Assembly (NCBI GenBank): GCA_947579605.1 | Contig: OX388325.1 | Location: 12,209,572-12,273,571 of the forward strand | Direction: 5' to 3' | DNA: 64,000 nt | DNA from: Athripsodes cinereus | Taxonomy: Eukaryota; Arthropoda; Insecta; Trichoptera; Leptoceridae | Part shown: piece by piece, positions 1-64,000 of the stretch | Numbering within the stretch: the stretch's first letter is position 1 | Layout of the letters: each line of letters begins with the position of its first letter | Notes under the pieces: model-generated | Told to the model about the DNA's origin: nothing | Seen by the model: the letters and a program-made list of their open reading frames with translations, nothing else | Databases searched by the model: none | Program-made: the position numbers and the translations under genes

Positions 1-1336
1 ATGTTTCAGGAATGGTAGTTCCTATGTCATCCACACTCCCCTCGACAAAACTTCCCCACAGTTAATTATAATAATAATAAATTTTATTGTTAATCTTATA
101 TTGTGTTCAAAATGTAGAATCAAATATTGTTTTGTTTAATAAATGAGATAATAATAAACACTTGATGTGCGTTGCTTGGTAGTGTGACGGAAAAGATTAT
201 TGTAAATAAATAGGAATTAAGAACAGATAATCATTATAATTATAAAAATGAATCTAGTAATGTTGCCTATGTAATTGAGGTGAGAGACGTTATGTCATGT
301 GTTTTTTATAATATGTATGTGTCTTCATGGTAATGGCTAAGAAAAAAGCGATAATTTAACTTATGTATGTCTTTGTATATCAATCGCTGCATAGCTATAA
401 GTAGGTATATATAATGGCAGAAGATAAGGTAAAATATCTACCTACACTAAATAATAAATAATTCAAAAATGCTACTAAGCGAACAATAATAACAAAATAT
501 GACATGGCTAGACAGGTCCTTTTGTTATAATTAGCATGAATGAAAAATGCGAAGATGCATCGTATTCACGACATTTATTGGTTTATGGGAGTAATAGTAT
601 CAACCCTTGCTTTGGGAAGTCTATATTGGCGACATGGAATGCCTAAGAAACATGGCAATTATTATAATAATAAAAGCATTGAAATCATCCACTCAGCGGC
701 AAAGTTGAAATAGAATAATGTACAATGAGGTAGACGAAAAACAAAGGAACTACCCAGTCGGCGACACTAGGTTATAATGGCCGGTAAAATTTATCAGATA
801 TAGATCTAAAGAAAAAAAAATATTGCAAATTTGGCAGTACAATTTATTTTATTGGATCTTTAGAAAATAATTTGTATTGTAAGCAAATAATAGAAATATA
901 TTATTATGCAGAGCCCAGGCAATTTTATTACATATCTCATTGTATAAAGGGTTGTCTAGCCAGGTCGTTTTATGAATCTGTCTGTAGACAGGGTAGTAAT
1001 TGTTTCAAAGCATTTAACCACTCATAAAGAAATCGAAACAAATATAGACTTTAGGTAGATATCTATTGTAATAATTATTGCGTTGTAATCTTGAGTTTAG
1101 CGAATGACTAGGTAGGTACAAATCAGTACGCAGGTACCCACCACCATGAATATGTATGTATCTCGTAATAATTGTTAGATGTAATTACTTGTATGAGAAA
1201 TAATAACCAAATAGATCAGAGTAATTGGATGTATAAAAGTATGTGTATAATAATTAGACTACTACTGAATTAGAATCACTGATGTATTGTTTAATTAATC
1301 TTGGAAATGTATAATACAATTGAATACTTATGACCT
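1..1336. other. gene-free AT-rich stretch
   Basis: I see no coding region, RNA gene or clear repeat boundary here. The sequence is AT-rich with scattered runs of TAATAATAA type. It ends where a terminal-inverted-repeat MITE begins. Confidence 0.5.
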
Positions 1337-1804
1337 AAAGGGTCGTTCACATACGTTCACTTTCAGTGATCACTCCGGATGATCCTCCAAGATGAACAAA
1401 TGTGAACGGGCGTTTCATCGCTAGTGATCACTAGCGATGACGGAGGAAAGAGATTACCACTCGTCATAATTTTGATGAAAGGTCCTTTCACTGAAACGAC
1501 CATAAACAAGTTTATTTGTTTAATTCTCTATGAATTTGTATTGAATGTCAGAATCATGTACAAAATTATTATGCAGTCGAGAGCTATATTAATTTAATTT
1601 ATGTGTTATTTTTAATTTTTGAATTTGTTTAATTATTTTTATACGAAAATACGTCAAACTACATACAACATGACCGTGAGTGTTGACACGGCAGTGAAAG
1701 CATAGGATGAACAAATGTGAACAGACGTGTTCACTTTCGATGAACAGGTTTGACCCTGACACTCTGGATGATCATCCAAAGTGAAGCAATGTGAATGCTA
1801 CTTT
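1337..1804. mobile_element. MITE, family A, full copy
   Basis: The left end (GGGTCGTTCACATACGTTCAC, with AAA before it) and the reverse complement of the right end (AGCATTCACATTGCTTCAC) are imperfect terminal inverted repeats, followed on both sides by a GGATGATC(C/A)TCC motif. There is no coding capacity. A second copy lies at 11145-11579. Flanking TAA/TTA bases fit a PIF/Harbinger-like origin, but that assignment is inference. Confidence 0.6.
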
Positions 1805-1895
1805 AGTAATTATTGTTGCAATATTTATTATAGAGTGCTGTAAATAGACTAATATCCTGTAAAATATTTGAACGACTGATGCCAGATATTCAGAA

Positions 1896-2312
1896 TGGGC
1901 CACTTGCAGTCGTGGGGGATTTTAATAAAAATGATCGAATTCAGTAAATTTGAGGTCGGAAAACACAAATATGTCAGTTAAATTTTTTTTCATATCTAAA
2001 TTATGGAGAATTTCCAAAAATAAAACCCAAAACTTTTGACGTTTGGCAAAACACTCCAAACAGCTGATGACGTCACGGAGTCCCGTGAATCATAGTAACT
2101 TTCGCAACCACAGATTATAATCTCATACAGACATGGGACTCCGTGACGTCACAGCGCCGCCATATCGTTTTTGACCATTACGAGAAAATCCAATTTTTAA
2201 AAGCTAATATCTAAGAAAATAGTGCAAGAAAAAATAAAATAAATTGTGGTCGTGTTTCCTTCATACTAATTTACAATTTTATGCAATAAAAAAAAAATCT
2301 GCAAGTGGCCCA
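1896..2312. mobile_element. MITE with 14-bp TIRs and inner inverted repeat
   Basis: Ends are TGGGCCACTTGCAG and its exact complement CTGCAAGTGGCCCA. A second inverted repeat sits inside: TGACGTCACGGAGTCCC at about 2068-2084 and its complement at 2135-2151. The element is non-coding; superfamily unassigned. Confidence 0.6.
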
Positions 2313-2639
2313 TTATAATAATTAAATGATAACATTGATATCACGTTAAAATAAGATAGAATCATTTGTAAAAGGTATAGAGAGTTGATATTGTTGTATC
2401 AATATATGCAAATTAAATAGATAGTAATGTGACGTCTATCAGGCGAGTAGAATGTATGTATATATCGATGTAAGAATAAAATGAGAAAAACTGAATTAAT
2501 GTATCAAGAGCTAATGGGTTTTTGTAATAATGTACATTGTGATTGTGTCAATTGGAATCTTATTGCGAATTGGATCTTAAAGAAAATAATAATGTTATGT
2601 AAGTCTTGAGTGAGATGACATCAGTAGGCTGATTTGAAC

Positions 2640-3600
2640 CTAATTGGAGGGTGTTATTAGAATTAAAGGGGGTGTGAATAAGAATTCTCGGCCAGTCGAG
2701 ACAGCAACAAGTCCAGAAGGAGATGCAGGATATTCCAAGATGGAGCCCCGCCCGCGGAACCCAACTAGGCCACCAGTGTCCACTGAGCAAATATAAGCGC
2801 ATAGAAAACGCCTCGGAGTGTCCTTCTACCCAGTAGTCATTCGGTATCAAGTAGTCAGTCAGAGTAATTCGCTCTTCGACATTGTCAGTCATCAGACGAT
2901 TGAAATAAAAATCGTGAAGACTTCAGACTAGAGTCCGCGAAAAGAAAGAACCACTCCGGTATTATATCACCTCGCGATTTAATTTAAAATCTGTAATCGC
3001 GTAGGTATAACATCCAACTGCCTGGGCAAAGTTTTATTAACTGATCGAAAGAAACAAAAATAGTGACCTCTGATTTGAATAATAATTTGAATGTCTCATT
3101 AAAACCAGTGGTAATTTAAAATTTAACACTACAACGCCGGAATAGTAATCATTAGATTAATTTCACGTCAGTGTGTAAATTCCTGGTTAGACAATCGGCC
3201 AGTACGAGTAATACCTAATACCTACCATTAAAACGCGAAGAGGTCCGCGAACTTATGTAGAGCAATTACAAAATAGTATGATACTATAAATTGCTGATAG
3301 CGAAGATAAACAGAGGTACTGCTATGACTTCGATATCATCCGGTTGGCGCAATCCAGATGTGATCCCAAGAGGGCCAGCACACTAAGAGGGAAGGAAGCG
3401 TGAATAGCAGTAGGAGGAGCGAAGGTGGCACCCGCCGCATACCCGTAAATCACAGCCAGACGTATATATCCGGAGAGCAGGAGGGACAAGCGAAGATCTA
3501 AGAAGAGAAGACAGGCCAGATAATTTAATTTTTATTTTTTTATTGCCATTTTCTTTTTATTATTTGGTATTTTAAGAAGTTGTAAATGACAAACTGCTCT
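2640..3600 (+). promoter_or_regulatory. possible LTR / retrotransposon leader
   Basis: This GC-richer island carries a TATA-like AAATATAAGCG near 2789, an AATAAA-like signal near 2906 and a TGGCGCAATCCAG string near 3345 that resembles a tRNA primer-binding site after an LTR. No gag or pol frame follows and I found no second LTR, so it could be a solo or relic LTR or something else. Confidence 0.25.
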
Positions 3601-4639
3601 CACCTCACTCAAGGCTAAAGTATTGTTAGTTATTTATCCGGGGATAATTTTTATTATTATTATTAGTTGTGTGAACATGTCATATTGTTAACTTGTTAGT
3701 TAACATACCTATACATTTTCTCCTTAACTTTTGCTTATGATATTTACTCAATATTTTATATTAGAACATAACATAACATATCACACCAAAGCAAAGTATA
3801 CATAACATGTATTTTTCACCACCATTGATGGTTATAGATATATAACGATTATAAATGAATGAAAAAGGTTTCATTTAATTATTCTGTTTTGTTAAATTTA
3901 TTTCACTAAATATTATACTAGAAATGTAGTACAGATTTTTTTAATAATATTGTGAAAATTCGTTAATGGAAATAAATAAGATTGATTTGTCAAGCATTGT
4001 TGTTATTCCACCATCTACCCACTTTTAGAGGAACAATTGTCTGTAACGTGGCCCTAGAGCTAGCCGTGGTCGTGGTTGAGTGTACTACCACAACTGAAGG
4101 GAGGGCGGCACGTTACACATTATTGTCAAATATACAAATATTTTACAAAAGGCGTACATATTGCCTTGAGGCAATGTCTTCCAGTAAACCTTGACAAGGC
4201 CTTCAGCTGGAACGGAGGCGAAGAGAAAAAAAAACAAAGAGAACTGACAGCAATTAAATAAAATAATATATCCATTCTTCCTTATACTTACCATCTACTC
4301 ATGTGGTAATAGTCATCAATTCAAATAAATAAATATATATAGTGAATTTACTAGATATTAAACTGTGGCATATTACAGTGAGGTGAAGGCGGATGATGTA
4401 AAACACAGTTATTAATTATACATAATTATTTATTAAAAAAAAACCAACATTAAAAAATTACTATTAAAAAAAAAATCTCAATTAAAAAAATTATTATATC
4501 TATCTATCTAAATAAACCCCACCCCGTTTTTAAAAATGTCTTTCAAACAAAACACAAAATAGTCCGTGCACGTAATTATCTTTTATATATCATATTAATT
4601 AATTGTCTGTACCAAGAACAAAAATAAAAAAAACACAAA
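3601..4639. other. gene-free stretch
   Basis: AT-rich sequence with poly-A/T runs and a short (TATC)n tract near 4497. Small open frames around 3980-4290 overlap each other on both strands and have no recognisable product. Confidence 0.4.
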
Positions 4640-5990
4640 TCATTCCCGCTGGTTTCTCACCCATCTCGGCCATTGAGATGGGTGAGAAAAAAAAAAATAA
4701 TATAAAACAAGAATACCTATATAAATATAAAGAAAAAAAAAATAAAAGATAAAAATGTAAGCATTCACAACCATAAACCTATTTATTATATATGTATCTA
4801 AGCGAGAACTATCTACTATAAGAGATGGTGGGTTGTTTATGAGGGATTTTACTTTATGTTTGAATGAGCCTATAGTTGAAGAGGACCGAATATCATTGGG
4901 GAGGTTGTTCCAGATTCTGGTAGCATGTACGGTAAAAGAAGATCAATAAAAAGATGTACTATGAGGTGGGAATTCTAAACGACGATTATTTTGGGACCTT
5001 AACGATAGACCATGGGAAGAAAGGGGAACAAACCGTTCGAAGAGATATTGAGGAGCTTCGTGCTTAAGGATGTTATAAAGAAAGCATAGTACCTATATGT
5101 AAATTACGGGATTCCTTGTATGTTGGCCATTTGAGTTCAGCACGGAATTGAGAGATGTGGTCATATTTTCTTAGACCAAAGATAAAGCGAATGCAAGCAT
5201 TCTGCAGCCGATCCAACTTTGCACTGAGTTCTTCAGTGGTATCTAGAAAGGTGCAGTCTGCATAGAAGAGGATTGGTAGTAGAAAGGACAAAGCTACCTA
5301 TAATTCGTTTAGTGTCAATTGGAAGGAAGAATTGTAATCGTTTGAAAGAGTGTAGTCTGAAAAAGATTTTTCGACTTACCTCTTTGATATGATCTATCCA
5401 AGAAAGATTTTGATCAAATATGACACCTAGGTTTTTGACCGTTTTCGAAAGAGGGATATTAGAGTTACAGAGGGTAAGATGTGGAGGGCAGTCCATTGAA
5501 AATTTCACTATTTTGCGATTACTCCCGATGACAATGGCTTGGGTTTTAGAGGCATTGAGTAGAAGGCCATGAGAAGTGGACCAATTCGAAATAGCTTCAA
5601 GGTCGAGATTCATTATGACGAAGCCAGAAGTGGGGTTGCTTAAAGGAAAATGAGTATACAATTGGAGGTCGTCAGCGTACATATGATATTTGGTATTAAG
5701 ATTTGCTGATATGGTATCGATAAAAAGAGAAAACAGTAAAGGTGAAAGTACACCGCCTTGTGGAACTCCAGTCTGCACATTTACCCAATCAGATAATTTA
5801 TCAGACATTTTGACACATTGTTGGCGGTTAGAGAGATATGATCTGAACCAAGTTAGACAAGAGCGGGCAAAATTAAGTCTTTCAAGAAATCCTATTAGAA
5901 TATCATGATCAACTGAATTAAAGGCATTACTAAAATCTAATAAGACAAGAAGGGTGGGATTACCATTTTCCTTGGCCAGTCGAATTAATT
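4640..5990 (-). pseudogene. 5'-truncated LINE (Jockey/CR1-like RT), frameshifted
   Basis: Minus-strand translation gives a reverse transcriptase palm: upstream LLDFSNAFNSVDHDI, then GVPQGGVLSPLLF, and YADDLQLY near 5675, the catalytic box. About 5285 the frame shifts; the thumb/C-terminal part (LDRLQNACIRFIFGLRKYD) continues in another frame to about 5070. The endonuclease and ORF1 are missing, so the copy is dead. Near its 3' end, 4653-4667 and 4675-4689 form a perfect 15-bp stem with a 7-nt loop, like the 3' hairpin that reverse transcriptases of CR1/L2-type LINEs recognise (that link is inference). Confidence 0.8.
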
Positions 5991-6179
5991 ATAACCGTTA
6001 ATGTTCCTAAAGGTTTTACAATATTTCTTTTAGCTCTCAGCTATTTTTAGGTGAATTATCTTCACTAAACCTTGGTTTTTTTCCGCGGCACAAAAACTAA
6101 TCACCACGGTACACCAGTGTGCCGCGGCACATGCTTTGCGGAACAATCCTCTAAAGTCTAAAATGTTAAATGATAAAAG

Positions 6180-7807
<1,628 letters not shown>

Positions 7808-10060
7808 TTACTTACACTCGAAAGGTTTTACACCGCTGTGAATTCTTTTATGTGTTTTCAAGTCACTAGATCGACGAAATTTTTTCATACAAATATTACA
7901 CTCGAAAGGTTTTTCTCCACTGTGAATTTTTTTATGATAATTCAAATGATGATATTGCCTAAACTTTTTCATACAAATATTACACTCGAATGGTTTTTCA
8001 CCACTGTGAATTCTTTTATGCGTTATCAAACTAGTAGAACAACTAAACTTTTTCATACAAATATTACACTCGAAAGGTTTTTCTCCACTGTGAATTCTTT
8101 TATGTCTCTCGAAATTATTAGTGTTACTAAACTTTTTCATACAAATATTACACTCGAAAGGTTTTTCTCCAGTGTGATTTCTTTTATGCGTTATCAAACT
8201 AGTAGAACGACTAAACTTTTTCATACAAATATAACACTCGAATGGTTTTTCACCACTGTGAATTCTTTTATGCATTATCAAACTAGTAGAACTACTAAAC
8301 TTTTTCATACAAATATTACACTCGAAAGGTTTTTCTCCACTGTGAATTCTTTTATGCAATATCAAGTCACTAGATTGACTAAACTTTTTCATACAAATAT
8401 TACACTCGAAAGGTTTTTCTCCGCTGTGATTTCTTTTATGCGTTATCAAACTAGTAGAACTACTAAACTTTTTCATACAAATATTACACTCGAATGGTTT
8501 TTCACCACTGTGAATTCTTTTATGCGTTATCAAACTAGTAGAACAACTAAACTTTTTCATACAAATATTACACTCGAATGGTTTTTCACCACTGTGAATT
8601 CTTTTATGCGTTATAAAACTAGAAGAAAAACTAAACTTTTTCATACAAATATTACACTCAAAAGGTTTTTCTCCACTGTGATTTCTTTTATGCGTTATCA
8701 AACTAGAAGAACTACTAAACTTTTTCAAACAAATATTACACTCGAATGGTTTTTCAGCACTGTGAATTCTTTTATGTTCCGTTAAACCACCAGATTGTTT
8801 AAACTTTTTCATACAAATATTACACTCGAAAGGTTTTTCTCCACTGTGAATTCTTTTATGCGATATCAAATGACCAGATTGACTAAACTTTTTCATACAA
8901 ATACTACAGTCGAAAGGTTTTTCTCCACTGTGATTTCTTTTATGCGTTATCAAACTAGTAGAACGACTAAACTTCTTCATACAAATATTACACTCGAATG
9001 GTTTTTCACCACTGTGAATTCTTTTATGCGTTATCAAACTAGTAGAACGACTAAACTTTTTCATACAAATATTACACTCGAAAGGTTTTTCTCCACTGTG
9101 AATTCTTTTATGCGATATCAAATGACTAGCTTGAATAAACTTTTTCATACAAATACTACAGTCGAAAGGTTTTTCTCCACTGTGATTTCTTTTATGCGTT
9201 ATCAAACTAGTAGAACGACTAAACTTCTTCATACAAATATTACACTCGAATGGTTTTTCACCACTGTGAATTCTTTTATGCGTTATCAAACTAGTAGAAC
9301 GACTAAACTTCTTCATACAAATATTACACTCGAAAGGTTTTTCTCCACTGTGAATTCTTTTATGCGATATCAAATGACTAGATTGACTAAACTTTTTCAT
9401 ACAAATATTACACTCGAAAGGTTTTTCTCCACTGTGATTTCTTTTATGCGTTATCAAACTAGTAGAACTACTAAACTTTTTCATACAAATATTACACTCG
9501 AATGGTTTTTCACCACTGTGAATTCTTTTATGTCTCTTTAAACTACCAGATTCACTAAACTTTTTCATACAAATATTACACTCAAAAGGTTTTTCACCAC
9601 TGTGTATTATTCGAGGTTTCTTCATATTGCTTAAAGTACTGAAGTTTTTTAAGCAAATATTAGACGTGAATGTACTTGAACTAACTTTTAACGATTTTGC
9701 CAATCTCTTGCTTTTCATATTGTGAACATTTCTAGGCCTCATTTCCTTCATATGAGTTTGATTACTTGGACCTGCTGCACACTCTGTAAGTGGAGAAGAT
9801 GTACTGGCCACTGTCACAGTGTTGGCTCTCTCACATTCAACTTTTATATCAGGTTCATGTATATCAATATCACCATACGGAACTGCATATCCAATGTCAC
9901 AGCTATCTTCTTCAACAGGTTCACATTTCACTTCGATATTCTCCAAAAAGGCTTCGATATCATCGTCCTCAGGTACACATATTTGCATGTCACACAAGAC
10001 GCACTTCTCCTCTCGGCAGTCTGCAATGTTGTGTTCATCAGTACTGGTTCCCTCCATCAT
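7808..10060 (-). CDS. poly-C2H2 zinc-finger protein, 21 fingers
   Basis: A 750-residue single-exon frame starting at a double ATG (10060 and 10057). The N-terminus has no ZAD; it is acidic with Cys pairs ([14 protein letters not shown]) and about 150 residues of linker, then one degenerate finger and 21 tandem C2H2 fingers joined by [16 protein letters not shown] linkers. C2H2 arrays with TGEKP-like linkers bind DNA, so a nuclear regulator is expected. Fingers are nearly identical; helix positions vary among a few types ([36 protein letters not shown]). The frame ends just after the first residues of another finger (FECK then stop) because of a 4-bp insertion that recurs in the decayed array downstream, so this is probably a truncated C-terminus. 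The GTAAGTA made by the insertion is also a good splice-donor match. No intron is visible. Confidence 0.8.
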
Positions 10061-11144
10061 TCCCTAGATGATGATGGTAATCGTATTTTGGGATTTTTTA
10101 CTGTAATGCTTTATAACCACGGAGTATAATGCGTTCAGTATCACGTATGCACGTGCCTTAGGCTTGTGTAGTAGGTACATGTACTAAGTACTATTAGAAA
10201 TTAGTTCACAGTACTGTACTAGAACGAGCTATTCCCTATCTTAAGTCGTTCTTTTAGGGCCGCGATATCCAAAACGTTAACCAAGTAGCTAGCTTGTTGT
10301 CAAGAGTTAACCATAAGTTAATTCAAGAAATGGTGATATCCTATGTCTGTTACGGAGATAACAAGTGGTTATTTATAACCACCCGATTTTCATGAGTTAA
10401 CTATCGAATCCAGAAGTTAACTTTGAGAATGAATATTTTTTTCGTCTGTAGATGGTGCTATATATGTCATCAATTTGACAGTTACATAGTTTGTCATTTT
10501 GGTTTGAGAATATTGTGTTATAATAATATAATATATTGATCAAAACTGAATAATTATCTTCATAATAATGTTGATACATCATCCGATGAACAATATTATT
10601 GATACTTTCAAAACACTCGTCAACATAAGCAACACGTTAAAATTTAAAATGGCGGCTCCAAACAACCAGTGAAGTGTCAAATAACTTCCCTAGTGTTGCC
10701 ACTCGTACGACAAAAGTGCGTAAAAATTAAATTTCAACCGATTTGTACTAAGGTATTGCCATATGTGAATACTGTTTACATCACTACAGAAAGTTAATCT
10801 CTGGTTAAGTAACCATTGTAAATTATTTTTATGATATCACCAAACGCCGAACATGAACAAGTTAACTCATAACAGTTGATTACTTAACCACTGGTTATAT
10901 TCCCATTCCCATAATCGGACAGAAATGAAGATGAAGCGATGCCGATGACTTTCGGCACCTCCGCTCGGTGCCACCCGGTTTATCTCGGAACACGAGACGT
11001 GTGCCAGTGAGATAGTTGACGTGATGATTGTATGGAGGATTATAGCAACACCACCTTAAGTGCCTTCTCTTTTGCCTCTTATTAGTTCTGTGACGTTATA
11101 TTTAGTACAAAAAATAGATCAGATAGATTGGAACGCCCCCTTAA
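10061..11144. other. gene-free upstream region, possible relic MITE
   Basis: Upstream of the finger gene. Between about 10260 and 10920 the motifs GTTAAC and AACCA/TGGTTA recur in both orientations near the two sides (AACGTTAACCAAGT left, ACTTAACCACTGGTTA right), which suggests an old inverted-repeat element. No coding frame is convincing. Confidence 0.3.
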
Positions 11145-11579
11145 AGGGGCGTTCACATTTGTTCACTTTCAGTGATCACTCCGGATGATCCTCCAAGATG
11201 AACAAGCGTTTCATCAATAGTGATTACTAGCGATGACGGAGGAAAGAGATTACCACTCGTCATAATTTTGATGAAAGGACCTTTCACTGAAACGACCATA
11301 AACAAGTTTCATCTTATTATTTGTTTTATTCTCTATGAATTTGTATTGAATGTGAGAATCATGTACAAAATTATTATGCAGTCGAGAGCTATATTAATTT
11401 ATTTTAAGTGTTATTTTTCATTTTTGAATTTGTTCAATTATTTTTATAAGAAAATACGTCAAACTACATACAACATGAGTGAGAGTGTATACATGGCAGT
11501 GAAAGCATAGGATGAACAAATGTGAACAGACGTGTTCACTTTCGATGAACAGGTTTGACCCTGACACTCTGGATGATCA
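11145..11579. mobile_element. MITE, family A, copy cut at the LINE junction
   Basis: Closely matches the element at 1337-1804 from its left end (GGGGCGTTCACATTTGTTCAC) through GACACTCTGGATGATCAT. There it stops at a (CT)n run that is the 3' tail of the minus-strand LINE. The missing right end (CCAAAGTGAAGCAATGTGAA in the other copy) is not found beyond the far end of the LINE. Confidence 0.75.
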
Positions 11580-11697
11580 TCTCTCTCTCTCTTTTTATTT
11601 TGTTGGCTTTCACCCTTGAGGGTGTTCCTAGCCAGAAACTGCAAGTAAAAATTATTAGATCATCAAAAAATCAGGAAAAAATACAAAAATTCAACAT

Positions 11698-14600
11698 TCA
11701 AAGTTTCATCAAATGGGTCTTGAGGAACAGGACAAGGAGTTTGAAAATGTTTTGGTCTCTAGAACTCAAGAGCAAGGAAATATTTGTAGGTAGTGGAACC
11801 CTGTAATGTGCCAGGTCATTAATCAAAGTTGGGTAGATGTTGTTGATCGGGCATTCGAAAAATAAATGATCAAGATCCTCCTCCTCTTGGCAGTCGCACA
11901 GAGGAGAGTCGATAACGTGGATTCTGTATAGATGGGATCTGGTACAGCAATGAGCTAATCTCATTCTGCAGATTGTGGAGGTGTCAGCCTTACTCATTAA
12001 AATTTCTGAAAACCAGGGTTTCATTGACACATCGGGTTGGATTAAGGCATACTTTCTTCCTTTGAGTTGACTGGTCTCTGACCATACTGCCTGCCAGGAC
12101 TGGATGAGATTCCGGTCAAATAATAAGGTGTAATCAGAGGCTGAAACAGATCCAGATGGATTAGGGAGGTCCGTAGCCAATTTGGCTAAAAGATCTACCG
12201 CCTCGTTGCCCGGGATACCGCAGTGACTTGGGATCCAGCCCAAAACCACGTCTACACCCGAAGTCTGAAGTTTATGTAGGAGGTCTCTAATTTCTAAGGA
12301 TAATAGATCATCTGGTCTGGATAATGCAGGAGAGAGAAGGGCCTGGAGAGCACTTTGAGAGTCACTGAGTATGAGAGTTTTAACCTTGAGCTGGCGAATG
12401 GTCAGAGCCCTTAGAGCTTCTCTGATAGCAAGACATTCCGCTGTGAAAACCGACGACTCGTCTCTGAGCCTGAACATTTTATTGGTGTTGTCTTCAAAAA
12501 GGAAGGCGGCCCCTGTACGACCTCTATCACTTTTCGAGCCGTCTGTATAGATTAGATGCCAGTCGTGCCAATCAGAATCAATAATTGATTTAAAAATACG
12601 AGGTGCGAATGTGCCATTACTGACACCCAGATTGAGAATAACTTTTGGTTTAAAACTTAGAGTGGAAAATGACATAGAGTATACAGGAAGAACTGCGAAG
12701 CTCTCCAACAAGGGAGTTTGGATTTTTCTATAGCTAGTAACAAGAGTCGGTGGATCTTTACCTCTCCATACCGGTAAATGGGTTACCAAGTAAGAGAGGA
12801 GCTGAAGTTTGTGAGACAGCGGGTGATCGATGATTCGCAAGATTTTGACTAAAAATCTGTCACATACGAGCTGTCTGCGTAGTTCAAGTGGGGGGTCTGC
12901 AGCCTCTACCTGTAAGGCGTTGACAGGGGAGGATCTCATCGCACCCGTAATCAACCGAAGAGACTGAGACTGGATCCGGTCCAGTCTCAACAAGTTTTTT
13001 TTGGAAGTTGGGGCTATTAAGAAGGATCCAAAGTCCAAGTGGCTGCGGATAAATGCAGTGTAGAAAATTTTTTGTGTCGAGGGGTGGCAACCCCACCAGA
13101 CCCTGGAAACGGCTCTCATGACATTGAGACCGGCCTGACACTTGGAGTGTAAGTGTTCAATGAAAGAATTCCATCTAAGACCAGAGTCCAATATGACCCC
13201 CAGGAATCTTATTTTGTTAACAGAATTGATCAACTGTTGGTCAACTTTAACTTTCAGGAGGACTGGATGGAGCTTTCTGGAGAATACAATGCTTTTACAT
13301 TTCTGGGAGGAAAGTGTAAAACCGTGGTCTGACATCCAACAGTTCAGAGAAGAAAGTGAAGATTGCAAGGAGGCCTGGAGGGTGTCTATGGATTTATTTG
13401 AGCTATAAACGAACAGATCATCCGCGTATTGTAGAATTTGGATATCCGAGGATAAGGACTGCGAGATATCATGTGTGTACAAGTTGAATAGAATGGGAGA
13501 GAGCACTGAGCCCTGCGGCAATCCTCTGTGAACAGTTCTCCTGATAGGAGGATGATTACGGGCATTAATTATCAGTTCACGTCCAGATAGAAGATTGCGG
13601 ATAAAGGAGGAGAGGGTAGGAGGAATGCCCAAATGATCAAGCTTTGCACACAATTTAGGAATAATAACATTATCAAAAGCACTATTGATGTCCAAGCATA
13701 CACCTCCCAAGAGCTCTCTCTTGGATAAGGATACGTGGACATCTGTGACCAAGGTGGCTACGCTGTCCATGACTCCCATTCTCTTCCTGAAGCCGAATAG
13801 GCAAGGAGGCAACTTCCTGTTACCTTCTATGAACCAATCTAGCCGATTTTTCACCATGTGTTCTGTAGTTTTGGCTATTGCTGAGGAGAGTGCAATTGGT
13901 CGATATGATTGGCCCAGGTTAGGGTCAGCTTCAGCTTTCAAGATTGGAACAATGATCTGAGTCTTCCACGAGCAAGGTAATTTGCCTGTAATGAAAATAG
14001 TGTTAATAATGTTGAGTAAATATTCTAGTGAAACCGTTTGTAGTCTTTGTAAAAGGCTGTACGTTATTCCATCGATTCCCGGGGATGTATCCGAAGTGCA
14101 GGTCAGGACTAGCCTTAGTTCTTTGTCGCTGAACTCCTTGTCAATCTCTCCAAGAGGAGGGTGGGAATAGGAATGAGAAATTTCATTATGATTTGGCACT
14201 GAAGGGGGGGCTAGTCTGTCCGCGAATTCAAGGATCCATTTGTCTGAGGATGGATGGAGTTTAGGAGGTGAGAATACCCCTCTAAATCTCTTAATATTGT
14301 CCCAGATCCTAGAAAGCGGTGTGTCAGGGGACAAAGAGGAACAGAAGTCTTTCCAACCCTGCTTTTTTTTATTTTTCAAGGTTCTTTTGGTTTTGGCCTC
14401 GACATGTTTAAAGTGAATGAAATTATCCTGGGTTTTGTTCCGTCTGAAAACGAGCGCCGCAAGTCTCCTATCGTTAACTGCGTTCTCACAATCTTGGTCC
14501 CACCAAGGGGCAGGGGGAGGTCTGCGGAGTTTTCTCTCAGATTTTTTTGGAATTGAAGACTCGACAGATTCGGTTATAAGTTCTACGAATTGTTCGTAGC

Positions 14601-15411
14601 ATGCCGAGATGTCGTCAGGATTAACTGTAGGTAGGGATGGGATTCTATTCTCTACAGTTTGACTATATTTCATCCAGTCAATCCTTGCAAGATTGTGCCT
14701 CTTTATTTTTAGTGAGAGCGAAGAAGAAAGAATGAAAGGTTGTGGTGGTACGAGCAGAATTGGGAAGTGATCACTTCCACAAGGATCGTCCATCACAGAC
14801 CAGGAGTAAAGGGGTGAAAGAGAAGGGTCGGCGAGTGACAGGTCCACTGCGCTGGGGCACTGGTTGGGATTTTGGAATCTAGTTGGGTTCCCATTATTGA
14901 GAAGGCATAAGTGGGATTCATTCATAAGGTCAAGGATCTGACGACCCATTCTGTCGGATTGGCTTGAGCCCCACAGGTTATGATGGGAATTGAAATCTCC
15001 CAATATTAGGCAGGGAGGAGAAAAGAGAGAGAAGAGTGACGTGAGTGAGTCCAAATTAGGCTTTGGAGAGGGGGGAATGTATATAGAATATATATTGATG
15101 TTCAGGATTTGAATTGCACAGATCTCGTAGCTACGGTTAGAGGTAGTAATTGTGATGGGAAAGAAAGGAATTTGTTTTTTGATGAAAATGGCAGAACCAC
15201 CTTTACCATCAACGCGGTCATCCCGAACACAATGGTAGCCCGGGATGCTGAAATGAGATCCCGGGATTAGCCACGTCTCCTGGACCACCGCTACGTCGAT
15301 GGAAGAGGTTGACAGAAGACTGAGAAGTTCATTTTTTTTATTGCTAAGACTTCTACAGTTCCACTGCAGAATCTTAGGGAGAAGAGGGGGAGGGGGTTGG
15401 GGATTGCCCAT
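11698..15411 (-). CDS. LINE ORF2: endonuclease, reverse transcriptase, RNase H
   Basis: A 1237-residue polyprotein that nicks the target and copies the element RNA there. An APE-type endonuclease fills about residues 10-230 (NCRSL, QETWL, GDFNSHHNLWG, SDHFPI). The reverse transcriptase covers about 450-760, with SYRPIALSS, CLDINSAFDNV, RGLPQGSVLSPILF and the catalytic YADDLFVY near 661. RNase H lies around 945-1080 with its acidic residues in YTDGSK, FTAECLAIREAL, LSDSQSAL and GNEAVDLLAK. Near 1172 a CDCQEEEDLDHLFFEC cluster is the usual zinc knuckle of this LINE group. All catalytic residues are present. The ATG at 15411 is used because it opens the frame just before the endonuclease; it overlaps the end of ORF1, so translation by reinitiation or frameshifting is likely. 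Confidence 0.92.
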   Translation of the reverse strand: MGNPQPPPPLLPKILQWNCRSLSNKKNELLSLLSTSSIDVAVVQETWLIPGSHFSIPGYHCVRDDRVDGKGGSAIFIKKQIPFFPITITTSNRSYEICAIQILNINIYSIYIPPSPKPNLDSLTSLFSLFSPPCLILGDFNSHHNLWGSSQSDRMGRQILDLMNESHLCLLNNGNPTRFQNPNQCPSAVDLSLADPSLSPLYSWSVMDDPCGSDHFPILLVPPQPFILSSSLSLKIKRHNLARIDWMKYSQTVENRIPSLPTVNPDDISACYEQFVELITESVESSIPKKSERKLRRPPPAPWWDQDCENAVNDRRLAALVFRRNKTQDNFIHFKHVEAKTKRTLKNKKKQGWKDFCSSLSPDTPLSRIWDNIKRFRGVFSPPKLHPSSDKWILEFADRLAPPSVPNHNEISHSYSHPPLGEIDKEFSDKELRLVLTCTSDTSPGIDGITYSLLQRLQTVSLEYLLNIINTIFITGKLPCSWKTQIIVPILKAEADPNLGQSYRPIALSSAIAKTTEHMVKNRLDWFIEGNRKLPPCLFGFRKRMGVMDSVATLVTDVHVSLSKRELLGGVCLDINSAFDNVIIPKLCAKLDHLGIPPTLSSFIRNLLSGRELIINARNHPPIRRTVHRGLPQGSVLSPILFNLYTHDISQSLSSDIQILQYADDLFVYSSNKSIDTLQASLQSSLSSLNCWMSDHGFTLSSQKCKSIVFSRKLHPVLLKVKVDQQLINSVNKIRFLGVILDSGLRWNSFIEHLHSKCQAGLNVMRAVSRVWWGCHPSTQKIFYTAFIRSHLDFGSFLIAPTSKKNLLRLDRIQSQSLRLITGAMRSSPVNALQVEAADPPLELRRQLVCDRFLVKILRIIDHPLSHKLQLLSYLVTHLPVWRGKDPPTLVTSYRKIQTPLLESFAVLPVYSMSFSTLSFKPKVILNLGVSNGTFAPRIFKSIIDSDWHDWHLIYTDGSKSDRGRTGAAFLFEDNTNKMFRLRDESSVFTAECLAIREALRALTIRQLKVKTLILSDSQSALQALLSPALSRPDDLLSLEIRDLLHKLQTSGVDVVLGWIPSHCGIPGNEAVDLLAKLATDLPNPSGSVSASDYTLLFDRNLIQSWQAVWSETSQLKGRKYALIQPDVSMKPWFSEILMSKADTSTICRMRLAHCCTRSHLYRIHVIDSPLCDCQEEEDLDHLFFECPINNIYPTLINDLAHYRVPLPTNISLLLSSRDQNIFKLLVLFLKTHLMKL

Positions 15412-16804
15412 GTTTAAAAAGTGAGAGAATAGAACTAATTTCGGATGCTACGTTGGACGGTATGTTACTATTGTTGATCTTAACTAAGTTTAGAATAAGT
15501 TCTAAGATGTATGGGATGGTTTGAATTGATAGTTGATTAGACAGGTCATGAGCTGAGCTATTAACTAGTCCAGCACCTTTTGGAATGGTAGGCTGTTGAC
15601 CGTTTGGGAAGAGTAAGAGATGATTGTGAGATGAAGAGGGTGAAGACAGGGGTTTGTGTGGCTGAACAGGTTTAAAGATTGTTTTCCTTTCGGAAAAGGG
15701 GGTGACTGTTTTGATTGCTTCTGCGTAAGATGGTTTTGCTACTGCATGGAGCCTACTCGCTTCAGCGTAACATATACTTTCCGTGGCCATGGAAACTTTG
15801 ATGTTCTTCTGTCTGATTGCCTCAGGACAGAACCTGTAAGTTGGGGAATGGTTGCCTTTACAATTTGCACATTTAATAGCATCGGCAGCAAGATCACATT
15901 CTTCTTTGTTGTGGATCCCTCCACATTTGTAACATCTGGAAACAGATCTGCATATTGTTTGGGAGTGTCCAAATCGGAAGCACTTGTAACATTGGAGAGT
16001 GGGATAAATGTATGGCTTCACCGGTAGAACAACTCGGTACATCGCGACATTAGAGGGGAGCACCTGACCATCAAAAGTGAGGACCACCTTGATGGTTGGG
16101 ATCCACTCCGTCGTTTCACCTTGTTTACTCTTCCGGCTCAACCTTCTGCACTTAATCAGTCGTCCTGATCCGGACTGTGGAATCTCAATGCCTTCCAAGA
16201 TCTCTGATTCGGGGATGTGAGGGGGAATCGAGACTACACCCATCCTCGTGATGTTGAATGAGGGTAGAAAAACATTAAAATTCTTATTTACGTTTTCCAA
16301 AGAAAGAAAGTGGTTAGCCGCCTTATAGTCAGTGAATTTAACTGCAAGCTTGTTGCGGCCAACCTTAGTTATCCCGTTCCAAGCTGTGGTAATCTGATTT
16401 TTAACTAAAAATTTCCCGAAGTCAATATCATGAAGTAGGCTATTGTCGGTTTTGGACACATGAACAACAAATGGACCTTTGTCCATATGGTTATATATCG
16501 TTCTTACATTGTTATTTACAGGATGCGAAGATGTGGGGAGGGTTTGAGAAGCTTGATAGGATGGGAGAAGAGTTTTGGGGGAAGTAGGTATGATTGTCGG
16601 GTCATTAGTAAAACAGGTCTCTTCATCGCTGAGGTTAAGTGAGTCCATAGTTTTGGCCCTTTTTTCCCCTTTCTTTTTTTTAGTTGTAACTACAACAAAT
16701 TCGGCAGGAGATGTAGGGGAGTCTCCTTGAAGGTCCAATGACTGAGTACTGGTGTCATAAGGAGGAGGTTTATCTGGAGGTCTGGGATTATGGAGTTCAT
16801 CCAT
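15374..16804 (-). CDS. LINE ORF1: gag-like nucleic-acid-binding protein
   Basis: A 476-residue protein from the ATG at 16804. The first 100 residues are Pro/Ser/Thr-rich with a basic KKKKGEKR patch. The middle (about 110-270) looks like the RRM-like domain of LINE gag proteins. Three CCHC zinc knuckles follow at about 275-330 (CYKCFRFGHSQTIC, CYKCGGIHNKEEC, CANCKGNHSPTYRFC), as expected for an ORF1p that coats the element RNA. A Ser/Pro-rich tail follows and the stop lies inside the start of ORF2. No damage is seen. Confidence 0.9.
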   Translation of the reverse strand: MDELHNPRPPDKPPPYDTSTQSLDLQGDSPTSPAEFVVVTTKKKKGEKRAKTMDSLNLSDEETCFTNDPTIIPTSPKTLLPSYQASQTLPTSSHPVNNNVRTIYNHMDKGPFVVHVSKTDNSLLHDIDFGKFLVKNQITTAWNGITKVGRNKLAVKFTDYKAANHFLSLENVNKNFNVFLPSFNITRMGVVSIPPHIPESEILEGIEIPQSGSGRLIKCRRLSRKSKQGETTEWIPTIKVVLTFDGQVLPSNVAMYRVVLPVKPYIYPTLQCYKCFRFGHSQTICRSVSRCYKCGGIHNKEECDLAADAIKCANCKGNHSPTYRFCPEAIRQKNIKVSMATESICYAEASRLHAVAKPSYAEAIKTVTPFSERKTIFKPVQPHKPLSSPSSSHNHLLLFPNGQQPTIPKGAGLVNSSAHDLSNQLSIQTIPYILELILNLVKINNSNIPSNVASEISSILSLFKHGQSPTPSPSSP

Positions 16805-16979
16805 GATTGGAAATTATGAGGAAAAAAATAAAGTCAGTAGTTCAATATGTTACACTGTTACACTTGTATATGGATGTGTCGAGTGCAATATCAAGGAATG
16901 CACCAATGCGGGTAACAATAACACACAATGGGCTTGGTAATTCTAATTACTTTTGAAGTTTGTACTTACTGATCGCGAG

Positions 16980-17265
16980 CACACTGTAATTGTCAAAAAA
17001 ATAAAAATTGCGTCAATAACACCAATATATATAAAATTGAAACACTGCAACCAAAACCAAATTTTAGGCAAAAATAAAATCGACCTCGAATATAAAACTT
17101 TAGGAAATTATTGTATTATATTCAAATTAGGTTTTATTTTTGCCGGCAAAAATAAAATAAGCAAAAACAAAATAAAACCGGCAAAAATAAAATTTAACTG
17201 GAATACAAATTTCTTAAACCTTATATTCGAACTAGATTTTATTTTTGCTGGTTTTATTTTATATT
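16980..17265. repeat. AT-rich repeat built on GGCAAAAATAAAAT motifs
   Basis: The motif GGCAAAAATAAAAT and its complement ATTTTATTTTTGCC recur several times with ATTCGA/TCGAAT spacers, and 17145-17163 is a palindrome (TTATTTTTGCCGGCAAAAATAA). Looks like an internally repetitive MITE; not coding. Confidence 0.45.
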
Positions 17266-17269
17266 CGCA

Positions 17270-17365
17270 CGGAGAAGACAGCTTGCATGTTTTATATGCA
17301 GCTGGTCCGCTGGCTACCCCACTTGTGGGATATGCCGTGATGGTATAGTAGTAGTAGTAGTAGTT
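17270..17365 (+). mobile_element. (TAG)n-tailed short element, 5'-truncated
   Basis: One of five copies in the window that share a core (CCCACTTGTGGGATATGCCGTG) and end in GATGGTATAG followed by TAG repeats. Only the 3' part of the family is present here. Confidence 0.6.
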
Positions 17366-17496
17366 TTATTTTATTTTTGCTGGCTAAAATAAAATCTAAC
17401 TCGAATGGAAACTTTGCCGGTGTTGAAAAACTTGGTGCCCAAAAATAATTAAAAGTGGTGACCAAAAAATAATTCTACATATAGCATAGTGCCCCC

Positions 17497-17622
17497 GTTA
17501 CTTTTTTGAAAGAGGTATTTTAAGAATATATTTATAAAGACAACTGAGGAGTTTTGAAACATTTCAAATTCTTATACCATTTTGAAAATTGGGCGAAGGG
17601 GGGGTGGGGGTTTGTAGGAATT
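17497..17622 (+). repeat. G-run repeat unit, copy 1
   Basis: Carries the family block GAGGAGTTTTGAAAC, TATACCATTTTGAAAAT, then a G-rich run. Related copies are at 18572-18725, 33862-34133 and 39664-39843. Confidence 0.55.
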
Positions 17623-18471
17623 TTAAAGTGAAGTAAAATTATCAAATGTTCCATATATGGAGTATAATGTAGTGCGGCCCGGTAGGAAATCTCATTCTGA
17701 AATTTGGCCCGGCTGCTGAAAAGGGTTGGCCACCCATGTAAGACCATTTTAATGTTTTGTTTTGCTTTGAACCTTGAAAATGGCTCCAATTAGAACGAAA
17801 AGAAGTATCATCTGGTATCAAAGAAGATGTTAATCGAACTCCAGCTAAATATAACAACTGCTCTATTTTTCATGGCGTAAAAAGTGGTTCTTTAGGCAAT
17901 TTATAAATTTGAATGAAAAATAGTTGTAACCTGATTTTTTTATAAATTGTAAATATTGTACATAATAAATCATTGTACATATTTGATTTTTAAATGCCAT
18001 TTTGATGAATTTACATATCTAATTCTAATATATAAAAGAAAGTCGTGTGTATTACACCATTTATATCTCAAGAATGGCTGTACCGATTTGAATGATCTCT
18101 GATTTGTTGGATTCTTCTCCGCCCGTAATAGCCGATAGGCTATTAAAGTATCTTGGAAATTCACAGGAAGAGTATTTATGAAGATAATTATTTACGCCAT
18201 ACATTTCAAATTTCAATAAATAATGCAATATGGAGAGTCATTTTTAGAACAATGTTTGGTATACATGGCCTATTTTTAGAATAATATTTGTATACATTTT
18301 CAAATTAGAATCGTTATCCATACAATTTAACATCTGTGGTTCCGAAAATCATGGATAAGAATTATTATAAATTTAAAATGAATAGGCATCAACCTAAAAA
18401 ATAAATTAGTGCCTACATATATTACGTACAGCAGATAATAAACAAATGAATTTTATTTTTTTACACTACAC

Positions 18472-18781
18472 CAGTGATTCCCAAAGTCGTCCAGGAGACT
18501 TGACGTTGGTGTGACTAAAAAATGGGGATGGTTCACGAGTCATAAGCGTAGGTCCACGAATCCATAGTTAAAGTATCGGATATTCGGTAAAAGTACCAGA
18601 TACTTAATGATTCGAGTAAATATTCTTCTTTAAGAAAACCAAGGAGTTTTTTAAATATTTCAAATTCCTTTACCATTTTGAAAATTCGACGACGGGGGGA
18701 GGGGGGGTAGAAATGCAGGGGGAACCACCAGCAAAATTTTGAAAGTGGTCTATGAGAAAAAAAAATGTTTGGGAAACTCTG
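18472..18781. mobile_element. hAT-type MITE, 310 bp
   Basis: The left end CAGTGATTCCCAAA and the complement of the right end CAGAGTTTCCCAAA are hAT-like terminal inverted repeats. It is flanked by an 8-bp duplication, CACTACAC (18464-18471) and CACTATAC (18782-18789), with one mismatch; 8 bp is the hAT hallmark. It contains a copy of the G-run unit. Confidence 0.75.
18572..18725 (+). repeat. G-run repeat unit, copy 2
   Basis: Same block as copy 1 (AAGAAAACCAAGGAGTTTT, ACCATTTTGAAAATTCGACG, then G-run and TAGAAAT), here inside a hAT-type MITE. Confidence 0.55.
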
Positions 18782-19224
18782 CACTATACGATGACACACT
18801 TGGACAATTACGGGACATTGTAAAGAGATTAAACCGTTCATTAATCATTCATTGATTCTTCGGTGGTACGAAGTTCGCTGGGTCAGCTAGTAACTTATAT
18901 AGTGGTGTTTGTAAGTCACTAGACTACTTAGTTAAAATATTATCCCTTATGAAGTATGAATGTCTTTTAAAACAAAACTAGTGTAATGTCAGTTATTCGA
19001 ACATGTAAAATAATAATGTAGTTCTTCTGTCCATGGCAAAATTATTATAATTTATTGAAATGACAGTCCTAAGCCTGCAAAGTATGAAGGAAAATCAAAT
19101 ATTCTCTGAATTATCTCTCTGTTAATTACTAAGAATTGATTTTCATAATCACAAAATTACATAAATGTGCATTGCCTGTGTATGTACTCTGTATGCATCC
19201 TATATTTTTATTAGTATATGTACT

Positions 19225-19345
19225 ACATTCATCTATTACTATACCATCACAGCATATCCCATAAGTGGGGTAGTCAGCAGACCAGCTGCATGTAAGAAAC
19301 ATGCAAGCTGTCCTCTTCGTGCCAATATAAAATCAAGACCACATT
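19225..19345 (-). mobile_element. (TAG)n-tailed short element, minus-strand copy
   Basis: The reverse complement carries the core GGGATATGCTGTGATGGTATAG with only one or two TAG units, plus the upstream part GGCACGAAGAGGACAGCTTG. Confidence 0.6.
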
Positions 19346-19418
19346 CATGACTGAATATTTTTGACATGGAAATATTCACTGAACTAATAGTACTAAATTA
19401 TAAATAAATTATTATTTT

Positions 19419-21345
19419 GAGTTTATCGTAATTAATAATACAAATATAATATGGTCTATATTTTGTGTTTGTATTTATTTAAATGTTATTGTTCCTATAC
19501 ATAGAATTTGTTTCTGATGCTAAAGTGATCTAAATTTTATTGTTTTGAGTTTATCATAATTAATAATACAAATATAATATGGTCTATATTTTGTGTTTGT
19601 ATTTATTTAAATGTTATTGTTCCTATACATAGAATTTGTTTCTAATGCTAAAGTGATTTAAATTTTATTGTTTTGAGTTTATCATAATTAATAATACAAA
19701 TATAATATGGTCTATATTTTGTGTTTGTATTTATTTAAATGTTATTGTTCCTATACATAGAATTTGTTTCTAATGCTAAAGTGATTTAAATTTTATTGTT
19801 TTGAGTTTATCATAATTAATAATACAAATATAATATGGTCTATATTTTGTGTTTGTATTTATTTAAATGTTATTGTTCCTATACATAGAATTTGTTTCTG
19901 ATGCTAAAGTGATTTAAATTTTATTGTTTTGAGTTTATCATAATTAATAATGCAAATATAATATGGTCTATATTTTGCGTTTGTATTTATTTAAATGTTT
20001 ATTGTTCCTATACATAGAATTTGTTTCTGATGCTAAAGTGATTTAAATTTTATTGTTTTGAGTTTATCATAATTAATAATGCAAATATAATATGGTCTAT
20101 ATTTTGGGTTTGTATTTATTTAAATGTTTATTGTTCCTATACATAGAATTTGTTTCTGATGCTAAAGTGATTTAAATTTTATTGTTTTGAGTTTATCATA
20201 ATTAATAATGCAAATATAATATGGTCTATATTTTGTGTTTGTATTTATTTAAATGTTTATTGTTCCTATACATAGAATTTGTTTCTGATGCTAAAGTGAT
20301 TTAAATTTTATTATTTTGAGTTTATCATAATTAATAATGCAAATATAATATGGTCTATATTTTGGGTTTGTATTTATTTAAATGTTTATTGTTCCTATAC
20401 ATAGAATTTGTTTCTGATGCTAAAGTGATTTAAATTTTATTGTTTTGAGTTTATCATAATTAATAATGCAAATATAATATGGTCTATATTTTGCGTTTGT
20501 ATTTATTTAAATGTTTATTGTTCCTATACATAGAATTTGTTTCTGATGCTAAAGTGATTTAAATTTTATTGTTTTGAGTTTATCATAATTAATAATGCAA
20601 ATATAATATGGTCTATATTTTGGGTTTGTATTTATTTAAATGTTTATTGTTCCTATACATAGAATTTGTTTCTGATGCTAAAGTGATTTAAATTTTATTG
20701 TTTTGAGTTTATCATAATTAATAATGCAAATATAATATGGTCTATATTTTGTGTTTGTATTTATTTAAATGTTTATTGTTCCTATACATAGAATTTGTTT
20801 CTGATGCTAAAGTGATTTAAATTTTATTATTTTGAGTTTATCATAATTAATAATGCAAATATAATATGGTCTATATTTTGGGTTTGTATTTATTTAAATG
20901 TTTATTGTTCCTATACATAGAATTTGTTTCTGATGCTAAAGTGATTTAAATTTTATTGTTTTGAGTTTATCATAATTAATAATGCAAATATAATATGGTC
21001 TATATTTTGGGTTTGTATTTATTTAAATGTTTATTGTTCCTATACATAGAATTTGTTTCTGATGCTAAAGTGATTTAAATTTTATTGTTTTGAGTTTATC
21101 ATAATTAATAATGCAAATATAATATGGTCTATATTTTGTGTTTGTATTTATTTAAATGTTTATTGTTCCTATACATAGAATTTGTTTCTGATGCTAAAGT
21201 GATTTAAATTTTATTATTTTGAGTTTAACGTAATTAATGATGCAAATGTAATATAGTCTATCTTTTGTGTTTGTATTTGTTTAAATGTTTGATATTGTTC
21301 TTATTCATAAAATTTGTTTTTTTATCACGCTATGTATAATAATGT
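19419..21345. repeat. tandem satellite, 15 units of 128/129 bp
   Basis: Units start with GAGTTTATC at 19419, 19547, 19675, 19803, 19931, 20060 and then every 129 bp to 21221. The first four units are 128 bp; a one-base T insertion (AATGTTATTG to AATGTTTATTG) makes later ones 129 bp. Units are nearly identical apart from the first and last. Variant bases (GTG/GCG/GGG after TATTTT; TTATTATTTTGAG against TTATTGTTTTGAG) recur every three to four units, showing multi-unit duplication. Non-coding. Confidence 0.95.
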
Positions 21346-21439
21346 TTAATTTTGTAAAAGGCGTAAGCCATTTATTTGTTAAAATAAAATAAAAATAAAA
21401 TAAATGAACAAACTAATACCATAGGTTTTGTTGTTGTCA

Positions 21440-21830
21440 TGTTTTGCAAAAGAGAGCAATTAGAACTCTTCTTAGCATGAAATCCAGGGAATCTTGCAGA
21501 AATGTATTCAGAGAGCAAGGAATATTAACCATGCCATCACTTTATATTTATGAGTGTATATGTTATGCTAAGAAACATTTAGATAACACATCACTTAATG
21601 AAAATTTTCATAATTATAATACGCGATTAAAACATAAAATCAGACCAGTAGAACACAGGCTCTCTAAGTTGAACCGTAGCTTTTTGTGTCTAAGTGTAAG
21701 ACTATACAATAAGCTTCCGGATAAAATTAAGTGCGATGATGTATTGATCTTTCGGAGAGGGGTGAAGTTTTACTCTATTGACGAAATGATAAATGAATAA
21801 TATTTCCTCATTGAATTAATACATATTTTA
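21440..21830 (+). pseudogene. LINE reverse-transcriptase C-terminal fragment
   Basis: The translation QKRAIRTLLSMKSRESCRN through HNYNTRLKH, NRSFLCLSVRLYNKLP ends with a stop at 21799. QKRAIR and HNYNTR blocks are typical of the C-terminal region of Jockey/CR1-like RT polyproteins. The catalytic domain is absent; the upstream side runs straight into the 129-bp satellite. Confidence 0.75.
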
Positions 21831-22295
21831 AAATTTGACGTTGTGGGTCCGGACTCTTTACATCCGTGACTACATAAAATTATTTAATTTGATATTTTAT
21901 TTGACTTTATTTGTTTCTTTGATTGACTGTATTTGAAATTATGAAATTGTGATTAATTATATAAAATGTATATATGACGAGTCCAAGTGCCTCCATAATA
22001 GGGGCCTAGGGACAATAAGAAACAATAAACAATAGGACGATTGTACTAGATCAGATTGCTCCCAAAAGTGTCCGAGCAAGAACCAGCCTAATACAATTGA
22101 GATTTTGTTAGAGTTTGAATAAAAAAATCGGTGCATTTAGAATTATGCACAAAGATCTTTATATATCTATACACTAATGTTGCTATAGAACAAGCGTGTG
22201 TTCTACAGACTCGTAATATACACAAACGTATTAGGCTTACAATAAATGTTTTGTTAGGCTTTCATTTATGATTATTATTAACTTTATATTTAGTA
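21831..22295. other. gene-free stretch, LINE 3' region
   Basis: Probable 3' untranslated part of the preceding LINE fragment (near 21841-22020), then AT-rich sequence with no further feature I can name. Confidence 0.3.
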
Positions 22296-22560
22296 GGAAG
22301 TGCAGTACACTCATGCCTTTACCAGCAGTCGTCGCTGGGCTGGACATGTGCAGAGAATGCCGTCTCCACGGGTATCAAAAAGGATCCTTGAGGGACAACC
22401 GGGTGAGAAAAGAAGAGTTGGCAGACCCAGGCTGAGATGGGAGCATGAAGTGAGGAAGGACGCAAACCAACTACTGCAGGTGACAAGAGGAATTGGAGGC
22501 GAGGGCTGATGGAGGCTAAGGCTCGATATGAGCTGTAGGGCAATGGAAGCAGACTTTTAA
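22296..22560 (+). pseudogene. RTE-like LINE 3' fragment
   Basis: Encodes RRWAGHVQRMP, RVSKRILEGQP, GRPRLRWEHEVRKDANQLL. The WxGHVxRM ... GRPRxRW pattern marks the C-terminus of RTE/R-type LINE polyproteins. 5'-truncated, no catalytic residues. Confidence 0.7.
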
Positions 22561-23110
22561 AAAATTAAATTATTTTTTCATAGTTTTACATACTCTTATC
22601 AAATACATTACTAAGTCTTATACTTGAACAAAACTGTGCACATCGTAGAAAAATGTGCTATCCGACAGTAATTAGCAGAGAATTGTCCTTTTTTTATAAA
22701 GATGAATCTGGATAATATATTTTTAAATTGAATAAAGAAAATAAGGAATGAAAAACACAACAAATTGAAATTTGAAACTGTTCTTATCTTTATTCAAATT
22801 ATATTCTATTCTATAATCTGATTACACATTACAAAAGCAAATGTACATTAAATACACAAGAAAAATTATAAATTGCACAAATCATTGCCTAACTATTCAT
22901 AACAATTGTGAAATTATACATTTATTTCTACAACAAGAGCAACTGTATTTCATAAATTATTATATACATTGTTTCCAGGCCGAAGTTGCTCATTAAAAAT
23001 CAACTTTTTTATGTAAAAAACGCAATTGGTTCAAGTTTTACCACTTTTTTTAATAATTGAGTGACCTGGTTTTGTTTTACAATGTAATTGTCATATTTCT
23101 AAGTCCAAAC
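22561..23110. other. gene-free stretch
   Basis: AT-rich, with A/T homopolymers and no recognised element boundary. A similar block (AAAACGCAATTGGTTCAAGTTTTACC, TAATTGAGTGACCTGGTTT) recurs near 46740-46800, so at least 22990-23070 is an interspersed repeat. Confidence 0.35.
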
Positions 23111-23356
23111 ATGTCACTCAGTTATGAAAAAAGAGCGAAACTAAAACCATTTGTTCTACATGCTGCGATTGCGGTCTGGGCGAGGAGATGCTTGACCATG
23201 TTTTCCCAGGGTAGGTCCTACCCTATCAGGGATGCCTACGACATTTACATAGATGCACTTGAAAACGATTGCCATTTTCCATCCGATAATATGACATCCG
23301 ACACAATCCATTTGTCCCTTCTCAAATCGATAAAGGCAAATTTTATTATTCTCTAA
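23111..23356 (+). CDS. unrecognised small ORF, 81 residues
   Basis: From the ATG at 23111 the frame encodes MSLSYEKRAKLKPF, HAAIAVWARRCLTMF, RDAYDIYIDALENDC and stops at 23356. The composition (balanced charges, few low-complexity runs) is more protein-like than the AT-rich surroundings. I recognise no domain. It could be a fragment of a transposon protein or a decayed gene; nothing nearby helps, since the left neighbour is interspersed repeat and the right neighbour is LINE debris. Confidence 0.3.
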   Translation: MSLSYEKRAKLKPFVLHAAIAVWARRCLTMFSQGRSYPIRDAYDIYIDALENDCHFPSDNMTSDTIHLSLLKSIKANFIIL

Positions 23357-23599
23357 TAACTATCTTGTCCCTGACGATTTTATAACATTTTGACTGTTTT
23401 TGGCACAAACCATCCCTGTCGAATTCTGCACCATAAGAAAAAGAAGCATTTGTATTTTTTACATTTAAATATGGAGTTTTACAAAATAAATATCAACTCA
23501 ATAAATGAACATTTTTGCTGAATTCCGTCAACCGTTCCGTTTGTATTTTCCATAACGGATGAATTTGAGAAGTAACATTTAAAAACACTTCTTCTCAAA

Positions 23600-23886
23600 G
23601 TGCCATGTCAGGTCCCCCCGACGTCGGCTATCACCCTGGCATAGGCCTCTCTGTCCTGTGCTAGCCGAAACAGCTCTTCCACTTTCCGAACTCCGGTCAA
23701 CTCTCGGATATTTCTCAGCCAGGACATCTGCCGCCTTCCTACACCGTGACTTCCCTCAATTTTTCCCTTCAAAATGAGTTGGAGTAAACTATATTTCTCA
23801 TTTCGAAGTACGTGTCCCAAATATGTCATCTTCCTCATCTTTATATTGGATAACATCTCTCTATCTGTTCTAGCCCTCCGCAACAA
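23600..23886 (-). pseudogene. RTE-like LINE 3' fragment
   Basis: The minus strand reads MLRRARTDREMLSNIKMRKM, TYLGHVLRNEKY, GRRQMSWLRNIRELTG, FRLAQDREAYARVIADVG. YLGHVLRN and the RxxWLRNIR block are hallmarks of RTE/BovB-type RT C-termini. Truncated at its 5' side. Confidence 0.75.
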
Positions 23887-24498
23887 ACAAAAAACACACT
23901 CTTTTTATTTTAATTCAGTATGAAACATTATCAAAACATTATGGAAAGTGAACATGTTCATTAACACATTATTATCCTGTACTTTCACTAAGACACACAC
24001 AATTTAGGTTTTTTGTAATTGTTTCAAAACTGTAGTTTTTTCCCCTTTTTTAATAACTAGACAATTTTTTTTAAGATGCGCCATTTTGTGTAAAAAGCCA
24101 CCGCAAGGGCCCATTCAAGAATCATAACATTTCCTGAACAATAGGGTCTTTAATCCTGCCTTGAACACCTCCACACTCTCCCGAGTTTGCAAATCATAGG
24201 GCATTTCAACAGAATAACTATTTATATTCTTTCCTTTAAAGTTAATTTTCTGAATATTATGTTTCAAACAGACTGACTGAAACATTTATTAATTATTTTA
24301 TTCTTCTTGCACATCATCATTTATATAACAAAATCAACAAATCAATTTACATTTAAAAAATGCGATGATATGCAGTGGCGAGATTACCACTATGTTAGTG
24401 AAGTTGATATTTTCAACCGACGGTACTTGGTGGAAATTCATGTTGAATTAATTAAAATAAAACACTTATTCATAGTATATCCACGGTGACTTTATTGG

Positions 24499-24544
24499 AC
24501 GCGAGCCGGCTTTCAAGAGCTTCCGCTCTCATCATCAGGCTGGC
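24499..24544 (-). ncRNA. hammerhead ribozyme-like motif, left arm
   Basis: On the minus strand: CTGATGA (24538-24532), stem II GAGAGC/GCTCTT with a GGAA loop, GAAA (24514-24511), the palindrome GCCGGC (24510-24505), then T-C, giving the expected A15.1-U16.1 pair with cleavage after 24503. Stem I is weak (two pairs next to the core, then mismatches). Very short palindromic stem III is typical of Penelope-type hammerheads, which work as dimers. Activity uncertain. Confidence 0.5.
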
Positions 24545-24584
24545 GAAAAGTAAAGAAATTACAAGTTGGTAACGAATATATATA

Positions 24585-25730
24585 CAGGTCAAATCTCGAT
24601 ATAACGAAGCTCACGGGACCGAACAAAACATTTCGTTATACTGAAAATTCGTTATACCGAATTCATAGAATTATGACACCCAAACATACACAAGTGTACT
24701 CCTGAGTCAAAATAATGGTAACAGGATGTCCGATATTCCAGCTTAAATAATATATAGGTACCTATAGCAGAACAAATACATACTAGACTTTAGCGCGGTA
24801 AATTTTTTGTGCAACATTAATAATTACAACAATAATAATATTATGCTGTCTCACTCCACATCATTAAGATGATAATGGTCTCTTTCCTACTAATGCTGAA
24901 GTATAGAACACCCTTTGTACCTGCTGAGGGTGTCGTGTTCCTATCATAAAAAAATCCTTGTTACTGGACAGAAAACAAATAAAACAGCGATCTTCAAACT
25001 GTGATACATAGATTTATTTAAAAAGTGTATTTATTGCATACATACTCAACATGATGAAATGATTTAAAATAAAATAAAAAATATGTAAATATAAAAAAGT
25101 GTACAAAAACAGCAGAGGATTATTATTTTTTGACAAAAAAAATTGAAATTTTAGTTTGTTTTGAATTTTCTGTAGCGGCTTTAAAAATGTATTCCTCCAA
25201 CTTTGAAATATTTTAAAAAGCATCTTCTATCTCCTCCTAAATGCTTACTTTCTCCTTCAGTGCGAATTGTCATCGTTTTTGCTCCATTTTAATAAAGACA
25301 AAAAACACACAAAAATGATGTAACGTAAAATGTTTTTTAAAAAAAGTTTAAAATCACCGAAATGTAGAACAACCACAAAAGGATGCAGTGCAATTTAAAG
25401 TTTTAGAATCAGCGAAATAAAGATGGGCAATAGACAATAAAACAAAATAAACAAGAGGAACACTTGTAAACCATATGTGATGCAATCACTGACAAACACG
25501 TGTTATGTCACCAGAAGTCAAGAATAAACCAATTTCACAAAAATTTTGAGTTAATTTAGAAGTAAATTCTAAAGCACTCAGACAAAAACTTCGTTATACT
25601 GAGATCGGTCTTCGTTATAATGAATTTTGGTTCAGTACATTTTGTATGGAAATTTCTCGGGGACAAATTATAGATTCGTTATACTGGAAATTTCGTTACT
25701 TCGGTATTCGTTACACCGAGATTTGACCTG
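24585..25730. mobile_element. pogo/Tigger-like non-autonomous DNA transposon
   Basis: The left end CAGGTCAAATCTCGATATAA and the complement of the right end CAGGTCAAATCTCGGTGTAA are terminal inverted repeats, flanked by TA on both sides (Tc1/mariner-type target). Sub-terminal TTCGTTAT(A/T) repeats occur at both ends. No transposase frame remains. Nested within the inverted-terminus element 24403-25986. Confidence 0.75.
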
Positions 25731-25887
25731 TAGTATGTTATTGGATAGCAAAACAAAAGTGGTGGCTAAAACAGTGGTAACAAACAATTGAAATAGAGTA
25801 CCGTTGTGGACGGATTTTAAGAAAAAAATCTCCAGCATTTGCCTTTTAACGATATTGGGGAAACCACGAAAACCCCCTGATGATTCG

Positions 25888-25928
25888 CCAGCCTGATGAT
25901 GAGAGCGGAAGCTCTTGAAAGCCGGCAC
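25888..25928 (+). ncRNA. hammerhead ribozyme-like motif, right arm, probably inactive
   Basis: CTGATGA at 25893, stem II GAGAGC/GCTCTT, GAAA at 25917 and GCCGGC at 25921, but the base after the palindrome is A where the fold needs U16.1, so cleavage should be lost. It is the inverted partner of 24499-24544. Confidence 0.45.
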
Positions 25929-26019
25929 GCGTCTAATAAAAAGGCACCATGGATATACTATAAATAAGTGTTTTATTTTAATTAATTCACTATGTTAGTG
26001 ATTTTTCAAGTGTCCTAAA

Positions 26020-26195
26020 ATGAAGACATTTGACATCTTAAAATCAGCGATGAGGTTTGCCACCCATCTTGAATGTCTTGATTTTAAATTGGCACGGAGA
26101 GGACGGCTTGCATGTTTCTTACGTACATCTGATCTGTTGGCTACCCTACTTGTGGGATATGCCGTGATGGTATAGTAGTAGTAGTAGTGGTAATT
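26020..26195 (+). mobile_element. (TAG)n-tailed short element, longer copy
   Basis: Starts around AAGACATTTGACATCTTAAA, continues through GGCACGGAGAGGACGGCTTG and CTTGTGGGATATGCCGTG, and ends in (TAG)4. Matches 40225-40395 over its whole length. Confidence 0.7.
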
Positions 26196-26241
26196 TCTTT
26201 CATTTAACCACAATTAGATTTACATTTACACATTAGTTTAC

Positions 26242-29200
26242 TTATTTTACAATTCTCCTATCAACTTTGGAACTCCATTTGAACTTTTCTCCGTGTTTCT
26301 TCAACATGTGCTTATTTAAACTAGGACTATGTCTAAACTTAATTTCACATAAAGGACAGGCGTAATTTTGCTCTTTAGTATGCTTCCTGCTATGTGTTTT
26401 AAGTTCGCCACGTGTATAACACATGTGATTACACGATTCACACGGAAAATTACGCACACCAGTATGTCGTTTAATATGCACATCTAACGCGCCTTTACTA
26501 TGACAACTAAACTCGCAAAACGTACATTTATACTTACGTTCTTTATTTTTATCATGAACACGAAGATGGAGAATTAAACACGATTGTGTAACGAAAGAAT
26601 GTCCGCAGTATTCGCAACTGTATCGTTTTATCTGTAAATGCCTATTCATATGATCGTTTAAAGTTTTTTGTGTTTTCATAGCTTTATTACAAATTGTGCA
26701 AACGAAGTTGAATTCATTGACGTGTACTTTGTGATGATTTTTAAAGATTCCGTAATGTTTAAACTGCCTTCCGCATTCCTGGCACGTGTAATAAGTTTTA
26801 TCGCTGTGGGTTTTCCTGTGCGTGTACAAACTAGCGTGTTGAGCAAAGCTTTTAGGACACTGGTCGCATTGAAACGGCTTTTCACCCGTGTGTATTGACA
26901 TGTGATATTGTAATGTTTGTCTACGTCGACACTTGTAGTCGCATTCAGGGCAGTGGAAGCGTCTTTCAGCACCATAACCTGAAAAATTAATCAAGAGTTG
27001 GAGATCAAATCTTCGCCGGGAATTCTCAAGTAATAATTCAATTTCAAAACAATATATTATTCAAAGATGGGCAAAAACATAACATAACATGTATAGACAA
27101 TTCACACAGACCGAGCTAGTCCCAAACTCAGATATGAATCTTGTGTTATGGGTACTAACACGACGATACACATATATACAATGCACTGAACACATATACA
27201 TGTAACACCCAGACCCAGGACAATTTGAAAAAGGTCATTCTTCATTTTGCCCTGGCCGGGAATCGAACCCAGGATCTAGTGACTCAAAGGCAAGTGCGTT
27301 AGCCTCCGCGTCACACCGGTCGTCATAAATGAAGAATCTGCCAAACAAAAATAGTATAAAAAATATAATTATGGTGAATTGGCATTGCAGTGAGCAGCTG
27401 CCCCCATTCAAAAGTCAGACTGAACATAGGCTAAATAAATTGGCATCTTGGCATACCTGGAAGCTGATAAAGGCCCCAGAACTCAAAAAGAGAGGTAAAG
27501 ACTAGAAAAAAGGTGATATTTATAAAAAAACTTGAGCAATGTTTCAAATTCTATAACTAATTTGACGAATTTAATTAATGGGTTATTTAATTTTAATTTT
27601 GTTAATAATTATCTGAATAATCATTACTTTGTAGTAATTTATTCACAATTCATACATAACTATTTTATTTTGATGTTTTTTTTGTTATGTAATTGCATTT
27701 TATTGCTATTTCTGAACTTTTGATTATTTCATTTGAATTGTCTATATTCCGATTAGTTTATTCGCGCCCTTGAGATGGTCACGGATCATTAAACGGCGCC
27801 AAATACAAATTATCTTTATTATTATTATTTATTACTTATTATTTTGAAATACTTGATGTAGGTATATATTACTTAGAAAAGAAGAAAAATAAAATTTAAT
27901 CTTCAATTCTGTTTTTTTTTAATTGTACTTGTTTGATTGTAGGAAATTCTTTTTGTTTCCGTTAATAATTCATTATTTTTTAATCCTTGACTAGTGTGTA
28001 TGTGAATTTGTGTTGTGTATATTTTTGTACTCTGTCTAATATTTCAACACGTAAAAGGATCACGCTGTATGCAACTGTACAAAAAATGATTTTTTAATTA
28101 CATTTTCTTTGTTCCTTAGGGTGCAAACACAAAGAAAGCAGGTTACCTGTGCCGATCGGTGCAGGTAGGCGTCTGCAAAGTAAATCGCCGATCGGCGTTC
28201 CTGCTTTTACTATGTGCGTGTTCATTGAAATGCATGTAACCATTCTATTGCTCCGATCGGCACCGGTAGACGCAGGCATCGGAAAGCAGGTAACCTGCTT
28301 TCTTTGTGTTTACCCTTACACCAAATTTTAAATATAGGATGCATAAAAATAAGTTATTTTCCCAACTCCCTGTACCAAATTGTGACAACTCAAAATAAAC
28401 AAAAGGGTCCAAGTTAAGTAAACAGAGAGTTGAAAAAATGAGTTTGCTGAGCTTATTTGGAACAATCGAATCATTCCAAGTTGCTGCCCCTCCCTTCCCC
28501 CCTTGAAAATATTCTGGGTACACCCTCCATACCCATTATTTTCTTTTATTTATTTATTTAAAAAAATGGGCAACATACAATAAAATTTTACAAAATATAA
28601 CATAATAACCATTAAACATATTTCTTGTACTTGATCATCTTGTACCATCTTTGAGTTCATTATTGCCAGTACAGTACAAACACAGAAAGAAAAAAAGAAA
28701 ACAAAAACAAAAACTAAACAAACATTTCATTCCTGTCTAATGTGGCTCCTAAAAAGGCTCCTGGACATACAGAATATGTCCACGGACCTCACCTTCTCCA
28801 AATTGTTTATGTGGTAACGCATCGATGTAGTGGTGAGTTCTGAGCAGCATTAGTACTTTTTTTACTTAAAAAGAAAGTCGAGGTGTGTCTCGTTCGTCTA
28901 TTTGGTATGTTAAAGGTAATTTTTGCTAAAAGGTCTGTACAGTCAATATTTGAGTTTATTAAATCGTAAAGGTACAAAAGGTCTGAATTTCTACGTCTTG
29001 TATGTAATGTCTGTAATTCGTTTTTGTAGTTGTTGCCAAATTTGTAGTTCATATGTCTCATTATAATCATAGAAATGTTTAATTGTGTTAATATTGTATT
29101 GTAAAAAGGTGTAAATAAATAAATGTGACTATACCTGTAACGGGGCCAATCTCTGGTTTTTTTGGTCTTATGGGTCTATCCTCGCCATGCATAACTTTTA

Positions 29201-29936
29201 AATGTTTAGCCAATATATATTTAGTCTTAACACTTTTATTACATATCTCACAAATATATCTATGTTCATCTCCTTCTATGAACTCTCCAACATTCTCTTC
29301 ATTATTTAAATTTGAATCTGAAGATTCTATTTTCAAATTAGCTAATATAATATCTTCATCATCAATTCTGTGTTTATTTTGTTTATTATTGAGATCAGTG
29401 TTGCCACCGCTTTCACTGTTTTGTTTCCGTTTCTTTTTTGTTTTTTTCACAGCAATGACGACAGGTTCTGACATTTCTAAAGATGTATCGAAAAAATCGT
29501 CGCAATCAATATTTTTTTCTTGTTTAATTTTGCAATCATCAATGATATCTTTCGTTCCTTTTTCATTAATTATCTTTAAGTTTTCTGTAGTGTCGCTTAT
29601 TAATACTTTTCTGAGCAACATATCAGCTTGCTGACACTTGATTCTAAATAAATGTGCTATGTCTAAATTGTAATGACAAGGTCCACATATTAGTTTAGGC
29701 AGATTGTCTTCCTTATGAACTATTACACGACCACACATCATGAGTTTTTCACAAACTCCAACAGCAGCAAATTCATCAGATGAAGGTGTCACCTTGCACT
29801 CACCATCTTCAGTCACATCCTCGTTAAATAAAGGTGTTACACTGCATGGGTCTTCACACAGACATACTCTGCAAAGATTCTGTATTTTACTGGGATCTTT
29901 GCAAAATAGCTCAAATAACTCTTCCTCCGACTTCAT
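26242..29936 (-). CDS. ZAD + nine-finger C2H2 transcription factor, two exons
   Basis: Exon 1 is 29936-29135 and exon 2 is 26978-26242; the donor is ACAG|GTATAG and the acceptor TTTTTCAG|GT, joining as VTG-YGAERRF in phase 1 (512 residues). I start at the ATG 29936 (MKSEEELFELF); an upstream in-frame extension lacks ATG. Residues 22/25 and 84/87 (LCRVC, ICGPC) are the four ZAD zinc ligands; ZAD domains dimerise insect zinc-finger factors. An acidic linker with KKTKKKRKQ (nuclear-signal-like) leads to finger 1 (YICEICNKSVK) and eight more in exon 2. The C-terminus ends in a conserved EKFKWSSKVDRRIVK tail shared by the two next genes on this strand. The 2.16-kb intron holds a SINE, a Harbinger-like MITE and LINE debris. 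Target genes cannot be read from sequence. Confidence 0.9.
27075..27330 (-). mobile_element. tRNA-derived SINE, family 1
   Basis: On the minus strand a tRNA-like head carries an A-box-like GTGTGACGCGGAGGCTAACG region and the B box GGTTCGATTCCC, followed by the body ATTGTCCTGGGTCTGGGTGT through GTGTGAATTGTCTATACATG and a short ATGTT tail. The body recurs 5'-truncated at 36421-36575. Confidence 0.75.
27331..28118. other. intron stretch without recognised features
   Basis: AT-rich part of the intron of the first ZAD gene; long T-rich frames are compositional. Confidence 0.3.
28119..28315. mobile_element. PIF/Harbinger-like MITE, 197 bp
   Basis: Terminal inverted repeats GGGTGCAAACACAAAGAAAG (left) and GGGTAAACACAAAGAAAG (complement of right), continuing to the palindromic AGCAGGTTACCTG. 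Flanked on both sides by TTA (28116-28118, 28316-28318), the three-base target typical of PIF/Harbinger. GC-rich interior with repeated CCGATCGGC/GCCGATCGG motifs in both orientations. Confidence 0.75.
28560..29090 (-). pseudogene. LINE C-terminal fragment in ZAD-gene intron
   Basis: The minus-strand frame at 29070-28807 reads YKFGNNYKNELQTLHTRRRN, SDLLYLYDLINSNIDCTDL, FNIPNRRTRHTSTFF, a pattern of Jockey/R1-like RT C-termini (RRRxSDLxxLYxLINxxID). It sits within 50 bp of the splice donor of the first ZAD gene. Confidence 0.65.
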
Positions 29937-31957
29937 ACTGACGCCTGATTGTCTAGACACAAATAAGCACTTGAATCAATCGATAAATCTTCATCTATCA
30001 AATATCATTCACAAAAATTCTCAACGAAATACATGTTGAGATTTTACGCTTCTCCAACAATTTCGATATTTAGCCATAAAATCTGTATGTTATATTAATT
30101 TCAAACGCTTATATATTATAAATTGTCACATATTTGATTGATGCGATTAATTAAATGTGTGTGCAATGTATGAATATCTTTAAGAATTAATCATAATAAA
30201 TTGTGCATCTACGACCCACCCCCAACAAAAAAATTTTGACAGGCAACAGAATGTTTGACATCTAGAGAATCATAGACAAAACTGTAAACATAAATAAAAT
30301 ATCGTAACTAGATGAAAAAAATATATTTTCCACTTTTATGTCGTTTATAGGTATATAACACAAATCACTCGTTACGGGTGGATTGCCGGTAATAATAAAA
30401 AAAAAAATATAGGTATATAACAGTTTCTCATATAGCGTAACACAACACACTTGGGGTAACCACCGTAGAGATAGGACCTTCTTAATAATAAATTATGATT
30501 GCTCTCTATTCAAATGCGGAGTAAATCTACACATTTAATAAATGCTCAAGCTATTTGATCCTCAAATGATTACTCATATATGTTTCTAAATACTTGAATG
30601 AATTTTTCGGTTGTTTTTCTGCAAGTTTTGAAATATAATGAAAGCAGGCTTGAATTTAACTGTACCTGAGTGCCATTTAGTCTTAAGTACTCAAATGCCA
30701 TTTTCAAATTCAATTTTTTAATCAAAAAAATCTCAACATTTTGCTAGTAATAAGCTGTATATAAAGCTTATTACATGGACCCTAAGCATTTCTGTACTTA
30801 AAGACTCACGCTTGTTGAGTTATTTCCGCTTTTTTCGTAACTTTGCCATTTTTCTCAAAAATGCACTTGAGTCCTAATGGCTCTCATGTACAGTTATTTA
30901 AATACAAATGTACATAATATATACTTATTTATTTATGCCTCTCATTCTGGATGTCTTTATTTTTTTATTGGGAAAGGATTATTGAATCGTGGTCTGCAAA
31001 AACCACACATGTCGCATTTTTTTATTTTATTGCAAAAAATGTTCCTAATGTGCGGTATCTATGTTATTCTGTAAAAGCCATACAACTACCATAGTTCGAT
31101 AAATAAATACGTGATTTTCGCATGGTCTGTAACACAACACAAGTACAATAAGTGTATATTGTTTGGCATGGTCTGTAAAAACAACACAAGTACAATAAGT
31201 GTATATTGTTTGGCATGGTCTGTAAAAACAACACAAGTACAATAAGTGTATATTGTTTGGCATGGTCTGTAAAAACAACACATGTTCAAGACCCTTAATG
31301 TTCTCTGCTACTCGTCTGACTAAAATATTATATGTAGATAAACTGTATTACTATTTATCAAGTTATTCAACCAATAAATTACATTTGTATAAATTTAATA
31401 TTGAAATATTCTACCTAAATCGTGAAATAAAACAGCAATTTTTTTATTTTTTGTAGATATATTTTTTATAAAAATTACATATCTTTATAAATTGATATTT
31501 CATAAAACAAAATCAGATGTTAGATGGTATGAACATGTGACAAATGATAATAATTATGATTCGGTGCAGAGTGCAGCTGTACCATAGCACTTAGTAAATA
31601 TATCTAGTAGTCTCTGTATCCACTGATTGAATACAGTAAAAGTTCTGATTATTGAGAATGTCCAATGATAGTTAGACAAAATGAGACCCGTCCTTTCGTT
31701 CACAGCATTTCCAAAAATCTGGATATCCCTCTTTCACAATACACCGTTCCTTTGACAACATCAGTGACACCAGACCATCAGGAATCTCATGTGAAGAGGT
31801 GATTCAATTAGTGTAAAGATGCTCTCAATGGAGGAGGTTTATTTCTGCCCTGTGCTCTGGATAGAAACATTAAAGGACGATTGAATGGAATTATGATCCT
31901 AATTAGAACATCACGTGTTACCATAGTAAAAAATATGTTATGGATTAAATTAATAAG
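29937..31957. other. intergenic region between ZAD genes 1 and 2
   Basis: No gene. It should hold the promoter of the gene that starts at 29936. It contains a 47-bp tandem repeat (31121-31283), and near 31780-31860 a GAGGAGGTTTATTTCTGCCCTGTGCTC block that also occurs near 59360 and 59660, i.e. a dispersed LINE-type tail. Confidence 0.4.
31121..31283. repeat. 47-bp tandem repeat, 3.5 copies
   Basis: CATGGTCTGTAA starts at 31121, 31167, 31214 and 31261; the unit continues ACAACACAAGTACAATAAGT. Frames seen across it on the minus strand are repeat artefacts. Confidence 0.9.
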
Positions 31958-33490
31958 TTATTTGACTACTCTTCGATCCACAGTATCGCTCCATTTGAAT
32001 TTCTCTCCGTGCTTTTTCAACATATGACTGTTAACACTGGTGCTTTGGCGAAATTTCATATCACAAATCGGGCAAGCGTAATTCTGTTCTTTAGTATGCT
32101 TTCTAATATGAAACTTCAACGTACCGCGAGTAAAACAAGTATAGTTACAATATTCACAATGAAAATTACGTTCACCTGTATGACGCTTGATGTGAACATC
32201 CAGTGTACCTTTCGAATAAGAACTGTACGAACAAAATGTACATTTGTGTTTGCGTTCATCGTTATGAACACGTAAATGTTGAAGTAAATCAACTTTCGTT
32301 ACAAAAGCTAAACCACAAAATTCACAACTGAACTTTTTAATTTGTAAATGCCTATTGATATGCTCATTCAAAGTCTTTTGTGATTTTAATCCTTTGTTAC
32401 AAATATGACAAACAAAATTTAATTCCGAGTTGTGCACATTTTTATGTTTATTAAACGAATCCTTGTGTTTGAATTGTTTCCCACATTCGGCGCACGTGAA
32501 ATAAGTTTTATCACTATGGGACTTTTTATGCGCGTATAATCGCCCATGTTGCGTAAAGGTTTGAGGACATTCATCACATTTAAAAGGTCTAGCGCCTGTG
32601 TGAGTTGCCATGTGATATTGTAAACCTTGTCTACGGCGACATTTATAATCGCATTCGGGACAATGGAATCTTTTTTCATCTCCTTTGCCCGTCACTAACC
32701 ATTCTTCCTTCTCTTTAGTCGCAACTTTTCTATTCTCTCCATGAAATGTTTTCATATGTTTTATAAAAACATATTTTGTAGACAAAGCTTTGTTGCACAA
32801 TTCACACATATACTTATCATCATTTTTTATGTTCAAATCAATACAAAATTTTACATCACATGTAGTCTTATCATCATCTAAACAAATGTTAAATTTGTCT
32901 CCAGTTCCGTCAACTGCGTTTGATTTTAATAATTTTCTTTTTCGTTTCTTTTTGACAATATTTGGCACATCACATTCGATGAGTTCGCCATCATTAAAAA
33001 TTAAATCATTATCTGATTCTATACATTCTTTTTTAATTTCTTCAATAGAATCATCAATCGTAGACAATAATTTATTATTCTTTTCTATAGCAATTATTGG
33101 CTCATTATCGAAATGTCTTTCTTGTTCTTCCTTTATGAAATTGGACATACTATCTAATACTTTTCTAAGCAACATATCTGCTCGCTGACACTTGATTCTA
33201 AATAAATGTGCAATGTCTAAATCATATTGACAAGGTCTACAAATAAGTTTAGGCAGTTTGTCTTCACTATAAACTTTTACATGACCACACATCATAAGTT
33301 TTTCACAAACTCCAACAGCAGTAAATTCATCAGATGAAGGTGTCACCTTGCACTCACCATCATCAGTCACATTCTCATTAAATAAAGGTGTTGCATTGCA
33401 CGGATCTTCACACAGACATATTCGGCAAAGATTTTGTATCTTACTGGGATCTCTAGACAACAAATCAAACAATTCGTCTTCAGTTCTCAT
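31958..33490 (-). CDS. ZAD + nine-finger C2H2 transcription factor, single exon
   Basis: A 510-residue protein from ATG 33490 (MRTEDELFDLLSRDPSKIQ). ZAD ligands are Cys22/25 and Cys84/87; the ZAD is nearly the same as in the gene at 26242-29936, including the KVTPSSDEF insert. An acidic linker with KKKRKRKLLKS (nuclear-signal-like) precedes finger 1 (YMCELCNKALS) and eight C-terminal fingers, ending KFKWSDTVDRRVVK. Finger order and spacing match its two neighbours, so the three arose by tandem duplication. The VTG-KGDEKRF junction is continuous here, where the first paralogue has an intron. Expected to be a nuclear DNA-binding regulator; targets unknown. Confidence 0.93.
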   Translation of the reverse strand: MRTEDELFDLLSRDPSKIQNLCRICLCEDPCNATPLFNENVTDDGECKVTPSSDEFTAVGVCEKLMMCGHVKVYSEDKLPKLICRPCQYDLDIAHLFRIKCQRADMLLRKVLDSMSNFIKEEQERHFDNEPIIAIEKNNKLLSTIDDSIEEIKKECIESDNDLIFNDGELIECDVPNIVKKKRKRKLLKSNAVDGTGDKFNICLDDDKTTCDVKFCIDLNIKNDDKYMCELCNKALSTKYVFIKHMKTFHGENRKVATKEKEEWLVTGKGDEKRFHCPECDYKCRRRQGLQYHMATHTGARPFKCDECPQTFTQHGRLYAHKKSHSDKTYFTCAECGKQFKHKDSFNKHKNVHNSELNFVCHICNKGLKSQKTLNEHINRHLQIKKFSCEFCGLAFVTKVDLLQHLRVHNDERKHKCTFCSYSSYSKGTLDVHIKRHTGERNFHCEYCNYTCFTRGTLKFHIRKHTKEQNYACPICDMKFRQSTSVNSHMLKKHGEKFKWSDTVDRRVVK

Positions 33491-33861
33491 GTTGACAAAT
33501 TAAATTAACATAAACTAGCCCAATTTCACACTGAAATCTTCAAAACAACACTCTTTACTGCACTCGTGATGTGTAAATTTGTTCAAAAACTGTTTAAAAA
33601 TTAAATTTATCAGACGAATCACAAAATATGATTATAAATTTATATGTTTACACCCCACGCAATACCACAAGGTCAAATTTATTTTGACATTGAAATGACA
33701 GTTGCCTTGACAACATAATAACCCGCCATTGTTTGTGTGATGCTTAAAGCCCGGCTTACACTATTAAGAACACTTGTAAGTGTAAAACACTATACAGGAC
33801 AGAAACCAACCTCCTCCATTCAGAGCGTCTTTGCGCCAAATGCGTCACCTCTTTCCAGCAT

Positions 33862-34133
33862 TGCCAGACGTACGGTAATTACCGTATTTGTACGGTAATT
33901 TCATTCCCCGTACGGTAATAATTTTAACAAATTGCCGTGCGAATAACATATTGACATAAACAATCATCGGTACAAATACCCGTTACATTGTAAAAAAAGG
34001 TACTGTGTGAGAAAATATTCATTAAGAAAACCGAGGAGTTTTTGAAATATTCCAAATTCCTATACCATTTCAAAAAATTGGCGACGGGGGGGGGGAGTAG
34101 AAATACCCGTTACTTTTTGAAAAGGTACTGTTG
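33862..34133 (+). repeat. G-run repeat unit, copy 3
   Basis: The block AAGAAAACCGAGGAGTTTTT, TATACCATTTCAAAAAATTG, GCGAC, G-run, GTAGAAAT is present, preceded by several GTACGGTAAT copies. Lies in the promoter-side region of the ZAD gene 31958-33490. Confidence 0.5.
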
Positions 34134-34545
34134 TATTTCCGATGTGTATGGTATTTTTTTCACCGAAGTAAGGTAATTTTGGCAACACAATCTGGAAACC
34201 CTGCCTCTTTCTGACATTAGTCATAGCATTACCTATATAATGTTTAAGTTCCCACATGGTTCCCAGTTCCCACACGTCCAACAGGCACGGGCAAGCCAGA
34301 AGCAACCTCTCCAGGGGTTATAATGACTACTATCAGTTAGGAGAGAAATAAAAAGACATGTCTTTTTTGTATACTGTACTATTTAATTACAAAATAAAAT
34401 CAGTTGAAAATATTCAAATAAATGCGTACCAATTAATATACAGAATAAAAACAATATTCAATGAATTACTTTTTTCACAGATCAAATATTAGTATCTTAA
34501 ATGATATTTTATTAAATCATTCATTACTCTGCTGTGTATAATACA

Positions 34546-34990
34546 TAAGAGATGCAACAAATAGTATATTTGCCTAATACCGAATATTTTGCAAGATCAT
34601 GTGCCCAATAACCAAATATTCGGCAAAACAATGGCGAGAGTGTGCGGTAATCCCGACTGTGCATCTTCATGTAGGTACATCATAGACATACGTACTAGAC
34701 TTGCAGCGCGCTAAATTTTTGTGTTCCAACATTAAATAACAATAATAATTTTATGTTGTTTCACTCCATATCAAATTAAATTAACTAATTAGATATTTGA
34801 GGATTAATAATTATGTATCTGCAGCTGACAATGAAAAAGCAACAATCTACTAGTTCCTTCCAGTTTTACATTTAAACTATTCAGCAGAATACCGAATAAT
34901 AGACTAAATATTGGTATTTGGCCGAATAGTAAAAATGTTGCCGAACAGGCAGAATACCGAATAGTTGCCGAATATTCATTGCATCTCTAG
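34546..34990. mobile_element. hAT-like MITE (AGAGATGCAA ends)
   Basis: The left end AAGAGATGCAACAAATA and the right end ATTGCATCTCTAG are inverted; inside, CCGAATATT-type motifs recur in both directions, typical of hAT MITEs whose ends read TAGAGATGCA. A related end occurs near 44885-44905. Confidence 0.55.
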
Positions 34991-35008
34991 TATCTATGTA
35001 TACATATA

Positions 35009-35095
35009 TATGTTACGATAGGTTTCTGGGTAATCTACCACTAGGCATGGCAATGACACACAACTAGTAGTTACCCAGAAACCTATCATAACATA
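35009..35095. repeat. short inverted repeat (25-bp arms)
   Basis: Arms 35009-35033 and 35071-35095 (core GATAGGTTTCTGGGTAA and its complement) differ by one base and enclose a 37-nt loop. Confidence 0.8.
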
Positions 35096-35265
35096 TGGTT
35101 CACTCCAAGAAAAAATCTAATAAAAGCATAGATTACATAATTATATATATATTTTTTTTCTCTGACACCATCAATTGTTTCAGGTTGACAATCAACAATA
35201 AATCAAACACAATCATAAATATGAAAATAGTCCAAACCTGGGAAACATACACAAGTTTAAATGTA

Positions 35266-35545
35266 CAGTAAAATCTTCGATATAACAGACGAATTGGAGG
35301 GAGGGTGTGTGCATTAAAGATGAAAGTCTGTAATATAAAATTTGTGTTAAAAATCTTTTTTTTTTTAAAAACTTTATGTATCCAAATATAAATAAAAAAT
35401 ATAAAACACAAATAAAATTCTAACTAATTGTCTCCGGACACTCGTGGTGAAGTGTGACTCGTTTACTTTCAGTTTAATTCTACCAAAAAGGAATGAAATA
35501 GTATCAGGACGTTAAATAGAGGACCGTTATATTGAAGTTTTACTA
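35266..35545. mobile_element. Tc1/pogo-like MITE, 280 bp
   Basis: Left end CAGTAAAATCTTCGATATAA; complement of right end TAGTAAAACTTCAATATAA; TA on both flanks. Non-coding. Confidence 0.55.
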
Positions 35546-36164
35546 TATCAAGATTCTGAAAATGGTTTGAACGTTATAATAAATCAAACCAACATTTTGT
35601 AAACTTTTTGAGTTATGCCTGAAAAATGGTCTCTCAAATGAAAAACAAGGGAGAAAAGAACACCAAGTATGTTTATTGCATGAAACATTAATTTGTTGGT
35701 TACTATGGACAAGGACTTACTTAAGTTTTTACTATCAACACAATTATTATTATATAAATGATGAATATTGAGATTTATTATACAAATAACTTAAAAATAC
35801 AATACAGAGATTCTTCAATGAGTATTATAGAGTCAGTAAGCAGTATTTATAATCTGACGATGATAACTAAGAGTTCATGAAACCAATCATCTGGTACATA
35901 CATAGAACAAGTGTCCATAAAGCAATATGACATTTTGTGATTGATAACAAAATTTCCCCAAAATCGATCCAGCCGTTTCGGAGGAGTATGATAACAAACA
36001 CCGTGACACGAGAATTTTATATATTAGATTTACATTATGTGATCAGTCGATGGAAGGTAAAATGTATGTTTTATATAGATAAATACAAACTGAAACAAAG
36101 TAAAGAATATTTGAAACAGAAATCCTAACATAATTAACATTGACTCTTTATCGAAAAATAAAAC

Positions 36165-36300
36165 AGGTGTTTTATTCTACTAAAGATTTATTTTGTGAGA
36201 GAGGACATTGTCAAGATTGACAATGTCCTCATAAGACGAAAGACGTTTCTCTCACAAAATAAATCTTTAGTAGAATAAAACACCTGTTTTATTTTTCAAT
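36165..36300. repeat. inverted repeat resembling a Penelope-type terminus
   Basis: Left arm GTGTTTTATTCTACTAAAG ... GGACATTGTCAA and right arm TTGACAATGTCC ... CTTTAGTAGAATAAAACAC are inverted copies. The right arm has an extra CATAAGACGAAAGACGTTTC segment whose GACGAAAGACGTTT looks like the 3' half of a hammerhead core; the CTGATGA half is degenerate, so no active ribozyme is claimed. Confidence 0.55.
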
Positions 36301-36420
36301 ATGGAATTCTACTACCTAAACACCGACATAGTGAATAAATTGACTCTTTAAACAAAAAAGTGATACAAGACGTATCTCAATAAAAAATTTCATGGCCGTA
36401 GACAAGACTCGGGATATTTC

Positions 36421-36575
36421 ATTTATACAAATTGTCCTGGGTCTGGGTGTTACAAGTATATGTGTTCAGTGCATTGTATATATACGTGTATCGTCGTGTT
36501 GGTACCCATAATACAAGATTCATATCATAGTTTGGGACTAACTCGGTCTGTGTGAATTGTCTATACCTGTTATGT
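36421..36575 (+). mobile_element. SINE family 1, 5'-truncated copy
   Basis: The body ATTGTCCTGGGTCTGGGTGT through GTGTGAATTGTCTATACCTG and ATGTTAC matches the SINE at 27075-27330 without its tRNA head. It ends about 15 bp from the stop codon of the third ZAD gene, so it may supply that gene's 3' UTR. Confidence 0.7.
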
Positions 36576-36589
36576 TACATTCACCACAA

Positions 36590-38077
36590 TTATTTTACAG
36601 TTCTTCTGTCCACAGTATCATTCCATTTATATTTCTCCCCGTGTTTTCTCAGCATATGTTTATTAACGCTGGAACTGTATCTAAATTTAGTATCGCACAG
36701 TGGACACGAATAGTTTTGTTCCTTAGTGTGTTTCCTAGTATGAAACTTTAACTCGCCTCGCGTATAACACATGTACTCGCAATGCTCGCATTGAAAACTT
36801 CTCGCTTTTGTGTGACGATTGATATGAATAGATAAAGTTTTCTTTGAATATGTACTGTACTCGCAATAAACGCATTTGAACATTTTATCTTTCTTATGGA
36901 CGCGAAGATGCAAAACTAAATCTACTCTCGTTACTACAGACTTACCGCAAAATTCACAACTATAATTTTTAATTTGCATATGTCTGTTCATGTGTTCCGT
37001 TAAAGTCTTTTGTGTTTTAAGACCTTTATTGCAAATTTTACAATAATGACGAACATCTTTATTTTGATGTACGTTATTACGATGCTTAACATATTTCTCT
37101 TTATGTTTGAATTGTTTTCCGCACTCTTGACACGTAAAATACATTTTATCGCTATGTATCTTTTTATGTGCATTCAGTGCACCGTGCTGAGCGAAACACT
37201 TGAAGCAGACATCACATTGAAAAGGTTTCAGTCCAGTATGAGTTGTCATATGATACTCGAGTGCCTGTCTTCGGGTACATTTATAATCACATTCTGAACA
37301 ATGAAATCTTCTTTCAGCTCCGTAACCAGTCACGTAACCCATTTTTAATTTCTTTTCTTCGGAATGCATTTTCTCTAGATGATTTTCTAAAGACATTTTA
37401 GTAGACAGTGGTTTGGTACATATGTCACATATAAATTTCTTATTATTATCTTTTACTTTTGATTCATCTGTTTCATCAACCATTTCATTTATTTTTTCTG
37501 TATCTTCTTCTTGTTTAATATCTGCATCATTTTCTTTACTAATGTCACATTTAATTTTCTTTGTCTTTTTTTCGGATTGCGATCGTTTTTTTCTTTTCTT
37601 TTTGTTAGGAACTTCGGGAATATATTCAGATTCATCATCGTAAAAATCATCAAAATCAAACGCCTCCTGCTTAATATCACCAAGCTGAACATCGCACAAC
37701 ACATTTTTATCATCCTTACACTCTTTTGCATCGACAGATTGTAAAATAGCCGCATCATCTTCCGCTTTAATAGAAAATTCATCGAATATTTTCCTTAACA
37801 CAAAGTCTGATGTTTCACATTTGATTCTGAATTCATCCGCAATGTTTAATTCTGTTCTACACGATTCGCATATTAGTTTAGGTAATTTGTCATCAATATC
37901 AACCTTTACACGAGTACACAACATGATTTTCTGTGATAAATTGCTCAATTTTTCACCGTTCATCTCCAATAACATCATTGAATTATCAACGTCTTCCGAC
38001 AGACAAATTCGACATAACAATTGTATTTTTCGAGGATCACAAGAGATCATATCTGCCAATTCGACTTCGGTCTTCAT
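36590..38077 (-). CDS. ZAD + nine-finger C2H2 transcription factor, single exon
   Basis: A 495-residue protein from ATG 38077 (MKTEVELADMISCDPRKIQ); the frame is open 15 codons upstream but without ATG. The ZAD ligands are Cys22/25 and Cys70/73 (LCRIC, ICESC), with a ZAD about 14 residues shorter than in the two paralogues. A long acidic linker (DDFYDDESEYIPE) and basic runs (KKKRKKRSQSEKKTKK) precede finger 1 (FICDICTKPLS) and eight C-terminal fingers; the tail is EKYKWNDTVDRRTVK. The VTG-YGAERRF junction is uninterrupted. It is the most diverged of the trio and lies head-to-head with Rab9. Confidence 0.93.
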   Translation of the reverse strand: MKTEVELADMISCDPRKIQLLCRICLSEDVDNSMMLLEMNGEKLSNLSQKIMLCTRVKVDIDDKLPKLICESCRTELNIADEFRIKCETSDFVLRKIFDEFSIKAEDDAAILQSVDAKECKDDKNVLCDVQLGDIKQEAFDFDDFYDDESEYIPEVPNKKKRKKRSQSEKKTKKIKCDISKENDADIKQEEDTEKINEMVDETDESKVKDNNKKFICDICTKPLSTKMSLENHLEKMHSEEKKLKMGYVTGYGAERRFHCSECDYKCTRRQALEYHMTTHTGLKPFQCDVCFKCFAQHGALNAHKKIHSDKMYFTCQECGKQFKHKEKYVKHRNNVHQNKDVRHYCKICNKGLKTQKTLTEHMNRHMQIKNYSCEFCGKSVVTRVDLVLHLRVHKKDKMFKCVYCEYSTYSKKTLSIHINRHTKARSFQCEHCEYMCYTRGELKFHTRKHTKEQNYSCPLCDTKFRYSSSVNKHMLRKHGEKYKWNDTVDRRTVK

Positions 38078-39213
38078 TGTGCTGATATTTTTACTTTGTT
38101 TACAAATTAATTCAATACACAAATCATGATATCATTTGAATAATTTTGATAGCAAATAATTCGGACCCATCCACCATCTTAAATATTGACAAATGACAGC
38201 ATTGACAGATAATGACATAGACAATATATTGCATTATTTTTTTCTGGCATAGCATCGTAGATTTTTGCCGATACATTTGTATCAATTATAAATCAAATAT
38301 CGCTTAAATAACAAACAAAAAACTATAATAACACCTATAACTTGTATTTTGTTATATAAAAAAAAAACAGAAAGAAATTCCGTGATGTTTCAAGTTAACA
38401 TACAAATTAATATTTCAAATGTATGTAAACCGCGCTTTGTCATTCAAGTTTGGAAAGGCAGTCTATTTAAGACAAGACTGTTAAGCCTAATGAAAAAATG
38501 AATGAAACATTATAATTATTATCTATTTATTAAATGATAAGTATAAAATATCTATTTCATAAAAAAAAATGCCATCTATTGAATGATTAGTAAAACATAT
38601 CCACATAATCAGCGGAGATGTAAACCATAAATAACTCGTGATTTTGCATTGTACAGAAAAATATACCTTATACACAATACATTAAAGGACATTTTTAAAT
38701 GCAAGTACATATGTTAAATGTTTCATTACGTTAAATAATGTACAAATAAATTTTACTCTTATATATAATTAAAATAAGATATAATTTTGTATACAATCTA
38801 TTAAGGATATGAGTCTTTATGAGTAATAATGATGACACACTTTCAAATCTGTTATCTGACGTATGTTTGTCAATTGTATCGCGAATGTTTATTGTTCGTT
38901 TTGACGTATTGTGATGTTGAATGCAATTAAATAACTATTTTACGGCATAAAATATGCGTAAAACTGTTAAATGTTTATTGATTAAAACATGTAATATAAT
39001 ATAATAAACATTTACGCGTCATAAAACATAAAAAATAGCAAAACTGCGGGTGTATTATTTGTTCAGGATGTGCAAGTAACAGAGATTTCTACCCCATAAT
39101 TGGTTGATAATTACGTTTAAATGCGAGCTATTACAAAACTGCGGTATACCTTGTACGTGTTGCGAATGAAATAATGTCTAGGTGTGTCCATTTTTCGTGT
39201 AAATATTATAAAT
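38078..39213. promoter_or_regulatory. shared 5' region of ZAD gene and Rab9
   Basis: The two genes are divergent and 1.1 kb apart, so this segment must hold both promoters and 5' UTRs. I see AT-rich sequence with several ATGACAG/TTGACA motifs just upstream of the ZAD gene, but no TATA or initiator I would stand behind. No coding sequence. Confidence 0.4.
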
Positions 39214-42200
39214 ATGCACGATAATCAGCAGAGGGCTCATATGAGGACAGGGGAAAAGAAAACTTTGTTAAAAGTTGTGATTTTGGGTGACGGTGGAGTC
39301 GGTAAATCATGTTTAATGAATAGGTTTATAACAAACAACTTTGATGAACATAGTTTTCACACAATAGGAGTGGAGTTCCTCAACAAAAACATTGAAATTA
39401 ATAGAGAAAAATACACTCTGCAGGTATGTACAATATGTGAAATATTAACATTTATTCTAATATTGTCCTTGGAGATTATTCTCAGATGAAATAGATCACC
39501 CACTATTTTATTATATCGCTTACCTAAAATGTACCTAAAATCTGATCCTTGGAAAAAATCATATACCTACTAGTGATGTAACGAATATTTGTATTCGCAT
39601 TCGCGAATATTCACATATTTCAAAGTATTCGCAAAAAAATATGCGAATGTTTTGCGAATATTATTCTGGTAATAAAGTATCGGTAATTCGGCAAAAGTAC
39701 TGGATACTTACCCGGTAGGTACATTGTAGAAAAATTACTGCAAGAAAATATTCTTTAAGAAAACCGAAGAGTTTTGAAATACTTTAAATTCCTATACCAT
39801 TTTGAAAATACGGCGACGGGGGGGGGGGGGGGGGGGGTAGAAATTTTAATGTTTGAGCAATTTTAGAAATTAAGCAAGTCAATATTTGCATTCGGATTTG
39901 CGAATGTCTGCAACAAATATTCGCATTCGCATTCGCGAATATCCAAAATCACACATTCGTTACGTCACTAATACCAACTGTATTTTTAATTTTTGTTAAT
40001 ATGGAGTTTTACAGAATAAATTCCAACAAAATATTATTGACTTTAATCATGTTTACAGAATTTTAAAATTCGCCAAAAATGCTACGAATATTGACATTTT
40101 CTCGCAACGTCGTCTATAATCGAATGAAAACGTAACGCTAAAATGTGTTTTGACTACGTGCTCTGGACAGTCAATGTAGTAAGAAGGGTTTTCGAGTGTC
40201 CTGTAAAAGGCAGGTGTTGGAAAAAAATAAGACATTTTACATCTTAAATTCAGCGATGAGGCTTGCCACCCATCCTGAATGTCTTGATTTTATATTGGCA
40301 CGAAGAGGACAGTTTGCATGTTTCTTACGTGCAGCTGATCTGCTGGCTACCACACTTGTGGGATATGCCGTGATGGTATAGTAGTAGTAGTACAAGGCAA
40401 AAACAAGCTCATTGATTTTTTTTCGTGATTTGAATGCAGTTTTGTTCCCCTCAATGAGTTCTTTAGAATGGTATAAGTAAAATATAAAAAAAACTGACCC
40501 ATATCTTTGTAAATCACATTGAAATGATGTCTCAAACTTTATATATTGCTGTCCTGCAAAATGATAATTTGTCAATGAGCCTGTTTTTGCCGTGTACCCT
40601 TCATATATATTGCATATTATTCACCCACCCCTCCCTGACTAATTAATTAATTATCTAATAATATGTATAAACAGTTCTAGTTCTTATTTAGTTTTAGTAT
40701 AACAACACTCGTCAATAATGCATCTTAGCGCTGAAACTATCTATCTATATATACCCTCACGCCGTGTCCCAGGAGGGGTAGGCAGAGAAAACCGAACGCC
40801 ATATAGATCTATCCTTACAAACTTCTTTCGCTTCCTCCACATTCATCCAGTTTCTCATACATGTTAGCCGATTTCTCTTACTCAACACGCGGCCGTCCTT
40901 TAGAATTTGATCCACGTGCTCACTCACGTGGTTCTTGGCCGTCCGCGCTTCCTCACACCTCCTCTTTCAGACAAATACATCCTCTTCGTCATTCTTTCAT
41001 CTTGCATTCGCTCAACATGTCCAAACCATTGTAACTTATTTACACGCATTCTATCCACAACACTCTTCTCGCATCCGCTCATTCTCCTGATATCCTCATT
41101 CTTCACTCTATCCCGCAATGTTTTACCAACCATTCTTCTTAGTGAATGCATCTCCACGGCATTTATTCCACTCTCGTCCTTCTTCAATCATGTCCAAGTT
41201 TCACTTGCATACAGCGCTGAAACCTGTAGTGTTTTAAAAAAAATAAGTGGTGTAGTACATGATAAACTAATTCTTAAGAATTAAAATTGCATATCATTGT
41301 CTATGAAGGTTAAGTAACATGATTATAATATTAGATACCATAAATATATATATATATATATACACTATATTATCACGTTTACATAAGACACTTCATAGAC
41401 CTTTTGTCTAGGTCTCATATTATTATTTAGTTTGTGGTAGTGATATTGCACTATTTAATATTTTGCCCAAAGTGACTAATTTATTTATTTAATAGATAAA
41501 TTTGTTTGTGTATTTGTTTATATTTTAAACTGCGCAGACTACCGGAACTGCAAAAACTACGTAAGATCAAAGTTGATTTAGGTCATCACGTCACCCTCGT
41601 ATTATTGTTGGTAATGATAACCTGTGTGGCCGTGTGCGTATGTATTGATAGTAGTATAGTATTTTGCTTGTGACAAAGTTAACTTGATAGTGTATATGTA
41701 TATCGTAACGGACGTTCACCTCTCATATAATGACTAACAATAATATTTAGAGGCAAAAAATTAAAGCCAAATTTTTATCATTACTATTTGCTATCAAGCA
41801 AATAGTAGCTAGATGTATAGATGTAGCTAAAATTATAATTATGTATAATATTTTTCAATTCAAATTATTAACATAAATTAATTATTAATCCTTACTGTAT
41901 TACAATAATTGTTCTTGACATTTACCAAACCTTTGTTGACATTTACACTCTCACTACAATGTTTTGATTTTTCATGACTAATTTTCTAATTGATTTGATT
42001 CAACTAATTTTATGGTTGTTATAGTTTGATTTCCAATTATATTTGTTCTTCGCCAGTTGTTGTTCTGTTCCAACTGTGTTGTGAATGAGAATATGTTTTG
42101 TTTTTATGTATATTGTAACATGTAAAAGGCTCACGCCGTGGATGTATGTATAAATAAATATTTCAGATATGGGACACAGCAGGTCAAGAGAGATTCAAGT

Positions 42201-44589
42201 CTCTGCGTACTCCTTTCTACCGTGGTTCTGACATTTGCCTTTTGACGTACGCTATAGATGACAAGACCTCCTTCAACAATCTCACCACATGGATGGAGGA
42301 GTTTAGGAGGTATGCGGATGTGCAAGTCAGTAACGAGAGATATCCGTTTATTGTAGTTGGCAATAAGGTGAGTCTTAGATGTTACATTTTTTGGTCTATG
42401 TATCAAATACAACATACCTACCTAGTTAATACCTATTCAAATAGGTTGACTATCAGTGAGTAGAATTAACTGGAATTATTAATCTAGAGTGATTCAAAAT
42501 ATTATATTTCCAATTGTTAATATATGGAACTGAGCGGGTAGTATCAAAATTTGAGCTGTGAAAGTTCATCTGTTGTATTGTTTTGTTTCAGTCGGATGTA
42601 AGTCCTCGAGAGGTGACTCCAGAACAGTTAGCAGACTGGTGTAGTCAACACAGAATATCATCTTATATAGAGACATCTGCTAAGACGGCCAGTAATGTTA
42701 TGCAGGCATTCACTATGGCCGTAGAAAGGTAAAATTATTGGTTGTAAATCTCTATGTCAGAGTAACATGGCACTATTGTGTAAAGAAATGTCATTTTTAT
42801 TTATTTACAACATATTGTCAGTTAATTGGGACACCGCTTAATTGGGACAGTTAATTTAAGATCACAGCACATATATTATGTTACACATGTTCTTTTTATT
42901 AGGATTTATATTTTTTCAAAAAAAAAATTATTACATATTTGTAGGGACCTGAATTTTTCGCATTTGCGATAAACCCTCCTTTATTCGCGAAATTTGCATT
43001 TTTTTCGCGAATAACGCGAATTTCCACATTTTAGCAAAATAAAACTGAAATATGTTTAAAACAATAAAATAATCTATCGAATTGATGACAAAATTAAAAA
43101 CATCTATATCTAAAAAGTGGCCAAGTGGTTATTATTTACTGGATAGCCATAAATTTATGTAAGAATGTCTATGGTGGCGTGCCTTTTATGGTAATGATAT
43201 CGTGAATTGGCGTGAATTGACGTACTGTAAATAAAAAGAGGTAATTGAAATTCAATCGGCTGCGGGTGAAATTGACTTAGCCAAGGCATTGAATATTGTG
43301 AAGCTTCAAGAAAAAGAATATGCTGAGGGAGGTAGCAGAGCAATATGGATGCCTTGTGCTAATTAAATGTCGATTCAGATAGATTCTTGTCCTCTTATAA
43401 CACAGTGTTGTCTGATCGCAGGACTAATTTAAAAGAAAAAAAATTAGCTACGATATCAATTTTTTATTTTGAACCGTAATAAAAGTATTTGTATAGGACA
43501 TATTTAAAAAAGTTAAATAAAAAGTTTAAATAATTGTAGACATTTAAAAAAAAAATAATTTTTAAATTTAACTTAAAAACCGGGATTACTGATAGTGTTG
43601 TTTTTTTTTAAATAACTAGATTTATTTTAAGAAAATGGTACCGAAATCTGCAATAGAATAACACCAATCTTTGAAAAATAACACCGCTTTTCCATCAAAA
43701 TAACACCGAAAAATAACACCGCTTTTACAGAATAATAACACCACTTTTCCATAAAAATAACACCGAAAAATTCAGGTCCCTACATATTTGTAATTTGTAT
43801 GATAATTTATATTTTTAAATATTATAAGAATTTTTCGAATGTTTCGTGATTAACACTGTGGAATTCCATATTTATTATTAATTTATATTAAAAGAAACTT
43901 TGTATTTTCATAAACATATGAAAATACAAAGTTTCTTAAAAAGTTATTCTAAAAAAAATATGCATTGTTTAATTTTATGTGTATATTACTGGTTAGTTAG
44001 TTGCCAATACCAAATAAATGAATTAAAAAAAAATGTGAAGTTGGCTTAATTGAGAGAGCCGCTTAATTAGGACAAAATGCCCAAGTCCCGATGTGTCCCA
44101 ATTAAGCGGAATCAACTGTATTTCAAAAGGCATATGTGTGAAGATTTTTGTTCAGGTATTCTCTTAAAAAGCTGTTCATTAGGGCATTAAAATTGCTGTT
44201 TGAACCTTTTATTGGCATGTGATATTATTCAAATACTAAATAATTAGCAGTTTATTCTAGAAATGTCAAAACATTTATATATTTACAGTTTAATGACATA
44301 TGTAAATATGATGACAAGATATAGTAATTTCCCTCCAATATAAAGATATGGTATAAGTATCCAAGTCATCCTTGTTGTGCCATAACACATATAGCAGACT
44401 GCACGGCAGACTATTGAGATTAATAAGAAATGATTTTGTGTATTTTTCAGGTGGTTAGCTTTGGAACGGATGGCAGAACACGATCTTCAGGCTTTGGTGA
44501 AAAGTGAAACGGTAGATTTATCTCGTCACAGAGGCAGCCAAGGATCTTCTGGACGGACGGGATGTTGTGGTGGCTCTGCATCTTCATAG
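39214..44589 (+). CDS. Rab9: Rab9 small GTPase, four exons
   Basis: Coding exons are 39214-39423, 42167-42367, 42592-42728 and 44451-44589, all with GT/AG ends and compatible phases (228 residues). The P-loop GDGGVGKS, effector region HTIGVEFLNK, switch II WDTAGQERFKSLRTPFYRGSD, GNK.D (split by intron 2 as GNK|SD) and ETSAK are all in place; HTIGVEFLNK and RTPFYRGSD are Rab9 signatures. Rab9 drives late endosome to trans-Golgi retrieval and needs a geranylgeranylated C-terminus. Here the C-terminus is GCC followed by GGSASS, so the Cys pair is six residues from the end. Translation could also start at the Met at 39241. Intron 1 (2.7 kb) holds a hAT MITE, a (TAG)n element and LINE debris; intron 3 (1.7 kb) holds a nested pogo-like/hAT pair. 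Confidence 0.93.
39571..39970. mobile_element. hAT-type MITE in Rab9 intron 1
   Basis: The left end TAGTGATGTAACGAATA and the complement of the right end TAGTGACGTAACGAATG are inverted, with many internal ATTCGCGAATATT motifs. Flanked by ATACCTAC (39563-39570) and ATACCAAC (39971-39978), an 8-bp duplication with one mismatch. Contains the G-run unit. Confidence 0.75.
39664..39843 (+). repeat. G-run repeat unit, copy 4 (G22)
   Basis: Same block as the other copies (AAGAAAACCGAAGAGTTTT, ACCATTTTGAAAATACGGCG), with an uninterrupted run of about 20 G before TAGAAAT. Inside the hAT MITE of Rab9 intron 1. Confidence 0.55.
40225..40395 (+). mobile_element. (TAG)n-tailed short element in Rab9 intron 1
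   Basis: Long copy: AAGACATTTTACATCTTAAA, GGCACGAAGAGGACAGTTTG, CTTGTGGGATATGCCGTG, (TAG)4. Same strand as the host gene. Confidence 0.7.
40750..41230 (-). pseudogene. RTE-like LINE 3' fragment in Rab9 intron 1
   Basis: The minus strand reads GINAVEMHSLRRMVGKTLRD, VDRMRVNKLQWFGHVERMQ, RKRGRPRTT, then a tail rich in NVEEAKEVCKDRS. The WFGHVERM ... RGRPR ... VEEAKEVCKDR order marks this LINE family's C-terminus; related pieces lie at 47578-47745 and 63418-64000. Confidence 0.8.
41290..42166. other. rest of Rab9 intron 1, no recognised features
   Basis: AT-rich with a (TA)n tract near 41347-41362. A LINE-like 3' segment ending in GTAAAAGGCTCACGCCGTGGATG and AAATAAAT lies near 42110-42160, just upstream of exon 2. 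Confidence 0.35.
42819..44118. mobile_element. pogo/Tigger-like element in Rab9 intron 3
   Basis: The left end CAGTTAATTGGGACACCGC and the complement of the right end CAGTTGATTCCGCTTAATTG share CAGTT plus repeated CGCTTAATT(G/A)GGACA. TA flanks only the right side clearly. Internal sequence is non-coding and is split by a nested hAT element. Confidence 0.6.
42942..43782. mobile_element. non-autonomous hAT element nested in the pogo-like one
   Basis: Perfect 19-bp terminal inverted repeats (TAGGGACCTGAATTTTTCG) and a perfect 8-bp target duplication CATATTTG (42934-42941 and 43783-43790). Length 841 bp. The interior is not a recognisable transposase; an AATAACACCG motif repeats near the right end. 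Confidence 0.9.
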
Positions 44590-45247
44590 TTGTGTAATGA
44601 TTTCATATTTTGTGAATGTACTTCTGCCGACTCACGTCACAATTGTGTGGTTTGGAATTGAAACTGGAGTAAAACAACATAATATTATTATAGTTTATTA
44701 TTAATGTTGGAACACAAAAATTTAGAAAAATGTACCGCGCTGCAAGTTAAGTACATATGTCTATGATGTACCTACACAATGATGCACGGTCTGGAGTACC
44801 GCACACTCTCACCATTGTTTTGCATAATATTTGGTTATTCGACACATGATCTTGCATAATATTCAGTATTCGACAAAAATACTATTTGTTGCATCTCTAG
44901 TAATTAAAATAAGATTCTTAATGCAACTATACATTTAAAAAAAGATTATTTTGTAAAAAAGGTTTAATTATTTACCCTTGTAGTTGTGTTGTTTCCTATC
45001 TTACTTTATTTCTTGCATATAGTTACCCAATGATTTTTATTATAATTTATTTAAAAAAAATGTTGATTATTTAATCAAATATTGATATTACTAGATTTTA
45101 TGTTTACGGTGGATGATTAATTTACATTATCGAATTTGCATCACATTTTATATTATTTTTTTCTTTCACTCTTTGGCATTCCATTTGGAGTTTTGTTCAT
45201 CGAAAATAGATTTTGAGGGCTTCACATAAATTTAAGACGTTTTTTAA
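44590..45247. other. Rab9 3' flank, no further gene
   Basis: 3' UTR and downstream sequence. A hAT-like end GTTGCATCTCTAG occurs near 44885-44905, related to the MITE at 34546-34990. Confidence 0.35.
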
Positions 45248-45565
45248 CCGCCCTACCTCCAGGTAAATTTCCAAGAAGTGGGCAAAAATAATCACCTTTT
45301 TTTCATCAATCCGTACTACGTCCTATAAAGTAAGTAGGTAAGTACCTATAAGTCGTTAACAAGACCCAACAGGTGTTGTCAAGGGCAAACAGACTAAATA
45401 AAGAAGTAGGTACGTAACAGGTAGATACGAGATACTGGGTGAGTCCCGCTCAGGTTGTAGTTTTGTAAACAAATTATTTTTTTGTATGGATGAGCGTGTC
45501 TCGTTCTATCGCGTTACGGTGCGTCTTGTAGGCCCGAGACACGCTCGTTCATGTAGGTAGGGCGG
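45248..45565. mobile_element. piggyBac-like MITE (TTAA flanks), copy 1
   Basis: Ends CCGCCCTACCT and AGGTAGGGCGG are inverted and each is bordered by TTAA (45244-45247, 45566-45569), the piggyBac target. The right half folds: GAGCGTGTCTCG and CGAGACACGCTC are inverted. Copy 2 is at 62390-62758. Confidence 0.7.
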
Positions 45566-47577
45566 TTAAATATCAGCACATCTTTTCTGTAAGTTTATGT
45601 CTTTGTAAAACTTGATGCATAAGACAATTAACGTCTACAATTCGACAATAAGGCACACCGCACAGAGATATTAAAAATGACTCATGTGAACAACAAGTTT
45701 GCATTCTGTAAATAAATTGCTTAATGCAAAGTCAAAAACATTTTATGAACTAATTATTTTAACAAAATATTAAAACTGAACATTTATTAACAATATCAAA
45801 AATAAATATTTATTTTAAGCAATGGTTTTGATGTTATAATGAATAATAAATTTAAAGCATATTGTCATTGCATATTCAAAAAGAGACATGTGCGTACATT
45901 TTTATTTAGGCATACTCTTTTAAAACTATTCATTAAGGCATTAAAATTGTTGTTTGAACTTTTTATTGGCATGTGATATTATTCTTTTAGTATTGAATTT
46001 TAATATTTGATACTAAGAATCACTTTGTAAAATGGTTATTATAACACTTTTTGCAATGGGTCAAGGGATGACAAATAAAATATTGCTTGGTTTTATAGTT
46101 ATATTGGGAAATAACAATTCACAAGTGTAGATGGTTTGTACAATGACAGTGGTTTAATTATTATGTAGCGCGAAGATTGTTCATAAACTTTCAGTTTGAG
46201 CTACTAGGCGGTCACCGCGTTGAACACGTTCCTGGGTATCCAATGCAACGCTCTTGGCGGCGGTTTTCGCAAGTAGGAAGCAATAGGCAGAAAAGCTAGG
46301 CGGGATTCCGACCAAAACTCTCTGGTTATTACTTTATGATGCTCGGACTGTTAAAGCCAAATGAACACTGCTGTTCTATGAGTGGTGGCGGCCTTATATA
46401 CAGATTCGGCTGTATGGGGCGGTACCCCCACTCTTCTGAAAAATATCCTTGTGTATCCTTTGGGATGAGACATCTAGCGATGATTTTAACAAGGTCGCGC
46501 AGTAGGTAACTGTTTTACCGACCTAGATGATAACTGTCATTGAAAAGAGGTTATGTATGGTATGTGTATGCTACATTATGATATTGTTATTATGAGCAGT
46601 TTATTCTAGAAATGTCAAAACATTTATGAATTCACATATCCTTTTTTGAATATGCAACGACGATATATTAAAATAAATATATTTTCTCATTTATTTATTG
46701 AGTAGACATTTTTTTTTGTAAAACTCCATGTATATATATGGAAGAAAACACAATTGGTTTTAGTTTTACTTAATATTTAATTGAATAGTGACCTGGTTTC
46801 CACTTATAAAGTCATTGTTAAACTAATGTTATTACGTACCACGTTGTTGCTTAAATACTATGTCTTCTCATAAACAATATGTTCTTAGAAACCAAATCAC
46901 TATATATAATGAGTTACAATCCATTGAATTGATCTGCAACGAGTTTTGACTTATTTCTCCACTCCTCCCTATTCTCAGCCAGTCTCTTCAACTCCATATA
47001 TGAGTCACAGCTCATGTCCCTCTTCAGTTGGTTCATATAGGCGTCTCTCGGTCGACCTCTGCCATTTGTGCCTTCGGTCCTGCCCTCTGCGATTGCGATG
47101 AGCAGTCCTGGGTGCCTGATGTTGTGGCCAATCCAATTAGCTCGTTGTTGGCAGATTCTTTTGAGGAGTTGCCTTTTTTCGCCAACCCTGGTTACTATTC
47201 AATATCAAATAACCAAATCACTATTCAATATTAAATATTAACCTGTAAAGGGTGAGATTTTGTTTGAGTGTATGTATGAGTGAGATTTTGTACGGTCTTA
47301 ATGGAGTGAGTTTTTTCACCATTAGATTTTTTTTGAAGTATCACATTATATAAATATCATACTGATTATTCCATAACAAATGATATATCCGTCGTAATAT
47401 TGACAGATGTACCTGTATATCCATACTCATATTTGCACTCATATTCTCCTTGCCGTACCCGTACGGCCATACCACTTTACAGGTTAAGTAAAACTTAAAC
47501 CAATTGTGTTTTCTTCCATATAGAAACATGGAGTTTTACAAAAAAAAATGTCTACTCAATAAATAATAAATACATAT
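45566..47577. other. gene-free, repeat-rich stretch
   Basis: No host gene. A GC-richer segment at about 46160-46550 (GCGCGAAGATTG, GGCGGTCACCGCG, GGGCGGTACCCCC) looks like the non-coding part of an LTR or large DNA element but has no diagnostic ends. Near 46930-47180 the minus strand has traces of an RTE-like LINE tail. Confidence 0.35.
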
Positions 47578-47745
47578 CATCACGCCGCTTCCCTCCCGGG
47601 GTAGGCAGAAAGGATTGAGCGCCACTTCCTTCTATCCTTGCATACATCTTTCGCTTCCGTCACTGTCATACAATTCCTCATGCATGCTCTCCTGTTCAAC
47701 GTGCTCAACACGTGACCGTCCTGTAGGATTTGATTTAAATGATCT
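47578..47745 (-). pseudogene. RTE-like LINE 3' tail
   Basis: The minus strand encodes NCMTVTEAKDVCKDRR-like residues ahead of a stop and the conserved GGGTAGGCAGA tail (plus-strand order GGGGTAGGCAGAAAGGATTG), as in 40750-41230. Nearly the inverted equivalent of 63898-64000. Confidence 0.65.
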
Positions 47746-47789
47746 TGCCATTAAAATGATCTTCTGATTTAAATGATCTTCCTTTTTTA

Positions 47790-48345
47790 AGATGGATAAA
47801 CTGAGGGACAGGAGAATACTTGCGGATCTCACTATGCTTCATAAAATGATCAATGGTAATGTAGATACTGTGTCGGTCAGTTCATTGAATTTTTATGCAG
47901 CAAATCCCCGCCTACGTAACCTAAGAACTTTCTTAATGGACAGACATAGTAACAATGTCAGTCAAAATAGTCCAATCAGCAGAATGTGTAGATTATATAA
48001 TGTTTTATGCTCACATTGCGTGGATGGTGCGGATGTTTTTTGTCATTCACTGACGGTGTTCAGAAGGAGTGTTGCCTCCAACTTTGGTATCTTTGTAGGT
48101 TGAAATTTTTTGTTTTTTTGATCGGTGCTTGTTTGGTGCAGGTTCAGTTTGTACTGGGCCTGCGGTGATTGTGATCTGCTTTTGTTTGATTGTTTTTTTT
48201 TTTTTTTCTATCATTCTTTTGTTAACATTAATATGTGTATGCTGTAGACACACTTAATTGGGGGGTTGGCCTGGCCGAATCAATGTATGTTGTTTTTATT
48301 TTTTTGTGTGTATTTTGTCAACTTTCTGTTTGTGTCTCTGATTAA
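47790..48345 (+). pseudogene. LINE RT C-terminal fragment
   Basis: Encodes DKLRDRRILADLTMLHKMIN, NFYAANPRLRNLRTFLMD, SPISRMCRLYNVLCSH and stops near 48103. RRxxADLxMLxKxINGxVD ... RLRNxRxF is the C-terminal pattern of Jockey/R1-like RT proteins. It ends in (AAAT)n near 48345-48362, a typical LINE tail. Confidence 0.75.
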
Positions 48346-48449
48346 TAAATAAATAAATAAATTAAATCCTCGGACGTCCACGTCTCCGAGCACCATTCCT
48401 CTCATCTTTTTTAAGAGTAGGTACTTATAAAAAATGTTGTTCTAATATT

Positions 48450-48843
48450 TCTGTACACCGTAGGGAAACTACATCATGTAGAATTTCGGCCGAAATTACT
48501 TATAAACATAGTATTGTAGTCCTTGTTATGCTCTTTTACATGACATATTAATCTGTCTTGAAAACTTGTTATATTTTGAAATATCCATAAATAAAAAAAT
48601 ATTTTAATTTTTTGTTAAAGCAAAACAACGCCATTTTAATGCAATATTGTGAAATTTTTCAAAAAAGTGTCATATATGACGAATTGCAATCATTCACAAT
48701 AATTTTTAAGAGTAATTTCGTGTTAACTAACATATGAGAAGCAAATATAAATTTTTTGAAAAAACTTTGAACGGCCATACTGAAAAATGGCGTCCATTGA
48801 GATTGTAGTTTGAGATGTAGTTTCGCTCCGGCGCACAGATTTA
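48450..48843. mobile_element. MITE with about 27-bp imperfect TIRs
   Basis: Left TTCTGTACACCGTAGGGAAA then CTACATC; complement of the right end ATCTGTGCGCCGGAGCGAAA then CTACATC. Five or so mismatches. Superfamily unassigned; non-coding. Confidence 0.55.
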
Positions 48844-50273
48844 TTTTTTGCGGCAAGTAATGGAATGTAAAATATTAGTAATATTGAAAAGAGTTGAAAT
48901 CAATGATTTTATTGTTGTAATTGTAAACGTTTCGGGCATATCAAAATTTTGTGAAGCTCACATCAATCTATTTTCAATGTGCAAAACGTTATGATATGCC
49001 GCCTGTAATAAATAATATTATTTGTCTGATTTGAATTCTGATAAGAAACAACAATCCACAATATAAGCATAATAACAATTATTTTATCTTTTTAAGATTT
49101 AAGATTCTATATTTTATTATATTTCATACACAATGGTAATCTCATAAGAAGATATATGTACACAACAGCTATTTGTGACAGAGTGTCTAAACCAAAGACT
49201 TATTAGATTGGAAATTCAAAAGAAAAATTGCTAGTGCGACAAATCAAATTTTTGCGACCAGTTTAATTTCATATCAGTCTGAAACAAGCATTGGTTGAGA
49301 AAGGTTTGCAAATCTCTCTTGTAGTATGTATATGCATTCATATAAAGTATTTTACTGTTAAACATATGTTTGACATCTACACTTCTAGTAAGTAAAAAAT
49401 CCAGTCCCCGACATCCAATTGTGTCAAAAAAAATTCATAACATATATTACTGTTAATACAAAATATGTTGATGGCTCATATATTAGAAGTGCACCTTTTG
49501 AAAACGATTGTCAACTATCATTGTCGGCAGTATCATTCATATAGATACATAATAATTTTTGTGTTAATTAATGATGTGGAGTGAAACAACAAAATAATAT
49601 TGGAATCTCCACTTTGAATACAACATAAAAGCAACAGTAAAATTTTAAATATAACATCAAATAATAATAACGATAAAATATTTAAATAAATTTAAATTCA
49701 AAATATAGAATCTCAACATTATTCGAGTTAATTCTCTCATGATGTCCTGGTGATTCTTGAAAAAAAAAAAAACAATTCACAATTAAGATGCTTATTCAAG
49801 GATGTCACACCGGTGAGAGAGCCAAAATGAGATTCTATATAAACTAGCACCTCTGGTGGCAGAAAGATGAATCAAAATGGCATTGTGGGAAATTTGAAAT
49901 AATGTTTCTTCCAAATCTCACCATGTCCTATGAAAATAGTACAATCTTGGGAGGTCACTAACATTATTGTTATTTATATTGCAACACAATAATTAAGAAA
50001 AAATGTACCGCGTTTCTAGTCTAGTAAGTCGTTGGTTTGGAATATCTATAATTTAAGATACATCACATATGTTTTTTTATGTTTCGCACAATATACACAA
50101 TAATTGTTGTATTTGCACGCCTGAGCGAAACTACACTTTATTATGAAAGATCACTTGCAGTTTGGGCGTTCAAGTTTTGTTGATGTAATTACATTTATTA
50201 CTTTTCACAATTTGTCAAATATATTTTTTTTAATAAATCAAATGTTTTTGTGTTAACACTTTGGAAATTCATT
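48844..50273. other. gene-free AT-rich stretch
   Basis: No coding or RNA gene that I can support. Scattered repeat fragments, e.g. GCGAAACTACACTTTATTAT near 50112, related to the MITE ends at 48450-48843. Confidence 0.35.
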
Positions 50274-50326
50274 ATAATTAAAATGAATTTAAAAACACTG
50301 TATAATTTCCAAATTAAATTTATTCA

Positions 50327-50371
50327 CCTCAAACGTTTTCGCCAAGGCTTCTACTTGGCATCATCAGGAGG
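50327..50371 (-). ncRNA. hammerhead ribozyme, minus-strand arm
   Basis: Exact complement of the ribozyme at 50427-50471 and therefore the same fold on the other strand: stem I CCTC/GAGG, CTGATGA, stem II GCCAAG/CTTGGC, GAAA, palindromic AACGTT. Because the arms are perfect complements, one transcript through both would form a long duplex that competes with either ribozyme. Confidence 0.7.
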
Positions 50372-50426
50372 ACTCTCCTGATGATGCCAAGTAGAAGCGG
50401 AGGAGGAGTGTTAGCGGAGGAGGAGT

Positions 50427-50471
50427 CCTCCTGATGATGCCAAGTAGAAGCCTTGGCGAAAACGTTTGAGG
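50427..50471 (+). ncRNA. hammerhead ribozyme, Penelope type
   Basis: All core parts are in order: stem I 5' strand CCTC (50427-50430), CTGATGA (50431-50437), stem II GCCAAG/CTTGGC with a 7-nt loop, GAAA (50458-50461), minimal stem III as the palindrome AACGTT including the last A of GAAA, H17 = T at 50467, then stem I 3' strand GAGG (50468-50471). Predicted cleavage follows 50467. Such a loop-less palindromic stem III cannot close within one molecule; Penelope hammerheads with this design are known to act as dimers. Confidence 0.75.
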
Positions 50472-50765
50472 TGAATAAATTTAATTTGGAAATTATACAG
50501 TGTTTTTAAATTCATTTTAATTATATTTTTTTTAATACTACGTAAAGTTAGATAGATAATAAATTGTATTTTTTTTTCATGGATATTGACCGCTTTAAAA
50601 AATCATATTTTTAATAAAAACTTTCACATTTTGAAACCAAAAATCACCACATGAACTCAAATTTTTTGTTTATTAAAAAAAATCCATAGTATTGTTTTTA
50701 TATGCTTGATAGGATGAATAAAAAAATATATACTTTACAAATAATTTGTATTTTGATATTACAAA

Positions 50766-50940
50766 GAGAGTTCGTCGGTAGCCTGGAGGTAGAGTCTCGG
50801 CCTCGTGAACAAGGGGACCGTGGTTCGATCCCAGGTGCCGGCAAATTCCCCTTTCACGACACAAGCTTTTAGCTTACTGTGAAAGGTGTATAAGGTTGTA
50901 TTTGGGTTTATAACAAAACCCAGATATATCTTTAAAAAAA
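50766..50940 (+). mobile_element. tRNA-derived SINE, family 2
   Basis: Head with A-box-like TGGAGGTAGAGTCTCGG and B box GGTTCGATCCC, then GTGCCGGCAAA, GAAAGGTGTATAAGGTTGTA, ATATATCT and a poly-A tail. Other copies: 55085-55250, 58185-58295, 63090-63228. Confidence 0.8.
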
Positions 50941-51386
50941 AAAAAAACTTTAATAAATCAGTCGGCTATTTAATTTTTTTAAGTAAAAAACTCATATTAG
51001 TAAAACAAAATGTTTTTTTATTTTATAAAATCAAAATGTTCGCAAGGGTCAACAAGTTTTTCTACCAAATTTGTTGAAAATTGAATATTTTTCCGTTTTT
51101 GCTAGAGAGCGCTCTTAATCTGTCATGTCATTTTTCCATAAAAAAATTCAATGTAAAATATAATATTGTGGGGCTTCTGTTGTAGTTTATATTGCGAGCC
51201 TAGATTCTTTCAATATTCTTAAATATTGTTTTTAAAATTTGACTTGTGATATTTTTATATATTTGACTTGTATTATTTTTATTACATACAAAATTTTATT
51301 GGAGGCTATGTATATATAATCTGTATTGATATTTTTTGTATCATATTTTTATATAGGGCCGATCTTACTAAATAGCGATTAAAAAT

Positions 51387-51720
51387 CTGTGGCTGGCCAC
51401 AAATGTAGCAATATTTTATTGCCCATAAATAAAGCAATATTTTAACTGACTATAAATATAGCAATATTTTTACCGGCTATAAAAATGAATAGCAATATTT
51501 TGACTGACCGTAAGTATAGCATTATATGGACTTGTCAGAAGTATGGTAATATTTTGGCTTTTCACAAGTTTACCAATATTAAACTGATCATAATAAAGTA
51601 ATATTCTAAATATCCTGGGTGTCTGTTGATCTCTTTCAATGTCCATAAATAAAGCAATATTTAACTAACCATCTTAAGTGACATTAATATAGCAATATAT
51701 AACAATATTTTATATCCATT
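51387..51720. repeat. degenerate minisatellite (about 35-40 bp unit)
   Basis: The motif CATAAATATAGCAATATTTT followed by a spacer like GACTGAC recurs about nine times with many changes, clearest at 51417-51510 and blurred toward 51720. Non-coding. Confidence 0.65.
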
Positions 51721-51989
51721 ATAGTCATTTATTGTCATTGACTCCTCACGAATATAGATCTGACGGGTTTTATAAGAAATATTTGTAAGACGGGCCCTAA
51801 TTGTATTTTATATTTCTGTAAAGATGTGAATATTTTATGTATAAATAAATATATTTATTATAATCTTTTGTGATTAAGCTGTGTATTATATAAATGTAAA
51901 GTGTAGGTATAAATATATAAATAAATAAACACTATTTATATTTGTTAAGATTTGTTTTTTAATATTATAACAAAAAAACCTTTTTTCAT

Positions 51990-52075
51990 TCATACATATC
52001 CCACAAGTGGGGTTGTCAGCAGATAAACTGCGTATAACAAACTCAAGTCATCCTCTTTGTGAGAAAAAGTTAGCA
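51990..52075 (-). mobile_element. (TAG)n-tailed short element, minus-strand fragment
   Basis: CATATCCCACAAGTGGGGTTGTC and the following TCATCCTCTTTGTG match the complement of the family at 40225-40395, without the TAG tail. Confidence 0.55.
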
Positions 52076-52174
52076 GACCTCATCCCTATATGGGTTTCAT
52101 TATCATTTCTTCAAGTTTTTAAGTGTTCATTAGAAAGCAGGTATTTGTAAATGGTTACACATAAGACATTCAAC

Positions 52175-53583
52175 GCCATCTAATTTGGTGTTCACATTTG
52201 GCAAATATCGCCAGGACACCAAAATATCGTCAGCCATTTGAACCGTGTGAACAAATTGACATTTAATCTGAAATGATAAAAACCAGTAGAAACGATATCG
52301 TCTCAAGTTGACCACTTTCCAACTTTTTAATCTGGTTAAATGTTTTGCGCAGGCCAGGCGCGTGCCTTCCATACATGCAAATATGCAACGCATGCCCTAA
52401 AATAAATAAATCTAAGAAAATGACATACTATAGTAGTTAACCTGTAAAGGAGTACCAACGCACCGGTGCGTGCAAGAAATATTATGGAATCTGGAGTACG
52501 CACGCACCGGTGCGTTTGATCCAGTAATATTTTGGTATTCCCGCCAAATTCGTCAATTTCATCATTGGTCCAATCTGTCGGATGTACTTTACCAATCACA
52601 AGGAAAAAAATCAAAAATAGGCGTGTTTAGACCTTATTTATCGCCTATACAAAATGTCACGTAACCGCCGCTTGAAATACCTAGCCGTCACTCGCGGTTG
52701 CAAACCATTTTGCTGCGTGCGTTCGTGCGCTATGGGTGTTATTTTATGGAGTGTTTTGTGATTTTTTTTTACTTTTTGTGCTAATTCTGGACAATTTAAT
52801 TAGTTTTTAGTACCTACATAAGTTTTTGTTAAAATGAAATAAAAATAAATATTTTTAATAATGATAAATATTCCTATGTTGAACCCATTGTTGACAATAC
52901 CGGAGCAGACATGACGTATCAAAATTGTTTTTGTTATATAACTTCGTTATTATTAATTTTTGAGAGTTGGTTCCTTATAAACATTTATTCTAGGGATCAT
53001 TTTATATATAATGCAATAAAAAAATATTCAAAAAGTGAAAGTTGAATTAATTCACTCTGCCATACACTTTTATTTTTTCTTTATTCACTCACGGACAGGT
53101 TAAAAATTCATAAATAATCTTAAAATGATATTCTACACTACTATATTACACAATTTTTAAGATTATACATTTATTGTAGAGCATGCGTTGCATATTTGCA
53201 TGTATGGAAGGCACGCGCCTGGCGCATGCGTAAATGTGCGCGGTGTCCGTATCTATGGTAAAAACTTTAAAACCTATAAATTTAATAATGAGCCCCGCTT
53301 CGTGACACCTATTATCTCTGTTGTTGGTTTGTGGCATCTGTTTCCTTAATTAAAAGGCACCTTATAACCTCTACTATAACATTTTCGACTAAAAATAAAC
53401 ACTTTGCGATCTCCATCTTGACGTCCGCCATTTTGAAAACAGTGTCAAAATCAAAGCGCATCTGACAGATCGTTTCTATATCGGTGGACTGTGTGAACAG
53501 GTGTGACGATCAATGGGTGTCTGGCAAATTTTGTTTTTTCGCCTGGCGATATATTTAGAAATTCGCCAAATGTGAACACCCCA
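52175..53583. mobile_element. 1.4-kb DNA element with GGTGTTCACATTTGGC ends
   Basis: The left end TTGGTGTTCACATTTGGCAA and the complement of the right end GGGTGTTCACATTTGGCGAA are inverted; both continue to TATCGCCAGG. Inside are two copies of the palindrome ACGCACCGGTGCGT (near 52459 and 52503) and a distant inverted pair of GCATGCGTTGCATATTTGCA type (near 52353-52398 and 53179-53228). No transposase frame. The end sequence resembles that of MITE family A. Confidence 0.7.
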
Positions 53584-53919
53584 TAAGATTCATTGACTTA
53601 ATCCACTATGGTTCCAACACCTCATTTCTTTTCGGAAGTTAAAATAAAAATAAAAGGTAATTTTTTTGAGTTCTTTATACATTTTATTCTTTAAATTATA
53701 AATTAATGTAATACAAAGTAATATAATACAAATATATTTAATTTACATTCAATAAAATTAATTACACAGGGATATAATATATATATATTGATTAACTTAT
53801 ATTTATTAGTAAAATATCTGAGATAATGGAGAATTTATTAAACATGAAAAAACACAGCCGTGCACACAAACACAGGATAATTACTATCCAACTGTTTGGC
53901 TACATAACACCTGACCCTC

Positions 53920-54056
53920 TAGACAAACTGCACTTGGCGATTGACTACAAAGGAATTTTCGACAATAACCGCAACAATAACCCATAGTTACATGGTACAT
54001 TGTAGGTAGATTTTCGAAAATTCCTTTGTAGTCAATCGCCAAGTGCAGTTTGTCTA
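53920..54056. repeat. perfect 43-bp inverted repeat
   Basis: Arms 53920-53962 and 54014-54056 are exact complements (outer TAGACAAACTGCACTTGGCG), with a 51-nt loop. A diverged version of the arm (GTTGATCGCCAAATGCAATT) occurs near 59262, next to another small inverted repeat (AACTTTTTGACAATGTAC), so this is a foldback family. Confidence 0.9.
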
Positions 54057-54129
54057 CGGCCCTTAACTCACAGAGATTAACATTGTTTTAACTTTAGATG
54101 TGCCTGACTAATTTTTTTCGCTTCAACTG

Positions 54130-54440
54130 TTTTTGAAGGGGTGCATTGTATGCAAATCCGCACCAAAATCTAACTCGCTTTGGCTCGGTTCTGCCGTGTT
54201 AAAGTGTAAATAAATAATAAATGTTTTATTCAGGCCATAACAACTTATAAAGTGTAAAACACAAAATTTAAATGTGATTTTGATCTGTTTGATATTTATG
54301 CGTACAAATTTCGTATCAATGGGTGTTAGTACCACATAACAAGTTAGAAATATTAGAGTACTGAAGTTCAAAAGCAAGTGAGAATTTTGGTGCGAATCTC
54401 CTTCTGGGTACATACAATGCGTCCCGTTTTTGAAACATTC
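54130..54440. mobile_element. MITE with GCATTGTATG sub-terminal TIRs
   Basis: Left TTTTTGAAGGGGTGCATTGT and, after a gap, CCGCACCAAAAT; complement of the right end AAAAACGGGACGCATTGTAT and TTCGCACCAAAAT. Non-coding, 0.3 kb, superfamily unassigned. Confidence 0.55.
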
Positions 54441-54625
54441 CGACCACATAACAACAGCTGTCATTTAAAAAAATTCAAAATTTACATTGTGGAACAATAT
54501 TTATACTGACAAAAAATTTAAATTTTCAGTAAAGTATTGAGTAGGTACTGAGCAGATAAATCATAAAAAACATAGTTTTGTGAGTTTTGGTTTAATCGGG
54601 GATAACACTATTCTTATACTAGACA

Positions 54626-54857
54626 TGACATGACCATCAGTGAAAGACGGCTCATGCTTCGCTCAGCACAGGGGGAGGCAAAATGCAGACTAATTGAGCC
54701 ATCTCGATCTCGCAAAACAGGCTTTGGAAATAGAGCGTTTAGTGTTGCGGGTCCCAGATGTTGGAACAAGCTGCCTCTGTGTCTGCGAGAGGAGGTGAAT
54801 GGAGAGAGTTTTAAAAAAGGACTGAAGACACACCTTTTTGCTGGGAGTTTCGGGTGA
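54626..54857 (+). pseudogene. LINE RT C-terminal fragment (CR1/Rex-like)
   Basis: Encodes KTGFGNRAFSVAGPRCWNKL, PLCLREEVNGESFKKGLKTH, LF and stops at 54857. GxRAFSVAGPRxWNxLP ... FKxxLKTxLF is the classic C-terminal block of CR1/Rex/RTE-X LINE proteins. All catalytic domains are missing. Confidence 0.75.
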
Positions 54858-55084
54858 TGGATACGATATACAGCGCCCTTGAGGTCATGTTATGAGTAAA
54901 CGGCGCTTTACAAATTGTCCATATATATATGTATATATATGACTATTTAAATTGTTCTGAATTTGAAAAAATTACTCTTTACTTCAAAAATGTCTCAATT
55001 TTTTATCAATATTTTAAGTAGACATAATTAAACATTTTAAGAATTTCTGTTATGGCAATAAAATAATATTTATATTTTATTTAA

Positions 55085-55250
55085 AAAGATATATCTGGGT
55101 TTTGATATAAATCCAAATACAACCTTATACACCTTTCACAGCAAGCTAAAAGCTTGTGTAGTGAAAGGGGAGTTTGCCGGCACCTGGGATTGAATTGCGC
55201 ACCTCATATACACGAGGGCGAGACTCTACCTCCAGGCTATCGACGAATTT
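55085..55250 (-). mobile_element. tRNA-derived SINE, family 2
   Basis: Complement of the copy at 50766-50940: the 3' part ATATATCTGGGTTTTGATAT leads, followed by CACCTTTCACAG, GCCGGCACCTGGGAT and CTCTACCTCCAGGCTA. B box is slightly mutated. Confidence 0.75.
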
Positions 55251-56024
55251 AAATAATGAAAAATAAATAATAATAAACTAATAAACATTGTGAAATTCTG
55301 CCATTTACAAATATATCTCATTTGGAATGTTAAAGTAAAAGAAATAATTAATGAAAAATTAAATATATCAGTGGATCCCAAAGGGGGCAGTATTGCTCCC
55401 CACCGTTCACTGGTGCTTACCAGGGAGCGGTGGAAATCCAGAGAGAATTAGGAGGTGCTAATGTATGCAAATAAATAAGTGAATCGGTCCTTTGAGTACC
55501 AACCCCATAAGTCAGTCAATATAAACTTTTCAGAAATCACTAAAAACTGTTATAAAATTTGAATGAAATGTTGATATCTTACTCAAATCAAAATGTAACC
55601 TACAGTGTACCTATTTTAAAAATTTATTATTTAAAAACCTTTGACTTATGTTGTTTCTCAAATAAACACCATTTCAGGGAACAAAAATCAACATTCTCAT
55701 CCCAGATTATTTATTAAACAACCAAAAATCACTAATTTTCATCATTTTCACCCATGTTAGAGGTTGGCGTTAAGTGTCAGCTGTGAATCGACATGAATGC
55801 ATTTAGTGTAGTAACAACATGAGTCACTGATTTGTGTTGTTTTTCTATTGACTGGCCAAGTTAATCAGCTCAATTTGTATCAAATAGGTAAAAATTACGT
55901 TGTTTCTAAATGAAATAACGTGCGTTTCAAGAAAATGGACCCAAATAAAAAAAAACATTTTTGCTTAAAACCTGACTTATGATGTTTCTCAAATGACTGA
56001 TTCAAATATGTTACGTAACAAACT
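55251..56024. other. gene-free stretch downstream of SCYL3
   Basis: AT-rich. A hAT-like single end (CAGTGGATCCCAAAGGGGGC) lies near 55370. No gene recognised; it probably includes the SCYL3 3' UTR. Confidence 0.35.
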
Positions 56025-56810
56025 TTAAAGTTTATCTGATACATTTATCATAATATCAATAAACCACATCAACCCCACCGACGTTATAATAAACCAAATG
56101 ATGGACTCCAGATTCAACGACATGTTGAAAAAACTATGAGTCGTGTTACTCATGTTATCAAAGTCAAAAAAAATTGTGTTATCATCCGTATAATTACTGT
56201 TTATGTCTTCATCCGAATCAAAAATATCGTCGGCTCTTGTCGAAGATGGCATATTTTTACATTCGTTCACATTTAAATTATACACTTCATATACATGAGA
56301 CATATTGAAGTTATGTTTTTTACTGTCATTTGTTTCATATATAGACTCTTCGAATGACATAAAATAATGTTTGTCATGGATGAAATATTTATCTGAAAGT
56401 ACAGATTTCATTTTGTTACTGTTAAAATGTAAGTGGGATGATTGTGGAGTTTCAATGTCTGCTGTTATAATATCATTTATACGCTCTATAGGATTATCAC
56501 TAAATCTTTCTGGGCGCTCAACATGATTTTTAACTGATTCATTCAAACACTCTATAAGATTTATATTTATTCTCTGCGTACGCTCACTACAATGTTCATT
56601 TGACTCCTCAAAATGCTCAACATCACATTCATTAAATCTATCGGAGTACTCGATACAAATTTGTTTACTTTCATCTGAAAGATTAAAATTGTTTTTGTCA
56701 AATATATCTGTGTGAAGTTGATTACATTCGTCAGAGCGCACGTTTGTAATATCGTGTGTGGTGCTAATATTGCTAATCAAATCATTAGAATCGCTTAAAT
56801 TGTCTAAATA
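56025..56810 (-). CDS. in-frame 261-codon extension of SCYL3 after its TGA
   Basis: Directly after the SCYL3 stop (TGA at 56813-56811) the same frame stays open to the TAA at 56027-56025. It begins YLDNLSDSNDLISN and has no ATG until about codon 133 (MKSVLSD), so it is not a separate classical gene and must be reached from SCYL3. The composition (Asn/Asp/Glu/Ser-rich, few Lys) is like the acidic SCYL3 tail before the TGA. Near the C-terminus SIIWFIITSVGLMWFIDIMI is a single hydrophobic segment followed by only six residues, as in tail-anchored proteins. So long an open frame in DNA this AT-rich is not expected by chance. Options: stop-codon readthrough (context GAT TGA TAT), an in-frame 45-nt exitron (GT at 56848, AG at 56804) that removes the TGA, or a recent nonsense change or sequence error. 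Confidence 0.65.
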   Translation of the reverse strand, partial: YLDNLSDSNDLISNISTTHDITNVRSDECNQLHTDIFDKNNFNLSDESKQICIEYSDRFNECDVEHFEESNEHCSERTQRININLIECLNESVKNHVERPERFSDNPIERINDIITADIETPQSSHLHFNSNKMKSVLSDKYFIHDKHYFMSFEESIYETNDSKKHNFNMSHVYEVYNLNVNECKNMPSSTRADDIFDSDEDINSNYTDDNTIFFDFDNMSNTTHSFFNMSLNLESIIWFIITSVGLMWFIDIMINVSDKL

Positions 56811-59800
56811 TCAATCGTCCCAATCTGTGTCGCCCCAACCATCATTACCTGCTTTTGTTTCGTCATTGTCTACAGGAACGAAATTCAATTTAGAACTAAT
56901 TTCATTGTCTACATTCAAATTTGAAAAAGCCTTTTCATTCTTTTGTTCTATAGTAAAAATACTAGCTTTTTCAATAACAGGTTCCATATCTAAAAAGAAA
57001 TCAAATTCGTCTTTATTCGCCGCCCCGCTTAGGGATGACGTGGAACCATTTTTCGTAACTGTAAACTTTTGATTTTTAATATCCAATTCTGATATATCTG
57101 TCAATTTTCTGGTTTTGGCATCCAAGGCTGCCTTTTGTAAATATAACCTATCAGTACTATTACTATGACTCTTATTTTGTAAACTATTATCTTCTAAATC
57201 TGTGTGAACAGTAGAATCACTTAAACCACCGCTAACATCATTTGAAATGTGTGTATCTAAACTCATTACATCAGAATGATTATTTACATTATTAGTATCT
57301 TCTGTATCCCAATCGCTCCAATTATCATCTTCTACATTTTGCGCGTCGTTCAATTTATTACCATTACTACTATTCAAAACAATCTCGCTGTCAAGATCTT
57401 CACCACCGTCAGGCGAAGGGCGTTCGTGTAAGAATAACGAATGCTCCAATTCAACCGAATCTCTACTACCGAATGTCAGGTCGGAGTTTTCTGACATTAC
57501 TTTCCCATTAATTGCTGTAGTTCTTTCTACATTGCCCGTGGCTAAATTTGATACAAAAGTTTTTTCGTTCGCATCCTCTTCAATTTTATCCAATATGGTT
57601 GGTCGTTTTTGTTTAGTTTTTTGAGGTACCGCTTCAGTTTTGATTCTGGAGTGAGTCAGCGGACGTCCGTCAGCGAAAAGTTTGGATCTTTTGCCACCTA
57701 TAACGGCTGCCGCACCAAGAATTGGGACGAGTTCAGCCAGGCAGTAAAGTGTCATCGATACGAGGTTATCACTTGTATCTTTTATGCCCAGTAGAAGCTG
57801 TAACAAAATAATAATGAACACATTACAGTAGTAGAAACAAATTAATAAACACATTACAGTAGTAGAAACAAATTAATAAACACATTACAGCAGTAGAAAC
57901 AAATTAATAAACACATTACAGCAGTAGAAACAAATTAATAAACACATTACAGTAGTAGAAACAAATTTATCCTTTTAATGATTCATCACTAACAGCCAAT
58001 CTCACAAATAAGGAATAATTACTATTATAATTGTAAGATTCCACTAAGTGACATCATGTCATGTTGTCATACACCAGGGGTCATGTTGTGAGTAACATTT
58101 CGTTTGTAGAATTGAAAGAATAGTAGTAAAAAGTGTTCTTTCAATGTTAAGTTAAAAAAAAAAAATTGTAGATTTTTTTTAAAAAGATAAATCCTTATAC
58201 ACCTTTCACATAAAGCTACTAAAAGCTTGTGTCGCAAAAGGGGAGTTTGCCGGTATCTGGTATCGAACCGCGGACCCCTTGTACTGACGAACTCGAAATT
58301 GAAAGAACACTTTTTTTTAATGAACAAATTTACCACAAAAAAAAAACGTAAATTAAATTAAATTGGTAATAAATACACAAATTAGTATTGGAAACTAGAA
58401 AAAAACATCTCTGGCATTTTAGACAGAAATTTATTTTTTGTTAGGCAGTGAACGTGTTAAGATGAAACATACATACCTCTGGTAGAACGTGAGTAGTCAG
58501 ATCTTCTTTGGTAAATGTGGACGAATATCCTTGGAAATATTTTAACAATAACAGACGAACCTGAAACAGAAACAATGTAATAATGAAAATAAGGAAAAAT
58601 CAACAGTTCATCCAATTTTTTTAAGTATGCGTAAGAGGGACACCCGGGCCGATGGAACCCTTGTGGACGGAAGAACAGTGTTCTTTTTGACCAACTATCA
58701 TTCTGGGCATTCTCAGAACACGACCCAACCAGGACCATCGACTTTCTTTTATCACAGAAAATACAGATCTCCGCTGGGTGCATCGGTGCACAACATCATT
58801 TGTGACATGTTCATACCATTTGACATCCAAAGTCCTTCTACAACACTTGTTTTTGAAACTTAGTATCTTCCCCTCTTGAGCCTTGATTATGTACCAAGAC
58901 TCACAGCCATATAGAAGGATTGGGATGATGCACGCACTGGACAGGTGACATTTTGACTTTCTTTTATCACAGAGAATACCGATCTCCGCTGGGTGTATCG
59001 GCGCACAGCATCACTTGTGACATGTTCATACCATTTGACATCCAAAATCCTTCTAAGACACTTGTTTTTGAAACTTAGTATCTTCCGCTCTTGAGCCTTG
59101 GTTATGTGCCAAGCTTCGCAGCCATATAGAAGGATTGGGATGATACACCCATTGGACAGGCGACATTTTGTCTTGATGCTGAGTCCAGCAGCCCTAGACA
59201 AATGAACTTTTTGACAATGTACCATAACATTATATGTACATTGTCAAAAAGTTTGTTTGAAGTTGATCGCCAAATGCAATTTGTTTTCACATAACACCGC
59301 TCTTATGTATAACAATGACATCAGGTCGTGGGAAAAGGTGACGCAATTGACATAGAGCCGCTCTGAATGGATGAGGCTGGTTTCTGCCCTGTGCTCCTGA
59401 GAGGAGCGTTGAGGTCGATGATGATGATGCGTAAGAATTTTGTGTAATTACCTGTATATCTCTAACTCGGAACATTTTGAGTAGATGTGGAGTGATGTAG
59501 CTTACAAAAACTCTTCTTGTAAAGAGACCAGTGTCACTCGTTTCTCCATCTGAAAAAAAAAAAAATAGAAAAATATCTTGAGGGGTATGTTGTCTATGAC
59601 AACGACATCAAAGCGCTAGGAATGTCGTGGGAAGTGGTGACTCAATTATCACAGAGACACTCTGAATGAAGGAGGCTGATTATTATGCCCTGTGCTCCTG
59701 AAATAAGTGTTGAAAGAGTGCGAAAATTACGAGTGTTTTTTATTTTAATTTACACTTTTACACGACAGATCCTTTTATCTGTTAAATTTAAAAATAAAAT

Positions 59801-61138
59801 AAAAACAACAATAACAATTTGACAGACGAAGATAAAATTACAGTTTGTAGCAGCATGCACATATAAATTGATGAAATTAAATGTTGCAGGTATTTTGCTT
59901 ATTTCTATACTTGTGAGAGATGCTTTGATGCTATAGATAGATAGACTTATGATACATACCTTGCTTAGGAACCAGCACATGTGGTAACAATTTTTCTCTA
60001 GCTGTTGCGTCTAAAAGCACTAATCTAGACAGCAAAGGACCGCTCAATTGTCTAGCAACAATCTCTTCATTGAATCCTTTCAATTTCTCCAACAGATCAT
60101 TGAAAAAGACAGATTTCTCTTTCTCTGTTTTGACAGGCAAAGATACAAAGAACTTATGTATTGATATAAAGTCGTGATTGAAGAAATCGTGTTTTAAGAT
60201 TGTTGAAAAGTTGGGACGCTGACTTGCTATAGGATTCTTCAGTTCCTTCTGACAGTAATTCTTGAAGTCTTGCCAGTACGGCAAATCATCTGTAACAAAG
60301 AAATCATGTAAAATTGTGTAAATTCTTTTAATTTTCAATCTCAAGAGGTCTGCCAACATCTCAGCAAAGACTTAAACATATTTTATCACTCCCTAGAATG
60401 CTCCATTCCACATCTTCTCTCTACTATTTAAAAGAAAAATTTGAATATTTAGCGAGTCATGGCCTACCATTGCGATCCAATAATGAGCGTCTTATGGCAA
60501 TACACTTGTGAAGAATGATTAAAGTAAATATAGGACATATTGGCCTTATACTTAATAAAATTTGAATATTTAGCGAGTCATGGCCTACCATTGCGATCCA
60601 ATAATGAGCGTCTTATGGCAATACACTTGTGAAGAATGATTAAAGTAAATATAGGACATATTGGCCTTATACTTAATAAAATTTGAATATTTAGCGAGTC
60701 ATGGCCTACCATTGCGATCCAATAATGAGCGTCTTATGGCAATACACTTGTGAAGAATGATTAAAGTAAATATAGGACATATTGGCCTTATACTTAATAA
60801 AATTTGAATATTTAGTGAGTCATGGCCTACCATTGTGATCCAATAATGAGCGTCTTATGGCAATACACTTGTGAAGAATGATTAAAGTAAATATAGGACA
60901 TATTGGCCTTATAATTAATAAATTTTCTGAACCTACTTTTGTACGGAAAACTAATTTTGACAGTTGGAGCCTAAAACATCAGGCGACGTCACACTTTACG
61001 TATACGTATGGAGAAAAAATATCCTTACCAATATTCCGTCCTTTGAACACTTCTTCAACCAGTTGAGCGAAGGCATACTGATCTGCAGTTATGAAGCTAT
61101 CTCCCAACTCCTCATTGGGATCTAAAGCTTTGGTATAT
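56811..61138 (-). CDS. SCYL3: SCYL3 / PACE-1 pseudokinase, 3' five exons (5' end outside window)
   Basis: Exons 61138-61029, 60289-59960, 59549-59452, 58560-58477 and 57797-56811, all with AG/GT ends and matching phases (535 residues). The first visible exon is the end of the kinase-like C-lobe (SFITADQYAFAQLVEEVF). HEAT-like repeats follow: ASQRPNFSTILKHDFFNHDF, SGPLLSRLVLLDATAREKLL, PHLLKMFRVRDIQ, VRLLLLKYFQGYSSTF, LLLGIKDTSDNLVSMTLYCL, VIGGKRSKLF. DFFNHDF and GIKDTSDNLV ... VIGGKRSKLF match SCYL3 better than SCYL1 or SCYL2. The remaining 270 residues are acidic and disordered with NWSDWDTEDT and GWGDTDWDD, a Trp/Asp motif typical of SCYL tails. SCYL3 is a catalytically dead kinase on Golgi and ezrin-rich membranes. 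The kinase-like domain's upstream exons lie beyond 61138, probably outside the window. The frame continues past the TGA (separate entry). Confidence 0.9.
57819..57966. repeat. 31-bp tandem repeat, five copies
   Basis: CACATTACAG starts at 57819, 57850, 57881, 57912 and 57943; the rest of the unit is TAGTAGAAACAAATTAATAAA. It sits in the SCYL3 intron from 19 bp upstream of the last exon's acceptor, so the branch-point region is inside the repeat. Confidence 0.9.
58185..58295 (-). mobile_element. SINE family 2 fragment in SCYL3 intron
   Basis: CACCTTTCACA, AAAAGCTTGTGTCG, GGGGAGTTTGCCGG, TATCGAACCGCGGACCCCTTG match the complement of the family's B-box half; the A-box half is missing. Confidence 0.65.
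58610..59225 (-). pseudogene. RTE-like LINE C-terminal fragments, partly duplicated
   Basis: The minus strand encodes CIIPILLYGCEAWHITKAQE, RKILSFKNKCLRRILDVKWY, EHVTSDAVRRYTQRRS, and a second, more worn copy of DVKWYEHVTNDVVHRCTQRRSVFS then SWLGRVLRMP. ILLYGCEAW ... FxxKCLRRIL ... WxGRVLRM is an RTE-type RT C-terminus. Located in the SCYL3 intron on the same strand as the gene. Confidence 0.75.
59280..59430. repeat. dispersed repeat block (CTGCCCTGTGCTCCTGA)
   Basis: ACAATGACATCAGGTCGTGG ... GGATGAGGCTGGTTTCTGCC recurs at 59600-59715, 31780-31860 and inverted at 33785-33845. Probably the 3' tail of an RTE-like LINE. Confidence 0.55.
60443..60926. repeat. 121-bp tandem repeat, four copies, in SCYL3 intron
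   Basis: GAATATTTAG starts at 60443, 60564, 60685 and 60806. Units are nearly identical apart from a few point changes. On the plus strand the first unit reads protein-like (FEYLASHGLPLRSNNERLMA), joined upstream to MLHSTSSLYYLKEK, so the repeat probably arose from a fragment of a transposon ORF. 121 is not a multiple of three, so the frame is lost between units. Confidence 0.9.
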
Positions 61139-62385
61139 CTGCAAGATAAATAAAAAGACATATATTATTAATATTCTATATTTTCAAGTGCAACTTTGTG
61201 GAAACGCATTGTCACACTCATATAAATAAAACAACGGTACGGTTCGTTTCCGTTATCTCAAGTGTGATTCTTTACGGTGCCGGCTGAGTGACTCTTAATC
61301 CACAGGGTGTGGTTGTTCGGTGCCCCTTTTGTGTTGGTGCATGCCCTGTGCGCTGTGAAGAGTTTGGAGGGAACAAATAAAGAACAGAAATATGCGGTTA
61401 TGTACAGGTCTATTTTAAACTGTGATTACTAAATTATGTACAATCAATACAATGGCAATTTACTACTATTACAATACAAAGTTGATTGGCGTCTGAGAGA
61501 AAGCACCCCTATGTAGGTTTTCAATAAGAACGAGATAGGTTAAGTAACAAAAGGTAATGCAGTATAACGATGAAGTTCCTGGACTCCAGGCGAAGGCCTG
61601 GTAAAGGGTTCCCAAAGGGTTATGCGCTGAGGTCCATATGATCGATAGTGTAGATTGGACAATTATTTAAAGAGGCCTCCTCTTAGTCTCAGCAACAGGA
61701 GAACTGGGGGTTTATATGAGGCAAGTTACGTATTTACCCAACTTCCAGCAGTCAGCATGGTGGACAAACCTTGCCGATGGTTATCAATGAACTTGACCAC
61801 GCCCTAAGCACTTCTCGTATTACTGTAAGTGTTCAAGAGGTCAGAGATGGTTGTCCTCAAGGAGGTCTGGATCAGGGCACTCAATTAGACACTTATGGCT
61901 TCCTTACCAGCCATTTTACACTAGGAGTCTAACTTTTCAGAATATTAATTATCAGAGAACACGGACCAAACGTGTTGTTAGCACAATGGCTGAACCGAAA
62001 GAAGAAGGAAGCGTCTGTGTCGACAGTTGAATTTGGCATTTTTTATGTTGGTGTCCCTTACTTGCTTACAGTATGGACAACTTGAACTAAATATTCTCTG
62101 GTTTACAAAATTTAGGCGGGGAATTTAAATCTTTTTTGACATTTAACCTCTATTTTCATATGTCAGATGTTTGCATCCTGACAGCATTATAAAAGATAAT
62201 ATTTAAATTAAATCAAACACTGTTTCATTCCACTATGAGATTGTTTTGATTATTACAACGTTTCCAACTACAATGTAGTCATCATATCACAATACAATAC
62301 TAAATTTAAAGGACATACAACAATTAGAAATCTAAGGAGCGGTTACTATTGGCAGGGTATCAAATATAATTTTAAAGAAAAAACT
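61139..62385. other. transposon-derived non-coding stretch
   Basis: No SCYL3 exon recognised. The part at about 61210-62060 is richer in GC than its surroundings (GGTGCCGGCTGAGTGACTC, CCAGGCGAAGGCCTGGTAAAG) and contains an RT remnant (separate entry), so it looks like an old retroelement copy. Confidence 0.4.
61779..61926 (+). pseudogene. reverse-transcriptase remnant (VRDGCPQGG box)
   Basis: The plus strand reads MVINELDHALSTSRITVSVQ, EVRDGCPQGG and then loses similarity (LDQGTQL). VRxGCPQGGVLSP is the motif-4 box of R1/Jockey-type LINE reverse transcriptases, preceded as expected by an IxxIL-like helix. The YADD box is absent. Confidence 0.55.
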
Positions 62386-62389
62386 TTAA

Positions 62390-62758
62390 CCTGCAGGTAA
62401 ATTTCCAAGAAGTGGACAAAAAATAATCACCTTTTTTTTCATTGGCAATTATAAAAATATTAGTAGTTGTACTGATACCAATGATAAAAACGTGAAAACA
62501 ACAAATTTAGAACCACTGACTTCCGTACTACGTCGTATACAGTAAGTAGGTAAGTACCTCACTTGTAAGTAAAACACGTCGGTTGTCAAGGGCAAACTAA
62601 ATAAAGAAGTACTAGCAGGTAGATACTGTACGAGTCCCGCTCGGGTTGTAGTTTTGTGTACTAATTATGTTTGTATGGACGAGCGTGTCTCGTTCTATCG
62701 CGCTACGGTACGTCTTGTAGGCCCGAGACATGCTCGTTCATGTATGTTGGTAGGGCGG
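62390..62758. mobile_element. piggyBac-like MITE (TTAA flanks), copy 2
   Basis: Shares GGTAAATTTCCAAGAAGTGG, AATAATCACC, TAAGTAGGTAAGTACCT, GAGTCCCGCTC and the right end TAGGGCGG with copy 1 (45248-45565). TTAA lies at 62386-62389 and 62759-62762. The left terminal bases are mutated (CCTGCAGG). Confidence 0.65.
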
Positions 62759-62762
62759 TTAA

Positions 62763-63089
62763 TACAGAAAATAATATTTCGTGACATATTGTATTTTGTC
62801 TCCGACATACAGAAACATTGCATGATTGTCACAATATAGAATTCAGTAATTAATAAAAATAGTGATTATATAGAAAAAATGTTTAATCTTATAATTAATG
62901 TCAAGCACTTTAGATTTCCAATCAAATGTAAAACTGAGATAAAATGAATTGATCAATTTGTTTTTTTTTTTGTAAGCGTAATGTTGTGTAGTGAGGTGTA
63001 TATATTAATTTGTAAAATACTTTATATTAATCAATAATATTTTATAAAATAATAAATAAATGAAATGAAATAAACATCTGATATAAATG
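62763..63089. other. gene-free stretch
   Basis: AT-rich, a run of T near 62961 and no element boundary recognised. Confidence 0.3.
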
Positions 63090-63228
63090 AGTTTGTCGGT
63101 AGGATTTTGGCCACATGCACAAGAGGTGCGCGGTTCGATCCCAGATGCCGGCAAACTCCTCTTTCATGACACAATCTTTCAGCTTACTGTGAAAGGTGTA
63201 TAAGGTTGTATTTGGGTTTATAACATTA
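63090..63228 (+). mobile_element. tRNA-derived SINE, family 2
   Basis: Head GTTTGTCGGTAG with a worn A box, B box GGTTCGATCCC, GATGCCGGCAAAC and GAAAGGTGTATAAGGTTGTA match the copy at 50766-50940. Confidence 0.75.
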
Positions 63229-63417
63229 ACTCTCTCTATCTTTCTCTGTGGTTTCAGTGCTGTACATCTGTTTCCAGCGAAACCCCGCATCTTACCTTCC
63301 ATTTTGCTATGTCCTGTTTGACCCACTTTAGTTCTTTGTACGTTTATGAATAAGACTGATAATTTTTTATAAGCTGTATACATAATATACTATAAAAGAA
63401 GGATGAAAGTGGCATAA

Positions 63418-64000
63418 ATGCAGTGGAAATGAGATCATTGAGAAGGATGTGTGGTAAAAGTCTGAGAGATTGTGTGCGTAACAGTGATATACGAAAGGAA
63501 TGTGGAATGAAAGTTGGTGTAATTACAAGGATGAATGTAAATAAGTTAAGATGGTTTGGGCACGTGGAAAGAATGAATGAAAACAGAATGACTAAGAAGA
63601 TTTATTTGGCTGAGAGGAATGCTGCGCGGAGACGTGGACGTCCGAGGATTTTTTTTTTTTAATGTGGTGAAACATATAATTTCCGTTTATTAAAATAATA
63701 ATATAAATTACAAAATAATAAAATAAATTACAAAATGAATACACAAGTTGATAAAAAAAAGCACAATGCATAAGAATCCATATAAAATAATACAATACAA
63801 TAAAATACGGCATAATACCAATAAAAATAACAAAACATATTATATATTATCAATTCATTTGATCAAATGATGAATGATGACAAAATTTGATTAAATGGCA
63901 AGATTGTTTAAATCAAATCCTACAGGACGGTCATGTGTTGAGCACATTGAACAGGAGAGCAGCCTGCATGAGGAATTGTATAACAGTGACGGAAGCGAAA
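63418..64000 (+). pseudogene. RTE-like LINE 3' ORF split by a poly-T insertion, runs off the window
   Basis: The first part (63418-63650) encodes MEMRSLRRMCGKSLRDCVRN, MNVNKLRWFGHVERMNENRM, RRRGRPR. The second part (about 63898-64000) encodes DQILQDGHVLSTLNR, RAACMRNCITVTEAK, which continues this family's C-terminus (compare 40750-41230 and 47578-47745). Between them, 63650-63897 starts with a T run and is AT-rich, i.e. a retroposed insertion in minus orientation. Confidence 0.75.

Follow-up and report, generated by a model that had tools for sequence, protein, structure and literature searches.

The SCYL3 gene of the caddisfly Athripsodes cinereus ends with a TGA codon, beyond which the same reading frame stays open for a further 261 codons. 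This arrangement raises the question of whether the additional frame encodes a second C terminus of the protein and, if so, by which route the stop codon is bypassed. The gene lies on the minus strand of a 64,000-nt stretch of contig OX388325.1, termed the window, within which all positions are counted. SCYL3 is a vesicle-traffic protein and a scaffold linked to COPI. Its N-terminal exons, starting with MGNDSS, are located upstream of and outside the window, which contains the following coding exons:

61029..61138, minus strand: SCYL3 coding exon (YTKALDPNEE...)
59960..60289, minus strand: SCYL3 coding exon
59452..59549, minus strand: SCYL3 coding exon, donor CAG/GTAATT
58477..58560, minus strand: SCYL3 coding exon
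56811..57797, minus strand: last exon of SCYL3, with GWGDTDWDD-TGA at its end, which is the canonical C terminus of the family; TGA at 56813-56811

The SCYL3 gene and its ancestral end

The assignment of the gene to SCYL3, made in an earlier note on this DNA, is confirmed by a protein search with 316 matches among 7,991 scored candidates, the best of which over the whole length are SCYL3/PACE-1 orthologues. The 120 of the 316 matches that are listed show 34–53% identity, and many of them carry the name “protein-associating with the carboxyl-terminal domain of ezrin”. The gene is intact and has in common with SCYL3/PACE-1 of insects the MGN start, a kinase-like domain, a HEAT-like region, whose Pfam match lies below the cut-off, and a C-terminal Trp-Trp motif. 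The MGN start, which we take to be a myristoylation-type motif, is found as MGN or MMGN in 108 of the 120 listed relatives (of 316 matches). A PDB search with SCYL3 gave nothing useful. In the SCYL3 tree the Athripsodes cinereus sequence stands outside the lepidopteran rows; the source is a caddisfly and not a lepidopteran, a possibility raised in the earlier note.

Of the 120 listed relatives (of 316 matches), 117 have their last tryptophan at most 20 residues before the C terminus; this distance is at most five residues for 39 of the 40 listed rows taken as lepidopteran. In the window, the TGA follows two residues after the last Trp of the Trp-Trp motif. By this family comparison the TGA stands at the ancestral end of SCYL3, and the canonical product, as read from the gene, ends at the conserved Trp-Trp motif. 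The coincidence of the TGA with the conserved family C terminus strongly argues against a sequence error or a segregating nonsense allele, a concern of the earlier note that we therefore reject; the published Athripsodes cinereus assembly is reported with a QV of 59.3 (PMC11544197).

The open frame beyond the TGA

The features at and beyond the stop codon are:

56025..56810, minus strand: in-frame extension of 261 codons (56810 to 56028) followed by a TAA stop (56027-56025)
56046..56102, minus strand: predicted C-terminal hydrophobic helix, tail-anchor-like, extension residues 237-255
55474..56008, minus strand: repeated element of ~535 bp with a terminal inverted repeat, bounds approximate

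The extension corresponds to its earlier description as a 261-codon frame of acidic composition lacking an ATG for about 130 codons: its first Met is codon 134, preceded by 133 codons without Met, and 49 acidic residues stand against 19 basic ones. Under a first-order Markov model, 261 open codons arise by chance with a probability of 10^-7.7 to 10^-9.4. The three sense frames contain 0, 20 and 50 stops across the extension, and the minimum number of frame-0 stops in 5,000 dinucleotide shuffles is nine. A chance frame, already considered unlikely in the earlier note and now estimated at ~10^-8, is rejected on the basis of these values. For the background, 200 kb of the same genome were sampled as 20 stretches of 10 kb at arbitrary places, where stop-to-stop runs of at least 261 codons account for 9 of 26,529; each of the nine matches a Pfam family at E ≤ 0.001, three being gene-like and six mobile-element-like. 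The threefold periodicity of the extension is equalled in 28 of 8,861 windows of this genome.

The coding composition of the extension is only intermediate and depends on the training set. The coding signal amounts to z = 4.0 with a training set dominated by zinc-finger genes, to z = 3.1 with other training sets (position measure 2.9–3.2), and to z = 1.2 for codons and 1.6 for positions after training on IFT140, EF-G, DUF1676 and the SCYL3 core and N terminus. SCYL3's own tail, held out of the IFT140/EF-G/DUF1676/SCYL3-core training, reaches z = 5.2, and synonymous codon choice alone gives no signal in the extension (z = 0.94). Because the composition signal falls with better controls, the case for coding rests on the open frame and its periodicity, which suggest that the extension is probably coding and would be translated.

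Protein searches revealed no homologue of the extension; BLASTP against the 120 listed SCYL3 relatives, among which there is no named caddisfly, gave a best E of 0.064, off the C terminus. Readthrough extensions are seldom included by annotators, and the published annotation of the Athripsodes cinereus assembly was produced in protein mode (PMC11544197). Pfam and NCBIfam scans of the extension produced only two Pfam matches, both far below the cut-off and taken as chance. An origin as a duplicated SCYL3 tail is rejected, as no significant similarity was found within SCYL3 plus extension, and a mobile-element origin is likewise rejected, as no second genomic copy of the extension was found and the repeated element begins only past the extension stop, at a distance of about 16 nt. 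Twelve of the 14 copies of this ~535-bp repeat that were compared align along its length with 82–89% identity. One copy of the repeat aligns directly from the extension stop onward.

The most hydrophobic 19-residue window of the extension comprises residues 237–255 (Kyte-Doolittle 2.19) and is followed by the six residues NVSDKL, in agreement with the segment of about 20 residues previously noted six residues from the C terminus. No other segment of the extension exceeds 1.6. Among 1,912 noncoding pseudo-frames, an equally hydrophobic segment occurs anywhere in 524 and in the last 30 residues in 48, and only 10 combine a C-terminal segment with nothing above 1.6 elsewhere; in 5,000 residue shuffles, an equal segment appears anywhere in 16 and at the C terminus in one. 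A single-sequence fold is confident only for a helix at residues 234–260, and residues 1–232 have a pLDDT below 50. The tail-anchor reading is based on this fold and on Kyte-Doolittle hydropathy. A comparable hydrophobic stretch in the last 60 residues is present in none of the 120 listed relatives (of 316 matches), which places the predicted helix outside the ordinary SCYL3 C terminus. Tail-anchored membrane proteins have in common with the extension a hydrophobic segment at most 30 residues from the C terminus. In contrast to them, the predicted anchor would be confined to one putative isoform, and SCYL3 itself carries one more stretch, a HEAT-like helix of up to 1.93 on the same scale. This helix, the only such stretch in the rest of SCYL3 within the window, is probably buried rather than membrane-spanning.

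Proposed routes past the stop codon

We tentatively propose, with a confidence that stays somewhat short of even, that the extension is a lineage-specific translated C terminus of SCYL3 which is reached by UGA readthrough and gives rise to a membrane-fixed long form. As happens in many insect genes, a minority of ribosomes would decode the UGA by a near-cognate tRNA, thereby adding an acidic, probably disordered linker of ~230 residues and the C-terminal helix, which might serve as a tail anchor. In this long form, the kinase-like domain, the HEAT-like region and the now-internal Trp-Trp motif would be retained, and the protein would be held at a membrane, possibly that of the Golgi or the ER. 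SCYL3 has in common with fly and mosquito readthrough genes an in-frame open extension with threefold periodicity and a UGA codon, which is the stop in 61–76% of the readthrough candidates reported for these insects (PMC5100048). The length of the extension falls into the range of 8–300 residues given for most annotated fly extensions (PMC4528330), and its helix finds a parallel in eight fly readthrough extensions described with predicted transmembrane segments (PMC3840789). However, the base following the SCYL3 TGA is T and not the usual C, reported in 49–63% of readthrough candidates (PMC5100048), and no stable RNA structure was found at or past the stop, a feature reported for only 9–10% of known readthrough cases (PMC5100048). 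Our literature search found no report of readthrough for SCYL3 or CG1344 and none of stop codon readthrough in Trichoptera, and gave nothing useful on insect exitrons or on tail-anchored readthrough forms.

A further difference from the known readthrough genes, which also counts against readthrough, is the presence of a good in-frame splice pair able to bypass the TGA. The candidate introns are:

56675..56848, minus strand: candidate intron of 174 nt, CAG/GTAATG ... AATCTTTCAG/A, in frame at either end
56708..56848, minus strand: second candidate intron of 141 nt, shared donor 56848, acceptor CACACAG/A

Such an optional intron within the last coding exon, 174 or 141 nt long, would join SCYL3 in frame to the rest of the extension and is an alternative route that we consider only slightly less likely than readthrough. 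Intron retention would yield the canonical protein, and intron removal would replace the Trp-Trp motif by the predicted tail anchor; 12 residues at the canonical C terminus (GNDGWGDTDWDD) would be lost together with the TGA and extension codons 1–45 (174 nt) or 1–34 (141 nt). The sites were scored with fly matrices and not with matrices trained on this genome. The donor at 56848 scores 3.0, the highest value for any GT of the last exon (3.2–5.6 for the gene's four in-window donors), and is identical to the donor at 59451 except at +6. The acceptors preceding the exon starts 56674 and 56707 score 3.6 and 2.6, respectively, compared with 3.2–7.1 for the five real in-window acceptors; they rank first and second within the opening 410 nt of the extension and are both phase-matched, and both spliced frames are open through to the extension end. 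Yet equally good splice pairs are not rare, being found at 853 of 10,000 and 1,077 of 9,000 arbitrary anchor points. As in exitrons or optionally retained introns, the donor is placed inside a coding exon and the acceptors past the stop, and the reading frame is kept at both ends. Unlike exitrons, the SCYL3 intron is a candidate predicted from sequence, and its site scores sum to 6.6, below those of the gene's four real in-window introns (8.0–12.6). A search with the SCYL3 last exon revealed no retrocopy showing the splice (40 of 543 candidates scored, mostly the downstream repeat); within this scope the last exon, like the extension, appears to be single-copy. The 45-nt exitron suggested in the earlier note uses the same, serviceable donor and is unlikely because of its poor acceptor (−2.25).

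Extension codons 1–45, dispensable to the spliced form, bear on both routes. Under splicing they are expected to be noncoding, yet they are open, with a chance of 2.4–4.6% at Markov per-codon rates (6–10% for the first 34 codons), and periodic to a degree equalled in 265 of 9,527 windows of the genome. Their stops by frame (0/3/8) are similar to those of most of the remaining extension. The open and periodic state of these codons speaks for readthrough. In favour of splicing, their position-specific coding signal is below that of codons 46–90 with every training set tried; with the IFT140/EF-G/DUF1676/SCYL3-core training, the position measure is lowest for codons 1–45 (z = 0.1). Codon usage trained on the SCYL3 tail argues the other way, with z = 2.2 for codons 1–45 and 0.9 for codons 46–90. 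The ranking of the two segments thus shifts with the measure used. UGA readthrough is slightly favoured over in-frame splicing as the presumed bypass of the TGA; the earlier note's proposal of readthrough is retained in this form but not as the sole good route, the 174- and 141-nt in-frame introns being near-equal.

It appears improbable that the extension represents the last exon of a separate, caddisfly-specific minus-strand gene which shares the SCYL3 frame by accident. Four of the 7,515 TGAs in the 200 kb of background are followed by at least 261 open codons, derived from a following gene or a mobile element, and a tail-anchored protein would be able to stand alone. However, the long background frames all carry Pfam matches, in contrast to the two far below cut-off in the extension; neither a homologue nor a second genomic copy was found, and the 133 codons without Met would require an upstream exon. 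A little less credible still is an extension without function, its stops having been purged by occasional TGA leakage or former coding use and with no regulated isoform at present. Its intermediate composition (z 1.2–4.0 by training set) is like that reported for recently evolved fly readthrough extensions (PMC3840789), yet in our judgement the lack of any stop in 261 codons and the placed helix (10 of 1,912 null frames) exceed what weak leakage would leave. Selenocysteine insertion and A-to-I editing would both act on the TGA and are very unlikely, as no SECIS match was found at 50–60 kb of the window and no SepSecS candidate in the genome (with prokaryotic search controls and no insect positive control), the three of 19 tRNA-Sec model matches above cut-off (53 of 34,435 candidates scored) are all tRNA-Ser(TGA) by ARAGORN, selenoproteins and their machinery are reported absent from the caddisfly Limnephilus lunatus (PMC5330540), and in five windows the sequence around the TGA folds no better than its shuffles, which leaves no local duplex for editing; the earlier conclusion against selenocysteine thus stands, freed of its lepidopteran premise.

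Possible alternative C termini and membrane attachment

The tail-anchor-like helix is consistent with the membrane-anchored form envisaged in the earlier note, but its opposition of a soluble and an anchored SCYL3 is too simple because the protein begins with the conserved myristoylation-like MGN. Acidic tryptophan motifs are reported to bind delta-COP (PMC7145657), and the SCYL3 Trp-Trp motif appears to resemble them. It is possible, albeit far from assured, that the readthrough extension of the caddisfly lineage makes a probably myristoylated, COPI-linked SCYL3 doubly attached and tail-anchored, the efficiency of termination setting the membrane-fixed share. Readthrough and splicing predict opposite outcomes. 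Readthrough would keep the Trp-Trp motif alongside the predicted anchor, and splicing would replace it. A switch between the Trp-Trp motif and the tail anchor, if true, would clearly illustrate how one gene can tune membrane attachment via its C terminus. As a long, lineage-specific sequence of intermediate coding character, the extension would offer a case for the origin of new C termini.

SCYL3 and its canonical stop

The genome searched comprises 716,239,008 bases in 160 contigs, with the window on C21. The SCYL3 gene looks intact, since five of its coding exons lie in the window and the N-terminal exons, with the ATG start (MGNDSSHLSGLEVNEKAVEITDFW), further upstream, in L002:

61138 to 56811, minus strand: five SCYL3 coding exons
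56813-56811, minus strand: SCYL3 TGA, at the family C-terminal position

The search for SCYL3 gave 316 matches, and 120 listed relatives were compared. A maximum-likelihood tree built from the window plus 41 of these 120 places the window immediately outside the rows of Lepidoptera (25, some of them unnamed), which group without it at 100/99. Judged from this sequence tree, its position is that expected for a caddisfly, and the lepidopteran origin considered in the earlier note is not upheld.

In 117 of the 120 listed relatives no more than 20 residues separate the last Trp from the C terminus, and in 39 of the 40 rows taken as lepidopteran no more than 5. Two of the remaining three relatives, with Trp 77 and 81 residues from the end, lack similarity to the extension and seem to be gene models cut short or given a different end. 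Both Trp of GWGDTDWDD in the window are invariant in an alignment with 12 hand-chosen relatives, all of which end 1-4 residues past the second. As the relatives end close after this conserved motif, the TGA is, by sequence comparison, the normal family end. A sequence error or segregating nonsense allele, raised earlier, is therefore rejected.

Character and surroundings of the extension

Beyond the TGA the frame is open for 261 codons up to a TAA at 56027-56025, with a chance probability of 10^-7.7 to 10^-9.4, in agreement with the original claim of a frame unlikely to be accidental. Stops in the three sense frames number 0, 20 and 50, and frame 0 never had fewer than 9 in 5,000 dinucleotide shuffles. 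The threefold periodicity was matched by 28 of 8,861 genome windows (stops removed from the windows). The z score for codon composition depended on the training genes: 4.0 when these were rich in zinc fingers, 3.1 in another test, 2.1-2.5 when they were mixed, and 1.2 for the cleanest held-out set, under which the SCYL3 tail itself reached 5.2. Synonymous choice alone gave z = 0.94. The extension is coding-like, but its codon composition is only intermediate, a character that Dunn et al. (PMC3840789) also ascribe to recently evolved fly extensions.

The acidic tail described previously, with no early Met and a hydrophobic end, is recovered: Asp+Glu number 49 vs 19 Lys+Arg, the first Met is codon 134, and the single strongly hydrophobic segment (residues 237-255) is followed by NVSDKL. 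A single-sequence AlphaFold2 model is confident only for a helix at 234-260, residues 1-232 having pLDDT <50. None of the 120 listed relatives has a comparable hydrophobic stretch in its last 60 residues. Protein and DNA searches found no second copy in the genome. A search among 5.8 billion proteins, which relies on shared five-residue words, found no homologue; this says little, because no caddisfly SCYL3 is named among the listed relatives. The extension does not derive from the nearby repeated element, since that begins only past the extension's stop.

Other features of the window
about 55474-56008: repeated element, ~535 bp, terminal inverted repeat ~38 bp, beginning ~16 nt past the extension stop; 39 further long genome matches scored
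53922-54054, both strands: mir-3938-like match, sub-threshold (63.1 and 62.5; gathering score 94)
26245-38131, minus: C2H2 zinc-finger gene cluster
29091-29975, 31961-33499, 36593-38131, minus: its zf-AD-bearing genes
26245-27060, minus: C2H2 fingers only
15377-16813, minus: 479-codon frame without Pfam match, before the non-LTR-like element
11701-15447, minus: non-LTR-like element (endonuclease, reverse transcriptase, RNase H) in a single 1,249-codon frame
6406-7086 and 7811-10063, minus: long C2H2 finger arrays, apart from the zf-AD cluster
5236-5988, minus: second reverse-transcriptase fragment

The nearly equal scores of the mir-3938-like match on both strands suggest that it is no microRNA but a palindromic repeat. 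Two cluster genes are each 513 codons long; opposite the finger arrays at 6406-7086 and 7811-10063 the plus strand is also open (343 and 251 codons).

Possible routes into the extension

We tentatively place UGA readthrough first, at somewhat less than an even chance. Readthrough is common in insects, where candidates carry TGA in 61-76% and a following C in 49-63% of cases (PMC5100048) and annotated extensions are mostly of 8-300 residues (PMC4528330); here the next base is T and RNA structure is lacking. Readthrough is favoured by codons 1-45, which are both open (2.4-4.6% from per-codon chance rates; 6-10% for codons 1-34) and periodic, at a level reached by 265 of 9,527 windows. Under splicing these codons (or 1-34) would belong to the intron or the 3' UTR.

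Such splicing, by an in-frame intron within the last exon that skips the TGA, is only slightly less probable. By fly matrices, which were not trained on this genome and underlie all splice scores here, no GT of the last exon scores higher than the donor at 56848 (3.0), which differs from that at 59451 at +6 alone. The two best acceptors among the extension's first 410 nt (exon starts 56674 and 56707) are in phase. Both joined frames run open to the end, so that the part of the protein encoded in the window would have 739 or 750 residues in place of the canonical 535. However, equally good pairs occurred at 853 of 10,000 anchor points within the window and 1,077 of 9,000 elsewhere in the genome. 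The position measure scores codons 1-45 below 46-90 with every training set, favouring splicing, whereas codon usage learned from the tail of SCYL3 itself reverses the order (z 2.2 vs 0.9). Codons 136-180 are as low as 1-45 in several composition tests, and the composition of codons 1-45 is ambiguous. The 45-nt exitron proposed earlier (56848 to 56804) uses the same donor but is unlikely, its acceptor scoring -2.25. Tandem repeats were seen by eye in SCYL3 introns, with ~120-nt units at about 60440-60900 and ~31-nt units at 57815-57965, just before the last-exon acceptor; any length polymorphism there could influence splicing.

It is improbable that a separate gene lies in the SCYL3 frame by accident. 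Elsewhere in the genome 4 of 7,515 TGAs are followed by at least 261 open codons. Yet 20 arbitrary 10-kb stretches held nine frames of at least 261 codons, all with a Pfam match at E <= 0.001 (IFT140, EF-Tu/EF-G GTPase, DUF1676, three reverse transcriptases, two gag-protease-like, one DDE endonuclease), whereas Pfam and NCBIfam scans recognised no domain in the extension.

Selenocysteine or A-to-I editing of the TGA is very improbable, the former as already supposed for a lepidopteran: no SECIS match occurs at 50-60 kb of the window, the genome gave no SepSecS candidate (control genomes being prokaryotes), PMC5330540 reports another caddisfly, Limnephilus lunatus, to lack selenoprotein machinery, and editing needs a duplex at the TGA, where folding is no better than shuffles (five windows). 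Three of 19 tRNA-Sec model matches exceed the Rfam cut-off; lying among clustered tRNA-Ser genes on contigs C2, C7 and C22 of this genome, all three are tRNA-Ser(TGA), so that passing it does not by itself establish an insect selenocysteine tRNA.

Possible consequences for SCYL3

The MGN start found in 108 of the 120 listed relatives, which we take to be of myristoylation type, indicates that canonical SCYL3 is probably already membrane-associated. With readthrough, the Trp-Trp motif would stay in place inside a longer protein that gains a tail anchor; the somewhat less probable splicing would remove the motif and bring in the anchor instead. A second acidic Trp-Trp motif, WSDW, lies in the last exon (57309-57320, minus strand), its W-x-D-W invariant in the 13-row alignment, and SCYL3 may bear two delta-COP-type ligands. 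By either route the extension would be a new example of an established type of event, of moderate interest pending confirmation from another caddisfly or from RNA data.
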